From Limimaricola sp. (GTDB lineage: Bacteria; Pseudomonadota; Alphaproteobacteria; Rhodobacterales; Rhodobacteraceae), in the NCBI RefSeq assembly GCF_016125575.1, contig NZ_WGLM01000002.1, forward strand, positions 744,001 to 808,000: a stretch of DNA of 64,000 nt, in the 5' to 3' direction. Below the pieces are notes generated by a model. That model made no database searches. It was not told the DNA's origin and saw only the letters and a program-made list of their open reading frames with translations. Shown piece by piece: positions 1-64,000 of this stretch (its first letter is position 1; each line of letters begins with the position of its first letter). The position numbers were made by a program, and so were the translations under genes.

Positions 1-382
1 GCGAGAGGCCTGCGTCGAAACGCTGATTGCTGGGCCGGGGCTGGTGCGCGTGGCCGAAACGGTGACAGGCCGCCACCTGACGCCGCCAGACATCGTGGCA
101 ATGCGGACAAGCGATGCCGACGTTGCCCGTGCTTGGGGTATCTGGTGCGAGCTTGTGGCGGAACTTCTCTTGCGCATTACGCTGATGATCGATCCCGACG
201 TTGTCGTCCTTGGCGGCGGGCTGTCGCAAGCCGAGGGGCTGCTGGATGATCTGGGTGAAGCGTTACGCGCGGCCCAGTGGACTGGTTTTGGTGTGCCCCG
301 GCTGGCGTTGGCCGAGGGCGGCGATGCCTCGGGCGCGCGCGGCGCGGCCTATGCCGCCTGGGCGGAGGCGCGCGATGGCTGA
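1..382 (+). CDS. ROK-family sugar kinase, C-terminal part (5' end outside window)
   Basis: The reading frame is open from base 2 and has no start in the window, so this is the 3' end of a gene. The first residues, REACVETLIAGPGL, match the Cys-x-Glu and Ser/Ala-Gly-Pro segment that follows the zinc-binding cysteines in ROK kinases, and 'IDPDVVVLGGGLS' matches the ROK C-terminal nucleotide-binding strand and glycine turn. ROK kinases phosphorylate sugars such as N-acetylglucosamine, N-acetylmannosamine or glucose in the cytosol. Its stop overlaps the start of the next gene by 8 bases, so it is translationally coupled to a tagatose-bisphosphate aldolase subunit and nagA. That context suggests an amino-sugar kinase (NagK/AgaK role), but the substrate is inferred only. 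Confidence 0.8.
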   Translation, partial: REACVETLIAGPGLVRVAETVTGRHLTPPDIVAMRTSDADVARAWGIWCELVAELLLRITLMIDPDVVVLGGGLSQAEGLLDDLGEALRAAQWTGFGVPRLALAEGGDASGARGAAYAAWAEARDG

Positions 383-1661
383 GGTGCTGCGCCAAATCAT
401 CTCCCGCAACCGTGCTGGCCACGCGGCGGCGATCCCTTCGGTCTGCTCGGCGCATCCTGACGTCTTGCGCGCCTCGCTTCTTCTTGCGGCCGAGCTGGGC
501 AGGCCCATCGTGATCGAGGCCACGTCGAACCAGGTCAACCAGGATGGCGGTTACACCGGCCAGCGCCCGGCCGATTTCATCGCATCGGTGCGCGCGCTGG
601 CGCATGAATGCGGTCTGGGGCCCGATCAGGTCGTCTTTGGTGGCGATCATCTCGGCCCGCAGGTCTGGCGCAAGGGACCGGCCGAGGCGGCGATGGCCAA
701 GGCCCGCGTGCTGGTCGCCGATTACGTGCGCGCGGGCTTCACCAAGATCCACCTCGACTGTTCGGAGGGGTGCGCGGGCGAGGCCGCGCAGGTGGGCGAT
801 GCGTTGGCCGCATCCCGCGCCGCCGAACTTGCCGCCGCCTGCGAGGACGCGGCGGAAGGCGCTGGACCGCTTTACGTCATCGGCACCGAGGTGCCCCCGC
901 CGGGTGGCGCGCGCCACGACATCGCGGAAGGCGCGGCCCCCACCACGCCGGCCCATGCCAGCGCGACCATCGCGGCCCATCGCGCCGCCTTTGCTGCCGC
1001 GCGGCTGGACGGGGCCTGGGATCGCGTCGTCGGGCTGGTCGCACAACCGGGCGTGGAATTCGGGCCGATGCAGGTTCAGCACCTCGACATGGGCCGCGAT
1101 CCCGGGTTGCGCGCAGCGGTAGAGACAGTTCCGGGGCTTTGCCTTGAGGCGCATTCGACCGATTACCAGCATGCCGTCGCCTATCCCCGGCTGGCGCGGC
1201 TGGGCTTTGCCTTTCAGAAGGTCGGTCCTGCGCTGACCTTTGCCTGGCGCGAGGCGATCTATGCGCTGGATCATCTGCGCGCCATCGCCGGCCGCGCCCC
1301 GGCCGAAGGGCTGCCCGAGGTGATGGAGCGGCTGATGCTGGCCGCGCCCGGTGCCTGGCAGGGCCATTACCACGGCGATGCGGCAGCGTTGCGGTTGCAG
1401 CGCCATTTCGGTTATGCCGACCGTATCCGGTATTACTGGCCCCATCCCGAGGCGGCGCGAGCGGTGGCCGCGCTGTTACACGATGTCTCGGCCATGTCGC
1501 TGCCCGCCCCGGTGTTGTCGCAGGGTTTTGACGCGGCAACCATGGACCGGGCCGAGGGGCTGATGGGGGCCACGGGCGGCAACCGGCCCCGCGCGCTGCT
1601 TCTCGCGGCGGTCCAGCAGGCGCTGGCGCCCTATTATTTCCCGCAGGAGGGGACGGCATGA
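375..1661 (+). CDS. kbaZ: D-tagatose-1,6-bisphosphate aldolase non-catalytic subunit, KbaZ/GatZ-like
   Basis: A 428-residue protein starting at an ATG that lies 8 bases inside the upstream kinase gene. The segment 'SVCSAHPDVL', the run 'EATSNQVNQDGGYTG' and 'GGDHLGPQVW' are hallmarks of the GatZ/KbaZ family. That family is the chaperone-like subunit needed for activity and stability of class II tagatose-1,6-bisphosphate aldolase (GatY/KbaY), which splits tagatose bisphosphate to dihydroxyacetone phosphate and glyceraldehyde 3-phosphate. No catalytic KbaY partner is visible here; it may lie upstream of the window. Together with the ROK kinase and nagA it suggests a galactosamine/tagatose-type pathway. 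Length is normal for the family. The 3' end carries a strong AGGAGGGG ribosome site for nagA. Confidence 0.88.
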   Translation: MAEVLRQIISRNRAGHAAAIPSVCSAHPDVLRASLLLAAELGRPIVIEATSNQVNQDGGYTGQRPADFIASVRALAHECGLGPDQVVFGGDHLGPQVWRKGPAEAAMAKARVLVADYVRAGFTKIHLDCSEGCAGEAAQVGDALAASRAAELAAACEDAAEGAGPLYVIGTEVPPPGGARHDIAEGAAPTTPAHASATIAAHRAAFAAARLDGAWDRVVGLVAQPGVEFGPMQVQHLDMGRDPGLRAAVETVPGLCLEAHSTDYQHAVAYPRLARLGFAFQKVGPALTFAWREAIYALDHLRAIAGRAPAEGLPEVMERLMLAAPGAWQGHYHGDAAALRLQRHFGYADRIRYYWPHPEAARAVAALLHDVSAMSLPAPVLSQGFDAATMDRAEGLMGATGGNRPRALLLAAVQQALAPYYFPQEGTA

Positions 1662-2809
1662 GCAGCGTGACATGGCTTGCCCCCGACCTTGTCTTTGATG
1701 GAGAGGTTTTGCGGCCCGGCCTTGTGCTGGGCGTGCAAGGCGGACATGTGGCACATCTTCTGGCACGTGAGGCAGTGCCCGAGGGCGCCCATGTGCGGCC
1801 GCTGAATGGCATCGTCAGCCCCGGCTTCATCGATCTGCAGGTCAATGGCGGGGGCGACGTGCTGGTCAACGACGCGCCGACACCCGAGCGTCTGGCCCGG
1901 ATCATCGCCGCACATCACCGGCTGGGGACCGTGGGGTTGTTGCCCACCGTGATCACCGATGCACCCGGCGCGATCGACCGTGCCGCGCGGGCCGTGCGCG
2001 CGGGCTGGGGGATGCCGGGTCTGTTGGGCCTGCATATCGAGGGCCCGCATATTGCGCCCGCTCGTCGTGGCACCCATGCCAGCGGCTATGTGCGGCCGCT
2101 GGAGGAAAGCACTATCGCGCTGGTCGAGGACCTGCGTGCAGCCGGCATCCCGGTGATGATCACGCTGGCGCCCGAGGCGGCGACGGGGCAGGGGATTGGC
2201 CGGCTGGCTGCGACGGGGGCCATCGTCTCAATCGGCCACAGCGATGCCACGGCCGAGGAGGTGCGCGCGTCGCTGGCGGCGGGGGCGCGCTGTTTCACGC
2301 ATCTTTTCAACGCGATGTCGCCGATGCTGAACCGCGCGCCGGGCGTCGTGGGGGCCGCGATCAATTCGACCGCTTATGCCGGGATCATCTGCGATGGCCA
2401 CCATGTGGCAGACGAGATGGTGGGGCTGGCGATCCGCGCGCGACCGGAGCCGGACCGGATGTTCCTTGTTTCCGACGCAATGCCCACCGTGGGCGGTGGC
2501 GACAGGTTCAGCCTTTACGGCGCCGAGATCCGGATGGAAAACGGGCGGCTGGTGAATGCCGAGGGCTCGCTGGCCGGGGCGCACGTGACGATGGCCGAGG
2601 GCGTGGCGCGGCTGATCGGCACCGTCGGCGTGGCACCCGAGGTGGCGCTGCGGATGGCGGTCACCGTGCCCGCGCGGCTGATCGGGCGGCCCGATCTGGC
2701 CACGCTGGAAGGCAGAGAGGTGGCTGACCTGGTCCTGCTCGACGACGGCTTTGCCTATCGCGGGTCGCTGGCGCAGGGCCTGCCCGCGGTCACGCCAGCG
2801 CCGCGTTGA
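1658..2809 (+). CDS. nagA: N-acetylglucosamine-6-phosphate deacetylase
   Basis: A 383-residue amidohydrolase that overlaps the upstream stop in an ATGA. It shows the NagA signature set: 'GFIDLQVNGGGDVLVND' near the N-terminus, the metal-binding Glu in 'GLHIEGPHIAP', a metal-binding His in 'SIGHSDATAEE', the substrate loop 'HLFNAMSPMLNR', and the catalytic Asp in 'VSDAMPTVGGG'. The family deacetylates GlcNAc-6-P or GalNAc-6-P to the amino sugar phosphate plus acetate in the cytosol. Beside a KbaZ-like subunit it could be the GalNAc version (AgaA), and the sequence alone does not separate the two. Its 3' end overlaps the convergent FGGY kinase by 20 bases. Confidence 0.93.
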   Translation: MSSVTWLAPDLVFDGEVLRPGLVLGVQGGHVAHLLAREAVPEGAHVRPLNGIVSPGFIDLQVNGGGDVLVNDAPTPERLARIIAAHHRLGTVGLLPTVITDAPGAIDRAARAVRAGWGMPGLLGLHIEGPHIAPARRGTHASGYVRPLEESTIALVEDLRAAGIPVMITLAPEAATGQGIGRLAATGAIVSIGHSDATAEEVRASLAAGARCFTHLFNAMSPMLNRAPGVVGAAINSTAYAGIICDGHHVADEMVGLAIRARPEPDRMFLVSDAMPTVGGGDRFSLYGAEIRMENGRLVNAEGSLAGAHVTMAEGVARLIGTVGVAPEVALRMAVTVPARLIGRPDLATLEGREVADLVLLDDGFAYRGSLAQGLPAVTPAPR

Positions 2810-4253
2810 TCGGGCGGATCTGCGCGTAAAGCTCTTGCCAGAGGGCAAAGCGACGGTCGGCGCGCGCGCTGGCCCCGGCATCGGGCGTGAAGAGCTGTTC
2901 GGGCGTGGCCAGCAGCGCCGCGGCCTGCACCAGATCGGCCATCAGGCCGCTGCCCGCGCCGGCCATCACCGCCGCGCCCACCGCGCCGGGATCGGTTCCG
3001 GTCATCCGTTGCAGGGGCAGGCCGAAGGCATCGGCGCGGATCTTGCACCAGCGATCCGAGGCCATGCCGCCGCCACCCGCGCGCAAGAGCCCCGGTCGCA
3101 GCCCCGCCGACCGCGTCAGCGCCTCGAACGACAGTCGCGCGGCGAAGGCCACGCCCTCCAGCACCGCGCCCGTCACCTCCGGCGCGCCATCGCCCAGCGT
3201 CAGGCCCGCGAAGGTGCCGCGCGCGCTCGCGTCCCAAAGCGGCGCGCGTTCGCCCTGAAGGTGCGGCAGGAATAGCGGGCTGGTCGCCTCGGGCATGGCC
3301 GCGCCGCTGGCGGCCGCGCCCACGTCCTGACCGGTCAGCCGCGCCACCCAGACCAGCGCCGCGCCGCCCGCCTGCGTCGGCCCGGCATGCAGGGTGATCC
3401 CGGCCCAGCCGGGAAAGGTCACCACCCCCGGTTCGGGCAGGCGCGTGGCCGACACGATGCCCATGACCTCACTAGTGCCGCTGAGATACATGGCGCTGCC
3501 CTCGGCGGCGACGCCGAGGCCCAGCATGCTGACCCAGGCATCCATCGTGCCGGTGAAAACCGGCGTGCCTGCCAGCGGCAGGCCGGGCGCGATGCGGCCC
3601 ACCTCGGCCAGCGGATCGACGAGGGGCGGCAGGCGTTCTGCCGCGCCGGGAACAAGCGCGATCAGCGCCCCGGCATAGCGCAGGTCCGTTCCTGCCATGC
3701 CGATGGCCGACAAGGGATCGGCCGCGACCTGCCCGGTCAGGCTGGCGGCCACGTAATCCTTGGGCTGCATCACCACCGCGGTGCGCGCCCATGTCCCGGG
3801 TGCTGCGGTGGCCATCCAGGCCATGCGGGCAAGCGGATGGCTGGCATCGACGGGGATCGGCGCGCCAAGCCAGGCCAGCTTGTCGGCGGGGGCGATGCGG
3901 GCGTCCAACGCGGCCCCCGCGGCGGCGGCGCGGGTATCTTGCCAGACCATCGCCGGGGCCAGCGGGGCAAGGTCGGCGCCGACGAAGACATGGGTGCCCA
4001 CCTGCGCGGTCAGCCCGATGCCGGCCACCTCGCCCCGGTCGGGATGGGCGGCGAAAAGCGCCAGCGCCTCGCGCGCCAGCCGCGCCCAGTCGCCCGCATC
4101 CTGTTCGACGCGGCCCTCGGCCGGACGGCGGGTGGGGTAGGGGCGCGAAAAGGCCGCGCGGCGCTGGCCGTCGCGGCCCAGCAGCACCGCCTTGACGGCC
4201 GTGGTGCCAATGTCGATGCCGATCAGCGTGGGGTCGGTGGCAGTGGTGGGCAT
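2790..4253 (-). CDS. FGGY-family carbohydrate kinase, xylulokinase-like
   Basis: A 487-residue protein. The N-terminal phosphate loop 'IGIDIGTTAVKAVLL', the second-strand motif 'GIGLTAQVGTHVFV', the region 'MVWQDTRAA' and the C-terminal 'LRAGGGGMASDRWCKI' with 'GAVGAAVMAGAG' are the FGGY kinase pattern (ribulo-, xylulo-, glycerol and erythritol kinases). It should phosphorylate a pentose or related polyol with ATP in the cytosol. The 'D-TRA' pattern resembles xylulokinases, but the substrate is open. It starts 112 bases from the divergent GTG start of a periplasmic sugar-binding protein, so it probably acts on the sugar imported by that ABC system. A GAGAG ribosome site lies upstream of the ATG. 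Confidence 0.85.
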   Translation of the reverse strand: MPTTATDPTLIGIDIGTTAVKAVLLGRDGQRRAAFSRPYPTRRPAEGRVEQDAGDWARLAREALALFAAHPDRGEVAGIGLTAQVGTHVFVGADLAPLAPAMVWQDTRAAAAGAALDARIAPADKLAWLGAPIPVDASHPLARMAWMATAAPGTWARTAVVMQPKDYVAASLTGQVAADPLSAIGMAGTDLRYAGALIALVPGAAERLPPLVDPLAEVGRIAPGLPLAGTPVFTGTMDAWVSMLGLGVAAEGSAMYLSGTSEVMGIVSATRLPEPGVVTFPGWAGITLHAGPTQAGGAALVWVARLTGQDVGAAASGAAMPEATSPLFLPHLQGERAPLWDASARGTFAGLTLGDGAPEVTGAVLEGVAFAARLSFEALTRSAGLRPGLLRAGGGGMASDRWCKIRADAFGLPLQRMTGTDPGAVGAAVMAGAGSGLMADLVQAAALLATPEQLFTPDAGASARADRRFALWQELYAQIRPINAALA

Positions 4254-4365
4254 GATGGTCTCTCAATGGGCCGGCCGTGCAGCCCGTCAAAGCGCTGGAC
4301 GGGGCAAGACTGGCCTGCCAAAGATGGGCCTGCAAGCCATTTGGAACCTTGGGGAGGTCCTTGAC

Positions 4366-5307
4366 GTGATCCGAAATACCATCCTGACGGCGGCGCGACG
4401 CGCGCTGCTGGCCACCGTCGCCACCGCCTTTGCCGCTACCGCGGCGCTGGCCGCCGAGAAGGTGGCGGTCATCACGCCCTATCTGGCGCAGCCGGGCACG
4501 CAGTTCTACGTCGATGCGTTCAAGGCGCGGGCGGCCGAACTGGGCTGGGATGTCAACGTGATCGACACCGCGGGCGATGTCGCCGCCGTGATTTCGCGGA
4601 TGGAGGACGTGGTCAACCAGGGCGTCGATGCGATCGTCATCAACGTGGACCCCGCGCAGGTGGGCGCGGGCCTGCAGGCCGCGGCCGATGCCAAGGTGCC
4701 GGTCTTTGGCATGGATGCGGGCACCGATCCGCTGATCGTGGCCAACGTCACCTCGAACGGCTACGCGATGGCGGCGGAAACGTCCGTCTACGTCGCCAAC
4801 CGGATCGGCGGCAAGGGCAACGTGGTGATGTTCACCTTCGACCCGTTCCCGCCCGTGCAGGTGCGCGGCGTCATCGCCAAGGCCGTCTTCGGCAACTTCC
4901 CCGACATCAAGGTGATCGACAACGTGACGCCCGACGTCTCGGACGGCGGCATCGCCGACAGCCGCGCCAAGATGGAGGCGATCCTTGCCGCCAACCCCGA
5001 GCCGGGCAGCATCTCGGCTGTCTGGGCGGCGTGGGATCAGCCGGCGCTGGGCGCGCTGCAGGCGATCGAGGCCGCGGGACGGCAGAACGAGGGGATCGTC
5101 ATCACCGGCATCGATGCCAACCCGCAGGCGCGTGATGCCATCGCCACCGGCGGTAATTTCGAGGCCTCGGTCGCGCAGGATTTCGCCGGGATCGGCCGCA
5201 CCACGGCCGACACGGTGGCCTATGTTCTGGGCGGCGGCACGCTGAAGCAGAACGTGGTTTACGTGCCGACCAAGCTGATCACTGCCGCCAACGCGACCGA
5301 CAAGTAA
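4366..5307 (+). CDS. Sugar ABC transporter periplasmic substrate-binding protein
   Basis: A 313-residue protein with a GTG start preceded at 8 bases by GGGGAGG. An in-frame ATG 42 bases upstream lacks such a site. The N-terminus 'MIRNTILTAARRALLATVATA..AALA' is a typical Sec signal peptide with cleavage before 'AEKVAVITPY'. The mature part is the LacI/ribose-binding fold (Peripla_BP_4 type): 'QFYVDAFKARAAELGWDVNVIDTAGD', 'INVDPAQVGAGLQAA', 'ITGIDANPQARDAI'. It should capture a monosaccharide or small polyol and deliver it to the RbsC-like permease. It heads an importer operon with the ATPase and permease, divergent from the FGGY kinase. A perfect hairpin follows the stop and may lift its expression above the membrane components. 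Confidence 0.9.
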   Translation: MIRNTILTAARRALLATVATAFAATAALAAEKVAVITPYLAQPGTQFYVDAFKARAAELGWDVNVIDTAGDVAAVISRMEDVVNQGVDAIVINVDPAQVGAGLQAAADAKVPVFGMDAGTDPLIVANVTSNGYAMAAETSVYVANRIGGKGNVVMFTFDPFPPVQVRGVIAKAVFGNFPDIKVIDNVTPDVSDGGIADSRAKMEAILAANPEPGSISAVWAAWDQPALGALQAIEAAGRQNEGIVITGIDANPQARDAIATGGNFEASVAQDFAGIGRTTADTVAYVLGGGTLKQNVVYVPTKLITAANATDK

Positions 5308-5329
5308 GGCGCGCGATGGCCCAATTGCG

Positions 5330-5356
5330 GGGGGCGGTACAGGTTGTGCCGCCCCC
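5330..5356 (+). promoter_or_regulatory. Intercistronic hairpin after the binding-protein gene
   Basis: GGGGGCGG at 5330-5337 pairs perfectly with CCGCCCCC at 5349-5356, extended inward by three more pairs (one G-T) to a 5-base loop, giving an 11-pair stem. No U-tract follows, so it is probably not a full terminator. Such hairpins between binding-protein and ATPase genes are known to protect the upstream transcript or reduce read-through, giving excess binding protein. Confidence 0.65.
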
Positions 5357-5381
5357 TTCGTCTGCGCCTCGCCAGTTTGCT

Positions 5382-6869
5382 ATGCCCGACCTGATCCTTT
5401 CCGACATCGTCAAGAGCTACGGCGCGGCCACCGCGCTGGACGGCGCATCACTGCACCTGCGGGGCGGCGAGGTGCATGCGCTGATGGGCGAGAACGGGGC
5501 GGGCAAAAGCACGCTGATCCGCATCCTTGCCGGGCTGGAGCGGCCTGATGCAGGGCGGATCGAGATCTTCGGGCGGCCGCTGGGGCCCGGCGGGGCGCAG
5601 GCGGCGGGCCTGCGGTTCCTGCATCAGGAATTGCAGGTGGTGGCGGGGCTGAGCGTGGCCGAGAACATGCACCTTGCTCGGCCCTATCCGCGCCGCCTTG
5701 GCTTTGTGGACTGGGGCGCGCTGAACCGCGCAGCGGCGACGGCGCTGACGCGGCTGGGGCTGGAGCGGATCGCGCCAGCCACGCCGATGGGGGCGCTGGG
5801 GCCGGGCGACCAGATGCTGGTGCGCATCGCCGCCACGCTGATCGCGGATGGCGGGGCCGCGCCTTGGGCCTATGTGATGGACGAGCCGACGGCGGCGCTG
5901 ACCGGGGCCGAGGCCGAGCGGCTTTTCGCCGTGATCGATAGCCTGCGCGCGGGGGGTGCCGGCATCCTCTACGTCTCGCACCGGATGGACGAGGTGATGC
6001 GCCTGGCCGACCGGGTGACGGTGCTGCGCGACGGGCGCTCGGTGTCGTCGCGGGCCATCGGCCAGACGGACCAGGCGCGGATCATTCACGACATGACCGG
6101 GCGCGAGATTGCCACGCTTTACCCCGACCGGGCGATGCCGGGGGGCACGACACGGCTGGCGTTGGAGAGCGTGGTGGCGGGACCGCTTTCGGGCGTCTCG
6201 CTGGAGGTGGCCGCGGGCGAGGTGGTGGGCCTTGCCGGGCTGGCCGGAACCGGGCGCGGGGCGCTGCTGGGCGCGGTGATGGGGGCGGTGCCGCGGCAGG
6301 GAAGCGTGCGCGTGGATGGACAGCTGCTGCGGGCCGATACCGCCGCGGCCTGGGCCGCCGGGCTGGCCTGGATCCCGCGCGAAAGGCGGGCCGAGGGGAT
6401 TATGCCGGGCCTTGCCCTGCGCGAGACGGTGGCGCTGCCGCATCTTGCGCGGATGACGCGGGCGGGGCTGGTGTCGCGCGCGGCGGAACGCGCGACGGTC
6501 GCGCGGCTGGCGGGCGACGTGCGGCTGAAGGCGCAGGGGCCCGACCAGCCCTGCGCGGAACTGAGCGGCGGCAACCAGCAGAAGGTGCTGTTTGCCCGCG
6601 CACTGGCGGGCGATCTGAAGGTGCTGGTGCTGGACGAGCCGACGCGCGGGGTGGACGTGGCGGCGCGGTTCGATATCTACGCGCTGGTGCGCGGGCTGAG
6701 CGCGCAGGGCGTGGCGGTGCTGATGTCCTCGTCCGACCTGCCGGAACTGATCGGCCTGTCGCACCGGATCGCGGTGCTGGGCCGGGGCCGGGTGGCCGAG
6801 GTGCTGCCCGCCGAGGGTCTGGACGAGGCAGGCCTGCTGGCGCGCTGCTATGCCGCGATGGAGGGCTGA
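5382..6869 (+). CDS. Sugar ABC transporter ATP-binding protein, RbsA-like (two ATPase domains)
   Basis: A 495-residue protein with two ABC domains in tandem, as in RbsA/XylG/MglA. Domain 1: Walker A 'GENGAGKST' about residues 36-44, 'DEPTAALTG' Walker B, 'VSHRMDEV' H-loop. Domain 2: the usual degenerate Walker A 'GLAGTGRG', signature 'LSGGNQQKVLFARAL', Walker B 'VLVLDEPTRGVDV'. It powers import through the permease encoded 3 bases downstream. I chose the ATG at 5382, which gives the family N-terminus 'MPDLILSDIVKSYG'. An ATG at 5316 would put the intercistronic hairpin inside the coding region and add an unconserved tail. The chosen start has only a weak ribosome site. Confidence 0.88.
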   Translation: MPDLILSDIVKSYGAATALDGASLHLRGGEVHALMGENGAGKSTLIRILAGLERPDAGRIEIFGRPLGPGGAQAAGLRFLHQELQVVAGLSVAENMHLARPYPRRLGFVDWGALNRAAATALTRLGLERIAPATPMGALGPGDQMLVRIAATLIADGGAAPWAYVMDEPTAALTGAEAERLFAVIDSLRAGGAGILYVSHRMDEVMRLADRVTVLRDGRSVSSRAIGQTDQARIIHDMTGREIATLYPDRAMPGGTTRLALESVVAGPLSGVSLEVAAGEVVGLAGLAGTGRGALLGAVMGAVPRQGSVRVDGQLLRADTAAAWAAGLAWIPRERRAEGIMPGLALRETVALPHLARMTRAGLVSRAAERATVARLAGDVRLKAQGPDQPCAELSGGNQQKVLFARALAGDLKVLVLDEPTRGVDVAARFDIYALVRGLSAQGVAVLMSSSDLPELIGLSHRIAVLGRGRVAEVLPAEGLDEAGLLARCYAAMEG

Positions 6870-6872
6870 GAG

Positions 6873-7841
6873 ATGGGACAGGTGATGCGCCGCTACGGCA
6901 CCGCGGCGGGCATGGCGGCGATCGTCGTTTTCTTCGCGGTGGCGCTGCCCGATACGTTCCTGACATTGCGCAACTGGCTGAACATCAGCCAGCAGATCAG
7001 CATGTTGGCGGTGGTGGCGGTCACGATGACCGTGGTCATGGTGATGGGCGATTTCGACCTGTCGGTGGGCTCGATGGCCTCGCTCGCGGGCGTGGTGGCG
7101 GCGGTGGCCTTTACCCATGGCTGGCCGGTTTGGGCGGGGGTGGGCGCGGCGCTGGCGGTGGGTCTGCTGGGCGGGCTTTTCAACGGGCTGCTGGTCAGCG
7201 TGGTGGGCATCCTGCCCTTCGTGGCAACGCTGGCGACGCTGACGATGTATAGCGGCTTTGCCTTCCTGATGTCGGGCGGCAAGACGATTTTCGGCCGCGA
7301 CATCCCGGCGGCATTTTCCGGCTTTGCGCGCGGCGGCATCACGCTGGGCGCAACAGACGGGCGGCCGCTGGTGCTGCCTTGGCTGACGCTGCTGGCGCTG
7401 GGCGTCACGGCGGCGATCTGGCTGGTGCTGGAGCAGACGGCCTTTGGCCGCAGGCTTTACGGGATCGGCGGCAACGCGGTTGCGGCGCGGCTGGCGGGGG
7501 TCAAGGTGATGCGACTGCGCCTTCTGGCCTTCGGCTTTACCGGGGTGGGGGCGGCGACGGCGGGGCTGATGTATGCCGCGCGCGTGGCCTCGGCCAACCC
7601 CACGCAGGGCTCGGGCCTGATGCTGACCGCCATCGCGGCGGTGTTTCTGGGCATGACGATGTCGGCCTTCGGCCAGCCGCGGGTGCTGGCGACGCTGGCG
7701 GGCGTCGTGGTTCTGGGCGTGATGGATAACGGGCTGACGCAACTGCACGTCGACAGCTACGTGCGTGATGTCGTGGTGGGCGCGATCATCGTACTTGCCG
7801 TCTCGATCAGCGCGTTCGGGCGGCGCGCAACCGGGGGATAG
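6873..7841 (+). CDS. Sugar ABC transporter permease, RbsC-like
   Basis: A 322-residue, very hydrophobic protein with about eight to ten membrane segments of the branched-chain amino acid/ribose permease family (BPD_transp_2). Recognisable pieces are 'VMVMGDFDLSVGSMASLAG' (the conserved GxxDLSVG motif), 'GLFNGLLVSVVGILPFVATLATLT', 'GRRLYGIGGNAVAARLAGV' and 'AAVFLGMTMSAFGQPRV'. It forms the inner-membrane channel of the importer with the preceding RbsA-like ATPase. The start follows a GGAGGGCTGAGAG ribosome site inside the end of the ATPase gene. It ends 11 bases before a convergent methyltransferase gene. Confidence 0.92.
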   Translation: MGQVMRRYGTAAGMAAIVVFFAVALPDTFLTLRNWLNISQQISMLAVVAVTMTVVMVMGDFDLSVGSMASLAGVVAAVAFTHGWPVWAGVGAALAVGLLGGLFNGLLVSVVGILPFVATLATLTMYSGFAFLMSGGKTIFGRDIPAAFSGFARGGITLGATDGRPLVLPWLTLLALGVTAAIWLVLEQTAFGRRLYGIGGNAVAARLAGVKVMRLRLLAFGFTGVGAATAGLMYAARVASANPTQGSGLMLTAIAAVFLGMTMSAFGQPRVLATLAGVVVLGVMDNGLTQLHVDSYVRDVVVGAIIVLAVSISAFGRRATGG

Positions 7842-7852
7842 ATTGCCGCGGA

Positions 7853-9412
7853 TCAGGCGGCCGGATCGGCCTCGATCACGCCGTACTTGACCAGAAGCGG
7901 CAGGGTGCGCCCTTCGAACCGGGCCCAGCGGCGCGCGAACTCGTCCTCCGGCATCGGCCCCTTCCAGCCTTTGCGCGCGCGGGCGGCGGGCGGCAGCCCG
8001 GCCAGAAGCTGCCGCAGCCGGGGCGCGGCGCCTGCAAGATCGGTTCCGTCCAGCAGGCCCACGGCGAGCGAATCGAACCGGCCCAGCTTGAAGGGCACGC
8101 CGGTGATCGGCGATGGCAGGTCGATGGAGCGTTCCGTGCCCGCGTCGCGGTCCCACAGCGCGCGCGACAGCCGATGGGTGAAGCGGTAGCGCGCGGCGGG
8201 CGGCAGGCTGACGGCGCGCGCGGGCCGGAGCAGCGGCTGGAACCGCCCCGAGGCGACCATGTCCCGGGCCGTGGCCACGATGTCGGCTTGCGGGAAGGCG
8301 GCAAGGCGGGGATCGGCCAGCACCTCTTCGAACAGGCGGTTGCCGCCGCAGACAAAGGCGGCCACCGCGCGAAAGACCTCGGTATCGAACGAGACCGTCA
8401 GGTTGGAAAGCTGCGCCGTCTTGCGGAACCGGTAGGGATAGACCGCGGCATCGAACCAGCGGCCTGCAAAGGGTGCGGGTGCGGGGGCCGGGCCGGCGGT
8501 CGCGGGGGCGTAGATATCCCAGCGGAACGAGTTGAACGCGGCGAGGCTGACCTGTTCGGCCGTGTCTGCCGGCTGCATCCGGGCAAGGGGCGCGGGAACG
8601 GGGCCTGCGAAGAAATAGCGCGGATCGGCCCGGTCGAACCGCGTGGTGCCGGCCAGCCGCAGCCCGACCTGCGCGAAATCGGCCCGGATCTCGGACAGGT
8701 AGCGCGGGACAAGGTGCCGGTTGCCGAATTCGTGGACGAGGTAGCGTTCGTCGCGCCCGCGCAGCGCCGCGAGGTCCTCGCGCAGGCCGCCGATGCGGTC
8801 GAAGATCGGCGCGTCGGCGGCGGCCAGCGCCTCGGCCCGCGCCAGCGCGGTTTTCAGTTGCACCACGATGGGCGCATCGGGCGGGCCCATCAGGCTGCGC
8901 AAAAGGTGAAAGAGCGCCTCTGTCGCCACTGCTGCGGGGCGCAGGAAATAGCACAGGTAGGCCAGCCCGCCCGGCGCCAGCATCCGCGCCATCAGCCCGT
9001 GCAGGGTTTGCTGCACCGCGGGCGAGACCCAGGAATAGACACCGTGGGCGACGACGTAATCGAAGGGCGGCAGGGCGGCCAGCGCGGCATCTTCAAAGGC
9101 GGCGGCCAGGAAGGTGACGTTGTCCAGCCCCGCCGCCTGCGCAAGAAGGGTGGCGTTGCGGATATGGTCGGGGTTCAGGTCCACGCCGACGAAGCGGGCC
9201 TGCGGGTAGCTGGCCGCGAGGATCAGCAGCGTCACCCCCTCGCCGCAGCCCAGGTCGAGGTAGCGGAACGGTGCGGCCGGATCCGGCCCGCCGACACCCG
9301 CCCAGGCCGCACCGACACTGATGGTGACGGGCGACTGGTAGGGCAGCGCCCAGCGCATGTAGGGAACTTCGGTGGCGTAGCCATCCTGCGACCAGCGCTG
9401 CGCCGGCTTCAT
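7853..9412 (-). CDS. Class I SAM-dependent methyltransferase with regulatory domain
   Basis: A 519-residue protein. The N-terminal third is a Rossmann methyltransferase: SAM motif I 'YLDLGCGEGVTLLILAA' about residues 49-65, acidic motif II 'FVGVDLNPDHIRNA', and a post-II 'FDYVVAHGVYSWV'. The middle and C-terminal parts resemble the methyltransferase regulatory domain found on similarly long bacterial proteins, with the tail 'FARRWARFEGRTLPLLVKYGVIE'. The methyl acceptor is unknown. It stands alone between the convergent importer operon and another minus-strand gene 82 bases upstream, with no pathway clue. Confidence 0.8.
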   Translation of the reverse strand: MKPAQRWSQDGYATEVPYMRWALPYQSPVTISVGAAWAGVGGPDPAAPFRYLDLGCGEGVTLLILAASYPQARFVGVDLNPDHIRNATLLAQAAGLDNVTFLAAAFEDAALAALPPFDYVVAHGVYSWVSPAVQQTLHGLMARMLAPGGLAYLCYFLRPAAVATEALFHLLRSLMGPPDAPIVVQLKTALARAEALAAADAPIFDRIGGLREDLAALRGRDERYLVHEFGNRHLVPRYLSEIRADFAQVGLRLAGTTRFDRADPRYFFAGPVPAPLARMQPADTAEQVSLAAFNSFRWDIYAPATAGPAPAPAPFAGRWFDAAVYPYRFRKTAQLSNLTVSFDTEVFRAVAAFVCGGNRLFEEVLADPRLAAFPQADIVATARDMVASGRFQPLLRPARAVSLPPAARYRFTHRLSRALWDRDAGTERSIDLPSPITGVPFKLGRFDSLAVGLLDGTDLAGAAPRLRQLLAGLPPAARARKGWKGPMPEDEFARRWARFEGRTLPLLVKYGVIEADPAA

Positions 9413-9494
9413 CGCCCGGGCCCCCGGCCTTTACCCCGTGGGGCCGATCGGGGCCATGCTGCGCCGCGGGCCGGGAAGGGCAGGGACCTGTGCA

Positions 9495-10370
9495 TCAGGG
9501 CGAGATGAAGTCGACCCCGGCCATCCGTTCGATGGCATAGACATCTTCCTCGTAAAGCTCGGTCAGCCGGGTGATCATCGCTTCGTCAAAGCCCGGAAGA
9601 TCGACGGTTTCTTCCACCTCGTCCTCCAGCACGTACTTGTCGAGAAAGGCCGCGATGACGCGGCGCTTCTGCATTTCGGTCTGTGGCGGGTGCGACTTGA
9701 GATAGCTCATGAAGCGGGTCATCCCGTCGGGCGACATGATGGAGGCCAGCAGGTCATACCCGCCGAGGATGCGCGTCAGCGGGTCCACGCCCGAGATCTC
9801 GCGGATCAGCTGCGCCCAGATCAGCGGCGTATCCTCGTTGCACCAGACCGTCAGGCGGGCCTGCGGCGCGGCGGCGCGGATTCGCGTCACGACATCGGAC
9901 CAGCGGATCGCCTCGGGCGCCAGCCCACACATGAACTCGGCGAAGTTGTCGCGCTTGGACTCGGCATAGGCTGCCGGCACGAACGTGGCCGGATTGCGCA
10001 TTGCCATGAACAGTTCGATCTCGTCATGCGGGAAAAGCTGCATCAGCCCGCTAATCTTGGGCGTCGCCTGTTCGTAAAATGTGGCGTTCTCGAAGACGCG
10101 GTTGGGGACGCAGATGAAGGCCGAATTGCTCATCACCACCCGGTTGGCGTGCGCATCGTCGAGGATCGCGTCCATCAGCACCTCGTGCGCGTCGGGCGCG
10201 GGCGGGGCACCGTCGAGGCTCTGGATGGTTTCGCGGATCAGGCGGCGATACTTGCCGGGGCCGGGGACCTTGATCCCCAGTTCGGCAAAACCGTCAGCGT
10301 TTTTCAGAAGCGATTTCAGCAGCCGGTCATCATCCGTGCAATTCGCGCCGATGTGGAAGGCGATCTGCAT
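9495..10370 (-). CDS. Conserved protein of unknown function
   Basis: A 291-residue protein. I chose the internal ATG at 10370 (N-terminus 'MQIAFHIGANCTDDDRLLKS'), which has AGGGGA about 11 bases upstream. An upstream ATG at 10430 adds an Arg-rich tail of no character. The start 'IAFHIGANCTDD' followed by a strand-helix pattern, and the later 'FPHDEIELFMAMRNPATFVPAAY', recall the layout of sulfotransferase-like or other P-loop-like proteins, but no clear motif is present. The C-terminal half is acidic. It is transcribed divergently from tRNA-Thr. I do not recognise the family with confidence. Confidence 0.7.
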   Translation of the reverse strand: MQIAFHIGANCTDDDRLLKSLLKNADGFAELGIKVPGPGKYRRLIRETIQSLDGAPPAPDAHEVLMDAILDDAHANRVVMSNSAFICVPNRVFENATFYEQATPKISGLMQLFPHDEIELFMAMRNPATFVPAAYAESKRDNFAEFMCGLAPEAIRWSDVVTRIRAAAPQARLTVWCNEDTPLIWAQLIREISGVDPLTRILGGYDLLASIMSPDGMTRFMSYLKSHPPQTEMQKRRVIAAFLDKYVLEDEVEETVDLPGFDEAMITRLTELYEEDVYAIERMAGVDFISP

Positions 10371-10477
10371 TGCGGCCGGCACGTCCCCTGAGCTTTGCAA
10401 CTGTCTAGCCGCTCTTCGCCGCGCTGGCAAACCGCTTTCGCAGCCGCGGCAACGTCTGCGCCCACGCGCGCCCGGTC

Positions 10478-10506
10478 TTGCACGACGCGCCCAAGCCGCC
10501 TAAATG
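10478..10506 (+). promoter_or_regulatory. Putative promoter of tRNA-Thr
   Basis: TTGCAC at 10478-10483 and TAAATG at 10501-10506 are separated by 17 bases. The tRNA begins 13 bases after the second hexamer. The spacing suits a housekeeping sigma factor promoter; the -10 match is modest. Confidence 0.5.
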
Positions 10507-10519
10507 GGCGCACCCGCGG

Positions 10520-10595
10520 GCCCCCATAGCTCAGCTGGTAGAGCAGCTGATTTGTAATCAGAAGGTCGGCGGTTCAAGTCCGTCTGGGGGCACCA
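10520..10595 (+). tRNA. tRNA-Thr (anticodon UGU)
   Basis: A 76-base gene including an encoded CCA end. The acceptor stem GCCCCCA / TGGGGGC is perfect, the D arm is 'AGCTCAGCTGGTAGAGC', the anticodon loop is TTTGTAA with TGT at 10553-10555, the variable loop is AAGGTCG-like, and the T arm holds GGTTCAAGTCC. It reads ACA threonine codons. Accessory DNA begins directly after it, so its 3' half is a plausible integration site for the downstream island. Confidence 0.97.
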
Positions 10596-10601
10596 AAATA
10601 A

Positions 10602-10632
10602 ACAGATAAATCAATGATTTAAATTCATCTGT
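10602..10632. other. AT-rich inverted repeat next to the tRNA 3' end
   Basis: ACAGAT (10602-10607) pairs with ATCTGT (10627-10632), and inside it AAATC-AAT-GATTT forms a second perfect 5-base inverted repeat. The stretch is far richer in A+T than its surroundings. It could be the terminator of the tRNA transcript or part of the junction of the inserted island. Confidence 0.45.
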
Positions 10633-11002
10633 GTCGTGGTGGGGCGCGGCGATTTTGTAGTGTGGAAGCACTGTGGAAGCAGTCACACGGAAACCGCCAG
10701 TGTGGTCTTGGCGCAACGATTCTCTGTACGATCGTTCAGTCAACGACTGGCCGTTGTTGGCCCGACTAGGCTTGTCCACTTCCGGCCCAGAGCCGCCTTT
10801 GCCGCCACAGCCTGAGCGCGGCCGCTTTCGGCCCAAACCTGCCATTCACAGCGCCAGTCGACGCAGCAGCGCAGCTTCCCGAAACCGGACCTTTATACAT
10901 CGCGCAGCATAGGACTGCGCTCGATGTCCGAGTTGCGGACGAAGCGGGCTTCAGTTGGCGTGCGCCCGGACATTCCGAAGACAAACAAGAAACCTTCGCA
11001 CC
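10633..11002. other. Non-coding stretch at the left end of the island
   Basis: No convincing gene is present. Short open frames exist, but they have no ribosome sites or family character. One frame running back over the tRNA gives the familiar spurious tail 'PPDGLEPPTF'. The stretch has patches of degenerate intergenic sequence (for example around 10800-10830) of the kind seen elsewhere in this island. Confidence 0.6.
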
Positions 11003-11428
11003 TCAGTCGACCAGCCCCAGTTGCCGGGCGATTGTTGCGCTGTCATAATAGTCTCGACCTTCGACAACCTTTCCGTCCTTGACCCGCATCACGGAACAAT
11101 AGCGGACTTCCGCGCGTCGTCCTGTTGGCTGAAAGTCTCCAAGGCTTGAACGCAGAACGCCCGTATGAGTGCCCGTATTGCGGAACTCGACGGTAGCCCA
11201 TTCCCCATCCATGCTGACAATAACGTTCTCGACCTTGCAGAGCCCGTCCGGGAAAGCCTCGCGCCAGCGTTCGTAGTCGGCCTTGTACGCTTCCTTGCCT
11301 GGCAAGCTTTCACCACGGGCAACATCCTCGAAGTCGCAATCTTCCGCGATGACCTCTGCGCCGCGATCGGGATCGCGCATGTCCCACGATTCATGGAATT
11401 GACGGACGACTTTCTCAGTTGGATGCAT
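11003..11428 (-). CDS. SnoaL-like / ester-cyclase-type (NTF2 fold) protein
   Basis: A 141-residue protein from the ATG at 11428. The pattern 'VVRQFHESWDMRDPDRGAEVIAEDCDFEDVA' followed by 'GKEAYKADYERWREAFPDG', 'VENVIVSMDGEWATVEFRNTGTHTG' and the C-terminal 'DGKVVEGRDYYD' is that of SnoaL-like polyketide cyclase/ester cyclase proteins, an NTF2-type cone that binds a small molecule. Many members have no assigned reaction. It is divergent from the recombinase gene (210 bases between starts) and is the first gene inside the island. An AAAGG-type ribosome site precedes the start. Confidence 0.8.
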   Translation of the reverse strand: MHPTEKVVRQFHESWDMRDPDRGAEVIAEDCDFEDVARGESLPGKEAYKADYERWREAFPDGLCKVENVIVSMDGEWATVEFRNTGTHTGVLRSSLGDFQPTGRRAEVRYCSVMRVKDGKVVEGRDYYDSATIARQLGLVD

Positions 11429-11638
11429 GACCCGGACCTTTGCACGATGATTTGTGCCGACAGTATTGAATTGCTCTTGGCAGTCCAATGGAAAGTCCGC
11501 AAAGGGCTCGAAGCAGTCATGCGGCGGTGCGGCAGGATAGGCCCGCCGCGATCGCACCGCAGCGCGGCGGATTTGGTATGTTCGGCCGTCGGCATGATGC
11601 TGAAGACGTGGCGGGCGTGGTGGATCGGAGGAACCACC

Positions 11639-12271
11639 ATGCCCACTACAAACCTGCCAGCCATCCGCGCCTGCCGGCCCGCTTGGAACAAGGGCCGCAT
11701 CGTCGGCCAGAAGCGTCCGCTCGAACCGAAACATGTATGGGCAATCCGGGTCCGACTCGAGATCGCTCAGCGGATTCGCGAACTGGCCCTCTTCAATCTC
11801 GCTATCGACAGCAAGTTGCGCGGATGCGACCTGGTGAAGCTGAAGGTCGCTGACGTCTATGCGGCCGGGCAGGTCAAGCACCGCGCGTCGATCGTCCAGA
11901 GCAAAACCCAGAGGCCGGTCAGCTTCGAGATCACCGAGGGGACGCAAAAAGCCATCGCGACTTGGCTCGAGGCTCCGCTGATGGTCGGGTCAGAGCATCT
12001 CTGGCCGGGGCGCTTTCACGAACGCCGGCATATTTCGACAAGGCAATACGCCCGCCTCGTGCGGGACTGGGTGATCTCGATCGGTCTCGAGCCAAGCGCC
12101 TACGGCACGCACTCCATGCGGCGGACCAAGGTGGCGGAGATATATCGCAAGACCGGCAACCTCCGCGCAGTGCAACTCCTGCTCGGCCATACGAAGATGG
12201 ATAGTACGGTGCGCTACCTCGGCGTCGAGCTCGAAGATGCGCTCGCCATCGCGGAGGCGGTGGAGCTCTGA
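11639..12271 (+). CDS. Short tyrosine recombinase/integrase
   Basis: A 210-residue protein starting at an ATG 8 bases after GGAGG. It carries the phage-integrase catalytic set: Arg in 'SKLRGCDLVKLKV', a Lys region 'VQSKTQRPV', the His-x-x-Arg box in 'GTHSMRRTKVAEIY', the second His in 'LLLGHTKMDSTV' and the nucleophile Tyr in 'VRYLGVE'. It is about half the length of classical phage integrases, so the N-terminal arm- and core-binding domains are reduced or missing. It lies 1 kb from the 3' end of tRNA-Thr, which fits an island integrase, although this short family also occurs as a free-standing element. Upstream in-frame sequence exists but lacks a better start. Confidence 0.9.
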   Translation: MPTTNLPAIRACRPAWNKGRIVGQKRPLEPKHVWAIRVRLEIAQRIRELALFNLAIDSKLRGCDLVKLKVADVYAAGQVKHRASIVQSKTQRPVSFEITEGTQKAIATWLEAPLMVGSEHLWPGRFHERRHISTRQYARLVRDWVISIGLEPSAYGTHSMRRTKVAEIYRKTGNLRAVQLLLGHTKMDSTVRYLGVELEDALAIAEAVEL

Positions 12272-12277
12272 GAAGTC

Positions 12278-12301
12278 GGGCCGGACGGTAGCGGCCGGCC
12301 C
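12278..12301. other. GC-rich inverted repeat after the recombinase gene
   Basis: GGGCCGG (12278-12284) pairs perfectly with CCGGCCC (12295-12301) across a 10-base loop, 6 bases after the recombinase stop. No U-tract follows, so terminator function is only possible. Confidence 0.45.
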
Positions 12302-12303
12302 AG

Positions 12304-12363
12304 AGCGGCCGTTCGGGGTGTCGGCGGGGCCTGGTCGTTTTCAGGCCGAAGCCGCCGTTCGAC
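12304..12363. repeat. Two copies of a short dispersed motif (AGCnGCCGTTCg)
   Basis: AGCGGCCGTTCGG at 12304-12316 and a near copy, AGCCGCCGTTCGAC, beginning at 12350 share a core that recurs at 13532 and 20217, always in non-coding DNA of this island. It looks like a degenerate dispersed intergenic element. Confidence 0.4.
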
Positions 12364-12530
12364 ATATCGCCGTCTCCAATCACTCCCCGCGCAGCCCCCA
12401 GAACCCTCCCATTGAGTTTCAAGCGCTGACCTGCCATCATTTGATTACGATGATCAGCGCGCCGTCTGCCGACGACGTGCAGTCGCCCGTTACCACGTTG
12501 CAGTGCCAAGGCGTCAGGATAAGCTACAAA

Positions 12531-13373
12531 ATGGCCATCGCTCCGCCCCCAGCATATGAGCGACGACTCATTCTTTTCCTAGACTTCCTTGGGTTTCGCG
12601 AAATCGTTGCCGAGACCACAGATGATCCGGCTTCCCTTTCTCGGCTGATCGCCAGTCTCGATGCAATTAGGAGCATTTCTGAAGACGGCTTCGTAGAAAG
12701 CGAACAGGTCACTCAGTTCTCCGATTCGCTCGTTGTATCTTACCGGCTCGACGAGACTTCCGGCGTCTTCTGGTTGCTCCACGCGATGGCCATGACCGTC
12801 GTTGAACTCGCGGGTCGCGGCTATCTCTTGCGTGGCGCGGTAACCATCGGTGATCTAATTCATGACGATAGCCATGTCGTTGGCCCGGCGATGGTAGCCG
12901 CCTACGAGATGGAGTCGTGGCGCGCAATCATGCCGCGCGTTATCATCGATCCTGCCGTTCTCGACATCGTGCGTGAGCACCGGGGAGAGCTGCATACATC
13001 CGACGACGAGGAAGAATACGTGCGAAGTTTCATCGCCCTCGACGAAGACGGGGAGCACTTCTTTGACTATGTGTCTTGGCGATCCGTCGTCGAAATCGTC
13101 GGCGCGGATGACGATTCCTACGGCGCCTATCTCGAGAGGATTTCACGGTTGGTCGAGCGAGGCTTGGAACACTCCGATGTGAGGGTTCTGCGAAAGTATC
13201 TTTGGCTGCACCGTCACTATCTCGCTTCGATCGAACTTTTCCAAAACATGCCGGCCGACCATCCTTATCGTGCACAGAGCCCACGCAACTGCGAACTGAT
13301 CGCGTCATTGCCGCGGTTCGAAGCGCTTAGCGCCGCAGCGTCGGCTTCCGTCGTCGCCGCAGAACAGCGGTAG
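12531..13373 (+). CDS. Divergent class III nucleotide-cyclase-like protein (island)
   Basis: A 280-residue protein from the ATG at 12531. 'LILFLDFLGFREIV' (Asp18) and 'TQFSDSLVVSY' (Asp65) sit where class III adenylate/guanylate cyclases carry 'F.DI.GFT' and '..GD..MA', the two metal-binding aspartates. 'LRGAVTIGDLIHDDSHVVGPAMVAAYEMES' then matches the cyclase segment with a conserved Gly and Ala-x-x-x-Glu before 'PRVIID'. The C-terminal part is acidic and helical. No transmembrane or sensor domain is seen. Relatives could be cyclic-nucleotide signalling enzymes as in Pycsar defence, but no Pycsar effector lies next to it. The fold assignment is by motif only and the activity is unproven. It is convergent with the large minus-strand operon. 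Confidence 0.6.
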   Translation: MAIAPPPAYERRLILFLDFLGFREIVAETTDDPASLSRLIASLDAIRSISEDGFVESEQVTQFSDSLVVSYRLDETSGVFWLLHAMAMTVVELAGRGYLLRGAVTIGDLIHDDSHVVGPAMVAAYEMESWRAIMPRVIIDPAVLDIVREHRGELHTSDDEEEYVRSFIALDEDGEHFFDYVSWRSVVEIVGADDDSYGAYLERISRLVERGLEHSDVRVLRKYLWLHRHYLASIELFQNMPADHPYRAQSPRNCELIASLPRFEALSAAASASVVAAEQR

Positions 13374-13744
13374 TGGGTCGTCACGCTAAACCGGTGAGAC
13401 GCCAAGCTGCACCTTTCCTTCAAAAGACCCGCAACAGGTCTCTTGGGCGAAATCGCGACTTTTCTGAACGAGTCGAGTTTGCCAAGAGTCACACGCTAGC
13501 GACGGTTGCCACCCGCCCGGTCCCGGCCCTTAGCTGCCGTTCGGACGCCTCTAGGCCGACGTCCGCTTCGCGCCCCCAAGTCGGACGTTCTCTGTCCAGG
13601 TCAGGCGTCTTATAAGCTGACCGACCCCTTTCCCATGGTTAGCGCCGCATCGCACGGCAATCGTGAGTTCGGGCCCCCGGCGTTGCCATGGAAGCAGTAA
13701 TGGGGTTCTTGTATGGGCTTTTCACTCGGGAAAGATGCTGATGC
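13374..13744. other. Non-coding stretch between two convergent island genes
   Basis: This 371-base stretch lies between the stop of the cyclase-like gene and the stop of the HNH gene. No gene is supported. It holds one copy of the dispersed AGCnGCCGTTCg motif near 13532 and short GC-rich patches. No clear terminator is visible. Confidence 0.55.
13532..13544. repeat. Copy of dispersed motif
   Basis: AGCTGCCGTTCGG differs by one base from the copy at 12304 and lies in non-coding island DNA. Confidence 0.35.
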
Positions 13745-14593
13745 TCAATGAGGCTGAGGCCGAACCGACTCGAAGCCGCCGTCACAGAAATCCTCGTTGC
13801 CGGCTAGAGATCGATAGAGCTTGGCTACCCAGTAGTTTGGACCTGACACTTCCTCGAAATCCTCCGCTCCCTCGATCAGCTTCTCCGCGACGCGCCCCGC
13901 ATCTTCACCCGGGCCATAAGCGCGACAAAGCGCGGGATACTGTCCCCCCAAATGCTCGAGGCCCATCCGTCTGTAACGATCGGCGAGGTCTAACTCGTTG
14001 AAGTGTGACCGCAGGTGCTGGAAGGTCTGAAGCGCCATTCCAGCTGGCCGGGTCAGGCGGTATGACAGGATTAGCGCATCCGCTTCCATACGCGTGTGCA
14101 CCGCCAGAAACGCCGTGTCCGGGATCACGTCGCAGCAAGGGTGCAGGAACATCCGCACGTTCGTCCCCTCGTCCATGATGCGGTCCCGCTTGCGCGTGTT
14201 GCAGACCGCGCAGCTCGGCACGAGATTCTTCGGGAATATCGAAAATTCAGGGTACTGCTCCTTCGGCAGATAGTGGTCCAGCGTCGAGGACTCGCTGATC
14301 CCGCAGAACGGACATCGCGCGACGCTGATCCTCTTCAAGAGATCGCCGCGGAGCGCCGTCATAGGCTGGGTCTCCACGGTGAACGCGTGCCGCATCGCCT
14401 CCTTCTGCGGATCGGTTAGTGGTGCTTCGTCCAGCTCGCCGACCTCCGGAGCGGCATCCTCGTAGCCCTGATAGGCGGCGAGGACTTCCGCGCGCGCCGC
14501 CCGCATTAGGCCACGCCGCGGTTGGAGCTTGGCCGCGGCGATTTCATCGAACACATCCGTCGCATCGACGGCGAGCATTGGGATCGAGCGCAT
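13745..14593 (-). CDS. HNH endonuclease, PtuB-like (last gene of island operon)
   Basis: A 282-residue protein. 'CPFCG' (Cys94, Cys97), 'STLDHYLPKEQYPEFSI' (Asp106-His107), 'PKNLVPSCAVCN' (Asn123, Cys128, Cys131) form an HNH nuclease core with two structural CxxC zinc knuckles, as in McrA/PtuB-type nucleases. About 90 residues precede and 140 follow the core. The start lies 3 bases after the stop of the AAA ATPase gene, so the two are coupled. In Septu anti-phage systems an ATPase (PtuA) is followed by an HNH nuclease (PtuB), and this pair has that order and spacing. Whether it is Septu proper or a relative needs comparison. Confidence 0.82.
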   Translation of the reverse strand: MRSIPMLAVDATDVFDEIAAAKLQPRRGLMRAARAEVLAAYQGYEDAAPEVGELDEAPLTDPQKEAMRHAFTVETQPMTALRGDLLKRISVARCPFCGISESSTLDHYLPKEQYPEFSIFPKNLVPSCAVCNTRKRDRIMDEGTNVRMFLHPCCDVIPDTAFLAVHTRMEADALILSYRLTRPAGMALQTFQHLRSHFNELDLADRYRRMGLEHLGGQYPALCRAYGPGEDAGRVAEKLIEGAEDFEEVSGPNYWVAKLYRSLAGNEDFCDGGFESVRPQPH

Positions 14594-14596
14594 CGG

Positions 14597-16159
14597 CTAT
14601 TCCTCGATCTCATCGCGAATACTCAGAATGTAGGAGCGCGCCGCGAAGCCCAGCTTACGCCCGAACGCTTTCTCGATCTCCTCAAGCGTGTTTCGCCGCG
14701 CCAGCGCGCCCAGCGTCTCGTGCCAATCTGTCGAGCCATCGCCGAGATTGAAGACCTCCTGCGTGATTACGCCTATGCTTTCCGCGAACGTCTCTACACT
14801 CGGCCCCACGACCCGGTTCTGGTCGGCCGCTCGGCGCAGCACCTGAACATATTTAGCCGGGGTCTCCTGCAGGACCACCGGCGAGTGGGTGGCGATGATC
14901 GCATAACCGTCGAAGGCTTCGAGACAGGCCCGCACGCTTTTAAGAAACGCGGCGAGCAGCGGCGGATGAAGGTGGGTTTCAGGTTCATCAATGAGAACCA
15001 GTGTCGGCTCCGACCCCGAGATGTGCGCCGTGAGCTCGGTGACAATCTTGAGAACCACCTTGTGGCCACTGCTCAGTCCGCGGAAAAGCTCCCCGAGTTC
15101 GTCATCATCGCGATTAGCATAGAGTTGGGTCAATCCGATGCGCTGGAACGACGGGTCGCGCAGGAGCGGCTTCAGGATTTCCAGCAGGTCATTCAGACGG
15201 TCGGCTTGGCGGACGCGCTCCAGCGCCGACAGGAATTCCGTCTCGATCTCCGCAGGAGTGCGCAATCGGTAGGCTTGCTCACCGTTTGGTGCGTCATCAT
15301 CTGATCTCTCGCGAAGACCACAGTAGACGTATCCAAAGATCTCTCCGCTCTCTTGGAGCCTTTCTTTCTCCTCATCAGTGCGGCCAGGAATGACGAAGAT
15401 GTCGAACGCGCTATAGGACACCACAACAACGGTCTTGAAGGGCGGCGCGGTGCCGACGAACCGACCCGCCGCCTTGTCCAGCACATCTTCTTTGCTGCCG
15501 TAGCCGTAGCCGCTCGCCACGATGGCGAGGTTCGAGAGTAGGCGCGTCTTGCCTGTCCCGTTGTCGCCAATTAGGGCATTGATACGGTTCGGCAGCCGAC
15601 TGCGTCGCCGAAAATCGAAATCGATCGTGAAGGCGTTCGCGCCTCGCGCCACCCGCGTCTTGAACTTGACCCTAAACCCCGCGCTTCGACGTTTCGTCGG
15701 CATGGTGGGCGCACGCAACAACTGTGCGGCATCGTCGATCGTGCGCTCGGCGCCGCTAAAACGCAGCAGCGAGACTCGATAGGCCTCACTGTCTTCGACA
15801 CTCGCTTTGATCTCGTCGTCGAACGCGACATCTCGAAGGCCCCTGAGATACGGCTCGAAGACGGCGCGTCCGAGCTTATAGAGCGTCTCATAATAATCGA
15901 GGTCTGCGGCCAGCGAGGCATGGCCGACGGGCAGTTCACTAAACGGCCGCTCGGGCATTTGGGTGTAGCCGCTGGATCGATCCGCCTCGATGATTTTGAT
16001 GCTGCCAAGGTCATAGCTTTCATCGGCCGACATGTGCAGCGTGACGTGGAAGGTTGTCTTGTAGCCGTAGTCATCCCAGTTATTCTGGACGAGCACGGCA
16101 TGGGGGTAGCGGTTGGTCGTTGGCGACTCCCCAGACCTGAACTTGACGATAAATCTCAT
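14597..16159 (-). CDS. ABC/OLD-type AAA ATPase, PtuA-like
   Basis: A 520-residue protein from the ATG at 16159, which has GGGGAG 6 bases upstream. An ATG 18 bases further out has no such site. Residues 1-180 are an uncharacterised beta-rich domain. Then come Walker A 'GDNGTGKT' (198-205), the signature-like 'LSSGHK' (362-367), Walker B 'VLIDEPE' (388-394) followed by 'THLHP', and the switch His in 'IATHSP' (425). This is the ABC-type fold of RecF/OLD/PtuA proteins without a coiled-coil hinge of SMC length. It is followed by an HNH nuclease gene 3 bases away. Probable role: nucleotide-gated control of the HNH nuclease on nucleic acid. Confidence 0.82.
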   Translation of the reverse strand: MRFIVKFRSGESPTTNRYPHAVLVQNNWDDYGYKTTFHVTLHMSADESYDLGSIKIIEADRSSGYTQMPERPFSELPVGHASLAADLDYYETLYKLGRAVFEPYLRGLRDVAFDDEIKASVEDSEAYRVSLLRFSGAERTIDDAAQLLRAPTMPTKRRSAGFRVKFKTRVARGANAFTIDFDFRRRSRLPNRINALIGDNGTGKTRLLSNLAIVASGYGYGSKEDVLDKAAGRFVGTAPPFKTVVVVSYSAFDIFVIPGRTDEEKERLQESGEIFGYVYCGLRERSDDDAPNGEQAYRLRTPAEIETEFLSALERVRQADRLNDLLEILKPLLRDPSFQRIGLTQLYANRDDDELGELFRGLSSGHKVVLKIVTELTAHISGSEPTLVLIDEPETHLHPPLLAAFLKSVRACLEAFDGYAIIATHSPVVLQETPAKYVQVLRRAADQNRVVGPSVETFAESIGVITQEVFNLGDGSTDWHETLGALARRNTLEEIEKAFGRKLGFAARSYILSIRDEIEE

Positions 16160-16364
16160 TCCAATCTCCCCACGCATCGAGTGCCTTCATCAGTGATGCG
16201 GCACGCAACCTCATCGCTCCAACCCCACTCGCAGCCGTCTCGCCCGTTCGCGGAAAGCCACGCATACCCGCAAGCTCCTTTAAGCATCTAAGAAAATCCC
16301 TGGGCACCGCCTGCACCTCTTCAAGCGCGGCCAGGATCGGCGTCGTGATCGCTACCACTTTCAT
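16080..16364 (-). CDS. Possible small overlapping gene
   Basis: A 94-residue frame starting 'MKVVAITTPILAALEEVQAV' that bridges the 161-base gap between the GHKL-nuclease gene and the AAA ATPase gene. It overlaps the former by about 44 bases and the latter by 80. Composition is protein-like (helical, with Trp and Tyr in 'KALDAWGDWNEIYRQVQVWG'), but the long downstream overlap is a warning. If real it would be a small helical partner in the operon. No family is recognised. Confidence 0.4.
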   Translation of the reverse strand: MKVVAITTPILAALEEVQAVPRDFLRCLKELAGMRGFPRTGETAASGVGAMRLRAASLMKALDAWGDWNEIYRQVQVWGVANDQPLPPCRARPE

Positions 16365-18342
16365 CGGCGTCTTCGACGATGACACCTTCCAGAAACTGGC
16401 TATGTTTTTCCTGCAGATATCTGATCGCGGTACTTTCGTCGGCGGAATGCTGCAGATGCTCCTGGAAGAACTGAAGGCGAGCCCGATTTTCCTCGATGAG
16501 TTCGCCCCAGGTCTTTATGCCGACGATATGCCGCGGCCCCCGCGCGATCAGGCGGCGCTCGCGATCTGGACCACTTTCGATCTCATGCTTCGCGAAGTCG
16601 TCATAGGCGTTGGACACCAGCCAGAAGTGCCAGTGCACGCCGTCGACGGTCGAGAACCGCTCGTCTGACGTGACGGCGATTGCGTATTTCTTTGCCTGCG
16701 TGACCTCGTCGGCGCCGATCTTCACCTTCGGCGCCTTGAGCTCGACGATCATGTGCTCAATGTCGTTGGCACGATGCCGTCGCGTAGAGCGCGAAAACAT
16801 CAGGTCGATGATGCCGCGCGCCTTGCCGATCACTTTCACGGGCTCGTCGATCGCGATGTTCGGATCGAGATGGTCGCGATGCTTTTCGAGGACGCGACGG
16901 AGATCCTTGTCGCTCACCCAAAGATTATACTCCTCGCCAAACACCCAGGTATTTTCAGCGAGGATTTTGTGGAGCTGGGTGCGTTCCTTCAACCGGCCTT
17001 TGGTTCCCAGGTCGAAGACGATTGATTCGAGCGCGGAAATGAACTTCAGTCGATCGGCGACAGTTTTGGCGGCGGTGATGATCGCGGAGAGTGTCGTTTC
17101 CTGCAAAAGGTTCGCAAGCTCCTTCTGCTTGCGGGCCGGCAGGTCCAGAACCTCCTTCAGAATGAGCTGCAACTCCTCCGGTCCGCGCTCGATGGCGTTG
17201 CGCAGCATGCGAAGGTGCAGCGCCTTCGCCTTTGCCGAGCTGATGCCGAGATCGGGCGCAAGCTCCTGAACCTGAACCGCAACGATGTCGAACACCTGTC
17301 GCTCGACCTTCTCGACGGCGTTCTGCGGCGTGCCGCGATAGGGATAGACGTCTTCGGCGATCCACTCGTCGACCAAAGATCGCGCCCTTTCCGCCGATTT
17401 GTCGCGGAAATAGTCCTTGATTGTCGTTCGGGCATTTTCGACGGCTGCGCTCAGCAGGGGATCCATCTCCGAGAGCGCAACGCCTTCTTCGTTGTTCAAT
17501 TCCTCGACATAGGTAGATTTCAGATAGGCGGAGAAAGAAAAGCCGGGAATGTGGAAGCGCGTTTCGACCTGATCGAACGGAAAGCCGCTCGCGGAGCAAA
17601 GATAGAGGACTCGCCGCGCATCCGTTCGCCATTCGATGACATGGAGCTCGACATCGTGCCGGGCGCCATCATCCTTTTCGACCGGTGGCAGTGCCACTTT
17701 GTAGTCACTGGCGATGACCTTTTCGGGGTCGAGCCTATGACCGGCGATCGAGATCGACACGCCTCGATAGTTCATCAGGTAGAGCGCGAAGATCTCGTTC
17801 AGGTCCTGAAGGCCATCTTCGCTCTCGAAGGTCTTGAAATCGCGCCGGAGGTCGTCGATTTCGACGATGACCCCCGTTGAGCGCCCGAGCGCTGGCGCTT
17901 CCTCGGTGATGGTGACGTCGGTGAGATCGGCCTCGAGGAGCCGGACCTCGAACGCCTTACGCCCGGACGGATCGTCATAGCAGACCTTCCAGGTGACCGA
18001 CTGGCCGAGGGCGAACGCCTTGTAGCGGCCGCGCCCTTCCTGGCCGTGGATCATGCGGCGGTTGCGTTTGGTCTGGCGGACGTGGCGTTTCCAGGAGCCG
18101 CCGAGATTGCCGAACAGCGCCCGGGCGTCGCCGCGGGAAAATCCGTCACCATTGTCGTAAACGACGATTTTCGACATGCCGCCTGCGAGGTCGTTGTGCG
18201 CGAACTCAACCGATACCTCGGTGGCGTCGCCATCGAGGCTGTTCCACAGCAACTCCGCAAGTGCAGGCACCGGCTTCGCCTTGGTCTGTCGCGCGACGAA
18301 ATCATCTCTTACCGCGACGGATACGTGTTCCTCACCGGCCAT
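16321..18342 (-). CDS. GHKL (MORC/Hsp90-type) ATPase fused to PD-(D/E)XK nuclease
   Basis: A 673-residue protein. N-terminal GHKL ATPase: N-box 'ALAELLWNSLDGDATEV' (Glu30, Asn34), G1 'VYDNGDGFS' (Asp63, Gly65, Gly67), and G2 'HGQEGRGRYKAFALG' (100-114). A transducer-like middle and a helical region follow (about 280-440). The C-terminal part has 'GIIDLMF' (Asp513), 'MIVELKAP' (Glu534, Lys536) and a downstream Gln in 'EVTQAKKYA' (549), the order of a PD-(D/E)XK nuclease core related to DUF4263/Shedu-type domains. Prokaryotic MORC-like ATPases linked to nucleases are known in restriction-like contexts. Here it sits 60 bases after a HEPN gene in a five-gene operon. Likely a DNA- or RNA-clamping ATPase that licenses its own nuclease. 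Confidence 0.82.
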   Translation of the reverse strand: MAGEEHVSVAVRDDFVARQTKAKPVPALAELLWNSLDGDATEVSVEFAHNDLAGGMSKIVVYDNGDGFSRGDARALFGNLGGSWKRHVRQTKRNRRMIHGQEGRGRYKAFALGQSVTWKVCYDDPSGRKAFEVRLLEADLTDVTITEEAPALGRSTGVIVEIDDLRRDFKTFESEDGLQDLNEIFALYLMNYRGVSISIAGHRLDPEKVIASDYKVALPPVEKDDGARHDVELHVIEWRTDARRVLYLCSASGFPFDQVETRFHIPGFSFSAYLKSTYVEELNNEEGVALSEMDPLLSAAVENARTTIKDYFRDKSAERARSLVDEWIAEDVYPYRGTPQNAVEKVERQVFDIVAVQVQELAPDLGISSAKAKALHLRMLRNAIERGPEELQLILKEVLDLPARKQKELANLLQETTLSAIITAAKTVADRLKFISALESIVFDLGTKGRLKERTQLHKILAENTWVFGEEYNLWVSDKDLRRVLEKHRDHLDPNIAIDEPVKVIGKARGIIDLMFSRSTRRHRANDIEHMIVELKAPKVKIGADEVTQAKKYAIAVTSDERFSTVDGVHWHFWLVSNAYDDFAKHEIESGPDRERRLIARGPRHIVGIKTWGELIEENRARLQFFQEHLQHSADESTAIRYLQEKHSQFLEGVIVEDADESGSDHDADPGRA

Positions 18343-18402
18343 TTACCCTCCCAAGCCCATACGCGAGCCAGTTTACACGCCGACCACGCCGAGCGACAAA
18401 GT

Positions 18403-19356
18403 TCAGTACTCGTTGTTGTCATCTTCATATCCGGAATAGTCATCCTCAGGCGCATAATATTCGGCGGCGTCGTAGACTTGCGTCTTCTTGTAGCGATCGC
18501 TCAAGCCAACCACCACGAGACGCGACAGGCCGTTTATCTTGAGCCCGCACGCGACGCATTCGAACCGGTCTGGCAGAAATTCCTGGGTTTCGGTGATCTC
18601 GCCGTCGCTCAGCCGTTGCTGTGGCGCAGAGACCGATTCACCCCAAACGAGTGCCTGGGAGGTGCAGGCGGGACAATCGACGCGATGGCCGGCATGCCGC
18701 GTGGCCCAGACCGCGGCCTGTGTGGTCAGTGTGTTGCGCTCATCGAGAGGCTTGGCGAGCCAGACCTTTTTGTGGGCATCGACTTCGCCCTTAACCGCCT
18801 TCGCGCTGTCGTCGACAGCGGCGGCGATCAATTTCGTCGCTACATTTGCCTCATTCTCCCCAATGAAATCCTCAAGCGTCGCACCCATCGAGGCGAGAAG
18901 AATCTCACAGGTTTGGTAGAAGCGCGGCTGCCACGACGATCCCTTTACCCCGTCGAAGGCAAGCTCGCCGGAATGAAGCTCCGCGTTGCGGCGGCCCGTG
19001 TGTTGGATGCCGAAGCTTTCGTGCTCTTTGGCGAAATCTGGGAGGATGGCAGTGAGCCGCTTGAAGACCTCGCTGACGGCGATAGATTTTGGCGCGAACC
19101 GCTCCTCCGTGGGCGTGAAACCCAGCGCGTGATACAAGCTCGACCAGCTCTTATCGGTGTCCGCGATGAGGGCGGGACTGATATTGGCGAGCGCGGCGCG
19201 GGCGAGAAATTCAAGTGCAAGGCTGGACCATAGGGCATGTTCCCAGTCGTCGCTGCCGAATGCGCTCATATGCTGGATGTAGCGCTCTGCCTTGAGATAG
19301 AGCGCGTCCGGATCGCACGAGGCCGGCGTCGCGCCGGGTGAAATCGACTTCTTCAA
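18403..19356 (-). CDS. HEPN-motif protein with C-terminal zinc ribbon
   Basis: A 317-residue protein beginning at TTG, chosen because GGAGG lies 7 bases upstream and the TTGA overlaps the upstream stop by 4 bases. The only upstream ATG would overlap most of the dioxygenase gene. The N-terminal half is helical, and 'RRNAELHSGE' contains Arg123-Asn124-x3-His128, the R-N-x3-H motif of HEPN ribonucleases. The helices 'WEHALWSSLALEFLARAALA' and 'QTCEILLASMGATLEDFI' fit a HEPN bundle. The C-terminal part has 'CPAC' (228-231) and 'CVAC' (267-270), a four-cysteine zinc ribbon with an insertion, and ends in a very acidic Tyr-rich tail. Likely an RNA-targeting or toxin-like component. The HEPN call is by motif and helix pattern. 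Confidence 0.7.
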   Translation of the reverse strand: MKKSISPGATPASCDPDALYLKAERYIQHMSAFGSDDWEHALWSSLALEFLARAALANISPALIADTDKSWSSLYHALGFTPTEERFAPKSIAVSEVFKRLTAILPDFAKEHESFGIQHTGRRNAELHSGELAFDGVKGSSWQPRFYQTCEILLASMGATLEDFIGENEANVATKLIAAAVDDSAKAVKGEVDAHKKVWLAKPLDERNTLTTQAAVWATRHAGHRVDCPACTSQALVWGESVSAPQQRLSDGEITETQEFLPDRFECVACGLKINGLSRLVVVGLSDRYKKTQVYDAAEYYAPEDDYSGYEDDNNEY

Positions 19357-20009
19357 TGTAGCGCCTCCAGATACACGCGCTCGATCGCCCGGCTTTCGCG
19401 CCCGGGAAGGATCGGGGAACGGGCATGCAGCATCCGCCAATTGTCGATCAGGAGCGTGTCGTGAGTTTGGGCCAGCGACATCTCTGTCGGCGTGCATGTC
19501 GAAAGCCATTCACGAACACGAAGGTCGGCGACTTCGCCGATCCTGCTCGCCGGTTTCAGGAAGACCTCGTCCCAGCGAACCCGCACGACATCTTCGACGG
19601 GCTCGCAAAGGCGCAGGAGCGAGATGGTTCCGTCACGCGGTCTTCGCGGCTTGAAGATGGCGCGCGCCAGAATGTCGAGGGTGACGGCGTCGATAAGGTC
19701 GTACCCGTCGATCAGCAACGTCGGGATGTCTGAATAGCCGGTGACGCAGCGCAAAAGGAGGTATCGCGGTGGCGTGCGCCAGTGGGCGAGATCCGAGTGA
19801 AAAGGGAAAAGATTTAGGCCGAAAATACCGCTATAGCTGTTCGGTGCAGCCTCGCTGAGCGGCACGAGCGTCTGGACGAGTCGATCTTCCCATGGTTCCA
19901 GGGGTTTGCCAAAATCCTCCGCTATCTCGATGATGCTGTCGTTCGGCCTATGACTCCTGAAAAATATGTAGCCGCTTTTGCGGATCTCGTCTCTGATTTC
20001 TAGCGACAT
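19353..20009 (-). CDS. TauD/TfdA-like Fe(II)/2-oxoglutarate dioxygenase (first gene of island operon)
   Basis: A 218-residue protein. 'LFPFHSDLAHWRTPPRYLLL' gives the metal-binding His71-x-Asp73 and the TauD/clavaminate-synthase 'PP-x-Y' strand. 'TLLIDNWRMLHARSPI' gives the distal His195, and an Arg in 'SRAIERVY' (207 or 211) can bind 2-oxoglutarate. It is shorter than TauD (about 280) because of a trimmed N-terminus. The substrate is unknown. As leader of an operon of nuclease and ATPase genes it may modify a nucleic acid, nucleotide or protein rather than taurine-like compounds. The ribosome site is weak. Its stop is shared with the TTG start of the HEPN gene. Confidence 0.75.
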   Translation of the reverse strand: MSLEIRDEIRKSGYIFFRSHRPNDSIIEIAEDFGKPLEPWEDRLVQTLVPLSEAAPNSYSGIFGLNLFPFHSDLAHWRTPPRYLLLRCVTGYSDIPTLLIDGYDLIDAVTLDILARAIFKPRRPRDGTISLLRLCEPVEDVVRVRWDEVFLKPASRIGEVADLRVREWLSTCTPTEMSLAQTHDTLLIDNWRMLHARSPILPGRESRAIERVYLEALH

Positions 20010-20071
20010 TCTTGCACGTGGTGTTTGGCGCGACGCACCGCAACCTCTCCTTTGATCACCATTTTGCCGGG

Positions 20072-20101
20072 AGTGTACAGCGCGTATTCGCGCAGGATCA
20101 A
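20072..20101 (-). promoter_or_regulatory. Putative promoter/operator of the island operon
   Basis: Read on the minus strand, TTGATC (20101-20096) and TACACT (20077-20072) are 18 bases apart, about 60 bases before the dioxygenase start. The spacer contains the perfect inverted repeat GCGCG-AATA-CGCGC (20093-20080), a possible operator. Both hexamers are partial matches. Confidence 0.38.
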
Positions 20102-20216
20102 CGTGCGTAACATGCTGGGGACATTTCCGTCGAAGCGGCAGACAAGAAGTCGGCTGCGGAAAGGCAGCTTTCTGCTTAGATGCCGTGTAGTCCCGACAGT
20201 CCGGTTACGGACCCGA

Positions 20217-20229
20217 AGCGGCCGTTCAT
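20217..20229. repeat. Copy of dispersed motif
   Basis: AGCGGCCGTTCAT shares its first 11 bases with the copy at 12304. Confidence 0.35.
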
Positions 20230-20399
20230 TAACTCTGCGGCGAACTTCTGGAATCCGCCCTAACCCCTCGTTGCCATCTGCCGCCTCATTCCTCCCCCCT
20301 TACGAGCCGCCCTAACGGCCACGCGCCCCTCTCCCGTATCAGCCCCGCAGTGGCCCCGGGGCGGTGGAGGTTTTCGTCTTCCGCCGCCCCGGTCCTGGC

Positions 20400-20696
20400 T
20401 TAGGGCGCGAATGCACCGCTGACGACTTCACCGACGACGCGGCGCGCGGGGGCCGTCATGTATTGCCGGATGTTCCGGGCGAACCACGGGGCGGCAACGG
20501 TTCCGGAAATCTCGTCAAGCGCGCGGCGGCTGCTGTACAGCACAACGATGATCGCCTGCGCCTCGTCAGTGCGGATCAGGCTGCAGCCGCGAAACTCGGG
20601 GTCGGTGACAAGCCCGTTCAGCTCATCGAACTTGCCGGCAAGTTCGTTCCAGTCGGTGTCCGGCCTGATCTCAAGCTGATTGATGACGGCGTGAAT
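20400..20696 (-). CDS. ABM-fold (antibiotic biosynthesis monooxygenase-like) protein, apparent ATT start
   Basis: A coherent 98-residue frame with no ATG, GTG or TTG at a sensible place. 'IHAVINQLEIRPDTDWNELAGKF', 'DPEFRGCSLIRTDEAQAIIVVLYSS' and 'APWFARNIRQYM' read as a dimeric ferredoxin-like ABM-type domain. The position where relatives would have Met is ATT at 20694-20696, and CGGAGGACAAGGCC with a strong GGAGG lies just upstream at 8 bases' spacing. Either a rare ATT start is used or the start codon has been lost by mutation. It follows a broken sulfotransferase gene on the same strand. Function unknown; such folds bind small aromatic or polyketide molecules. Confidence 0.6.
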   Translation of the reverse strand: MHAVINQLEIRPDTDWNELAGKFDELNGLVTDPEFRGCSLIRTDEAQAIIVVLYSSRRALDEISGTVAAPWFARNIRQYMTAPARRVVGEVVSGAFAP

Positions 20697-20710
20697 GGCC
20701 TTGTCCTCCG

Positions 20711-20915
20711 TCAGGCGGCGCTGCTGTCGGCGGGCGGGGCAATGTCGGGCTCACCACCGAACTTCGCCCAGAATTCGTCGCGCTCATTGCTGCGCGGGAT
20801 TGCCCATCACCTCGACCATCTTGTGGCAGGGCCCGAACCCCAGTTGTTCCAGTGCGATTTTGGTCGAAAGGGTACCTGTCCGGCCAAAGCCGGTTCCGAT
20901 CACTTTGAGTGACAT
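20711..20915 (-). pseudogene. Truncated, frameshifted sulfotransferase-family gene
   Basis: From the ATG at 20915 the frame reads 'MSLKVIGTGFGRTGTLSTKI' and continues to '..FGPCHKMVEVMGNPAQQ' before a stop at 20784. This closely matches the N-terminus of the intact sulfotransferase at 27288 ('MALQVIGAGFGRTGTHSLKL'). After a frame change the sequence continues about 25 codons ('DEFWAKFGGEPD') to a stop at 20711, and the remaining roughly 150 residues of the family are missing. It is a deletion remnant, 98 bases from the divergent LysR gene. Confidence 0.75.
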
Positions 20916-21013
20916 GTGCTGTTCCTTTTGCGATGCTGGTCCCGTGTCCTTCGGGACCGATCACAGGTTCGCCCGCAGAACGGCCCCTGTCCAACGAAGA
21001 GCATGCAGGTCGG

Positions 21014-22003
21014 ATGAACAGAATTAACTTGTCGCGTATCGACTTGAATCTCCTCGTGACTTTCGAGGCGCTGATGGATCTTGGCAGCGTGACGCTTGCG
21101 GCAGAGCGGGTGGGGCGAACCCCCTCGGCGGTCAGCCATGCGCTGGCGCGGCTGCGCGAGCAGGTGGGCGACCCGCTGATGGTCAAGGTCGGCGGCAGGA
21201 TGCAGCCAAGCCCCTTCGCGCTGAGCCTGATCGAGGATATCCGGCCCCTTCTGCGCGGGATCGAGAAGGTCATCACCCCGCCCGCCGCGTTCGATCCGGC
21301 GACCAGCACCCGCACCTTCCGGCTGGCGATGCCGGCCTTTCCAACCCTTGTTGCCCGGATCATGGAACGCGTCGCGCAAGATGCGCCGGGGGTTGAACTG
21401 GAATGGCTCGGCGTTGGTCCGCTTACCACCAACGAGGTCAGGCAAGAGCGGGTCGATATCGCTATTGTCGCACCGGGAACCGCGCTTGTGGACGGTCTTG
21501 ATGGCTGGATTTCGCCCCCGACGCAGCGGCTGTCCTTCGCCCGCAAGGACCATCCGGCGCTTGAGAACTGGGGCATGGAGGCATGGCTGGCCTATCCGCA
21601 TGTCGTTATAGGCATCGGCGGGGCGGCCCGTCAGACCGTTCAGGAAGCTGTCGAGCGTGACGGGTTGCAGCGCCGGGTCGGTGCGCGCCTGTCCGAATTT
21701 GCCGGTGTCGCGCCGCTTCTGGCGCGTAGCGATCATCTGGGGACGTTCGCACCGATCGGGGTCGCGGAGGATGCGGTGACATTCGGGCTGGTCTTTCTGG
21801 AGCCACCGATCCACATGCCGCCGATCCGGTTTCCGATCGTCTGGAATGGTCGCCTCGCAAATGATCCTGCAATCATGTGGTTACGCAAGACGGTGATCGA
21901 GGCCTATGAGCACACGGCAGCCAAGATCGACGCCATCATTGCTTCGGTAGATATCGTGCGCCCGGTATTGCGCCGCCCAGTTGGTGACACGGACGGCGGA
22001 TAA
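21014..22003 (+). CDS. LysR-family transcriptional regulator
   Basis: A 329-residue protein from the ATG at 21014, with AGGTCGG upstream. The N-terminal winged helix is the family pattern: 'IDLNLLVTFEALMDLGSVTLAAERVGRTPSAVSHALARLREQ' cut by 'GDPLMVKVGGRMQPSPFA'. The rest is the NodD/PcpR-like periplasmic-binding-fold effector domain. It is likely to control neighbouring aromatic or amide catabolic genes and responds to a small molecule. It is divergent from the ABM/sulfotransferase remnants and 180 bases upstream of the amidase on the same strand. The ligand is unknown. Confidence 0.9.
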   Translation: MNRINLSRIDLNLLVTFEALMDLGSVTLAAERVGRTPSAVSHALARLREQVGDPLMVKVGGRMQPSPFALSLIEDIRPLLRGIEKVITPPAAFDPATSTRTFRLAMPAFPTLVARIMERVAQDAPGVELEWLGVGPLTTNEVRQERVDIAIVAPGTALVDGLDGWISPPTQRLSFARKDHPALENWGMEAWLAYPHVVIGIGGAARQTVQEAVERDGLQRRVGARLSEFAGVAPLLARSDHLGTFAPIGVAEDAVTFGLVFLEPPIHMPPIRFPIVWNGRLANDPAIMWLRKTVIEAYEHTAAKIDAIIASVDIVRPVLRRPVGDTDGG

Positions 22004-22183
22004 GGCGCCAATCATCGGCTTGAGATCGGGCCGGCCCGGCGGCATCAAGGGCATTCGTGTTGGTTGTGGGCGAAGGGTTCTCGAAGGCGACGTCACCGCC
22101 GGCGTCGCGGAGTAGCCGTGCGGATATGAGGCGCGGGCACTGTGAGGCTGACGACGGCCCATGCCATTGGAAGATGAGGACAA

Positions 22184-23824
22184 ATGACTGAAAAGCTGAC
22201 TCCTGCCGAGATCGCGGCGGCCGAACGCGTTGCCGGCGTCACCTATACCGAGGCCGAACGCGGGCAGATTTGCGAGGCGATCGAGGGGCAGATCCTGTCG
22301 GCGGTGGCGCGGCGCAAATCGAGCTTCCGCAATGACGAGCCGCCCGCCACCCGCTTTGATCCCCGCCTGCCCGGTTTCGTCATGCCCGTGGCAGAGAGGG
22401 TGCAGTTGCGCGATGCAGCCCCAGGTGCATTGCCGGATGATCCCGAAGACATCGCCTTTGCGCCGGTGACGCAGCTTTCAGGCTGGATCGCCAACGGTGC
22501 GCTGTCCAGCCGACGTCTGACCGAGATCTACCTCGACCGGATCGCGGCGCTGAACCCCAGACTGTTCTGCTTTGCCACGGTGGCCGCTGACCGCGCCTTG
22601 ACCGAGGCTGACCAGGCCGATCGCCTACTGGCTGGCGGCACCTATCTGGGCCCGCTTCATGGTATTCCCTATGGTCTGAAGGACCTGTTCGATACAGAGG
22701 GGATCGTGACGGCGTGGGGCGCCGAGCCCTATCGTGACAGAGTGCCGGAAAATGACGCTGCGGTTGTCGAGCGGCTGCGGGCCGCTGGTGCGGTGCTGTT
22801 GGGCAAGACGGCCGTGGGTGCGTTGGCCTATGGCGATGTCTGGTATGGCGGCACGACGCGCAATCCGTGGAACCTGAATGAAGGGTCGGGCGGGTCATCG
22901 GCCGGCTCGGCCTCTGCCACGGCGGCGGGGCTTTGCGGCTTTGCGATCGGCACCGAAACGCTGGGCTCGATCACCAACCCCAGCCACCGCTGCGGCACGA
23001 CGGGTCTGCGCCCGACCTTCGGCCGGATTTCACGCCGGGGGGCGATGGCGCTTTGCCCCTCACTCGACAAAGTCGGGCCCATCTGCCGCAGCGTCGAGGA
23101 TACCGCGCTGGTACTGGCCGCGCTGAACGGCCACGATCCGCTTGACCGCGGCTCGATCGCGGCGACCTTTGCCTTCGACGCGACGGCCGGGATCGCGGGC
23201 CTGCGCCTTGGCTACCTGCCCGACGCTTTCGGCGAGGGTGCGACGGAAGTGGATCATGCCGCACTGGCCGCGGCAAAGGCGCTGGGAATTGATGTGATCG
23301 AGGTGCGGCTGCCTGATCTGCCTTACCAATCGCTGTTCAACACCGTCAGCGCCGAGGCGGCGGCCATGTTCGAGGACCTGACGCTGAGCGATCTTGACGA
23401 TACGCTGACATGGCAGGACGCCGGCGCTTGGCCCAACATGTTCCGGATGGCGCGGTTCCTGTCAGCGGTCGACCATGTCCAGCTTGACCGGCTGCGATAC
23501 CGCGTGATGCTGGCGCTTGATGCGGCTTTCAGGGGTGTTGATGCGCTGATCGGGCCGTTCGATACCGGGCCGATGCTTATCGCATCGAACTTTACCGGGC
23601 ATCCCTGTCTGCACCTGCGGGCGGGCTTCTTGCAAAGCCGCACGCGGGCCCGAACGACGTTGGGCGGTGGCAAGGCCATCGAAGCAGAAGGACCGTTGTT
23701 TCGCGTACCGCAGGGTATTTCGCTTTGGGGCAGGCTGTTCGATGAAGGCAAGATCCTGCAGCTTGGACTTGCGCTGGAAGAGGCGTTGGGTGTTGCGGCC
23801 GAACGGCCGGGTCTCGCCGGCTGA
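22184..23824 (+). CDS. Amidase signature family hydrolase
   Basis: A 546-residue protein. It carries the amidase signature Ser-cisSer-Lys triad: catalytic Lys in 'YGLKDLFDTEG', the Gly/Ser-rich 'GSGGSSAGSASATAAGLCGFAIGTET' (broken here as GSGGSSAGSASATAAG then LCGFAIGTET), and 'GTTGLRPTFGRISRRG'. The N-terminal 80 residues are an extra helical region ('TPAEIAAAERVAGV') seen in some longer amidases. It hydrolyses a carboxamide to acid plus ammonia; the substrate is unknown. It follows a LysR gene and ends 21 bases before the convergent pobA. The C-terminal 'FTGHPCLHLRAGF' fits the family. Confidence 0.9.
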   Translation: MTEKLTPAEIAAAERVAGVTYTEAERGQICEAIEGQILSAVARRKSSFRNDEPPATRFDPRLPGFVMPVAERVQLRDAAPGALPDDPEDIAFAPVTQLSGWIANGALSSRRLTEIYLDRIAALNPRLFCFATVAADRALTEADQADRLLAGGTYLGPLHGIPYGLKDLFDTEGIVTAWGAEPYRDRVPENDAAVVERLRAAGAVLLGKTAVGALAYGDVWYGGTTRNPWNLNEGSGGSSAGSASATAAGLCGFAIGTETLGSITNPSHRCGTTGLRPTFGRISRRGAMALCPSLDKVGPICRSVEDTALVLAALNGHDPLDRGSIAATFAFDATAGIAGLRLGYLPDAFGEGATEVDHAALAAAKALGIDVIEVRLPDLPYQSLFNTVSAEAAAMFEDLTLSDLDDTLTWQDAGAWPNMFRMARFLSAVDHVQLDRLRYRVMLALDAAFRGVDALIGPFDTGPMLIASNFTGHPCLHLRAGFLQSRTRARTTLGGGKAIEAEGPLFRVPQGISLWGRLFDEGKILQLGLALEEALGVAAERPGLAG

Positions 23825-23845
23825 GGAAGGTCGCCCGGCGCAGCC

Positions 23846-25030
23846 TTAGCCCAGATAGGGCAGGCCGGCATAGTCATGCGCCAGCGCCGCCTGCGCGGTT
23901 TCCGAGCGCAGCAGCGTCTCGTATTCGGCCTCGACCAGCCGCGAGGTAAACGCATCGTCATCGGGATAGACATGAAGCAGACGGGTCAGGCGGCTGGACA
24001 GCGATTGTGCCGCCCAGATCCGGCGCAGCGCCGCGGCGGAATAGCCGTTGAGCAGCCGGTCGGTGCCCTCGGCGTAATGCGCGATCAGCCCCCGGGACAG
24101 GAAATAGACATCCGAAATGGCAAGGTTCAGTCCTTTGGCCCCGGTCGGCGGAACGATGTGGCCGGCGTCGCCGGCCAGATAAAGCCGCCCGTACTGCATT
24201 GGTTCCGTAACGAAACTGCGCAACGGCGCCATCGATTTCTCGATCGAGGGGCCGGTTTCGATCCGGGCAGCGATCTCGGGGGGAAAGCGGCGCAGCAGGG
24301 TGTCCCAGAACCTGTCGTCGGACCAATCCTCGGGGCTGTCGCTGATTGGGGCCTGCACGTAGTAACGGCTGAGCATCGGCGTGCGGCGCGAGGCCATCGC
24401 AAAGCCCTCGGCATGGCGGGCATAGGTGATATCCGGCAACGGCGGACGTTCCACCATGATGCCCAGCCAGCCAAACGGATAGCTGCGTTCATGGACCCGG
24501 CAGAGCTTGGAAGGAATGGCCGGGCGGCTGGGGCCGTGAAATCCGTCACAACCGGCGACAAAGTCGCAATCGAGCCGGTTATCCTGCCCCTGACGCCGAT
24601 AGGTGAGGTGGGGCGCTGGTCCGTCGATCCCGTGAAGTGCAACGTCCTCGGCCTCGTCAAGAACATCGCTGCCTGCAGCGGCCCGTGCCGCGTAGAGATC
24701 CTCGGTCAGCATAGTCTGGCCGTAGGCCATCATCTGCCGGCCGGTCCAGCGTGCGATGTCGATGAAATGCGCGGGCCTGTTCTGCCAGACAATCCATGCG
24801 CCGTTCTTGGGCATGCCGAGATCATCCATCCGGGTGCGCAGGCCGCTGGCGCGCAGGATATCGACGGAGTGGGATTCCAGCACTCCGGCCCGAATACGGC
24901 GCAGGACGGCTGACTTGCTTTGACGTTCGAGAATGACGTTATCGATGCCCGCCTGCGTCAGCAGCTGGCCAAGCAACAGGCCCGCCGGTCCGCCGCCGAC
25001 GATCGCGACCTGTGTCCGCTCTCTGCGCAT
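23846..25030 (-). CDS. pobA: 4-hydroxybenzoate 3-monooxygenase
   Basis: A 394-residue flavoprotein from the ATG at 25030, matching the family length (about 390). FAD-binding 'VAIVGGGPAGLLLGQLL' (about residues 8-24), the mid-protein 'DFVAGCDGFHG' (DG motif for FAD/NADPH), and 'YLAGDAGHIVPPTGAKGLNLAISDV' broken by family-typical residues are those of PobA. It hydroxylates 4-hydroxybenzoate to protocatechuate with NADPH and oxygen, feeding the beta-ketoadipate pathway. It is divergent from a chorismate-lyase-like gene whose product would be 4-hydroxybenzoate. The upstream extension to 25249 is not conserved. Confidence 0.92.
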   Translation of the reverse strand: MRRERTQVAIVGGGPAGLLLGQLLTQAGIDNVILERQSKSAVLRRIRAGVLESHSVDILRASGLRTRMDDLGMPKNGAWIVWQNRPAHFIDIARWTGRQMMAYGQTMLTEDLYAARAAAGSDVLDEAEDVALHGIDGPAPHLTYRRQGQDNRLDCDFVAGCDGFHGPSRPAIPSKLCRVHERSYPFGWLGIMVERPPLPDITYARHAEGFAMASRRTPMLSRYYVQAPISDSPEDWSDDRFWDTLLRRFPPEIAARIETGPSIEKSMAPLRSFVTEPMQYGRLYLAGDAGHIVPPTGAKGLNLAISDVYFLSRGLIAHYAEGTDRLLNGYSAAALRRIWAAQSLSSRLTRLLHVYPDDDAFTSRLVEAEYETLLRSETAQAALAHDYAGLPYLG

Positions 25031-25217
25031 GACGCCCGGTTCCCAATGCCATTGATAGCGACAGGGTGCCGCGCTGTTCCGGCCAAGACAAGGGGCTTCG
25101 CCGCCATCCTTGCCCTGCCGCAGCACTGGCAGGGGCCGCGACGTTTTGGTAGGGTGAAAGCATGGGTCGCACGGTGTGGCCCGCCTGTCTTTCGAGTTTG
25201 CGGGGGTTGATCGGGCG

Positions 25218-25721
25218 ATGACGGAGTCGTGGTCTTGCCAGCCGGCCACGGCAGAGCGTCTTGCCCTTGATTTACTGATGCATGACGGGCTGATGACCCC
25301 AGTGCTGCAGAGTCGTTTCGGGCCGATGTATGCCGTCGAGCTTCACCGCTCCGAAACCGGCGATCGCTATGATCGTGTCTCGGAAGTGCGTCAGCGCGGC
25401 ACCGGGCTGTTGCTGCTTGATTCACGGATGTCGATTCGGGTCAGCGCGCTGCCTGCCGCGATGCTCGATGCCCTTCGCAACACCGACACGCCATTTGGCC
25501 AATTGCTGCAAGGCGCAGGCATTGCTGCGCGTTCGGTCTCTCGGGAAATCACGCGGCTGGCTGGCGAGGATGGCGCGCCCGATCGGCTGGGCCGGCGGCA
25601 CATCATCGTCGATGCCGCGACCGACGCGCCGATCTGCGATCTGCACGAGGTGCTCAACCATGCCGAGGTGCTGCTGGCGGCGGCCGGACCGATGGCGGGC
25701 GGGATCCGGCATGGTGCATGA
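25218..25721 (+). CDS. Chorismate-lyase (UbiC)-like protein
   Basis: A 167-residue protein from the ATG at 25218; UbiC of E. coli is 165. The order of segments, 'MTPVLQSRFGPMYAVELHRS', 'RVSEVRQRGTGLLLLDSRMSI' and 'LRNTDTPFGQLLQGAGIAARSV', follows the UbiC/UTRA-fold layout (initial helix, strand with Arg, then 'L..t.tPLG.lL'). Known UbiC enzymes cut chorismate to 4-hydroxybenzoate and pyruvate. Direct divergence from pobA, the consumer of 4-hydroxybenzoate, supports but does not prove this. It overlaps the following monooxygenase gene by 11 bases. It may instead bind aromatic ligands without catalysis. Confidence 0.6.
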   Translation: MTESWSCQPATAERLALDLLMHDGLMTPVLQSRFGPMYAVELHRSETGDRYDRVSEVRQRGTGLLLLDSRMSIRVSALPAAMLDALRNTDTPFGQLLQGAGIAARSVSREITRLAGEDGAPDRLGRRHIIVDAATDAPICDLHEVLNHAEVLLAAAGPMAGGIRHGA

Positions 25722-27288
25722 TTGCGTGGTGATCGGCGCAGGGCCCGGCGGGCTGGTGGCGACAAAGGAACTGGTCGAGGCGGGCATCGCCGATGTCCTT
25801 TGCCTTGAGGCATCCGACCGGATCGGTGGGCTGTTCGCGAAGGGCTATGACAACCTGCTGCTGACGTCCTCGGCGGTGTTCAGCATGTTCTCGGATTTCT
25901 GGATCGGGCCGGGGCCGCTGCACCGCTTCTGGACCAAGGCCGAGGTCGTCGAGTACTGGACGCGCTATGCCGCGGCCTTCGGCGTGCTGGAGCTTATCCG
26001 CTTCGGCGCGCGGGTCGAGGCGCTGCGGCAGGCCGCTGACGGCACATGGCAGGTGCAGCTGGCCGGTGGCGAGGTGGTGCGCGCGGCCCGGGTCGTGCTG
26101 GCCTCGGGCGCCAACAACGCGCCGCGCTATCCCGACTGGGCGGCGGGGCTGACGGCGATCGATGCCGTGCATGCGGCCGATTACCGGAACGCCGCGGCAC
26201 TGGAGGGCAAGCGCGTGCTGCTGGTGGGCGGGGGCGAAAGCGCGGCTGATATCGGGCTGGAGATCTCCCGGGTGGCAGGCCGGACATGGCTCAGCCTGCG
26301 CGGTGCCACCGGCTGGGTCACGCCCCGGATGCGCGGCGAGATCGCGGCGGACACGGCAACCCATCGCGGGGTCTGGGGTCTGCCGCGCAGCCTGGGCCCC
26401 TGGATCAGCCAGCGGGTGTTGGCGTTCGAGGCCGCCAGGGACGATCCGGTGTCGCAGGCGACGGTGATGCTGAACCGCCTCGTCAGTGCGCGCGGCGGCA
26501 TCTGGGGCACCTACGGCACCAAGTCGCTGGGCCTGTCGACGGCCATCGCCCATCACGGGATGGAGGTGGTGGACGAGATCGTGACCGTCGGGCAGGGCGG
26601 GCGGCAGCTGACGACCGCGTCGGGCGCGGTGCTGGACGATGTCGACGCGGTGGTCTTCTGCACCGGCTATACCAGCCGCGTGCCCTTCCTGCCCGAGGGC
26701 CTGCGCGCGCGGTCCCCGCGCAGCCTTTACAAGCAGGTCTTCGATCCCGGCACCGGCGCGACGCTGGCCTTCGTCGGTTGGGCGCGCCCCTGTTTCGGCA
26801 GCCAGTTCCCGATCATGGAAATGCAGGCGCGCCTTGTCGCGCGGGTGTTCGGCGGGGCGCAGGCCCTGCCGCCACCGGACGAGATGACGCGCGTAGCGGC
26901 CCGCGATGCCGCGCGCTTTGGCGCGCAGCTCGGCCATCATGGCGAGCGCGTGCAAAGCCTTGTCGATTATCACCTTTACGTGGACGACATCGCGCGTCTG
27001 ATCGGCTGTCTGCCGCCATTCGGGCGGCTGTTGACCCGCCATCCGCGACTTTGGCTGCGCGTCGTCTATGGCCCGACGCAGGCCACCCAGTTCCGGTTGC
27101 GCGGCCCCGGCGCCAAGCCGTCGCTTGCGCGCGAGATCATCGCGCGGCTGCCCGTCAGCCCGTTCAACCACATGGTCAAGGCAGGGTTGCTGGGCCGGCT
27201 TCGGGTGGCGCTGGGACAGGTGGTGCCGCGCAGGGTGAGGCCGGTGCAGGTCGGCGCCCCGGCCTTGCAACGGAAGGGTGGCGGCTGA
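25711..27288 (+). CDS. FMO/BVMO-type flavin monooxygenase
   Basis: A 525-residue protein. The first dinucleotide-binding motif is 'CVVIGAGPGGLVATKEL' (FAD), 'DRIGGLF' follows, and the second is 'VLLVGGGESAADIGLEI' (NADPH). Between them 'VHAADYRN' fits the FMO/BVMO fingerprint H-x3-Y. 'VFCTGYTSRVPFLP' is the conserved ATG/CTG-Y motif before the C-terminal domain. Such enzymes oxygenate soft nucleophiles or ketones. The substrate is unknown. It overlaps the UbiC-like gene by 11 bases and the sulfotransferase by 1, so the three are cotranscribed. Confidence 0.88.
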   Translation: MVHDCVVIGAGPGGLVATKELVEAGIADVLCLEASDRIGGLFAKGYDNLLLTSSAVFSMFSDFWIGPGPLHRFWTKAEVVEYWTRYAAAFGVLELIRFGARVEALRQAADGTWQVQLAGGEVVRAARVVLASGANNAPRYPDWAAGLTAIDAVHAADYRNAAALEGKRVLLVGGGESAADIGLEISRVAGRTWLSLRGATGWVTPRMRGEIAADTATHRGVWGLPRSLGPWISQRVLAFEAARDDPVSQATVMLNRLVSARGGIWGTYGTKSLGLSTAIAHHGMEVVDEIVTVGQGGRQLTTASGAVLDDVDAVVFCTGYTSRVPFLPEGLRARSPRSLYKQVFDPGTGATLAFVGWARPCFGSQFPIMEMQARLVARVFGGAQALPPPDEMTRVAARDAARFGAQLGHHGERVQSLVDYHLYVDDIARLIGCLPPFGRLLTRHPRLWLRVVYGPTQATQFRLRGPGAKPSLAREIIARLPVSPFNHMVKAGLLGRLRVALGQVVPRRVRPVQVGAPALQRKGGG

Positions 27289-27938
27289 TGGCGTTGCAGG
27301 TGATCGGCGCGGGATTCGGGCGCACCGGGACGCATTCGCTGAAACTCGCGCTCGAGGCGCTGGGGCTGGGGCCGTGCCACCACCTTTACGAGGTGCGGGA
27401 CAATCCCGCGCTGCTGCCGCCCTGGCAGGAGGCCGCGGCAGGGCGGTTGCCTGACTGGGACCGGCTGTTTGCGGGCTTCGGCGCGGCGGTCGACTGGCCT
27501 GCATCGTGCTACTGGCGAGTTCTGGCGCGGCATTACCCGCAGGCGAAGGTGATCCTGACTGTGCGCGATCCCGACGACTGGTTCGAAAGCTTGCGCCAGA
27601 CCGTTATCCGCTCGATCACCTTGGGCCGTCTGCAAGATCCAAACCCACATACCCGCGCCGTTGCAGAGATGATCTATCAGACCGTTTACGTGGGTCTGTT
27701 CCAGGGCCGCATGGAAGAGCGCGCCTATATGCTTGATGCGTTCTCGCGGTGGCGCCGGGAGGTTGAAGCGGACCTGTCGCCCGACCGCCTTCTGATCTAC
27801 GACGTGCGCGAGGGCTGGGGGCCCCTTTGCGCGTTTTTGGGGCGCGAAGCACCTAAAGAGGCATTTCCGCGCACCAATTCGATCGAAGAATTCCTGAGCC
27901 GCAAGCCGTTTCTAAGCGACGGTCGCGCGTCGGACTAA
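27288..27938 (+). CDS. Sulfotransferase-family protein
   Basis: A 216-residue protein whose ATG overlaps the upstream TGA. 'VIGAGFGRTGTHSLKLAL' is the 5'-phosphosulfate loop of the Sulfotransfer_4 type, and 'VILTVRDPDDWFES' the 3'-phosphate-binding region. The C-terminal 'LLIYDVREGWGPLCAFLG' is also typical. It would transfer a sulfo group from PAPS to a hydroxylated small molecule, possibly the product of the upstream monooxygenase. A truncated homologue lies at 20711-20915. The last 4 bases overlap the convergent SDR gene. Confidence 0.85.
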   Translation: MALQVIGAGFGRTGTHSLKLALEALGLGPCHHLYEVRDNPALLPPWQEAAAGRLPDWDRLFAGFGAAVDWPASCYWRVLARHYPQAKVILTVRDPDDWFESLRQTVIRSITLGRLQDPNPHTRAVAEMIYQTVYVGLFQGRMEERAYMLDAFSRWRREVEADLSPDRLLIYDVREGWGPLCAFLGREAPKEAFPRTNSIEEFLSRKPFLSDGRASD

Positions 27939-28903
27939 TGCCCGGCGATGCGGGCCCGAAGAAAGCCGCCTTGTCTGGCGTAGGTTCGCGGCCCCACCGA
28001 CAGCGCGTCACGGATGCAGGCGTCAAGATCGTGCGTGAAGGCAAAGGATGCCATCTCGGGCCGCGCCGAGACAAAGACGTTGTCGCGCGCAGTGACAGAC
28101 CAGAAATTTGCAGGATCGGGCGTGAAATCGACGATTGGGGGCAGCGGTGCACCCAGTTCGGTAGCGACGCGGGCGTAGTAATCAAACGCCCGCACCGGCG
28201 TGGGATGGGCAAGGTTGACGGTCGTCCGGCGCAGCCCTGTCCGCGTCAGCAGGTGGAGCGCCGCCGCGCCCAGATCGGCCGGGTGGATGATTGACAGGCG
28301 CACATCGCCCCGCCGGGCCAGCTGCAGCGGTTCGCCTGCCGCGATGATGTCCAGCAACCGGGCGTCACGGTTATGCGCGGGGATGCAGCCGAGAAGTGAG
28401 CCGCGCCCAAGGATGTGATGCGCCCTCAGGATCAACCAGTCGGGAAATGTCCCGACGCGCCACGATGCCTCGAGCGCGAGCTTAGTAGCCTGATACGGGG
28501 GGCAGGGCGTGGCAATCAGCGGGCAGGTTTCGTCGATTGGCGCACGTCCGTCATGATCGTAGAGCAGGCATGAGCTGAGGACTGCTACCGGGGCCCTCAA
28601 CGCCGCGGCGGCGCAGGCCAAGTCTGCCGCGACATCGCCGGTGCAGCCGAATACATCAAGGATGCCAATGACACGATGCGTCCGGCGGACCCCGTCCAGC
28701 GCGGCGGTCAGCGCGCCGGGCGGCGCGGTGGCAAAGTCAAGTCGAATGTTGTCATGCCCAGGCGACCGCGCATCGGGCGAGAGCGAGACCGAGACGAAAT
28801 GAATGCCGCTGACGCGCAGCACGCCGGCGAGCGCAAAGCCAATCACGCCCGTCCCGCCAAGGCAGATGAAGGCGGGCGGCAGTTTGGGCAAGGCGAGTGG
28901 CAT
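27935..28903 (-). CDS. NAD-dependent epimerase/dehydratase (extended SDR)
   Basis: A 322-residue protein with an N-terminal 'ICLGGTGVIGFALAGVL' nucleotide-binding loop, 'VFGCTGDVAADLACAAAALRAPVAVLSS' leading to the Ser of the active site, and 'YQATKLALEA' with the catalytic YxxxK. Late segments 'SIIHPADLGAAALHLL' match the extended SDR substrate domain. It acts on a nucleotide sugar or other alcohol/ketone; the substrate is not identifiable. It is convergent with the sulfotransferase gene and separated from the outer membrane protein gene by a terminator. Confidence 0.82.
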   Translation of the reverse strand: MPLALPKLPPAFICLGGTGVIGFALAGVLRVSGIHFVSVSLSPDARSPGHDNIRLDFATAPPGALTAALDGVRRTHRVIGILDVFGCTGDVAADLACAAAALRAPVAVLSSCLLYDHDGRAPIDETCPLIATPCPPYQATKLALEASWRVGTFPDWLILRAHHILGRGSLLGCIPAHNRDARLLDIIAAGEPLQLARRGDVRLSIIHPADLGAAALHLLTRTGLRRTTVNLAHPTPVRAFDYYARVATELGAPLPPIVDFTPDPANFWSVTARDNVFVSARPEMASFAFTHDLDACIRDALSVGPRTYARQGGFLRARIAGH

Positions 28904-28922
28904 GGCGGCAGGCCTGCAGGGC

Positions 28923-28961
28923 GATCAAACAAAAGGACCGGCCCGCGCCGCGGACCGGTCC
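28923..28961 (-). terminator. Rho-independent terminator of the outer membrane protein gene
   Basis: On the minus strand, GGACCGG (28961-28955) pairs with CCGGTCC (28941-28935), with additional internal C/G pairing, followed by TTTTGTTTGATC. It lies 32 bases after the stop of the barrel protein. Confidence 0.8.
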
Positions 28962-28992
28962 ATACTGGAACGTAACTGACGGCGTTCGCCGA

Positions 28993-29613
28993 TCAGAAGC
29001 GGTAGGAGGCGCGCAGCGAAACCGTGCGGTTCGAAGTCGTGGCGGTTTGCGGGTCGTTGTTGCTGTCGTAACCGGTCATGTTACGTTGGATTACCTCGAC
29101 GCCGACCGAGAATTGCGGCGCGACCATCACTTCGGCCCCGAGGCCAAAGTTTGTGCCGAAGGCAATATAAGACCCACCGCTGTTGGCCGCGGTATTTATC
29201 ACCGAACCGCCGGCAAAACCGTAGGCATGCATACCACCCATAGGCGTCGCAAACTCTTTGCCTAGGCTGAACTTCGCGTCTGCGATCGGACTGCTGGAAT
29301 AGGGCGCGTTGGGATCTGTATAGGTCCCGGTAGGGTCAGCGCCGTTGGCAAACGAGATGGCCAGTTCCTTACCGAAGATCAGGCCATTGCCCAATGTCGT
29401 ATTGGTACCGACGAACAGGCCGCCAACCGCAGAGCTGTTGTAGCCGTAAGTGTAGTCAGGCGAGTCGGCCCACGGCATCGTCCCGCTGTTAGAGCCGACG
29501 GAAAGACCGGCATACATGCCGTCCCAAGATTGCGCCATCAGCGCATGACTTCCGGCCACAAGTGCCGCAGCCGACGCCAGTCCAGTCTTCAAGCCTTTCG
29601 AATAGTCCATCAC
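28993..29613 (-). CDS. Outer membrane beta-barrel protein (porin family)
   Basis: A 206-residue protein. A signal peptide ending in '..GSHALMAQ' (cleavage near residue 28) precedes 'SWDGMYAGLSVGSNSG', the typical first strand of small OmpA/Omp25-like barrels. Alternating hydrophobic strands follow, and the protein ends '..VSLRASYRF' with the C-terminal Phe recognised by the BAM complex. About eight strands are expected. A GGGAGCGAGTG ribosome site precedes the ATG. The 204 bases upstream are lower in G+C than the surroundings and probably hold its own promoter. A terminator follows. Function beyond barrel is unknown. Confidence 0.88.
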   Translation of the reverse strand: MMDYSKGLKTGLASAAALVAGSHALMAQSWDGMYAGLSVGSNSGTMPWADSPDYTYGYNSSAVGGLFVGTNTTLGNGLIFGKELAISFANGADPTGTYTDPNAPYSSSPIADAKFSLGKEFATPMGGMHAYGFAGGSVINTAANSGGSYIAFGTNFGLGAEVMVAPQFSVGVEVIQRNMTGYDSNNDPQTATTSNRTVSLRASYRF

Positions 29614-29817
29614 TCGCTCCCATAATCACCCTGTCCGAAGTCCTAAGGGACATCTTGGGGCTCAAACAACATGTCGACAGTTTAAGCTTACAGATCGATC
29701 CATACGCAACAACTCTCGTTTGAGCGCACATCTATCGAAAGATAAATTCCTCCGTACCATCGCAACTGTGGCGGTTTTGCAAGGGATACTGTGCGGCAGC
29801 GCAGATTTGTAGTCGCT

Positions 29818-31275
29818 TCAGTCTTGTTCTGTGCGGATGAGTTTGAGGATCAGCGCTGCGCATTCCGTGCGATTCGGACGTCCGTCGGCTCGGCGTGGGA
29901 TGCCTGCGACGCCTTGGATCACCCTTGGAACGAAGGCCGGACCGGCCCCTTCGCGACAACGGTACTTCGCGGTCGCGACCGCCTGCAGGCGGTTGCAATC
30001 GGGCGCGAAGACCACGAAGGCGAAGAGTTCGGCCGGTGCGCCCGGCTTGGGGTTCATGAAGCAGGCCGCATCGAGAATGCCATCGACCTCGCGCAGGATC
30101 GCGTCGATCGCCATCGCCTCGAGCTTGAGCCCGCCAATGTTGATGACGTCGTCATCGCGCGAGACGATGCGCAGCGCGCCGGTCGCGGTCAGATAGCCGA
30201 TGTCGCCGGGATGGAACCATCCGTCACGAAAGGCGCGGGCCTGAGCCTCAGGTGCGTTGAGGTAGCCGCGGGCAAGATAGCTGTTGCGCACGCGGACCAG
30301 GCCCGGCTGGCCCTGCGGAACGGGGTTGCCGGCCTCGTCGACGATCTCGATCTCGCATCCCGTCTGCACGCCCATCACGCGGATCTGTCCGTCCGCGGGC
30401 CGGGTCATGCGGTTGATGTGGCTCTTGTTGGTCTCGCTTGCGCCGTAGACGTCATCGACGGTCTCGAAACTGTCGAGCAGGCGCCCGGCCTCGTCCAGCG
30501 ACAGCGGCGCGCCGCTGATCTCGAGCTTCGGGCAGCGATGGGCCAACGTGCCGCCGGCCAGCGCCGTGCGGATCTGCGGCTGCGAGGCGCAGACCATCGT
30601 CACGCCGAAGCGGTGCCAGTCGGCCGGGGCGACGCCATCGACCAGCGTACTGCCATGCATCAGTGCCGCACAGATCCGCGCAAAAAACGGGCGGCTGGTG
30701 CTGGGAAAGAGGCTGACGAACCGGGTGTTGCGGCCATCGAAATCATAGGCCACGGCGAGCGAGCGGTCCGTCACCATGCGCTGGCTGAGCGCGAGGTATT
30801 TCGGATAGCCCGTCGTGCCGGACGTATGCACGATCAGCCAGTCGGCGTCGGCGTCGGCCGCGCCGGGAAAGACGGGCGCGCCCGGCCCTTCAAGCGTCAG
30901 CGCAGTGGGCGACCAGTCCGGCCCGATGAGCAGGCTACCCGCCGGCGCGGCCCCGGCCCGATCGGCCGTGTGGACGCGGTGGGTGACACTGAGCGAGGCA
31001 TCGAGCGGCTCCGGCCCGCCCTGGAGAAAGCGCGCGCCCAGAAGCGAGGTTGCCATAAGCAGGGCGGTGACGGTCGCCGTCTCGTTCCCGTCGAGGGCCA
31101 CCAGCGCGCCGGGGCCGACGCCGGCCTCGGCCAGGCGCACCGCGAAGGCCTGCGACAGCCGCCAGAGGTTGCGATAGGAAATCTCGACATCGGGAAAGAC
31201 CAGCGCCGGCACGGCGGGCTGGTGGGCCGCCATGGCGGCGAGGGCGGCGGCGACGGTGGCTTCGGGCAGGGACAT
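29818..31275 (-). CDS. Adenylate-forming (AMP-binding) enzyme, tandem paralogue 1 of 4
   Basis: A 485-residue ANL-superfamily protein from the ATG at 31275. The A3 loop is 'HTSGTTGYPKYLALSQR' (about 150-166), A5 'DVYGASETNKSH', A7 'DGWFHPGDIGY', A8 'SRDDDVINIGGLKLEA'. The A10 region reads 'IPRRADGRPNRTEC', where the lysine needed for adenylation in acyl-CoA synthetases is replaced by Arg. It is last in the four-gene array, 14 bases after paralogue 2. Family members activate carboxylates as acyl-AMP and often load CoA or a carrier. No carrier protein or thioesterase is nearby. Substrate unknown. Confidence 0.85.
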   Translation of the reverse strand: MSLPEATVAAALAAMAAHQPAVPALVFPDVEISYRNLWRLSQAFAVRLAEAGVGPGALVALDGNETATVTALLMATSLLGARFLQGGPEPLDASLSVTHRVHTADRAGAAPAGSLLIGPDWSPTALTLEGPGAPVFPGAADADADWLIVHTSGTTGYPKYLALSQRMVTDRSLAVAYDFDGRNTRFVSLFPSTSRPFFARICAALMHGSTLVDGVAPADWHRFGVTMVCASQPQIRTALAGGTLAHRCPKLEISGAPLSLDEAGRLLDSFETVDDVYGASETNKSHINRMTRPADGQIRVMGVQTGCEIEIVDEAGNPVPQGQPGLVRVRNSYLARGYLNAPEAQARAFRDGWFHPGDIGYLTATGALRIVSRDDDVINIGGLKLEAMAIDAILREVDGILDAACFMNPKPGAPAELFAFVVFAPDCNRLQAVATAKYRCREGAGPAFVPRVIQGVAGIPRRADGRPNRTECAALILKLIRTEQD

Positions 31276-31289
31276 GGCGATGGGGTCTT

Positions 31290-32771
31290 TCAGCGGGGCT
31301 GGGGGGACAGGTTGATCGGCACCTGCCGCGCGATGTCGAGGGCCAGCCGCTGGCATTCGCTGCGGCGGGGGATGCCGTCGAAGGTCTTGGGAATGGCCTG
31401 CACCACGTAGATGCGCGCGGGCGTGAAGAGGGGGCCCAGCCTAGCCGTGCAGGCGTCGTGGGCCTCTTGCGCCGCGCGGTCGGGATCGACACCCGGCGCG
31501 ACCACGAGGAAGGCCGCAAGGCCCGGCGCCGTGGCCGGGTCCGGGTCGCGGAAGCAGACCGCCTCGGTCACGCCAGCGGCCTCTGCCAGGGCGGCATCGA
31601 CAATGGAGGGGTGCAGTTTCTGCCCGCCGAGATTGATCACCTCGTCCACCCGCCCCTCGATCCGAAGATCGCCGCGCGGGCCCCAGCTGGCGTAATCGCC
31701 GGGCAGGAACCAGCCATCTTGAAACGCCCGCGCTGTGGCCTCGGGCGCGTCGATATAGCCGGGCGCCATGTAGCCGTTGCGCACGCGCACTGTGCCGATC
31801 TCGCCCGGCGCGCAAGGCTCGAAACTGGGCCCGATGATCTGGACCTCGCTGTCGCAGGGCTTGCCGGTGCTGACGACGCGGCCATCCTCCAGCGACTTGA
31901 GGTTGACGAAGCTCTTGTTGGTTTCGCTGGCGCCGTAGACGTCTTCGACGACGTCGAAACTCTGCAGCAGCGCCTCGGCCTGTGCGTCGCTCAAGCGCGT
32001 GCCCGAGACCTGCAGGCGCGGCAACTTGGGTGCAAGAACGCGCCCGTCGAGCCAGGCCAGCGTCTGCAGCGGCGCGCCGCAGACCAGCGTCACGCCGTGG
32101 GCGCGCATGAAGGCCGGATCGACCGTATCGACGATCGGGCAGCCGTTCAGCAATGCCGCGGTCGCCCGCACGAAGAAGGGCCGCGCGGTGCAGACGAAGA
32201 GTGAGCACAGCACCGTCCGGCCCGGCACGAAATCGTTGCGCACGGCGTAAGATCGGGCAACGATCGCGCGCTGGCCCAGCTGCATGAACTTGGGCCGTCC
32301 AGTTGTTCCCGATGTATGAATGATCCACCACGGTGCGTCAGGGTCTGGCGGTGATGGCGGGGCAAACGTTACAGCCTCGGGCGGGGCGAACCGGGGCGAC
32401 CATGTCGCGTCAATCTCGATACTGGAAATGCCGCTCAGAGGTGGTGCCTCGGGCGTGCGAAGAACATGACTGGGGCGCACGGATGGCACTTCCCAAAGCA
32501 CGTCTTCCAGCGTCTCGAACCGCGCCCCAAGCATCGCGCTCGCCAGCATGGTGGCAAGTGATGCTATCAGATCGGTTGTATGCAGGGCTACGGTGGTGCC
32601 GGGCCCGATATCCTCCTTGTGCATCCGGAAGGCAAAGCTGCAGGAAAGTTGCCAAAGCTTTAGGTTGCTCAGCGTTATATCGGCTGCGATGACGGCCGGC
32701 GCATCGGGCTGCGCCTCGACCACGGCGCGAAAACCTTCGGCAATAGTGGTCGGGCCCGCCTGCTCAGTCAT
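31290..32771 (-). CDS. Adenylate-forming (AMP-binding) enzyme, tandem paralogue 2 of 4
   Basis: A 493-residue protein of the same family as its neighbours: A3 'HTSGTTGRPKFMQLGQR', A5 'DVYGASETNKSF', A7 'DGWFLPGDYASW', A8 'GRVDEVINLGGQKLHP', A10 'IPKTFDGIPRRSEC' with Ile at the usual Lys position. Its start overlaps the stop of paralogue 3 by 8 bases, so it is translationally coupled. The N-terminal 140 residues are the most divergent part between paralogues, suggesting different substrates. It could be an acyl-CoA-ligase-like enzyme with reduced or altered chemistry. Confidence 0.85.
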   Translation of the reverse strand: MTEQAGPTTIAEGFRAVVEAQPDAPAVIAADITLSNLKLWQLSCSFAFRMHKEDIGPGTTVALHTTDLIASLATMLASAMLGARFETLEDVLWEVPSVRPSHVLRTPEAPPLSGISSIEIDATWSPRFAPPEAVTFAPPSPPDPDAPWWIIHTSGTTGRPKFMQLGQRAIVARSYAVRNDFVPGRTVLCSLFVCTARPFFVRATAALLNGCPIVDTVDPAFMRAHGVTLVCGAPLQTLAWLDGRVLAPKLPRLQVSGTRLSDAQAEALLQSFDVVEDVYGASETNKSFVNLKSLEDGRVVSTGKPCDSEVQIIGPSFEPCAPGEIGTVRVRNGYMAPGYIDAPEATARAFQDGWFLPGDYASWGPRGDLRIEGRVDEVINLGGQKLHPSIVDAALAEAAGVTEAVCFRDPDPATAPGLAAFLVVAPGVDPDRAAQEAHDACTARLGPLFTPARIYVVQAIPKTFDGIPRRSECQRLALDIARQVPINLSPQPR

Positions 32772-34230
32772 GGGCTAAATATCGCTCCAGCAGCAGTTGC
32801 TGACAGACCGCGCGCAGCGGCCGGCCCGCGGCATCGCGCGGAACTTCGGTGATCGGACGGATATTGCGCGGCGCCAGCACGACGCCGAGCCGCCGCTTGC
32901 ACACGTCCATGGCTTCGACCGTGGCACGGCCAACCTCGACAGTGCCGTCGAAGACGGCGAAGGCCAGAAGTTCATTTGCCGCGCCAGGTTTTGGATTCTT
33001 GAAGCAGACTGCGTCCTTAATGCCGGGCACAGTCGTCAGCAGGAAATCGACGACGAGGCCCATCACCTTCTGACCGCCGAGGTTGATCATGTCATCATCG
33101 CGCCCCATCACCGTCAATTCGCCCCGCGCGCCCCAGACGGCGATGTCGCCGGGATGGAACCAGCCATCGCGGAATAACCTCGCACTGGCTTCGGGGTGGG
33201 CGATGTAGCCTTGGGTCATGTAGGGGTTACGCACGCGCACCGCGCCAATTTGGCCGGGCGCGCAGGGCAGTCCATTGTCGGTCACGATCTCGACGCTGCT
33301 GTCGAGTTTCTGGCCGGTTCGGGTGACTTCACCTTCGGGGCTAACATCGACACGATTGGCAAAGCTCTTGCTGGTTTCGCTAGCGCCGTAGACGTCGATC
33401 ACTTCGACGAAATGCTGGCTGAACAGGCGTGCATGCTCGTCCGACAGGGCCGCACCGCTGACTTCAACCCGCGCGATGCGCGGAGCGATCGGGTTGATTT
33501 CAAGAAACCGGGCCAGCTGGGCGGGCGAGGCGAAGACGAGGTTCACCCCCGCCTGCCGCCAGAATGCGGGATCGGTTCCTTCGACGATGGCCCCTAGATG
33601 CAGCAGCGCCCCCAACGCGCGGGCGTAAAACGGCCGGGAAGTGACACCGAAGAGCGTGGCGAAGGTGACCGCCCCGCGGGGAAAATCCGGGGCCACCGCC
33701 ATCGTGCGGCCATGTACCATCCGCTGGCTGAGGGCGATGTATTTCGGTGCCCCTGTCGAGCCGGAGGTATGCAGGTACATCCACGGGGCGTCGGGATCGG
33801 CGTAGCCGGGAAAGCGAGCCGGGTCCGGGTCTTCGCCGGGACGGGCGAGCCAGCTGTCTTCGATCACCTCGAATTGCACGCGGTCACTTCCGCGCACTTC
33901 GGGACTGCGGAGGAAATGCGTCGGCTGAAGCACACCGGACTGGGCAAGAATCTGACCGGCCTCAACGAACCGCGCGCCCAGCAGGGCTGTGGCCAGCAGG
34001 ACGCCCAGTGACAGCGGCATCGACGTCGTGTTGAGCGCCACAAGGCTATCTTGGCCAATGCCCCGTTCCTGCATGCGGGCGGCCAGCACCCGGACCAGAT
34101 GCCAGAGCTGCGCGTAGCTGATGACGAGCCCGTCCGAGATCAGGGCAGGAAAATCGCCACCGTCTTCGGCCACTTGGCCGAAGGCGAATCCGAGATTGAG
34201 CGGCTGCTCCTCGTGCGGTGAGATCATCAA
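32764..34230 (-). CDS. Adenylate-forming (AMP-binding) enzyme, tandem paralogue 3 of 4
   Basis: A 488-residue protein. A3 'HTSGSTGAPKYIALSQR', A5 'DVYGASETSKSF', A7 'DGWFHPGDIAVW', A8 'GRDDDMINLGGQKVMG', A10 'VPRDAAGRPLRAVC' with Arg instead of Lys. Its start overlaps the end of paralogue 4 in a 4-base overlap. Like the other members it lacks a signal peptide or membrane segments and should be cytosolic. The gene order 4-3-2-1 with 4, 8 and -14 base junctions shows one polycistronic unit. Confidence 0.85.
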   Translation of the reverse strand: MMISPHEEQPLNLGFAFGQVAEDGGDFPALISDGLVISYAQLWHLVRVLAARMQERGIGQDSLVALNTTSMPLSLGVLLATALLGARFVEAGQILAQSGVLQPTHFLRSPEVRGSDRVQFEVIEDSWLARPGEDPDPARFPGYADPDAPWMYLHTSGSTGAPKYIALSQRMVHGRTMAVAPDFPRGAVTFATLFGVTSRPFYARALGALLHLGAIVEGTDPAFWRQAGVNLVFASPAQLARFLEINPIAPRIARVEVSGAALSDEHARLFSQHFVEVIDVYGASETSKSFANRVDVSPEGEVTRTGQKLDSSVEIVTDNGLPCAPGQIGAVRVRNPYMTQGYIAHPEASARLFRDGWFHPGDIAVWGARGELTVMGRDDDMINLGGQKVMGLVVDFLLTTVPGIKDAVCFKNPKPGAANELLAFAVFDGTVEVGRATVEAMDVCKRRLGVVLAPRNIRPITEVPRDAAGRPLRAVCQQLLLERYLAHD

Positions 34231-35717
34231 TGTCCTGCCTGCGCACCCTGCGCAGCCCGCAGATCACGATAGAGCTTCTGGCACAAGAACCGCTTGGCAC
34301 CGCCGTCATGGGCACGCGGCACCTTGTTGACCTCGACAAAGCGGGCCGGGCGTCGCGCCGGGCCAAGTCGGGCAGCGAAAGCGGCCCTCATCGCCTCTGC
34401 GATGGTTGTGCCATCGGCACCGGGCGCGAAGACCACGAAGGCGAGAAGCTCGCTGGGCCCACTTTCGCGCGGGTTTTCGAAACACATCGCATCGGCGACG
34501 CCCGGCACCGATTGCATCACCTCGTCGATTTCCAGTGCATTCACCTTCACGCCGCCAAGGTTGATGACATCGCCCGCGCGCCCGATCACTTGCAGACCAC
34601 CTTGTGGCCCCCAAAGGGCCAGATCGCCGGGGTAGAACCAGCCGTCGCGAAAGCTTGCCGCCTGCGCTGCGGGGTTGTTGAGGTAGCCCGGAGCAAGATA
34701 GCCGTTGCGCACCCTGACCCTCCCGACCTCGTTCTGGCCAACCGGCTGGCCGGCGTCATTCACGATCTGCACTTCGGCATCGGTGGCCTGCCCGGTGGTC
34801 ACGATGCGGCCGTCCGGGCTCAGCGACTTGATGTTCTTGAAACTGCGGTTGGTCTCTGTCGATGCATAAAGATCGATCACCTGATCAAAGCTTTGCAGCA
34901 GGTGGCGGGCGAGCGCATCGGTCAGCTTCGAACCCGAGACGTGGATCAGCGGCATCTTCTGCGGCAGCACCCTGTGGCCGAGCAGGTCGGCGACCTGCGT
35001 GACCGAGCCGTAGACATGGTTTACACCCGCCGCCCGCCACATCGCAGGATCAAGAGCGTTCACCATGGTGCATCCGTTCACGAGGCAGGCAGTGGCACGA
35101 ACGAGGTGCGGGAAGGCCGAGCAGATGAAGAGGCAGGCCATCACCGTCTCGCGCGGGCGGAAATCGTCCAACACCGCACTGGCACGATCAAGCATGATCC
35201 GTTGGGACAGGCAGACAAGTTTGGCGGTGCCCGTGGTGCCCGAGGTGGGCGCGTAGATCCACGGCGCCTCAAGATCGGCAGGGCCGGGAAAAGCCGCATC
35301 ATCTGCGGCAGACGGGGCCGGCCCGGTAAACCAGCCCGGTTCGATCACGATTGTGATGGGCGCGGTAGGGTCGGGCGCGGCAGGATCGGTCGTGATGTGA
35401 TGGGTGGGGTGAAGATCGGCCTTCAGCGGTCGCGCGGCGCGCGCCGCGACCCAGCAAGCACCCAAAAGTGCCGAGGCCATCAGGGTTCCAAAAACAGTTA
35501 CAGGGTCGTCTGCGTCGATGGACAAGATGGAACCGGGCCCGATGCCGCGCGCCTGAAACTGTTGGGCCAGCCTGCGCAGGATGCCCGCGAACTGGGAGAA
35601 GTCGATCATGCTTTCCCGGGTCACGATCGCCAACAGGTCAGGATTGGCTGCGGCGGTCGCCAATACGGCGCGCCCGGCATTGCTCCCCGGCAATGACGCG
35701 GTTGCAGTGACAGACAT
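34227..35717 (-). CDS. Adenylate-forming (AMP-binding) enzyme, tandem paralogue 4 of 4 (first in operon)
   Basis: A 496-residue protein and the most divergent of the four: A3 'PTSGTTGTAKLVCLSQR', A5 'DLYASTETNRSF' (the Gly before Ala/Ser is lost), A7 'DGWFYPGDLALW', A8 'GRAGDVINLGGVKVNA', A10 'VPRAHDGGAKRFLC', with Gly at the usual Lys position. It heads the array. The 187 bases between it and the next upstream gene should hold the operon promoter, but I see no strong consensus there. No carrier protein, condensation or thioesterase domain is present in any of the four. Confidence 0.83.
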   Translation of the reverse strand: MSVTATASLPGSNAGRAVLATAAANPDLLAIVTRESMIDFSQFAGILRRLAQQFQARGIGPGSILSIDADDPVTVFGTLMASALLGACWVAARAARPLKADLHPTHHITTDPAAPDPTAPITIVIEPGWFTGPAPSAADDAAFPGPADLEAPWIYAPTSGTTGTAKLVCLSQRIMLDRASAVLDDFRPRETVMACLFICSAFPHLVRATACLVNGCTMVNALDPAMWRAAGVNHVYGSVTQVADLLGHRVLPQKMPLIHVSGSKLTDALARHLLQSFDQVIDLYASTETNRSFKNIKSLSPDGRIVTTGQATDAEVQIVNDAGQPVGQNEVGRVRVRNGYLAPGYLNNPAAQAASFRDGWFYPGDLALWGPQGGLQVIGRAGDVINLGGVKVNALEIDEVMQSVPGVADAMCFENPRESGPSELLAFVVFAPGADGTTIAEAMRAAFAARLGPARRPARFVEVNKVPRAHDGGAKRFLCQKLYRDLRAAQGAQAGH

Positions 35718-35904
35718 GACCGGACTAGACCCCCATCAGCACCCGCACCCGGTGGCGGCATGCGGCATGACTATGCCTCACAACTCCGTGACGACGCAAG
35801 TCGTGCGCGCGACGTCAGACCAATGGTTCCCTTGGCGCACCCCTGTGCTTGCGATTTATCTTTCGAAGCGCTTTCGGCCTATTGGCGCAGCGACCCCGTG
35901 CGGC

Positions 35905-36420
35905 TTAATTCGTGCAGGTCGCCTCGTAAAAGCAATGGCCGTTCGTCCATGTCCCGATCTGCGCCTGCCCGTGGCAGCTGCGCTGGCACTGGGCATTGCT
36001 GGAGCCGGTTGATCCTCCGCCTTGGGTCGACTGGGAGGCGCGCGACTGTGCCGCGGCGATGATCGGGGCCAGACCGGTCACGATCCGCGCGGCCGACTGA
36101 AACGACCGGATGCTGTCGGAAACCGCGATGCTGTGACTGGTGAAACTTCGCAGCGCCGGTTTGAATCCGTTCGCGCGATTGCGGAACAGTTGCGCCAAGT
36201 CGCCGCAACCGGCCGAGGCAAGTGCGCGCGATAGCGACATGTCACGCAAGATCCGGTTTCGCAGCGCCTCGCGCCCATCGATGGAGTCGTCGCTCAATGC
36301 CAGATCGTCCTGGGTTGCGCCAACCCGGTCGAGGCATCGGCTGGCCGCGCTCGACTGCGCTTGGGCGGCATGGATGCCAAGACAGAGCCCCAGCACGAGG
36401 ATGAGACCAGCCCTTAGCAT
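35905..36420 (-). CDS. Secreted small protein of unknown function
   Basis: A 171-residue protein with a clear Sec signal peptide ('MLRAGLILVLGLCLGIHAAQA' up to residue 21), then a helical domain containing 'CLDRVGATQDDLALSDDSIDGRE' and a Ser/Gly/Gln linker ('ASQSTQGGGSTGSSN'). The C-terminal 35 residues hold four cysteines ('CQRSCHG', 'HCFYEATC') that probably form disulfides in the periplasm. No family recognised. The start overlaps the preceding lipoprotein gene by 7 bases, so the two are cotranscribed. Confidence 0.75.
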   Translation of the reverse strand: MLRAGLILVLGLCLGIHAAQAQSSAASRCLDRVGATQDDLALSDDSIDGREALRNRILRDMSLSRALASAGCGDLAQLFRNRANGFKPALRSFTSHSIAVSDSIRSFQSAARIVTGLAPIIAAAQSRASQSTQGGGSTGSSNAQCQRSCHGQAQIGTWTNGHCFYEATCTN

Positions 36421-36797
36421 CCTTCGAAGATGGGCAGGCTGAGCGCCCGTATCTGATTGGGAGTGAACGCCATGCCGAACGTGTTGGTTTCGTAATTTGA
36501 CCGGAAGCGCAGATCGGTCACCTCGCCGCCGGTAAAGACAACATCAGCGAGGCCGACATAATCCCTGTCCATCTGGGCGTGACGATATGCATCATAGCGA
36601 TAATGCCAGACCTCGCTGCCTGACTCCCTGCTGATGCTTTGTGGAGGACCGGCGCAGGCGCGGATATCTGCCTTTGAATCCCCCAGCAAAAGGGCCTGAA
36701 GATCGGCCGCGGCCTCGCCCGCCTGATGCGCCTGATAAAACCCGCAAGACGCGAGACATGTAGTTGCCAGCCCGGCAAGAGCCAGTTGTATTTTCAT
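36414..36797 (-). CDS. Small lipoprotein, SmpA/OmlA-like
   Basis: A 127-residue protein from the ATG at 36797, with GGGAGG 6 bases upstream. The N-terminus 'MKIQLALAGLATTCLASCG' is a lipoprotein signal with lipobox L-A-S-C, acylated at Cys18. The mature part 'ADLQALLLGDSKADIRACAGPP' and 'SEVWHYRY' resembles the BLIP/SmpA-OmlA fold ('G.sk.dv...lG.P.......wyY'). These are envelope-associated. It overlaps a second secreted-protein gene by 7 bases. A near-consensus promoter lies 25-55 bases upstream. Confidence 0.75.
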   Translation of the reverse strand: MKIQLALAGLATTCLASCGFYQAHQAGEAAADLQALLLGDSKADIRACAGPPQSISRESGSEVWHYRYDAYRHAQMDRDYVGLADVVFTGGEVTDLRFRSNYETNTFGMAFTPNQIRALSLPIFEGC

Positions 36798-36821
36798 GTG
36801 TCCCTCCCCGAATGTCTTATC

Positions 36822-36851
36822 TTTATAATGGATTAGGGGGCCTTTCGTCAA
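36822..36851 (-). promoter_or_regulatory. Near-consensus sigma-70 promoter of the lipoprotein operon
   Basis: On the minus strand, TTGACG (36851-36846) and TATAAA (36827-36822) are 18 bases apart, 24 bases before the ATG. Each hexamer matches five of six consensus positions. This is one of the clearest promoters in the window. Confidence 0.65.
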
Positions 36852-37150
36852 ATCTGGCGGCCCATAAGGTGCCTCCGCCGGCTGGTCGTGGTGGTTCAGC
36901 GGCCCGTGTATATAGGCCCCGGGGCAAGTTGCCGAAGGTGCCGGGCCGAGACATTTTCGCATCCCGCAAACCCGGCGATGCAGGTCTTTCCCCGTCATGG
37001 CGGGCGGCAAGATGTCCGGGCGGTTTTCCTGCCGGCGGCCGCTATTGGCGCATTTGCGCAGGGGATGCTAAGACAGCCCGCCGGGGCGCTAAATGACGCG
37101 ACCGTGATATTGAAATTCAAGCCGGGCTGGGCCGGATCGGGATAATTGTC
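36852..37150. other. Intergenic region between divergent lipoprotein and dusA genes
   Basis: With the promoter at its left edge, the gap between the two divergent genes is 353 bases. I see no gene. The dusA promoter should lie here, but no strong hexamer pair stands out. Confidence 0.5.
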
Positions 37151-38173
37151 GTGTTGCCACAAGTGCTGGGAAATCGGACTGACACGTTGCGGGACGCCGC
37201 GCGCCTGTCGGTCGCGCCCATGATGGATTGGACCGACCGGCACTGCCGTTACCTGCACCGGCAGATGAGCCGGCACGCGCTGCTTTACACCGAGATGGTG
37301 ACCGCGCCGGCGGTGATCCATGGCGACCGCGACCGTTTGCTGGGCTTTGACGCGGCCGAACATCCGGTGGCCCTGCAACTGGGCGGGTCGGACCCGGCCG
37401 AACTGGCGCAGGCCACGCGGATCGCGGTCGATTTCGGCTATGACGAGATCAACCTCAACGTGGGCTGCCCCTCGGACCGGGTGCAGTCGGGGTGTTTCGG
37501 CGCGGTGCTGATGGAACGGCCCGCGCTGGTGGCCGACTGCGTGGCCGCGATGATCGAGGCAAGCCCGGTCCCGGTGACGGTCAAGTGCCGGATCGGGGTG
37601 GACGATCAGGACCCGGAGGTGGTGCTGCCCGATTTCCTGTCGCGGGTCAGCGCCGCGGGCGTGGACCGCTTCACCATCCATGCCCGCAAGGCGTGGCTGC
37701 AGGGCCTCAGCCCGAAGGAAAACCGCGAGGTGCCGCCGCTGGACTACGACTTGGTGCTGCGGATGAAGGGCCTGTTCCCGCACCTGCACCTGTCGGTCAA
37801 CGGGGGTATCACCACGCTGGCGCAGGTGCAGGGCTTTCTCGAGGCCGGGATGGACGGCGTGATGGTCGGCCGTGCGGCCTACCACGACCCCGCGGCGGTG
37901 TTGCTGGGCGCCGATCACGCGATCTGGGGCGAGGGGCTGGCGCGCAGCGCCGAGAATGTGGTGGAGGCGATGCTGCCCTACATCGCGGCGCACCTGGCCG
38001 GGGGCGGGCGGCTGCACCAGGTGACGCGGCACATGCTGGGCCTTTTCAACGGGCGGCCCGGCGCGCGCACATGGCGGCGGATGCTGTCGGAGGGGGCGGC
38101 GCGCCCCGATGCCGGCCCCGACCTGGTGCGCGCGGCGCTGGCCGCGGTGACGGGGGCGGCCGCGGCGGCCTGA
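37151..38173 (+). CDS. dusA: tRNA-dihydrouridine(20/20a) synthase
   Basis: A 340-residue FMN enzyme. 'LSVAPMMDWTDRHCRYLHR', 'LLYTEMVTAPAVIHGDRDRLL', 'EINLNVGCPSDRVQSGCFGAVLM' (catalytic Cys in GCPSDRV region) and 'GGITTLAQV.....DGVMVGRAAYHDP' are the DusA hallmarks. It reduces uridines 20/20a in the tRNA D-loop with NADPH. The start is taken as GTG at 37151, giving the family-like extension before 'RLSVAPMMDW'; its ribosome site is weak. Divergent from the lipoprotein operon; a TSUP exporter gene follows after 61 bases. Confidence 0.92.
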   Translation: MLPQVLGNRTDTLRDAARLSVAPMMDWTDRHCRYLHRQMSRHALLYTEMVTAPAVIHGDRDRLLGFDAAEHPVALQLGGSDPAELAQATRIAVDFGYDEINLNVGCPSDRVQSGCFGAVLMERPALVADCVAAMIEASPVPVTVKCRIGVDDQDPEVVLPDFLSRVSAAGVDRFTIHARKAWLQGLSPKENREVPPLDYDLVLRMKGLFPHLHLSVNGGITTLAQVQGFLEAGMDGVMVGRAAYHDPAAVLLGADHAIWGEGLARSAENVVEAMLPYIAAHLAGGGRLHQVTRHMLGLFNGRPGARTWRRMLSEGAARPDAGPDLVRAALAAVTGAAAAA

Positions 38174-38234
38174 GGGGCTTGCCTCTGCTGCGGCTTGGGG
38201 GCATCACCGCGCAGCCCCTGACATGGAGAGAGCG

Positions 38235-39059
38235 ATGCCCGATACCACCTTGCTGATCGAGATGGCCGTGATGCTGCTGGCCATCGGGGCCTTTGCCGGC
38301 GTGCTGGCGGGCCTGCTGGGCGTGGGGGGCGGCATCATCCTTGTGCCGGCCTTCTACTACGCGTTCTCGGCGCTGGGCTACCATTCGCCGCAACTGATGC
38401 AGATGTGCCTGGGCACCTCGCTGGCGACGATCATCGTCACCTCGGTGCGCTCGGTCCTGTCGCATAACCGCAAGGGCGCGGTGGAATGGGGCATCCTGCG
38501 CGGCTGGGCGCCGGGCATCGTCATTGGCGCGATCATCGGCGTCTCGGTCGCCTCGACGCTGAAATCGACGGCCCTGCAGGCGATCTTCGGCGTGCTGGCC
38601 TCGATCGTGTCGCTCTACATGCTTCTGGGCCGGGATTACTGGCGGCTGGGGCCGGCGATGCCCACCGGGCCCGCGCGGCTGATCCTGTCGCCGGTGATCG
38701 GTTTCCTCTCGGTGCTGATGGGGATCGGCGGCGGATCGTTCGGGGTGCCGACGATGACGCTTTACAACGTGCCCATCCACCGTGCCGTCGCCACGGCGGC
38801 CGGTTTCGGCGTGCTGATCGCGGTGCCCTCGGTCGCGGGGTTCCTGATGTTCCACATGCCGGCCGATGGCACGCCGCCCTTCAGCATCGGCGCAGTCAAC
38901 CTGGTGGCCTTCGTGCTGATCATCGCGATGACGCTGATCACCGCGCCCTGGGGGGCGGCGCTGGCGCACAAGACCGATGCGAAACGCCTCAAGCGGGTGT
39001 TCGGGGGCTTCCTGCTTCTGGTGGCGCTGAACATGCTGCGCAAGGCGCTGGGGCTGTGA
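38235..39059 (+). CDS. TSUP family (TauE/SafE-like) sulfite/sulfoacetate exporter
   Basis: A 274-residue membrane protein with about eight segments. 'GAFAGVLAGLLGVGGGIILVPAFYYAF' and 'GFLSVLMGIGGGSFGVPTMTLYNVP' are the two internally repeated GxGGG motifs of the TSUP family, which exports small sulfonates/sulfite or acts as anion permease. I chose the second ATG (38235), placed after GGAGAGAGCG; the upstream ATG at 38223 is part of that ribosome site. Its stop overlaps the next gene in GTGA. Substrate is not determined. Confidence 0.88.
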   Translation: MPDTTLLIEMAVMLLAIGAFAGVLAGLLGVGGGIILVPAFYYAFSALGYHSPQLMQMCLGTSLATIIVTSVRSVLSHNRKGAVEWGILRGWAPGIVIGAIIGVSVASTLKSTALQAIFGVLASIVSLYMLLGRDYWRLGPAMPTGPARLILSPVIGFLSVLMGIGGGSFGVPTMTLYNVPIHRAVATAAGFGVLIAVPSVAGFLMFHMPADGTPPFSIGAVNLVAFVLIIAMTLITAPWGAALAHKTDAKRLKRVFGGFLLLVALNMLRKALGL

Positions 39060-39823
39060 CCGCCGCGCTGGCCCGCGACGGTTTCGCGGTGCTGGCGCAG
39101 GATGCGCGCGTTCTGGCCTGGGCCGAGGCGGCACGCCCGGCGGCCCTGGCCGTGCTGTCCGACCCCGAGATGCGCGCCCGCTGGCTGCGCCACGGCGGCA
39201 CATGGTTCGTGGGCGTCGATGCCCTGCCCAACGGGCCCGACGGCCGCATCGGCGGGGTGCCCCTGGCCGGGTCCTGGGATGGCCTGATCGGCCCGCTGCA
39301 ACCGCTTCACCGCGCGCAACTGTCGGTGACCTGGCCCGGCTATCCGCGCCGCGACCCGGATGAGAGCGAGGCCGCCCACCGCTTTCGCCTGAAGCGCGAT
39401 GCCGCGCACCTGGACGGGCTGCTGGCAGAGGGGCCGCAGAAGCGGCGGTTCCTGCGCGAGCCGCATGCCTGGATCCTGGGCCTGCCGTTGACGCCGACGG
39501 CGGCCAGCCCGCTCGTGGTCTGGGCCGGCAGCCACGAGGTGATCCGCGCGGCCTTCAAGGAGGTCTTTGCAGGCCGTGCGCCCGCCGACTGGGCGAGCAT
39601 CGACGTGACGGAGGCCTATGCTGCCGCGCGGGCCGAGGTGGTCGAAACCTGTCAGCGTGTCGAGGTGCCGCTGATGCCGGGGCAGGCGGTGGTGATGCAC
39701 CGGCTGGCCATTCATGGCGTGGCGCCGTGGGCAGCGGGGGCCGAGGGGCCGCGCGAGGGGCGGATGGTGGCCTATTTCCGGCCGCTGCTGGCCGATCCGG
39801 GCGACTGGCTGGCGCTGCCCTAG
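39056..39823 (+). CDS. Phytanoyl-CoA-dioxygenase-like (PhyH) Fe(II)/2OG oxygenase
   Basis: A 255-residue protein starting at GTG that overlaps the upstream TGA in GTGA. The pattern 'LARDGFAVLAQDARVLAWAEAA' is the usual PhyH N-terminus, 'RDAAHLDGLLAEG' offers His-x-Asp, and 'PLMPGQAVVMHRLAIHGVAPWA' gives the distal His with the PG(q)-H context, then 'GRMVAYFRPLL' with an Arg for 2-oxoglutarate. It should hydroxylate an unknown small molecule. Translational coupling to the TSUP exporter hints at shared metabolism, for example of a sulfonate, but that is inference. Convergent with the DUF1289 gene by a 4-base overlap. Confidence 0.75.
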   Translation: MTAALARDGFAVLAQDARVLAWAEAARPAALAVLSDPEMRARWLRHGGTWFVGVDALPNGPDGRIGGVPLAGSWDGLIGPLQPLHRAQLSVTWPGYPRRDPDESEAAHRFRLKRDAAHLDGLLAEGPQKRRFLREPHAWILGLPLTPTAASPLVVWAGSHEVIRAAFKEVFAGRAPADWASIDVTEAYAAARAEVVETCQRVEVPLMPGQAVVMHRLAIHGVAPWAAGAEGPREGRMVAYFRPLLADPGDWLALP

Positions 39824-40065
39824 ACCTGGCCCAGACGGGCCGCGCGGCCGCCGCGGCGCACCTTCAGCTGGCCCGCGCGGCCGGGAAGTTCGGCCATGAT
39901 GGCGCGGCGTTCCTCGGGGGTCATCCGGCTCCACCGTCCGATCTCGTCGATCGAGCGCAGGCAGCCGGTGCAAAGCCGCGCGGCGGGATGGACCACGCAG
40001 ACCTTGACGCAGGGGCTTTCGATCTCGTCTCGGCGCCAGACGGCGTCGGTCGTTTCATTGGTCAC
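39820..40065 (-). CDS. DUF1289 family small cysteine-rich protein
   Basis: An 81-residue protein starting at GTG in a GTGA overlap with ruvX. '[22 protein letters not shown]' provides four cysteines (19, 23, 32, 35) and '[21 protein letters not shown]' is the usual DUF1289 helix. The cysteines probably bind zinc or an iron-sulfur cluster. Function is unknown; the family is common in Alpha- and Gammaproteobacteria. Confidence 0.88.
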
Positions 40066-40538
40066 GAATGCGCCTCCAGATGGGCGAGCCGGTCCAGCAT
40101 CCCTTGCAGGATATAGGCGGCGGCGACGTGGTCGATCACCTCGGCGCGACGTTTGCGCGACGTATCCGCCTCTAAAAGCGCACGTTCGGCGGCCACCGTG
40201 CTGAGGCGTTCGTCCCAGAAGGCGATGGGCAGGGGTGAAATCTGGCGCAGGTTGCGGGCGAAGGCACGGGTTGCCTGCACGCGCGGGCCTTCGCTGCCGT
40301 CCATGTTGAGCGGCAGGCCAAGGACAAGTCCCGCGATCTCGCGCGCGGTGCAGATCTTCAGCAGCTCTGCCGCGTCGAGGGTGAACTTGCGCCGTGCGAT
40401 GGTCTGCAATGGCGTCGCCACGCTGCGCAGCCCGTCCGAGACGGCGACGCCGATCGTCTTGGTGCCAAGGTCCAGCCCCGCGATGGCGCGGCGCGGGGGC
40501 AGGGCGGCGGCGAAGGCCTCGGCCGTGTTGCAGATCAT
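40062..40538 (-). CDS. ruvX: Holliday junction resolvase-like RuvX/YqgF
   Basis: A 158-residue RNase H-fold protein. '[18 protein letters not shown]' holds the first acidic residue (Asp23), '[15 protein letters not shown]' the conserved GLP motif, 'FWDERLST' the D-E pair, and '[12 protein letters not shown]' the last Asp (136). The family acts in maturation of 16S rRNA 5' ends and is related to RuvC. Overlaps ccmI upstream by 4 bases (ATGA) and the DUF1289 gene downstream by 4, so the three form one operon. Confidence 0.9.
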
Positions 40539-41743
40539 TGCGCGATGCCCGCCCCCTGTGCCGCGTTGGCCAGAGTGTCGAGCGCCGATGCATTGCCAGA
40601 ATAAGCCGCCTTTGCCTTCTCCCAGGCGGCGCGGGCATCGTCGGGCTGACCCAGCACGCCGTAGGAGGTGATCAGCCGCGCCCATTCCTCGGGCGTGCCA
40701 CCGTCGGTGTTCAGCCGGTCGGCCAGACCGGCGACCATCGTCTTGATCATCGCGGTGCGGTCGGCGGCACTCATCTGGCCTGCGGCGGCGACATCGCCGG
40801 CGGACGGGCCGGGCGCTGCCTGCGGCGGGGTGTAGTTGATGCCGGCGAGGTCGGCAGCGGTACCGATCTGCGTCAGCGCGACGGCGATGTGCGGCTCGGT
40901 CGCGGGGCCTCGGTCGATGATCTTTTTCCACATGCCGAAGGCGATGTCGGGCCGGTCGGTCTGGGCATACATCAGGCCGAGGTAGTAATTGGCGGTGATA
41001 TTGCTCGGGTCGCGGGCAAGGATGCCCTTCATCAGGTCCTCGGCCTCGGGCGAGACGGTACCGCCGGCGGCAGCGACCATCAGGTCTGCCAGACGCTCCA
41101 TGTCGGCCAGTTCGGGCGTATCGCCCTCAAGCGAGAGAAGATGTGCCTGGGCCCGCGCCGCGGCGGGGAAGTTGCCGACGCCGGCCTCCTGCTGCGAGAG
41201 CAGCGTCCAGCCCTGCTTGTCCTCGGGGCGGGTGGGTACGACCTGCCGCAGCCGGTCGATCAGTGCCATCTGGTCGGCGGGGATCTGCGCGGTGGAGGGG
41301 GCGACAAAGCCCGCTTCGGCCTGGGCCTGGCTGGGCCGGTCCTTCAACAACTGGGCGGCCTGTGCCAGCCGTTCGGCGCGCGGCATGTCGGGATAGCCCG
41401 GCGCGCCCAGCCACCAGTAAAGCCCGCCACTGATCGCAATCATCAGCACGACCAACGTCACGGCCATGCCGCGGCTGATCCGCTGCGGCGCCTCAGTCAG
41501 CGTTTCGGCGCCAGCCTTGTCGGCGGCCAGAAGGCGACGGGCCACTTCGGTGCGGGTGCGCTCAGCCTCGTCTGCGGCGAGCACGCCACGGGCTATGTCA
41601 CGGTCGACCTCGGCCAGCTGGTCGCGATAGACGGCGATGTCGTTGCGCGCCTGCATCGGCGCCCCCGTGCCGCGCCAGAGCGGGGCCACCAGCGTTGCAG
41701 CGGCTACCAGCGCAAGTCCCGCCGCAATGATCCAGAACAGCAT
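40535..41743 (-). CDS. ccmI: c-type cytochrome biogenesis protein CcmI
   Basis: A 402-residue protein from the ATG at 41743. '[22 protein letters not shown]' is the first membrane segment, '[38 protein letters not shown]' (shown broken here as [19 protein letters not shown] then VLAADEAE) is the CcmI cytoplasmic leucine-zipper-like loop, and '[22 protein letters not shown]' the second membrane segment. TPR-like helices follow in the periplasm ('[20 protein letters not shown]'). CcmI holds apocytochrome c for haem ligation. A GGGGTAGAG ribosome site precedes the start. Divergent from the sarcosine oxidase operon. Confidence 0.92.
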
Positions 41744-41942
41744 CTCTACCCCTTCTCTTCGCCCCCTACCTAGTCGAGCCGGCGCGGCGGGAAAAGGGGC
41801 CGTGACGGCGCAGGTGCCACGGCGGTGCACCATGTCGCATCCTGCCGGGCTTGCGTCGCTCCGTGTCGCATTGGACAGCGGCAAAGGGTTCAGTAAACAG
41901 GCGCGGACCGTCGCCACCGCCTGCCCAAGGGAATCGCCCGCC

Positions 41943-43187
41943 ATGAAGCATTATTCCGTCTTCGCCGTCGCCCGCGAGGCGCTGCGCCAGCATACCGGCT
42001 GGGACCGTGCCTGGGCGAAGGCCGAGCCGAAAAAGAAATACGATGTGATCATCGTCGGCGCGGGCGGTCATGGCCTTGCCACCGCCTATTACCTTGGCAA
42101 GAATCATGGGATCCGCAATGTCGCGATCCTCGAAAAAGGCTGGCTGGGCGGCGGCAATACGGGCCGCAATACCACCATCATCCGCTCGAACTACCTGCAG
42201 GATCCCTCGGCGGCGATCTACGAAAAGTCACGCAGCCTGTACGAGACACTAAGCCAGGACCTGAACTACAACATCATGTTCAGCCCGCGCGGCGTGATGA
42301 TGCTGGCCCAGACCCAGCACGAGATCCGCGGATATCAGCGCACCGCTCATGCCAACGGCCTGCAGGGGGTCGAGACGGCGTTCATCGGGCCGGACAAGGT
42401 GAAAGAACTGTGCCCGATCATCAACATCTCGGGGCCGCGCTACCCGGTGCTGGGCGCGCTCTGGCAGCCGCGCGGCGGCACGGCGCGGCATGATGCCGTG
42501 GCATGGGGCTATGCGCGGGCCTGCTCGGCGATGGGGATGGACATCATCCAGCAATGCGAGGTGACGGGCATCCGGCGCGACGCGGGAAAGGTGGTGGGCG
42601 TGGACACCACCAAGGGGCCGATCGACTGCGACAAGCTGGCGCTGGTCACCGCGGGCCATATCGGCGTGATGGCCAACATGGCCGGGTTCCGCCTGCCTGT
42701 CGAAAGCCTGGCACTGCAGGCGCTGGTGAGCGAACCAATCAAGCCGGTGATGGACGTGGTGGTGATGGCCAACACCGTGCATGGCTACATGAGCCAGTCC
42801 GACAAGGGCGAAATGGTGATTGGTGGCGGCACCGACGGGTTCAACAACTACACCCAGCGTGGGTCGTTCCACCACATCGAGGAGACGGTGCGCGCACTGG
42901 TCGAGACCTTCCCGATGATCAGCCGCCTGAAGATGCTGCGGCAATGGGGCGGGATCGTCGACATGACCGGCGACCGCTCGCCGATCCTGTCGAAAACGCC
43001 TGTCGAGGGGATCTTTGTCAACTGCGGTTGGGGCACGGGCGGGTTCAAGGCGATCCCCGGATCGGGCTGGGCGATGGCCGAGCTGATGGCCAAGGGCGCC
43101 TCGCCCCTGACCGAGGAATTCAGCATGTGGCGCTTTCGCGAGGGCAAGTTCATCGACGAAAGCGTCGCGGCGGGGGTGGCGCATTGA
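41943..43187 (+). CDS. soxB: Sarcosine oxidase beta subunit
   Basis: A 414-residue flavoprotein. 'YDVIIVGAGGHGLATAYYLGKNHG' (FAD-binding loop, residues about 33-56), 'EKGWLGGGNTGRNTTIIRSNY' split around the FMN/FAD attachment region, and 'VNCGWGTGGFKAIPGSGWAMAEL' are signatures of heterotetrameric sarcosine oxidase SoxB. It holds the site that oxidises sarcosine (N-methylglycine). First gene of soxBDAG, 199 bases from the divergent ccmI. Context: glycine betaine/choline degradation to glycine and methylene-THF. Confidence 0.95.
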   Translation: MKHYSVFAVAREALRQHTGWDRAWAKAEPKKKYDVIIVGAGGHGLATAYYLGKNHGIRNVAILEKGWLGGGNTGRNTTIIRSNYLQDPSAAIYEKSRSLYETLSQDLNYNIMFSPRGVMMLAQTQHEIRGYQRTAHANGLQGVETAFIGPDKVKELCPIINISGPRYPVLGALWQPRGGTARHDAVAWGYARACSAMGMDIIQQCEVTGIRRDAGKVVGVDTTKGPIDCDKLALVTAGHIGVMANMAGFRLPVESLALQALVSEPIKPVMDVVVMANTVHGYMSQSDKGEMVIGGGTDGFNNYTQRGSFHHIEETVRALVETFPMISRLKMLRQWGGIVDMTGDRSPILSKTPVEGIFVNCGWGTGGFKAIPGSGWAMAELMAKGASPLTEEFSMWRFREGKFIDESVAAGVAH

Positions 43188-43272
43188 TCTTTCGGAAAAC
43201 GTGGACGAACGGCCTGTTTCCGTTCAATGCCAGCATGATGGCGCGTGAAGTTGAGAGAAGGATGGGGACAAG

Positions 43273-43602
43273 ATGCTGACCCTAGAATGCCCCTATTGCG
43301 GCGTGCAGGCCGACGAGACCGAACTCAGCCCCGGCGGCGAGGCGCATCTGAAGCGCTTTGGCCCCGGCTCGGACATCGACGATTTCGAGGGCTACCTGTT
43401 CATGCGCGAAAACCCCAAGGGCGTGCATTTCGAACGCTGGCGGCATGCCTATGGCTGCGGCAAATGGTTTTTGGCCGCGCGTGACACCGCCACGCTGGAG
43501 GTGTTCGGCACCTACCCGGCGCAAACCACCGAACCGCCGCAGGCGCTGCGCGAGGCGATCTCGGCCAAACGTCCCGGCTGGCGCTGGAGGGATTTCGCAT
43601 GA
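43273..43602 (+). CDS. soxD: Sarcosine oxidase delta subunit
   Basis: A 109-residue protein. 'LECPYCGVQADETELSPGGE' at the N-terminus gives two zinc cysteines, completed by 'RHAYGCGKWF' His/Cys residues, the zinc site of SoxD. Also 'ARDTATLEVFGTYPA'. Structural subunit of the SoxBDAG complex. It lies 85 bases after soxB and overlaps soxA by 4 bases. Confidence 0.94.
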   Translation: MLTLECPYCGVQADETELSPGGEAHLKRFGPGSDIDDFEGYLFMRENPKGVHFERWRHAYGCGKWFLAARDTATLEVFGTYPAQTTEPPQALREAISAKRPGWRWRDFA

Positions 43603-46600
43603 GCACGCGTCTGGCAGAGGGCGGCCGTCTGATCGACCGGTCGCAGGCCGTGAAGTTCACATTCAATGGCAAGCATTTCAAGGGCTTCGCGGGCGATACG
43701 CTGGCTTCGGCACTGTTGGCGAACGACCAGATGATGGTGGGCCGCTCGTTCAAGTATCACCGCCCGCGTGGCGTGGTCGCGGCGGGTGCGGAAGAGCCCA
43801 ACGCGCTGGTCAACCTCGGCAAGGGCGGCACCTTCGAGCCGAACCAGCGCGCGACGACGACGGAAGTCTTCGACGGGCTGGCCGCCACCAGCCAGAACCA
43901 CTGGCCCAGCCTCGAATTCGACGTGGGCGCGATCAACACCTACCTCGCGCGGTTCCTGCCGGCGGGCTTCTACTACAAGATGTTCATCCATCCGCGCCCG
44001 TTCTGGAAATACATCTACGAGCCGTTCATCCGGCAGTCGGCGGGCTTGGGCAAGGCGCCCAAGGACCGCGATGCCGACACCTACGAGCATTTCCACGCCT
44101 TCGTGGACGTGCTGGTGATCGGCGGCGGCATCGCCGGGCTGGCGGCGGCGCGCGAGGCGGGCCGGGCCGGCGCGCGGGTGATGCTGATCGAGCAAACGGC
44201 CGACTGGGGCGGTCGTGCAGTGGTCGATGGCGTCAAGCTGGGCGGAAAGGATGCCGGAGTTTGGGTGAAGGACACCCTGCAAGAGCTTGAAACCATGCCG
44301 AATGTCGATCTTCGGAGGCGCACGATGGGGGCCGGGGTCTATGACCACGGCTACGTGCTGGCCTACGAGCGGTTGCGCGACCATGTGCCCGAGATGGACG
44401 GCCCGCGGCATCGCCTGTGGCGGATCCGTGCGCGCCGGACGATCACCGCGACAGGCGCGATCGAGCGGCCGCTGTCCTTTGCAGGCAATGACGTGCCGGG
44501 TGTCCTGCTGGCCAGCGCAGTGCGCGATTACCTGGTGAATTTCGGCGTCTCGGTGGGCGATCGCACCGTCGTGGTGACCAACAACGACGATGCCTACCGC
44601 ACCGCGCTGGCGCTGCATTCCCACGGGCTGATCGTGCCGGCAATCGTTGATGCACGCCCGCAGGGCGGCGGCGAACTGGCCGCGGCGGCCAAGGCTGCGG
44701 GCATTCGCGTGGCAAACGGCATGGCCGTGGCGGTGGTGAAGGGTGGCAAGCGGGTGACGGGTGTCACGCTGTGCCTGCAGGCGGGCGAGGGCGCGCCGCT
44801 GGAAGAAATCGCCTGCGATTGCGTGGCGATGTCGGGCGGCTGGTCGCCGGTTGTGCACTTGTGGTCCCATTGCGGCGGCAAGTTGAGCTGGGATGACGAT
44901 CAGGCGATGTTCCGGCCCGATGCCGGCAGGCCGCCGACCGGGGCCGATGGCGCGCCGATGGTGATTGCTGCCGGCACCGCGAATGGGCATCTGGCGACGG
45001 CCGGCGCCGTTGCCGATGGCTGGGCGGCGGGCCTTGCAGCGGCCAAGGCGGCGGGCCACGCCGGCAAGACCGGCACCGCGCCCAAAGGTGAGGATGCGGC
45101 CGCGGCCGCGCCGCTGCCCGTGTGGTTGATGCCGCAGGGCGCATCCTATGCCAAGCGGTCCAAGGCCTGGCTCGACTTTCAGAACGACGTGAAGGTTTCC
45201 GACGTGCAACTGGCCGCGCAGGAAGGCTTTGAAAGCGTCGAACACGCCAAGCGCTATACCACGCTTGGGATGGCGACGGATCAGGGGAAACTGAGCAACA
45301 TCAACGGTCTGGCGACGCTTTCGAACGCGCTGAACGTGACGATCCCGCAAGTGGGCACCACAACCTTCCGCCCGCCCTACACGCCCATCTCGATGGGCGC
45401 GATCGCGGGCGTGGCGCGCGACGCGCTGTTCCAGCCGGTGCGCAAGACGCCGATCCATGACTGGCATGAGGCCAACGGCGCTGATTTCGAGCCCGTGGGC
45501 CAATGGCGCCGCCCTTACGCTTTCCCGCGAAAGGGCGAAAGCGTGCATGACGCGGTGATGCGCGAGGTGAAAAACACTCGCACCAACGTGGGCCTTCTGG
45601 ACGCCTCGACGCTGGGCAAACTGGTGGTGACGGGCCCCGACGCGGGCCGCTTCCTCGACATGCTTTACACCAACATGATAAGCACGCTGCCCGTCGGCAA
45701 ATGTCGCTACGGCCTGATGTGTAACGAGAACGGCTTTCTCATCGACGATGGCGTGGTTGCGCGGATAGACGAGCAGACTTGGCTTTGCCACACCACCACC
45801 GGCGGGGCCGAGCGCATCCATGGCCACATGGAAGATTGGCTGCAATGCGAATGGTGGGACTGGAAGGTTTACGTCGCCAACGTGACCGAGCAGTTTGCCC
45901 AGATCGGCGTCGTCGGGCCGAAGGCGCGTGACGTGCTGGAAAGCCTTGGCGGCATGGACCTGTCGAAAGAGGCGTTGCCCTTCATGCAATGGGCGGATGG
46001 CAAGATCGGCGAATTCGACGCGCGGGTTTACCGGATCAGCTTTTCCGGCGAGCTCAGCTACGAAGTTGCCGTGCCAGCCAGCCAGGGCCGCGCCTTCTGG
46101 GACGCGCTGCTGAAGGCGGGCGAGGCGCACGGGATCATGCCGTATGGCACCGAGTGCCTGCACATCATGCGCGCCGAGAAGGGCTTTATCATGATCGGGG
46201 ACGAGACCGACGGGACCGTCATTCCGCAGGACCTGAACCTCGGCTGGGCGATCTCGAAGAAGAAGGACGACTATCTCGGCAAGCGCGCGCAGGAGCGCAG
46301 CCACATGACCGATCCGAACCGGTGGAAACTGGTCGGGCTGGAAACGCTGGATGGTTCGGTCATTCCCGACGGCGCCTATGCGATTGGCGACGGCGTGAAC
46401 GCCAATGGTCAGCGCAACACGCAGGGCCGTGTCACCTCGACCTATTTCTCGCCCACGCTGGGCAAGGGCATTGCGATGGGTCTGGTCCTGAACGGGCCGG
46501 ACCGGATGGGCGAGGTGATCGAGTTTACCAAGGGCAAGGATGTGACCGTCAAGGCGCGCATCGTTGACCAGGTTTTCTATGACAAGGCGGGGGAGAAGCA

Positions 46601-46610
46601 GAATGCCTGA
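43599..46610 (+). CDS. soxA: Sarcosine oxidase alpha subunit
   Basis: A 1003-residue protein of normal family length. The N-terminal part 'VKFTFNGKHFKGFAGDTLASALL' is a ubiquitin-like/ferredoxin-type domain. 'VDVLVIGGGIAGLAAAREAGRAGARV' (about residues 168-193) binds NAD, and 'TNNDDAYRTALALHSHG' is in the same two-dinucleotide unit. The C-terminal third ('KTPIHDWHEANGADFEPVGQWRRP', 'NVGLLDASTLGKLVVTGPDA') is the aminomethyltransferase (GcvT-like) domain that passes the methyl carbon to tetrahydrofolate. Overlaps soxD by 4 and soxG by 8 bases. Confidence 0.95.
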   Translation: MSTRLAEGGRLIDRSQAVKFTFNGKHFKGFAGDTLASALLANDQMMVGRSFKYHRPRGVVAAGAEEPNALVNLGKGGTFEPNQRATTTEVFDGLAATSQNHWPSLEFDVGAINTYLARFLPAGFYYKMFIHPRPFWKYIYEPFIRQSAGLGKAPKDRDADTYEHFHAFVDVLVIGGGIAGLAAAREAGRAGARVMLIEQTADWGGRAVVDGVKLGGKDAGVWVKDTLQELETMPNVDLRRRTMGAGVYDHGYVLAYERLRDHVPEMDGPRHRLWRIRARRTITATGAIERPLSFAGNDVPGVLLASAVRDYLVNFGVSVGDRTVVVTNNDDAYRTALALHSHGLIVPAIVDARPQGGGELAAAAKAAGIRVANGMAVAVVKGGKRVTGVTLCLQAGEGAPLEEIACDCVAMSGGWSPVVHLWSHCGGKLSWDDDQAMFRPDAGRPPTGADGAPMVIAAGTANGHLATAGAVADGWAAGLAAAKAAGHAGKTGTAPKGEDAAAAAPLPVWLMPQGASYAKRSKAWLDFQNDVKVSDVQLAAQEGFESVEHAKRYTTLGMATDQGKLSNINGLATLSNALNVTIPQVGTTTFRPPYTPISMGAIAGVARDALFQPVRKTPIHDWHEANGADFEPVGQWRRPYAFPRKGESVHDAVMREVKNTRTNVGLLDASTLGKLVVTGPDAGRFLDMLYTNMISTLPVGKCRYGLMCNENGFLIDDGVVARIDEQTWLCHTTTGGAERIHGHMEDWLQCEWWDWKVYVANVTEQFAQIGVVGPKARDVLESLGGMDLSKEALPFMQWADGKIGEFDARVYRISFSGELSYEVAVPASQGRAFWDALLKAGEAHGIMPYGTECLHIMRAEKGFIMIGDETDGTVIPQDLNLGWAISKKKDDYLGKRAQERSHMTDPNRWKLVGLETLDGSVIPDGAYAIGDGVNANGQRNTQGRVTSTYFSPTLGKGIAMGLVLNGPDRMGEVIEFTKGKDVTVKARIVDQVFYDKAGEKQNA

Positions 46611-47169
46611 GGCGACAAGCGCGCTGAACGGCCGCGAGGCCAGCGCCGGGGCGATCACGCTACGCGATGCGGGGCTGGTCGGCATGATCACGCTGCGGGG
46701 CAATCTGGCCTCGGCAAAGCTGAAGGCCGCCGTGAAGAAAGCCGTGGGGCAGGCGGTGCCCGAAGTGCGGCGCATGGCCGGCGGGCTGGAGGGCGGCGCG
46801 GGCTGGATGTCGCCCGACGAGTTGCTGCTGGTGACGGCCCACGACAAGGCGGCTGAAACAGTGGCCGCGCTGTCGGCCGCACTGAAGGCCGAGCATCACA
46901 TGGCCGTCAACGTGTCGGACGCGCGCGCCGTCATCACGCTGCGGGGCGGTCATGCTGCCGAAGTGCTGGCAAAGCTCGCCCCGGCCGATCTGGATCCCGA
47001 CCTGTTCCCGGTGGGCGAATTGCGCCGCACCCGGCTGGGGCAGGTCGCGGCCGCATTCTGGAAAAGCGACGAGGACACGTTCCACGTCATCTGCTTCCGC
47101 TCGGTCGCAGATTACGTATTTGATTTGTTGGAAGCGTCGGCAAAAGCCGGGCCGGTGGGGGTGTTCTAA
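46603..47169 (+). CDS. soxG: Sarcosine oxidase gamma subunit
   Basis: A 188-residue protein from the ATG 8 bases inside soxA. 'LVGMITLRGNLASAKLKAAVKKAVG', 'GWMSPDELLLVTAHDKAAE', 'VNVSDARAVITLRGGHAAEVLAKLAP' and 'FWKSDEDTFHVICFRSVADYVFD' are the SoxG pattern, itself a shortened GcvT-like fold. Last gene of soxBDAG; convergent with the GT61 gene. Confidence 0.93.
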   Translation: MPEATSALNGREASAGAITLRDAGLVGMITLRGNLASAKLKAAVKKAVGQAVPEVRRMAGGLEGGAGWMSPDELLLVTAHDKAAETVAALSAALKAEHHMAVNVSDARAVITLRGGHAAEVLAKLAPADLDPDLFPVGELRRTRLGQVAAAFWKSDEDTFHVICFRSVADYVFDLLEASAKAGPVGVF

Positions 47170-47179
47170 GAGGGGCTGG

Positions 47180-48331
47180 CTAGTCGCCCTCTTCCACGAT
47201 TGCCGCTGTGTCGCCTTCGTAGGGGCGGAATGTGGTCTTGGCGCCTTCACCCGCTTTCGTCGCGAATTCGGTGATTTGGGCCTCGGTCAGGGCAGGCCAG
47301 GCCTTCGTCCCCTCGATCAGACCCGCCGCTCGCAAGCCTTCGTACAGGCTGTCAAAGGCGATCTCGCCCCAGCTGGTTCGACTGGGTCGGTTGGCATGTT
47401 CCTCGATCCAGTTGCGGCGCAGGTAATTGAACGGGTGCGCATCAGATCCTTGGAACGCGCGCAGCTGCTGGGCGAATATCTGGTCCAGATCGCCAGCGCG
47501 GCGGGCGATGATACCCACCTTCTGATCGGCATTGCCGACCAGCGCCAGCAGGTGCAAAGGCGAGCAGTCGACCGCGATGATGTGTGTTGCGGCCTTGTAG
47601 GCGGCGATCTGGTCGGCGTGGTTGTACTTTTGCGGGTGGAAAACTTCGTAGCCTTCGTCCTGCAGGTAGGATTCCAGCAATGTCTCGCCCAGAATGCTGC
47701 CGCGGATCGCGGGCAGGGCCGAGCGCGAGACGTAGATCTTCTTGGCGCCCTTCGGGACGATGTTCTTGCCCGCGTTGGCGCGCACGAACTCACGGAATTC
47801 GGGCGCGCCTTCGATCATCTGGAACATGCCGAAGCCCTGTTGTGGCACGTAAAGCCGCTCGATCCGTGTGGGATCGGACAGGTTGTAGAGCGGACAATCG
47901 ACGCCGAGCGCGTTAAGGAAGGGCGTATAAACATTCAGCACGTGTTCGGGACGGTTCTGGAACTTCGGCACCCAGACCGCGCCGTCGATCTTTCCTCGCA
48001 ATTCACCATAGGCCCAGATGCGGCAGATGCTTTCGACCAGGAAGTGGCCGAAATGGCCAAAAAGCGGCCCAAGAAACATGTAGTTGCCCGACATCTCGAC
48101 TACCGACTGCGGGTCCGGCATGGCCGGGGCGCGGGTGACTTGGGCGCGGCCCCGCCAGGTGATTGAGTTCTCGACGAAGCGGCCATCGGCGGCAAGCACG
48201 CCCGAGTTTTGCACCGAACGGTTGGCGTCATTCTTGGGGGGAGGCACGACGATTGCGTTCTCGACCAGTTCGATCCGGCCCGCGATCGAGTCTGTCAGGT
48301 CAGGCACGACCGGAGATGCATTCTCGTTCAT
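47180..48331 (-). CDS. Glycosyltransferase family 61 (DUF563) protein
   Basis: A 383-residue protein. 'LFGHFGHFLVESICRIWAYGEL' holds the conserved H-F-x-x-E of DUF563/GT61. 'KKIYVSRSALP' and 'LQDEGYEVFHPQKYNHADQIAAYKAATHIIAVDCSPLHLLAL' (a long conserved stretch around residues 225-265) match the nucleotide-sugar part of the family. Probably acts on a capsule, exopolysaccharide or surface glycan. Convergent with soxG, divergent from the GSCFA gene across about 210 bases. Confidence 0.83.
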   Translation of the reverse strand: MNENASPVVPDLTDSIAGRIELVENAIVVPPPKNDANRSVQNSGVLAADGRFVENSITWRGRAQVTRAPAMPDPQSVVEMSGNYMFLGPLFGHFGHFLVESICRIWAYGELRGKIDGAVWVPKFQNRPEHVLNVYTPFLNALGVDCPLYNLSDPTRIERLYVPQQGFGMFQMIEGAPEFREFVRANAGKNIVPKGAKKIYVSRSALPAIRGSILGETLLESYLQDEGYEVFHPQKYNHADQIAAYKAATHIIAVDCSPLHLLALVGNADQKVGIIARRAGDLDQIFAQQLRAFQGSDAHPFNYLRRNWIEEHANRPSRTSWGEIAFDSLYEGLRAAGLIEGTKAWPALTEAQITEFATKAGEGAKTTFRPYEGDTAAIVEEGD

Positions 48332-48543
48332 GTGATCGCCTGCCCCTGGATTGCCCGCTTTAGGACAATCCCCTACCTCAAACGGATGGCCAAGAAAACG
48401 GCAAAGGTCATGGCCCGGCTTGCGGTCCTATTGATAGGATTGGACCTTTGCGCCTATGCTGGGTCAAAATGAGCGGGCGGCAAGCCCGGCAAGAGCGGTC
48501 TGGGCCGGGCACGATGCTGGGCGACCGGGAAACGGGGACAGGC

Positions 48544-49905
48544 ATGGGCAGCAATACGCATATTGAACGGATCACGGCCACCGCCGCGATGGACCGGGCA
48601 CGCGCCAACGCGTTGCGCAAGTATCCCGCGCCCGACAAGGACGGCGACAGGCTTTACCCACTGGCCTCGCCCAATTGCGCGCCCAGTTTCCAGATCGGCA
48701 AGGATGATACGATCTTCGCCATCGGGTCGTGCTTTGCCCGCAATGTGGAAAAATCGCTGGAAGCGGCCGGAAAGCGGGTGCTGAGCCGCGAGTTTGAATT
48801 GGGCGAGATCGGCGAAAGCCTTGGGGACGCGGCCAATTTCTTCAACAAGTACTCGATCCATTCGGTCGCCAACGAGGTGCGCTGGGCGCTGGAGCGTGAC
48901 ACGTTTCCCGGCGCCGACCTGATCTACCCGATGGGGCGGGGTCGGTTCTGCGACAGCCAGTTGGGCATGGCCAAGCTTGAATTCCCTCTCGATGATATTC
49001 TGGCTTTCCGGCACCGCTATCTTGACGCGATGGCGCAGGTGGCGACCGCCGACGTGGTGATCCTGACGCTGGGCTATGTCGAGACGTGGTACGATACAAA
49101 GCTTGGCCTTTACCTCAACGTGCCGCCGCCCAACCCGCTGATCAAGGAAGAGCCCGACCGGTTCGAGTTTCGGGTGCTGAGCTATTCCGACGTTCTGGAC
49201 GGGTTGAACGAGATTTACGACCTGTTGGTCAAACACCGCAAGAAGCCGCTGAAGATGCTGGTCACCGTGTCGCCGGTGCCGCTGTTGTCGACGTTCCGCA
49301 ACATGGATGTGTTGGTGGCCAACGCCTATTCCAAATCGGTGCAAAGGGCCGCGTTGGATGAGTTTCTGCTGGGGAAGGACGGCGTCGATTACTTTCCGTC
49401 CTACGAATACGTGACGCTGTCGAACCCGTCGATCGCATGGTCGCGGGGCGACTATCGGCATGTCTCGCCCGACGTGATCAACCGGATCATGTCGAACGTT
49501 CTGATCAGCTACGTCGAGGGCGCCGAGGTGGACCTTGCCGGCCTTGCGCCTGCCGAAGGCATCACGCCAGATGCCTTGGCCTCGTCGGTACGGATGATGT
49601 CCAAGCTGGAAGACTTCAACGCGATCATCGACCTTGTCGGCAAACATCGCGAAATGGCCGATAGTGATGTCGACATCCTTCTGGCCGAGGCATCGGCCCT
49701 GCGACGTGCCGACCGCAACGAGGATTCGTTTGTCGCCCTTGAAAAGGCAGTGGCCGCGGCACCGGGGCGTCCGATCCCGCTGGAACGGTTGATCTCGATG
49801 TGCCGCCCGCTGCACCGCAAGGATCTCGCCCGTGAATTGATGGTGCGCCACAAGGAGAAGTTTCCGGGGCGCGAAAACTTCCGCGAGCGGATAGACTGGC
49901 TCTGA
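48544..49905 (+). CDS. GSCFA-domain protein
   Basis: A 453-residue protein whose family-defining motif is 'IFAIGSCFARNVEKSLEAAG' near residue 60. 'TADVVILTLGYVETWYD' and 'LVTVSPVPLLSTFRNMDVLVANAYSKS' are the following conserved blocks of this GDSL/SGNH-related family. The family often acts with glycosyltransferases, perhaps as glycan O-acyl esterase/transferase. The C-terminal 120 residues are a helical, TPR-like extension ('LLAEASALRRADRNEDSFVALEKAVAAAPG', a typical TPR spacing). Start chosen at 48544; ATGs at 48514 and 48448 are possible. Confidence 0.82.
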   Translation: MGSNTHIERITATAAMDRARANALRKYPAPDKDGDRLYPLASPNCAPSFQIGKDDTIFAIGSCFARNVEKSLEAAGKRVLSREFELGEIGESLGDAANFFNKYSIHSVANEVRWALERDTFPGADLIYPMGRGRFCDSQLGMAKLEFPLDDILAFRHRYLDAMAQVATADVVILTLGYVETWYDTKLGLYLNVPPPNPLIKEEPDRFEFRVLSYSDVLDGLNEIYDLLVKHRKKPLKMLVTVSPVPLLSTFRNMDVLVANAYSKSVQRAALDEFLLGKDGVDYFPSYEYVTLSNPSIAWSRGDYRHVSPDVINRIMSNVLISYVEGAEVDLAGLAPAEGITPDALASSVRMMSKLEDFNAIIDLVGKHREMADSDVDILLAEASALRRADRNEDSFVALEKAVAAAPGRPIPLERLISMCRPLHRKDLARELMVRHKEKFPGRENFRERIDWL

Positions 49906-49970
49906 ATACGCGTCCTGCCACAGGGCAAAAGCCCGGTCTTGGGCAGGGAGCGACCGCAGTTCTTCTTGCG

Positions 49971-49988
49971 GCCCACCTTGACGTGGGC
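49971..49988. other. Inverted repeat between GSCFA gene and sodB
   Basis: GCCCAC (49971-49976) and GTGGGC (49983-49988) pair across CTTGAC, with flanking GC pairs. It may be a weak terminator of the GSCFA gene or an operator for sodB; there is no U-tract. Confidence 0.4.
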
Positions 49989-50041
49989 GGCAATAACCCT
50001 CAGTTCGGTATCAACTGGTTTAACCGCAAAGGAGGACGACC

Positions 50042-50641
50042 ATGGCCTTTGAACTTCCCGACCTTCCCTATGCCCATGATGCGCTTGCCGCGCATGGCAT
50101 GTCGCGTGAGACGCTGGAGTATCACCACGACCTGCACCACAAGGCCTATGTCGATAATGGCAACAAGCTGATTGCCGGGACCGAGTGGGAGGGCAAGACC
50201 CTCGAGCAGATCATCACCGGCACTTATAACAAGACCGCCGTGGCGCAGAACGGAATCTTCAACAACATCAGCCAGTTGTGGAACCACAACCAGTTCTGGC
50301 AGATGATGGGCCCGAACAAGTCGAAGATGCCGGGCGAATTGGAGAAGGCGCTGACCGAATCCTTCGGCTCCGTCGACGAGTTCAAGTCGCAATTCGCCGC
50401 TGCGGGCGCGGGCCAGTTCGGCTCGGGCTGGTGCTGGCTGGTCAAGGACGCCGATGGCGGCCTGAAGGTGACCAAGACGGAGAACGGGGTGAACCCGCTC
50501 TGCTTCGGGCAGACTGCCCTGCTGGGCTGCGATGTGTGGGAGCATTCCTACTACATCGATTTCCGCAACAAGCGGCCGGCCTACCTGACCAACTTCCTTG
50601 ACAACCTCGTGAACTGGGAAAACGTCGCAAGCCGGATGTGA
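50042..50641 (+). CDS. sodB: Superoxide dismutase, Fe/Mn type
   Basis: A 199-residue protein. Metal ligands: His28 in 'ETLEYHHDLHHKAYV', His82 in 'LWNHNQFWQMM', Asp164 and His168 in 'CDVWEHSYYIDF'. 'GAGQFGSGWCWLV' and 'NKRPAYLTNFLDNLVNW' are typical. It dismutates superoxide to oxygen and peroxide in the cytosol. The Gly/Gln residues near the metal ('GAGQFGSGW') are as in Fe-type enzymes but do not settle the metal. A perfect AAGGAGG lies 7 bases upstream and a strong terminator follows. Confidence 0.96.
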   Translation: MAFELPDLPYAHDALAAHGMSRETLEYHHDLHHKAYVDNGNKLIAGTEWEGKTLEQIITGTYNKTAVAQNGIFNNISQLWNHNQFWQMMGPNKSKMPGELEKALTESFGSVDEFKSQFAAAGAGQFGSGWCWLVKDADGGLKVTKTENGVNPLCFGQTALLGCDVWEHSYYIDFRNKRPAYLTNFLDNLVNWENVASRM

Positions 50642-50692
50642 GCGACTGCCGCCCCCGGATGGTGGCGCCCCTCACGAATTCGTGATAACCGG

Positions 50693-50722
50693 AAATGGCA
50701 TCCCTGACGGGGTGCCATTTTT
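50693..50722 (+). terminator. Rho-independent terminator after sodB
   Basis: AAATGGCATCCC (50693-50704) pairs with GGGGTGCCATTT (50709-50720), 12 pairs with one T-G wobble and a TGAC loop, running into TTTTT. It lies 51 bases past the sodB stop. Confidence 0.88.
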
Positions 50723-50738
50723 CATTCTGGGGGCCGCC

Positions 50739-51143
50739 ATGCCGGAACGCGAAATGACCCGGGCAAGCATCCTGTCACTTCTATGGGTGTTCCTGTCGCT
50801 GAACTTCCTCTGGTGCGACGTCTTTACCCTGATGCATGCGCCAGACCTCAAGGAGATCTTGACGGGCGAAGTCGGCGGGGTGGCGTTAAGCCAGACGTTC
50901 CTGCTGGCGTTTGCGGTGGTCATGGAACTGGCGCTGGCGATGATCCTTGTTTCACGCCTGGCGCCGCATGCGCCGGCGCGGGTTGCCAATATCCTTGTCG
51001 CGCTGCTGCTGACGGTCATTCAAGGCGGGTCGCTGCTGGTCGGCGGTGTCAGCCTGCATTACGTGTTTTTCTCGGTGGTCGAGATTGCCACGGCGCTTTC
51101 GATCATCTGGCTTGCCGTCACATGGCGTGCGGCATCGCCGTGA
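50739..51143 (+). CDS. Small membrane protein, DUF6326-like
   Basis: A 134-residue protein from the ATG at 50739. Four membrane segments are evident: 'ILSLLWVFLSLNFLWCDVFTLM', 'LSQTFLLAFAVVMELALAMILV', 'VANILVALLLTVIQGGSLLVGG', 'YVFFSVVEIATALSIIWLAV'. The first segment with 'NFLWCDV' recalls the DUF6326 group, which has no known function. The sodB terminator lies just upstream, so it must have its own promoter or rely on read-through. A start at 50754 is also possible. Confidence 0.7.
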   Translation: MPEREMTRASILSLLWVFLSLNFLWCDVFTLMHAPDLKEILTGEVGGVALSQTFLLAFAVVMELALAMILVSRLAPHAPARVANILVALLLTVIQGGSLLVGGVSLHYVFFSVVEIATALSIIWLAVTWRAASP

Positions 51144-51175
51144 CCCGCTGATGCGATCCGTGCGGCCGTGCCGTC

Positions 51176-51733
51176 TTAGTCCAGCGCGCGGCGCAGGATC
51201 GCCTCGAGCGCGGGAACATCGGGCGCGACAGAAATAAAATCGCGCAGGCTGGCATCGGCGAAGCCTTCGGCGATCAGATGGTCAATGAGGGCCAGCAGCG
51301 GCTCCCAGTAGCCATCGGTATCGAGAAAGACGATGTGCTTGTCGTGCAGGCCCAATTGCCGCCATGTCAGCACCTCGAACACCTCGTCGAGCGAGCCTGC
51401 GCCGCCGGGCAGCACGACCACCGCGTCGGCGTTCATGAACATCACCTTCTTGCGCTCGTGCATCGTCTCGGTGATGACCAGCGAGTCGAGGTCGGTCTTG
51501 CCGACCTCGCGCCGCAACAGATGTGTGGGGATGACGCCAAAGGTGGTGCCACCGCCGGCCTGCGCGGCGCGCGCGACCAGCCCCATCAACCCCACATCGC
51601 CCGCGCCATAAACCAACCGCCAGCTGTTCGCGGCCAGCATTGCGCCGCAGTCTGTCGCCGCCCTGCCATAGCTGGGCCGGTTCCCCGGACGCGAGCCACA
51701 AAAGACGCAGACCGAACGCAGCGTGGCAGACAT
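51176..51733 (-). CDS. LOG-family (TIGR00730) Rossmann-fold nucleotide hydrolase
   Basis: A 185-residue protein. 'RSVCVFCGSRPG' at the N-terminus, 'RLVYGAGDVGLMGLVA', 'MHERKKVMFMNADAVVVLPGGAGSLDEVFEV' (shown in two parts: MHERKKVMF with the catalytic Arg, and PGGAGSLDE, a variant of PGGxGTxxE) define the LOG family. These hydrolyse cytokinin-like N6-modified AMP or AMP to base and ribose 5-phosphate. It faces the LysM protein gene divergently with almost no gap, depending on that gene's start. Confidence 0.9.
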   Translation of the reverse strand: MSATLRSVCVFCGSRPGNRPSYGRAATDCGAMLAANSWRLVYGAGDVGLMGLVARAAQAGGGTTFGVIPTHLLRREVGKTDLDSLVITETMHERKKVMFMNADAVVVLPGGAGSLDEVFEVLTWRQLGLHDKHIVFLDTDGYWEPLLALIDHLIAEGFADASLRDFISVAPDVPALEAILRRALD

Positions 51734-51854
51734 GACGCATCCTTTCGCGATAAATCGGGGGGTCGTCTTGGCCCTGCATACCCCGGTTGATACTGTGTGC
51801 CAACCACGGCCGGAACCGGCCTCGGTGGGGGACGGGTGCGGGGAAGGACAGCGG

Positions 51855-53669
51855 TTGGCCGCAAGCGAAAAGTCGGGCGTAGGACCGGTGGTCCTTGGTG
51901 GGCTGGCGGCGGTGGTTCTGGCCGCCGCCGTGTTTGCATATGTGTCGTATTTTCAGGCCTCTAAGCCGCCTGAACCGGCAGCGTCTGCGCCCGCCGTTGC
52001 GACTGCACCGGGAACGGCGCCAGCCACCGACTCCGCGCCCGATACAGCGTCAGCATCCGCAAGTGGGGACAATGCCGCGGCGGCCCCGGCGACGCCGGAC
52101 GCCACAGACACCTCCGCCCAGCCCGAGGTTACCGCAGCGCCACCACCTCCCGCGCCCGAGCCGGCCGTGCCGTCGCCGATCCTGCCGGTTTTCGACACGG
52201 TGCGCGTGGAGCCTGATGGCGCGACCATCATCGCCGGGCGTGCGGCGCCCGGCGCGACGGTGGCGATCATGCTGGACGGCTCTGAACTGACCCGCGCCGA
52301 GGCGGACAACTCTGGCGCGTTCGTGGCGATCCTGTCGTTGCCGCCGGCGACGTCGCCGCGCGGACTGTCGTTGTTGGCCGATCCCGAAGGAACCGCCGTG
52401 GCCTCGGACCAGACGGTGCTTGTCGCGCCCTTCGGTCAAACCGAGGTTGCGACGGCAGAACCGCCCGCTGGGGACGCAGCCGCGACAGGGGCGCCCGCGC
52501 CATCGACGCCGCAGAGCGCCGCGCCGGCGGCCCCGGCGCCGGACATGCCGGCCGCCGATGCAGGCAGCACGGGCCCCGAAATTGCCAGCAACGACGCCTC
52601 CGCGCCAGAGGTGGTTGCCTCGGCTGCCGAGCCGGGCGCTGCAGCCACGACCGCGCCAGCGTCAGACAGTTCATCCGCCCCGGCCGCGCCCGATGCAGGA
52701 GCCGTGGTGGCAGATGCCGGCGCGCCCACCTCAGGCACCGACAATACCGGATCATCGGCAAGCACGGGCGCACTTGCTACAGGCGAGGGCGAGGGCGCCG
52801 CACCGGCCCCTACGCACGCCGCAGATGGCGCTGCCCCGGCTCCGGCCGCCAACGACACGCAACCGGCCCTGCCACCCGCACCCAGTAGCGCCGCCACGGC
52901 CCAAGCCTTGCCGCCCTCGGCCACCGTCCCCACGCCTGACGCAGCTACACCCGCCGCCCCTGCGGCCGATGGCAACGCGGCCAACGCACCTGCGCCCGCG
53001 GCGACACCGCCGGCACCGCCTGCCGTGGCCGCTGCGCCTACCGCGCCCGAGGCCCCGGCAGAGACGGATGTCGCCGCCGCAGCGGCGCCGCCAGTCCTGC
53101 TTCTTGATTCAAGCGGTGTCAGTGTCTTGCAGCCGGCGACGTCGCCCGACGCGCCGCCCGACATTGCCACCGAGGTCGCGCTTGATGCGATCACCTACGG
53201 GGCCGATGGCGCGGCCCGGCTGACCGGGCGCGCGGCACCGGGCAGCTTCGTGCGGGTTTACCTCGACAACGACCTCAAGAGCACCACCAAGGCAGTCCAG
53301 ACCGGCGCTTGGGCGGTTACGCTGCCCGATGTCCCGGCAGGCGTCTACACGTTGCGGATCGACCAGCTTGATGCCGCGGGAAAGGTGACCAGCCGGATCG
53401 AAACACCATTCCGCCGGGAGGCGCCCGAGGCGCTGGCCGCCGCCAGCCAGCAGGCGGCAAATGCGCCCGATACGGCCGGTGCACCAGCGGCCAGCGTCAC
53501 GGTTGTCCAACCGGGCAACACGCTTTGGGCCATTGCCCGCAAACGCTATGGGCTGGGGATCATGTACGTGCAGGTGTTCGAGGCCAACCGCGCCCGCATC
53601 CGCAACCCGGACCTGATCTATCCCGGACAGGTCTTTGTGCTGCCGGACGTGGAGCCTGCCGCACAGTGA
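51855..53669 (+). CDS. Membrane-anchored LysM protein with long Ala/Pro-rich stalk
   Basis: A 604-residue protein if read from TTG at 51855, which has AAGGA 6 bases upstream; the ATG at 51723 overlaps the divergent gene. The start gives 'MAASEKSGVGPVVLGGLAAVVLAAAVFAYVSYF', one membrane anchor. Two Ig-like/'bacterial Ig' strands repeat 'ARLTGRAAPGSFVRVYLDN' and 'TIIAGRAAPGATVAIMLDG' (about residues 115 and 455). Between them lie about 280 residues of Ala/Pro-rich stalk. The C-terminal LysM 'VTVVQPGNTLWAIARKRYG' to 'PDLIYPGQVFVLPD' binds peptidoglycan. Likely an envelope structural protein. Confidence 0.8.
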   Translation: MAASEKSGVGPVVLGGLAAVVLAAAVFAYVSYFQASKPPEPAASAPAVATAPGTAPATDSAPDTASASASGDNAAAAPATPDATDTSAQPEVTAAPPPPAPEPAVPSPILPVFDTVRVEPDGATIIAGRAAPGATVAIMLDGSELTRAEADNSGAFVAILSLPPATSPRGLSLLADPEGTAVASDQTVLVAPFGQTEVATAEPPAGDAAATGAPAPSTPQSAAPAAPAPDMPAADAGSTGPEIASNDASAPEVVASAAEPGAAATTAPASDSSSAPAAPDAGAVVADAGAPTSGTDNTGSSASTGALATGEGEGAAPAPTHAADGAAPAPAANDTQPALPPAPSSAATAQALPPSATVPTPDAATPAAPAADGNAANAPAPAATPPAPPAVAAAPTAPEAPAETDVAAAAAPPVLLLDSSGVSVLQPATSPDAPPDIATEVALDAITYGADGAARLTGRAAPGSFVRVYLDNDLKSTTKAVQTGAWAVTLPDVPAGVYTLRIDQLDAAGKVTSRIETPFRREAPEALAAASQQAANAPDTAGAPAASVTVVQPGNTLWAIARKRYGLGIMYVQVFEANRARIRNPDLIYPGQVFVLPDVEPAAQ

Positions 53670-53756
53670 CTCTGCGGGCAGGGACGGGCGTGACGCTCTG
53701 GTCAATGGCTTGGGGCGGCATTACCTAGTGCTGACTGCCCCCAGTGGAGAGCCCCC

Positions 53757-55583
53757 ATGCGCCGATTGCCCAAGACCGAGGCGAACCTCTCGAATCGTAA
53801 GATCGAGGGGTGGAACGTCATCCGGCGCGTGACGCCCTATCTCTGGCCGCCGGGACAGCCGGGGGTGAAGCTGCGGGTTGTGCTGGCGCTGGGCATGTTG
53901 ATGCTGGCCAACGTCATCGTGGTGGCAACGCCCATCCTCTACCAGCAAGCGGTTGACACGCTGGCGCCGCAGGGGGCCAAGGCGGGCAACTTTCTGGCGC
54001 TGGGTGCGATCGGGCTGACGGTTGCCTATGGCATCGCGCGGCTTGGCTCGACGGGATTCCAGCAGTTGCGCGACGTGGTCTTTACCCCGGTGGGCCAGCA
54101 GGCGCTGCGCACGCTGGCGCTGGAAACCTTCACCCACATTCACCGGCTGTCGATGCGCTACCACATCACCCGCAAGACGGGTGGCCTCAGCCGCGTGATC
54201 GAGCGCGGGGTGAAGGGCGTGGATTTCCTGTTGCGGTTCCTGTTGTTCAGCATCGGACCGTTGATCATCCAGCTTCTGATGATCCTGGGCGTTCTGCTTT
54301 ACAAGTTCGACGCATGGTACATGGCCGTCGTCATCGTGACGATCGGCATCTACGTCTGGTTCACCTTCGCGATCACCGAGTGGCGGGTGAAGATCCGCAA
54401 GCAGATGAACGATTCCGACACCGACGCGAACCAGAAGGCGATTGATTCGCTGCTGAACTTCGAGACGGTGAAGTATTTCGGCGCCGAGACGTGGGAGGCC
54501 GACCGCTATGACCGCTCGATGGCGACCTACGCGCGGGCCGCGATCCGCACGAACTATTCACTGGCACTGCTGAACTTCGGGCAGGCTTTCGTCATCACGA
54601 CCGGGCTTGTGACGGTGATGGTGATGGCGGCAATGGGTGTGCAGAACGGCCAGTTGACGGTGGGCGATTTCGTCATGGTCAATGCCTACATGATCCAGAT
54701 CACGATGCCGCTGAACTTCCTCGGGACGGTTTATCGCGAGATCCGGCAGGCGCTGATCGATATGGGCGATATGTTCGATTTGTTAGAGCAGCCCCCTGAA
54801 GTGGTCGATAAACTGGATGCAAATGTTCTAAAAGTGCAAGGCGGCGAAGTTGTCTTTGACGACGTCTACTTTGGCTACGAGACGGAGCGCCCGATTTTGA
54901 AAGGCGTCAGCCTGCGTGTCGCGCCCGGTCAGCGGGTGGCGATCGTCGGCGCCTCGGGCGCGGGCAAGTCGACGATCGGGCGGCTCTTGTTCCGCTTTTA
55001 CGATGTCACCGGTGGTGCGGTCCGGATCGATGGGCAGGACCTGCGCGATGTGACGCAGGACAGTCTGCACGCCCAGATCGGCGTGGTGCCGCAGGACACG
55101 GTGCTGTTCAACGACACGATCCACTACAACATTGCCTATGGCCGGCCCGACGCGACCGAGGCCGAGATTGTTGCGGCGGCGCGGGCGGCCAAGATCCACG
55201 ATTTCATCATGTCGCTGCCGCAGGGCTACCAGACACAGGTGGGCGAGCGGGGGCTGAAGCTGTCAGGCGGCGAGAAACAGCGGGTGGGGATTGCGCGCAC
55301 GCTGCTGAAAGACCCGCCGATCCTGCTGCTTGACGAGGCCACAAGCGCGCTCGACACGCAGACCGAGATGCAGATTCAGGCCGAATTGAAGGCGATGGGC
55401 CGTGGCCGCACCGTGCTGGTGATTGCGCATCGGCTGTCGACCATCGCCGATGCCGACCGCATTGTCGTGCTGGAGGCCGGACGGCTGGTCGAAGAGGGCA
55501 CACATGACCAGCTTCTGCATCATGAGGGGCGATATGCCCAGTTGTGGAACCGGCAGCTGATGGAAGAAGAGGAAGCGGCCTGA
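53757..55583 (+). CDS. Atm1-type ABC exporter
   Basis: A 608-residue fused permease-ATPase with six membrane segments in the first 330 residues, including 'WRVKIRKQMNDSDTDANQKAIDSLLNFETVKYF' (the Atm1/HMT1 region, split here before SLLNFETVKYF). Nucleotide domain: Walker A 'GASGAGKST', signature 'LSGGEKQRVGIARTL', Walker B 'ILLLDEATSALD', H-loop 'IAHRLST'. Atm1-type proteins export glutathione-bound compounds linked to iron-sulfur biogenesis and metal detoxification. It acts as a homodimer in the inner membrane. It stands alone. Confidence 0.9.
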   Translation: MRRLPKTEANLSNRKIEGWNVIRRVTPYLWPPGQPGVKLRVVLALGMLMLANVIVVATPILYQQAVDTLAPQGAKAGNFLALGAIGLTVAYGIARLGSTGFQQLRDVVFTPVGQQALRTLALETFTHIHRLSMRYHITRKTGGLSRVIERGVKGVDFLLRFLLFSIGPLIIQLLMILGVLLYKFDAWYMAVVIVTIGIYVWFTFAITEWRVKIRKQMNDSDTDANQKAIDSLLNFETVKYFGAETWEADRYDRSMATYARAAIRTNYSLALLNFGQAFVITTGLVTVMVMAAMGVQNGQLTVGDFVMVNAYMIQITMPLNFLGTVYREIRQALIDMGDMFDLLEQPPEVVDKLDANVLKVQGGEVVFDDVYFGYETERPILKGVSLRVAPGQRVAIVGASGAGKSTIGRLLFRFYDVTGGAVRIDGQDLRDVTQDSLHAQIGVVPQDTVLFNDTIHYNIAYGRPDATEAEIVAAARAAKIHDFIMSLPQGYQTQVGERGLKLSGGEKQRVGIARTLLKDPPILLLDEATSALDTQTEMQIQAELKAMGRGRTVLVIAHRLSTIADADRIVVLEAGRLVEEGTHDQLLHHEGRYAQLWNRQLMEEEEAA

Positions 55584-55678
55584 AGCTGGCCGCGACCTGA
55601 ATGGAACCTGTCCGTGTGGCATTGCCGCGCGTGATTTGGCGCGCTAGTTAACCCGCGTTCCAGATCAGGATTTCACAA

Positions 55679-56872
55679 ATGGCTATGCCCCTTTTCCGCG
55701 CGGCCCTCGTGCTGGGCCTCTTGTCGGCGGTCGGCCCTTTTGCCATCGACATGTATCTGCCCGCGATGCCGGTGCTGACGGCTGACCTCAACGGCACCGT
55801 GGCCGAGGCGCAGTTCACCCTGACCGCCTATTTTCTGGCCTTCGGGATCAGTCAGCTGTTCTACGGGCCGTGGTCTGATCAAGTGGGGCGCAAACGGCCG
55901 CTCTACCTGGGCTTGTCGATCTTTGTTCTTGGTTCGATCGGCTGCGCGCTGGCGCCCAGCCTGACCGCGCTGGCCGGCTTCCGGGCATTGCAGGGGCTGG
56001 GGGCAGCCGTGGTCATGGTGATTCCGCGTGCGATCATCCGCGACCTGCATACCGGCACCGCCGCGACAAGACTGATGGCGATGGTGATGCTGGTCATTTC
56101 GGTGTCGCCCTTTCTTGCGCCTTTGGCAGGCAGCGGGATGATCGCCTTGGCCGGCTGGCGCGTGATCTTCTGGATCCTTTGCGCCGCTGCCGCGTTCAGC
56201 CTTGTCATGACAGGCACGCTTCTGCCCGAGACGCTGGAGCCCGAACACCGGGTGCCGGTGCATGTCCGCTCGCTGATGCGCAGCGCGCGGATGCTGCTGC
56301 GCGACCCCACATTCATGGGGCTCACGTTCATCGGCGGTTTCGGCATGGCGAGTTTCTTTGTCTTCATCGCCAGCGCGTCGTTCGTCTATTCGGGCCAGTT
56401 TGGCCTTAGCCCGGTCGGCTTCAGCTTGGCCTTTGCGATCAATGCGTTGGGCTTTTTCGGCTCGTCCCAGATCGCCGCGCCACTGGGCGAGCGGTTTGGC
56501 ATGCTGCCGGTAATGGGGTGGGCCGTCAGCGGCTTTGCCGCGGTCACCGTATCGCTGGCGATCGTGACGGCACTGGGGTTTGCCGGATTGCCGCTGATCG
56601 TGGCCGGGCTCTTTGTCGGTAATGCCTGTCTTGGGCTGGTGATTCCCACCACGATGGTGATGGCGCTTGACGAACATGGTGATGTCGCGGGGCTTGCCAG
56701 TTCGCTTGGTGGCACGCTGCAGATGCTGGCAGGTGGTGCGATGATCGCGCTGGGCGGGCTGTTTTTCGACGGCACCGCTTTGCCGATGGTCACGGCCATT
56801 GCGATCTGCGCCGTGGTGGCACTGACGCTGGCCGGCCTGACACTGCCACGACTTGCCCGCGCCGCTGCCTGA
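55679..56872 (+). CDS. Bcr/CflA-type MFS drug exporter
   Basis: A 397-residue protein with about 12 membrane segments. 'PFAIDMYLPAMPVLTADL' (motif with Asp in the first helix), 'FFLAFGISQLFYGPWSDQVGRKRPLYLGL' in part (the GxxxDxxGRK loop), and 'RALQGLGAAVVMVIPRAIIRDL' are the Bcr/CflA pattern. Proton-driven export of drugs or sulfonamide-type compounds is typical. Monocistronic between the Atm1-type gene and a YfgM-like gene. Confidence 0.9.
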   Translation: MAMPLFRAALVLGLLSAVGPFAIDMYLPAMPVLTADLNGTVAEAQFTLTAYFLAFGISQLFYGPWSDQVGRKRPLYLGLSIFVLGSIGCALAPSLTALAGFRALQGLGAAVVMVIPRAIIRDLHTGTAATRLMAMVMLVISVSPFLAPLAGSGMIALAGWRVIFWILCAAAAFSLVMTGTLLPETLEPEHRVPVHVRSLMRSARMLLRDPTFMGLTFIGGFGMASFFVFIASASFVYSGQFGLSPVGFSLAFAINALGFFGSSQIAAPLGERFGMLPVMGWAVSGFAAVTVSLAIVTALGFAGLPLIVAGLFVGNACLGLVIPTTMVMALDEHGDVAGLASSLGGTLQMLAGGAMIALGGLFFDGTALPMVTAIAICAVVALTLAGLTLPRLARAAA

Positions 56873-56997
56873 GCCACGCCGTTTTCCGTGCCTGACAGGG
56901 GGCTGAACCCCGATGGTCACCGGGGACTTGGCAATCGTTCGGGCTTCACGCTATGGAGGGGCGCCGGCAGGGCGGCGCAAGAAACCCGGGGGGCAGC

Positions 56998-57711
56998 GTG
57001 AGCGAGAGCGAAAGTTTCATCGACGAGGTGACCGAAGAGGTCCGCCGCGACCAGTTGTTCGCCTTCATGCGCCGCTACGGCTGGATTGCGATTCTGGCGG
57101 TTGTTCTTGTCGTCGGCTGGGCCGGCTGGACTGAATGGAGCAAGGCACAAGTTGAGGCCGCCGCACAGACCCGTGGGGATGCGATCCTTGCCGCCCTCAA
57201 TGCCAATGCGCCGGCCGACAGGGCAACGGCGCTGGCGCCGCTTGCCAAGGGCGGCGATGCCGGGGCAATCGCGGCGCTGCTGGAAGCGGCAAACTTTCAC
57301 GACGCGGGCGATAACGAAAAGGCAGCTGCCACGCTTGATACGGTGGTGGCCGACATGACCGTCAGCCCGATCTACCGCGACCTTGCCGCGCTGAAGGCGG
57401 TGATGCTGCGCGGCGACAGCATGGACCCCGCGGCGCGCAAGGCCGCGTTGCAGCCACTGGTGACGCCGGGGGCGCCATACCGCCTTCTGGCGCAGGAGCA
57501 GATGGCGTTGGCCGACCTTGATGCAGGCGATACCGCGGCGGCGCTGAAAGGCTTTCAGGACATCGTGCAGGATGCGGAAGTCACGCGAGGCTTGCGTGAT
57601 CGCGCGCAAGGGATGATTGTGGCGCTGGGTGGAACACCCACAGCCGATGCCGCTGCGGCGGCCGCGGCTGCGGCGCTGGCGGCGGGAACGGCCGCGGCGT
57701 CTTCGAACTGA
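56998..57711 (+). CDS. YfgM-like TPR membrane protein
   Basis: A 237-residue protein from GTG at 56998, with GGGGGG upstream, giving the family-like N-terminus 'MSESESFIDEVTEEVRRDQLF'. One membrane segment follows ('YGWIAILAVVLVVGWAGWTEW'), then periplasmic TPR-like helices and an Ala-rich tail. YfgM is an ancillary subunit of the Sec translocon and periplasmic chaperone network, encoded beside bamB and der in many Proteobacteria. That same gene order is present here. Confidence 0.85.
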   Translation: MSESESFIDEVTEEVRRDQLFAFMRRYGWIAILAVVLVVGWAGWTEWSKAQVEAAAQTRGDAILAALNANAPADRATALAPLAKGGDAGAIAALLEAANFHDAGDNEKAAATLDTVVADMTVSPIYRDLAALKAVMLRGDSMDPAARKAALQPLVTPGAPYRLLAQEQMALADLDAGDTAAALKGFQDIVQDAEVTRGLRDRAQGMIVALGGTPTADAAAAAAAAALAAGTAAASSN

Positions 57712-57769
57712 TCAGCAGACCCGTCTTGGCGGGCCACTGCGCAAATGAGGCAAGAGGGACGGAACGACC

Positions 57770-59080
57770 GTGACAGCCAGATTCCTGATGGGCGCCCTTT
57801 TGACCTGTTCCCTGCTGGCCGCGTGCGGCGAAAAGGACACCCGACTTCCGGGCGAACGGCTTGATGTGCGCAACGGCATGACCGGCGCGGCCGAGGCGCC
57901 CCAGCCCAACCGCGCGCCGCCCCTGCGGCTTGCCGCCGCCGTTACCAATGCCGAATGGGCCCAGCGCGCGGGCGGGGCGACACATAACGTGGCGCAGCCA
58001 GCGTTGGCCTCATCAATTGCCCCGGTCTGGACTGTGAACCTTGGCGAGGGCGATGGCCGCCGCCAGCGCATCACCGCCGATCCGGTGGTAGGGGGCGGGC
58101 TGGTTTACGCGATGGATGCCCGCGCCAAAGTCAGCGCGGTGGGCCTTGACGGCGCAGTGCGCTGGGTGCGGGACCTGGCACCGCCGGGCGATGCCGGGTC
58201 GAGCTCGGGCGGTGGTCTGGCCTTTTCCGACGGCAAACTTTTCGTCAGCACCGATTATGGTCAAGTTATCGCACTTGATGCGTCGACCGGCGCCACCCTC
58301 TGGACGCAGGAGCTTGGCGCGGCGGCCGGCGCGGCCCCGACAGTGGCCGGTGGCCTTGTCTACGTGGTGGCGCGTGATGCGCGGGCCTGGGCAATCAATG
58401 TCTCGGACGGCCGGGTGCGCTGGGCGCTTGACGGCACGCCCGCCCAGGCGGCTTACGGAGGCGGCACGGGGCCTGCGGTTACTGGAAGTGTAGCGGTGCT
58501 GCCATTCCCCTCGGGTCAGGTCGTTGCGGCCTATCCGCGCGGCGGTGAACAGCAATGGTCAAGCTACGTCGCGGGCGAGCGTGTGGCGCAGGCGGTTGGC
58601 CCGATCCAGGACATCTCGTCCGATCCGGTGATTGATGGCGGCCGCGTATATGTCGGCAACGCCGTTGGTCGTCTCGAGGCGTTGGACCTTGGCACAGGCG
58701 CCGAGATCTGGACCGCCGATGAAGGGGCCGTGGGGCCGGTCTGGCCTGCAGGCGGTTCGATCTTCATTGTCAGCGATAATTCGGAACTCATGCGTCTGGA
58801 CGCGCGCAACGGCCAGACGATCTGGCGTGTCAGCCTGCCGGGCTTTGTTGCCAGCAAGGAGCGGCGCCAGAACGCGCGCTTCGTTCATTTCGGACCGGTG
58901 CTGGCGGGCGGGCGACTGATTGTGGCCTCGTCCGATGGACAGATCCGCTCGTTTGATCCGGTTTCGGGCGCGCTTGTCAGCACGGTCGCGGTGCCCGGCG
59001 GGGCGACGGCCGCACCGGCTGTGGCGCAGGGCATGATGTTTGTCGTCACGACCCGGGGCCAGTTGGTGGCTTTCCGTTAG
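57770..59080 (+). CDS. bamB: Outer membrane protein assembly factor BamB
   Basis: A 436-residue lipoprotein from GTG at 57770. 'MGALLTCSLLAACGEKD' has lipobox L-A-A-C (Cys19). The rest is an eight-bladed beta-propeller of PQQ-like repeats: 'GLVYAMDARAKVSAVGLDGAVRW', 'VIALDASTGATLWTQELG', 'AWAINVSDGRVRWAL', 'RLEALDLGTGAEIWTADEG', 'RLDARNGQTIWRVSLPG'. It scaffolds BamA for outer-membrane barrel insertion. Neighbours yfgM-like and der are the usual company. Confidence 0.93.
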   Translation: MTARFLMGALLTCSLLAACGEKDTRLPGERLDVRNGMTGAAEAPQPNRAPPLRLAAAVTNAEWAQRAGGATHNVAQPALASSIAPVWTVNLGEGDGRRQRITADPVVGGGLVYAMDARAKVSAVGLDGAVRWVRDLAPPGDAGSSSGGGLAFSDGKLFVSTDYGQVIALDASTGATLWTQELGAAAGAAPTVAGGLVYVVARDARAWAINVSDGRVRWALDGTPAQAAYGGGTGPAVTGSVAVLPFPSGQVVAAYPRGGEQQWSSYVAGERVAQAVGPIQDISSDPVIDGGRVYVGNAVGRLEALDLGTGAEIWTADEGAVGPVWPAGGSIFIVSDNSELMRLDARNGQTIWRVSLPGFVASKERRQNARFVHFGPVLAGGRLIVASSDGQIRSFDPVSGALVSTVAVPGGATAAPAVAQGMMFVVTTRGQLVAFR

Positions 59081-59126
59081 GCTTTGTTTGGTGTAGCAGG
59101 CCGGGTCTGAACCCGGAAAGCCTGTC

Positions 59127-60605
59127 ATGACATTCACCCTCGCCATTGTCGGTCGTCCCAATGTGGGCAAGTCGACGCTGTTCAACCGCCTTGTCGGGCG
59201 TCGTCTTGCGCTGGTTGATGACCAGCCGGGCGTGACCCGTGACTTGCGCGAGGGGCAGGCGCGGCTGGGCGACTTGCGTTTTACCGTGATCGACAGTGCG
59301 GGGCTTGAGGATGCCACCGACGATAGCCTGCAGGGTCGGATGCGCCGACTGACCGAGCGCGCGGTGGAAATGGCCGATATCTGCCTTTTCCTGATCGACG
59401 CGCGTGCGGGCGTGACGGCGGTGGACCGCACCTTTGCCGAGATCCTGCGGCGCAAGAACGCCCATGTCATTCTTGGCGCCAACAAGGCCGAGGGCCGGGC
59501 GGGCGAGGCAGGACTGCTGGAGGCGTTCGAGCTGGGCCTTGGAGAGCCGTTGCGCCTGTCGGCAGAACATGGCGAGGGGATGGGTGAGTTGCTGTCGGTT
59601 CTGACGCCGCTGGCCGACGAATTCGCCGCCCGCGCCGAGGCGATGGCCGAAGAGACCGGCCCCGAAACCGACGTGGACCTTGCAGATGATGATGACGAGG
59701 CCGAGGTGCCAGTGCGGATGCCGACGACCGCCCGGCCCCTGCAGTTGGCGGTGGTTGGCCGGCCCAATGCAGGCAAGTCCACGTTGATCAACAAGATCCT
59801 TGGCGAAGAGCGGCTGTTGACCGGGCCCGAGGCCGGCATTACCCGCGACGCGATTTCCGTACCCATCACGTGGGACGGCGTGCCGATGCGCATCTTCGAC
59901 ACGGCGGGTATGCGCCGGAAGGCCAAGGTGCAGGAAAAGCTGGAGCGCATGTCGGTCAGCGACGGCCTGCGCGCGGTGCGCTATGCCGAGGTGGTGATCG
60001 TGCTGCTCGACGTCGAGATCCCGTTTGAACAGCAGGACCTGCGCATCGCCGATCTGGCCGAGCGCGAGGGGCGCGCGGTTGTGGTCGCGGTCAACAAGTG
60101 GGACCTTGAGGACGACAAGCAGGACAAGCTGAAGGAATTGCGCGAATCCTTCGAGCGGTTGTTGCCGCAGTTGCGTGGTGCGCCCCTGGTTACCGTTTCG
60201 GCCAAGACTGGCAAAGGCCTCGACCGGTTGCAGCAGGCCGTGATGAGGGCCTACGAGATCTGGAACAGGCGGATCACCACGGCGCAGCTTAACCGCTGGC
60301 TTCTGGGTATGCTGGAAAGCCATCCGCCACCGGCGCCGCAGGGCAAGCGCATCAAGATGCGCTACATCACCCAGATCAAGATGCGGCCGCCGGCCTTCGT
60401 CGTGATGACCTCGCACCCGCAATTGGTGCCGGAAAGCTATTCGCGCTACCTCGTCAACGGGTTGCGGGCCGATTTCGACATGCCGGGCACGCCGATCCGG
60501 CTGACATTGCGCGACCAGGGCGACAAGAACCCGTTCAAGGGGCGTACCAAAGCGCAGCCCAGCAAGCTCTCAAAACACCTGCGCAAGGGGCCACATCCGG
60601 ACTAG
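59127..60605 (+). CDS. der: GTPase Der (EngA)
   Basis: A 492-residue protein with two GTPase domains: '[20 protein letters not shown]' (residues about 5-24) and '[20 protein letters not shown]' (about 208-227). G3 'DSAGLED' and '[10 protein letters not shown]', G4 'NKAEG' (variant of NKxD) and 'NKWDLEDDK'. The C-terminal KH-like domain is present ('[18 protein letters not shown]'). Der acts in 50S ribosome assembly. The 3' end overlaps the convergent TspO-like gene by 4 bases. Confidence 0.96.
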
Positions 60606-61315
60606 GCCAGGTGTGCCTGCCGCCCCGACCAGAGGGTGAATACCGCGACAACCGCCGCGCCGGCCAACGCCAACGTTGTGATGGCCAGGTTGTCCATGCC
60701 ATTGGCCACGACGATCCCGATCAGGGCCCAGACCAAAGCGCCGCCGTAGCCTGCGGCGGGCAGGCGGCGCAGGACGGCGACGGCGACACAGAGTGCGCCG
60801 GCAATGCCGACCACCGCCCAGCCGACGGGCCCGGTCATGATGCCGTATCCCGCCGCCGTCGCACCCAGTGCGACGAACGATGCGGCCGTCAGCCAGCCTG
60901 CATAAAGGGCAAGAGGCCAGCGCAGCCAGCCACGGTCGGCCGCGGGCGTGGCCAGCAGAGCTGCGATGGCGGTCGCTGCCATCGCGATGATCGTCAGCGT
61001 TGCCCAGATCGCGCTGGCATTGGCGATGGCGAGCCAGGGCGTGCCTAGCGCAAGGCTGGCGATGAGCGGCACGCGGACGCGGTTCCAGCGGGCATCATCG
61101 CGACGACGGATCACGCCAAACACGGCTGATACGGCCAGCCAGGTGTAGATCAGCCCCCAGATGGCAAAGGCGTAGCCGGCCGGCTGTATCGGCGGGGCGA
61201 TCTGCGGGTTTGGCAACTGATCGGCACGAAATCCGGCGAAGGGCGGTGTCAGGACAGGGGCGACGACGAATGTGGTGGTCACGATCAGCGTGAGCCAGGC
61301 GAGAAGCGTTTTCAT
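60602..61315 (-). CDS. TspO/MBR-related membrane protein
   Basis: A 237-residue protein with five to seven membrane segments. '[28 protein letters not shown]' is the Trp/Pro-rich motif of tryptophan-rich sensory protein relatives ('P..W.F...W..iY...a'), here in a longer protein than classical TspO (about 160). Possible roles include tetrapyrrole or stress sensing in the membrane. It overlaps der's 3' end and follows serS on the minus strand with a 51-base gap. Confidence 0.75.
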
Positions 61316-61366
61316 ATGCTTGATACGCCCGGCAGGGCGCGCCGGATCAGCCGGGCAGGGGGCTGG

Positions 61367-62659
61367 TCAGGCCAGCACCCCTTCGGCGGTGATGCGGGTC
61401 TTGCCGCCAAGGTAAGGGTGCAGCGCGGCAGGCAGCGTGACCGATCCGTCGGCCTCCTGCCAGTTTTCCAGCACGGCGATCAGCGTGCGGCCCACGGCAA
61501 GGCCAGAGCCGTTCAGCGTGTGAAGGAACTCGGGCTTGCCACCGCCGGCGGGGCGGAAGCGCGCGTTCATTCGCCGCGCCTGGTAGTCGCCGCAGGTCGA
61601 GACGCTGGAGATCTCGCGATAGGTGTTCTGGCCGGGCAACCAGACCTCAAGGTCATGGGTGCGGCGCGCGCCCGCGCCCATGTCGCCCGCACACAGCTTC
61701 ATCGTGCGATAGGGCAGGTCCAGCTTTTCAAGGATGGCTTCCGCGCATTTGGTCATCCGGGCGTGTTCGGCCTCCGACGTGTCGGGGGTGCAGATGGTGA
61801 CCATCTCGACCTTCTCGAACTGGTGCTGGCGCAGCATCCCGGCGGTATCGCGGCCCGCGCTGCCTGCTTCGGAGCGGAAGCACTGGGTGTGGGCCACGTA
61901 GCGGCGGGGCAGGGTGGCCTCGTCCACGGTATCGCCATGGACGAAGTTGGTCAGCGTGACCTCGGCCGTGGGGATCAGCCACCAGCCGTTGGTGGTCTGG
62001 TAGCTGTCCTCGCCGAATTTCGGCAGTTGCCCGGTGCCGCGCATCATGTCCGAAGTTACAAGGACCGGCGTGATCGCCTCGGTCAGGCTATGCTCGGCCG
62101 TGTGGGTATCCAGCATGAATTGCGCCAGCGCCCGGTGGAGGCGGGCGACCGCACCCATCAGCACCACGAAACGGCTGCCCGAGAGCTTGGCGGCCGTGGT
62201 GAAGTCCATGCCGGTCTGGACGGCAGGCAACTGGTAGTGTTCCAGCGGCTTGAAATCGAAGCTGCGCGGGGTGCCGTGGCGGTGGATTTCCACGTTGTCG
62301 TGTTCGTCCTTGCCGTCGGGCACGTCGTCATAGGGCAGGTTGGGGATGGTCAGCAGCAGGTCAGTCAGGCGCGCATCCTCGGCCTTGGCCTCGTCGCCCA
62401 GTCGCGCGACCTCGGCCTTTTTCTCGGCCACCAGCGCGCGAAGACGTTCGAATTCGGCGTCATCCCCGCGGGCCTTGGCGGCGCCCACGTCCTTGCTGGC
62501 CTTGTTCTGCTCGGCCTGCGCGGATTCGGCGGCATGAATCAGACCGCGCCGCGCCTCGTCGAGGCTGAGGATCGCAGCCGACATTGGCGACAGCCCGCGG
62601 CGGGCAAGGGCGGCGTCGAAGGCGGCGGGATTGTCGCGGATGGCGCGGATGTCGTGCAT
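61367..62659 (-). CDS. serS: Seryl-tRNA synthetase
   Basis: A 430-residue class II synthetase from the ATG at 62659. The N-terminal coiled-coil arm ('[29 protein letters not shown]' in part) docks tRNA-Ser. Motif 2 '[26 protein letters not shown]' region and motif 3 '[20 protein letters not shown]' are present, with '[16 protein letters not shown]'. It charges serine and selenocysteine tRNAs. It is divergent from the yajC-secD operon. Confidence 0.97.
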
Positions 62660-62858
62660 GGCAAGGGCTTTCGCTTGGGTTGGCGGAGATATGCCCGAAG
62701 TGCCGCTTGGTGTGAAGCCCGCAAGCGGTTGCCGCTGCTGGCCTTCGCGAGCCCGCCGAGTAGATCTGGACCAAGCTGACCAGCGGCGGTTGAAAGGCAG
62801 GTGCAAGGGGTGACAGAGGGGGTGCGTCGAAAGGCTCGCTTGGCGTGGCCGGGCGCGG

Positions 62859-62885
62859 TTGCCATTCCGCCGGGCCGGACATAAT
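62859..62885 (+). promoter_or_regulatory. Possible promoter of yajC-secD
   Basis: TTGCCA (62859-62864) and CATAAT (62880-62885) are spaced by 15 bases, shorter than ideal, 58 bases before the yajC start. The 284-base serS-yajC gap holds no gene that I can support. Confidence 0.35.
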
Positions 62886-62943
62886 GTGCCGCGACTTTCG
62901 CGGGGGGCGTCTCCTCGCTCATCAGATGAACCAAAGGACCGTC

Positions 62944-63225
62944 ATGCAGGGTTTTGAATCGCTCGTTCCGCTGATCCTGATCTTCGCGATCATGTATTTC
63001 CTGTTGATCCGGCCACAGCAGAAGAAGCTGAAGGACCACCAGGCAATGGTCGACGCATTGCGCCGGGGTGACCAGATCATCACGCAAGGCGGGATCGTGG
63101 GCAAGGTGACCAAGGTCAAGGACGAGAAAGAAGTCGAGGTCGAGATTGCGGCGGGCGTCAATGTGCGCGTGGTGAAGTCGACCATCGCCACGGTGGTCAG
63201 CAAGACCGAACCGGCAAAGTCCTGA
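62944..63225 (+). CDS. yajC: Preprotein translocase subunit YajC
   Basis: A 93-residue protein from the second ATG (62944), with AAAGGA 7 bases upstream; an ATG at 62926 has no such site. 'LVPLILIFAIMYFLLIRPQQKKLK' is the single membrane segment plus R-P-Q-Q-K-K motif that defines YajC. 'GDQIITQGGIVGKVTKVKD' is the conserved cytosolic part. It works with SecDF in protein export. secD follows after 24 bases. Confidence 0.95.
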   Translation: MQGFESLVPLILIFAIMYFLLIRPQQKKLKDHQAMVDALRRGDQIITQGGIVGKVTKVKDEKEVEVEIAAGVNVRVVKSTIATVVSKTEPAKS

Positions 63226-63249
63226 CCCCGGCCGGAGAGGCGAACCAAG

Positions 63250-64000
63250 ATGTTGCATATCCCCTTCTGGCAGCGGATCGTCATCGTACTGATCTGCGCG
63301 GCCGGGATTCTTTCGGCAGTCCCGAACCTGTTTTATTCGCGCGTCGAGCAGCACAACGACGCTGCCAAGACCATCGCGGCTGGCCAGACCGATCCGGCGC
63401 TTGAAGCGAAGGCGGCGCTATGGCCGTCGTACCTGCCGTCAAACCTTGTCAATCTTGGCCTCGACCTGCGCGGCGGGGCGCACCTGTTGGCCGAAGTGCA
63501 GGTGGCCGACGTCTATTCCACCGTGATGGACGGCATGTGGCCGGACGTGCGCGACGCGCTGGCCAAAGAGCGTGACGTGGTAGGCTTTGTTACCCGCGAG
63601 CAGGGGCCGGCCGGCACGCTGCTGGTGCGCATCTCCAAGCCCGAAGGCGTGACCAAGGCGCTGGAAGTGGTGCGCGGGCTTGCGACGCCTGTCGCCTCGA
63701 TCACCGGGGCGGGTTCGACCAATATCGTTGTCACGGCGAACGGGCCGGTCCTGTCGATCACGCTGAGCGATGCCGAGAAGCAAGCCACCAACGAGCGCAC
63801 GGTGCAGCAGGCGCTGGAGATCATCCGTCGCCGGATCGACGCCGCGGGCACACGCGAGCCGATCATCCAGCGCGAAGGGTCTGACCGGATCCTCGTCGAG
63901 GTGCCGGGTGTCGGGTCGGCCGACGAGGTGAAAAGCCTGATCGGCACCACCGCGCAGCTGACCTTCCAGCCTGTCGTGGGACGGACCGAGGATCCTAACG
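63250..64000 (+). CDS. secD: Protein translocase subunit SecD, N-terminal part (runs off the window)
   Basis: The frame is open from ATG 63250 to the window end (about 250 residues). 'MLHIPFWQRIVIVLICAAGILSAVPNLFY' in part is the first membrane helix, followed by 'LGLDLRGGAHLLAEVQV', the DLRGG motif of SecD P1. 'QALEIIRRRIDAAGTREPIIQREG' and 'ILVEVPGV' are also typical. SecD drives late steps of protein translocation with proton motive force. The rest lies beyond the window. Confidence 0.95.
   Translation, partial: MLHIPFWQRIVIVLICAAGILSAVPNLFYSRVEQHNDAAKTIAAGQTDPALEAKAALWPSYLPSNLVNLGLDLRGGAHLLAEVQVADVYSTVMDGMWPDVRDALAKERDVVGFVTREQGPAGTLLVRISKPEGVTKALEVVRGLATPVASITGAGSTNIVVTANGPVLSITLSDAEKQATNERTVQQALEIIRRRIDAAGTREPIIQREGSDRILVEVPGVGSADEVKSLIGTTAQLTFQPVVGRTEDPN

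Follow-up and report, generated by a model that had tools for sequence, protein, structure and literature searches.

Four genes of the ANL superfamily lie head-to-tail at 29818-35717 of the 64,000-nucleotide stretch of Limimaricola sp. DNA analysed here (the window). All four open reading frames are complete, and transcription runs from ANL1 through ANL2 and ANL3 to ANL4:

34227..35717, minus strand: ANL1, 496 aa, first in the array, start possibly at 35693; A5 motif YASTETNRS; A10 motif GGAKR (lysine to glycine)
32764..34230, minus strand: ANL2, 488 aa, TTG start; A5 motif YGASETSKS; A10 motif GRPLR (lysine to arginine)
31290..32771, minus strand: ANL3, 493 aa; A5 motif YGASETNKS (basic residue K286); A10 motif GIPRR (lysine to isoleucine)
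29818..31275, minus strand: ANL4, 485 aa, or 512 aa from an upstream ATG at 31356; A5 motif YGASETNKS; A10 motif GRPNR (lysine to arginine)

These coordinates and the size range of 485-496 aa agree with the original prediction, as does the spacing, with overlaps of 4 and 8 bases and a 14-base gap. The motif YGASETNKS, said to be shared by three of the four proteins, is exact in two only, ANL2 and ANL1 carrying the variants listed above. Matches to PF00501 (AMP-binding) of 91-105 bits, against a Pfam cut-off of 29.9, place all four proteins in the ANL superfamily, as does the two-domain fold modelled for ANL3, and none reaches an NCBIfam cut-off among the models listed (25 of the 88-91 matched per protein). 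The pairs measured share 37-44% identity with one another, and other ANL matches in the same genome, where the array lies at about C5:773800-779700, show at most 35% identity to the array genes. The AlphaFold2 model of ANL3 (54 sequences, mean pLDDT 93.4) has a complete two-domain ANL fold, with the salicylate enzyme PchD and 4-chlorobenzoate:CoA ligase as its top Foldseek matches and its highest Z, 39.9, against oxalate-CoA ligase (5ie2_A, rmsd 4.3, 462 aligned). Aryl-CoA ligases and salicylate/2,3-dihydroxybenzoate adenylating enzymes are among the top matches in both sequence and Foldseek searches; since the structural matches are near-tied, the fold gives no substrate name.

The array is present in several genera, which rules out a strain-specific duplication and shows the suspected uniqueness of the adjacency to this strain to be false. 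Matches at E <= 1e-60 were found in 3 of 41 genomes (the source genome, 24 of its family and 16 of its class), and, with at most three candidates scored in each genome, at E <= 1e-80 in at least 8 of the 394 family genomes. At E <= 1e-40, these eight comprise three genomes with four array-type genes each (the source genome G000, G012 and G179), one with two (G200) and four with a single relative (G016, G213, G339 and G380); G000 additionally holds a single-gene relative at C3:8820, and its contig C1 has a weaker match. A scan of named genomes (77 loci, from the best 80 of 276) placed arrays in Loktanella sp. IMCC34160 (L031), Yoonia tamlensis (L035), a Phaeovulum MAG (L034) and other MAGs (L032, L033, L037, L041), three-gene arrays in Tabrizicola soli (L040), strain IMCC 34051 (L051) and L038, and array pieces in L036, L039, L043, L049 and L060, with L036 and L039 belonging to one MAG labelled Hyphomicrobiales. 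The two genome sets overlap, as G012 and L034, and likewise G179 and L031, are apparently the same genomes. Neighbouring array genes in the listed loci, with starts as we chose them, overlap or lie no more than 56 bases apart, and the proposed fourfold tandem duplication in one operon can be upheld as a probable operon kept across genera. A plasmid search with ANL2 returned no match.

Phylogenetic analysis indicated that the duplications are old. The IQ-TREE tree comprised 60 rows (48 array, 6 single-gene relatives and 6 outgroup), with no characterised ligase among them, and IQ-TREE warned of four long branches in the outgroup and of unusual residue composition in four rows. Left out were L049 and L060 (one MAG, whose array copies are broken into several frames and were read in pieces), the first gene of L037, which is truncated at a contig end, the single-gene relatives L044 and L047, and the duplicate of a G200 gene. 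All 48 array rows form one starred clade (100/99) apart from the six single-gene and six outgroup rows, so that within this tree, which lacks characterised ligases, the four paralogues stay together, and a chance assembly of separate ligases is made unlikely. Inside the array clade, starred clades correspond to ANL1 (9 rows, 99/92), ANL3 (13 rows, 100/99) and ANL4 (11 rows, 99/96), and ANL2 has a starred core of 10 rows (100/95) within a weaker group of all 12 (94/73). A further branch (92/89, not starred) unites L024 of G200 with the fourth genes of L035 (Yoonia) and L037. Over the seven complete arrays, operon position changes three times on the tree, the minimum for four states, versus at least 11 changes (mean 15.7) in 300 within-locus shuffles. 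The age of the duplications follows from these four clades in a fixed gene order, the Yoonia fourth gene on its separate branch being the exception.

The A10 motif (GKxxR) has lost its lysine in all four window genes, which sets them apart from classical adenylate-forming ligases. Of the 46 array rows that can be read at this site, 44 lack the lysine and two keep it, L040 ANL2 and L024 of G200 (the second gene of L036 and the last gene of L033, which complete the 48, are cut here). A wider count (46 without, 2 with, 2 unreadable) contains a G200 gene twice over and a piece of L049, so 44/46 is the clean figure. All 91 readable comparators, gathered via other motifs or whole-protein searches, have the lysine (8 single-gene relatives, 7 ANL proteins of the source genome and 76 others; 5 more are gapped at this position). 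On the tree this history requires three changes if regain is allowed and eight losses if it is not. Only ANL1 has a consistent substitute, glycine in 8 of 9 rows; ANL2 has R, L, T, S, N or E, and ANL3 mostly V, also T, A, I or N. In the text available from PMC8388817, this lysine is described as the key catalytic residue, which contacts the alpha-phosphate and shows high conservation among aryl-, acyl- and fatty acyl-CoA ligases, and part of PMC8363725 reports that the ANL enzyme PKAL-1 was inactive once its lysine had been changed to alanine. Ordinary adenylation by the array proteins is therefore doubtful; of the earlier description as adenylate-forming paralogues, superfamily membership stands by PF00501, and plain adenylating chemistry becomes questionable with the A10 lysine gone. 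The window's cluster contains no lysine-bearing adenylating ANL gene, and a candidate adenylate supplier, in the form of a lysine-keeping single-gene relative, gave no match at E <= 1e-40 in the array genomes G012, G179 and G200.

The remainder of the AMP site is largely intact. All four window genes retain the A3 lysine, the A5 tyrosine and glutamate, the A7 aspartate and the A8 arginine, and of the 48 array rows 46 have the A3 lysine, all 48 the A5 glutamate, 46 the A7 aspartate and 45 the A8 arginine. Eight intact orthologue pairs show dN/dS values of 0.12-0.23, indicating purifying selection; the set consists of nine non-independent pairs from five loci, and its dS of 0.98-1.41 is near saturation. 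In L038 and L051 the ANL4-clade gene lacks most AMP-site residues (A3 lysine, A5 tyrosine, A7 aspartate, A8 arginine) and scores below the Pfam AMP-binding cut-off. Its frame is nevertheless open and, at a dN/dS of 0.36, still constrained, and in L038 its C-terminal domain passes; by its sequence the product looks like a pseudoenzyme. This degenerate member, together with the loss of the A10 lysine in all four clades, would fit a mostly non-catalytic scaffold or ligand-binding complex of pseudoenzymes that bind an adenylate-like ligand. However, the AMP-site residues are preserved nearly everywhere else, beyond what a scaffold would need, and we consider such a complex quite unlikely.

A basic residue has appeared three positions after the A5 glutamate (E+3), and residues following this glutamate line the acyl pocket. 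With the two degenerate genes set aside, E+3 is basic in 46 of 46 array rows (K in 34, R in 10, H in 2) versus 0 of 12 single-gene and outgroup rows, and in the wider alignment in 48 of 50 array rows (the two extra rows being a G200 gene counted twice and one L049 piece) versus 2 of 96 others. In the same 46 rows R202 is invariant, compared with 4 of the 12 others. By hand counting from the alignment, E+3 corresponds to Asn311 of 4-chlorobenzoate:CoA ligase. The A5 residue and the lysine loss are not a strict swap, because L040 ANL2 and L024 have both; as both lysine-keeping array genes carry it, the basic residue may have arisen before the lysine was lost, or may do something else, for instance bind an anionic group. 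The conservation of this residue and R202 suggests either a catalytic cation that has moved or a shared anionic ligand, for example one that is sulfated or bears a second acid group.

A relocated cation would also be expected if the array encoded four conventional adenylating ligases, each for its own acid of a related series (a series of substrates was one of the options in the original prediction), in which the A5 lysine or arginine, or an A10 arginine, had taken over the role of the lost lysine. The new residue opposite Asn311, the mostly intact AMP site under purifying selection, the aryl-acid enzymes among the best solved relatives and the A10 lysine still present in two array members are all consistent with this, and the A10 arginine found in two of the four window genes might partly substitute for lysine. 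Against it, the A10 residue varies inside clades, as at a site under little constraint, and the published lysine mutant is inactive (PMC8363725, as far as its available text goes). We regard four conventional ligases as rather unlikely.

The genes that recur near the array provide the genomic context for its function. Across 17 array loci (the window, L031-L041, L043, L049, L051, L060 and L108), which include two pairs from one MAG each and several cut contigs, tblastn with the window proteins shows that the following genes recur:

28993..29613, minus strand: small outer-membrane beta-barrel (PF13505, 43 bits, cut-off 28.7), in 15/17 array loci and 6/8 single-gene relatives
27935..28903, minus strand: NAD-dependent epimerase/dehydratase-like protein (PF01370), in 7/17 array loci
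27288..27938, plus strand: sulfotransferase (PF17784, Sulfotransfer_4), in 11/17 array loci
25711..27288, plus strand: FMO-like flavin monooxygenase (PF00743), in 6/17 array loci
25176..25721, plus strand: small lyase-fold protein of 181 aa with no Pfam match and a predicted chorismate lyase / DUF98 fold, in 8/17 array loci
23846..25126, minus strand: PobA-like 4-hydroxybenzoate 3-monooxygenase (PRK08243, 507 bits, cut-off 351), in 7/17 array loci

The outer membrane barrel noted downstream of the array is thus real and a conserved neighbour. The neighbouring genes scanned against Pfam have no carrier protein, thioesterase, condensation or CoA-transferase domain, and the genome's two PP-binding matches lie away from the cluster (C5:842350 and C3:427665). 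The earlier statement that the array has no partner accordingly holds for these four classes and is too strong in general, because genes further downstream recur with it. Beyond the barrel these partners are patchy: the 20-kb G200 locus holds only two ANL genes, the barrel and the sulfotransferase, and the eight single-gene loci have the barrel in six and the remaining partners in none. The LysR and amidase genes upstream of the array occur in none of the other 16 loci. The PobA-like protein scores 517 bits against TIGR02360, below the equivalog cut-off of 538.7, and its gene is the sole TIGR02360 match at E <= 1e-60 in G000, G012 and G179; G200 has a match above the cut-off elsewhere in its genome. 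Sulfotransferases like the one near the array use PAPS, and an APS kinase was found in 4/4 array genomes searched (G000, G012, G179 and G200).

The small protein at 25176-25721 matches no Pfam family, PF04345 (Chor_lyase) included, and its genome has no PF04345 match. A phmmer search against the PDB gave no match, and a profile search gave E values of 0.23 or worse only. The model of 25203-25721 (six sequences, mean pLDDT 84.8) resembles the DUF98 protein AF1396 (2nwi; Z 15.7, rmsd 2.3, 135 aligned, 16% identity) and UbiC chorismate lyase (1g81/1fw9; Z 11.9, 20-23% identity), and residues that we take to be those of the chorismate lyase active site could be matched to it. On this predicted structure the protein is likely a chorismate lyase, although the fold does not prove the activity, because GntR effector domains match the model at similar Z (up to 12.3). 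Relatives at E <= 1e-8 occur in 5 of 394 genomes. Two of these, G000 and G179, carry arrays; the other three (G313, G334 and G407) show no array match at E <= 1e-80 and no other partners nearby. With these three carriers outside the array genomes, and no relative at this threshold in G012 and G200, which do have arrays, the link of this protein to the array is loose.

The PobA-like enzyme and the similarity of the array proteins to benzoate-type ligases could alternatively point to a catabolic locus for aromatic acids, in which the hydroxylase would act together with CoA ligases and the barrel would serve uptake; some single-gene relatives and array locus L034 do lie near proteins that, judged by eye, are carboxylate-uptake-like. 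However, a chorismate-lyase-fold protein and a sulfotransferase make or decorate compounds rather than degrade them, and none of the six gene clusters that recur with the array looks like ring cleavage or transport, which makes catabolism very unlikely. The recurring partners argue that the locus is likely biosynthetic, as the original prediction allowed, and nothing beyond the barrel speaks for its other suggestion of surface modification.

As a tentative interpretation, with confidence short of even, this Rhodobacterales locus would make a sulfated aryl acid derived from chorismate, with the ANL proteins as non-classical and probably non-adenylating acyl-handling subunits. Judging from family and linkage, the chorismate-lyase-fold protein would probably convert chorismate to 4-hydroxybenzoate, and the PobA-like hydroxylase would probably turn this into a 3,4-dihydroxy acid. 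The sulfotransferase, the FMO and the epimerase-like protein would modify the product, and the barrel may handle it at the outer membrane. The ANL proteins most likely do not carry out a full ligase reaction and would start from a preformed aryl-adenylate, or from aryl-CoA together with AMP. Close coupling of the genes, their fixed order and the one lineage with a pseudoenzyme-like last member suggest that ANL1-4 probably act together as a hetero-oligomer, an option also raised in the original prediction. Taken as a whole, a four-paralogue ANL hetero-oligomer that has given up its adenylating lysine, or moved it to A5, and acts on a sulfated chorismate-derived aryl acid is a somewhat improbable combination. 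The partial recurrence of the FMO (6/17), the PobA-like protein (7/17) and the lyase-fold protein (8/17), some of these loci being on cut contigs, counts against the biosynthetic interpretation, as do the loose link of the lyase-fold protein to the array, the reduced G200 locus and, for the non-adenylating role, the two array genes that keep the lysine and the lack of an adenylating ANL gene with this lysine in the window's cluster.

Known systems share individual traits with this locus. Half-reactions appear to be separated in PtmA1/PtmA2 of platensimycin biosynthesis, ANL-fold proteins of which one is apparently non-adenylating according to the portion of PMC6594144 consulted; they are a pair, whereas the operon here encodes four paralogues that all lack the lysine, and the window's cluster has no ANL gene that retains it. 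The array shares its fold and motifs A3, A5, A7 and A8 with 4-chlorobenzoate:CoA ligase and with PchD and EntE (salicylate/2,3-dihydroxybenzoate adenylation), from which it differs in lacking the A10 lysine, in the basic A5 E+3 residue and in having no adjoining carrier protein. In the xiamenmycin cluster, a cluster-borne chorismate lyase (XimC) likewise supplies an acid, which a stand-alone ANL protein (the amide synthetase XimA) conjugates; as outlined in part of PMC4053376, that cluster has five genes with one XimA and no array, sulfotransferase or barrel. UbiC (1g81, 1fw9) and AF1396 (2nwi) have the fold predicted for the small protein at 25176-25721, which differs in lacking a Pfam Chor_lyase match and whose fold is also common to GntR effector domains. 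The open-licence full texts searched yielded no description of such an array or cluster.

Collectively, the four lysine-less paralogues, conserved under selection, offer a direct test of what the ANL fold can do without the A10 lysine, and an acyl-CoA synthetase label on such array genes may be wrong. If true, a four-paralogue hetero-oligomer without this lysine would be a new use of the ANL fold. For the Rhodobacterales, the array locus points to an aromatic product that is uncharacterised and perhaps sulfated.

A stretch of lower GC content following a tRNA gene (window positions 10520-19754) is probably a defence island, in which the tRNA is followed by an integrase and then by a gene pair matching PADLOC PDC-M01A/B, adjoined by a HATPase-domain protein:

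10520-10592, tRNA
11165-12271, phage-type integrase
13745-14593, HNH-like protein, one of the PDC-M01A/B-matching pair
14597-16177, PtuA-like ATPase, the other of the pair
16321-18342, HATPase-domain protein

PtuA is a component of Septu.

Relatives of the lyase-fold protein (predicted chorismate lyase / DUF98 fold) occur in three genomes (L116-L118) without the array or its partner genes, and perhaps represent an ordinary 4-hydroxybenzoate source in some Rhodobacterales. By eye, the surroundings in L116 are housekeeping-type genes.

MAG ZH-Jul18-90 carries two copies of the ANL array (L049 and L060), each split into several frames by either decay or assembly error. A second conserved ANL locus, present on contig C3 of the organism's own genome (L109:8826-13903) and in L042 and L044-L048, comprises a single relative bearing the A10 lysine, a small outer-membrane barrel (not found in L047) and then two more ANL genes, in opposite directions. 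Carboxylate-uptake-like proteins, judged by eye, lie nearby in several of these loci.

Genome G200 harbors a small version of the array locus (L108), containing a barrel, a sulfotransferase and two ANL genes, one without and one with the lysine. This locus is a naturally occurring case in which division of labour can be tested.
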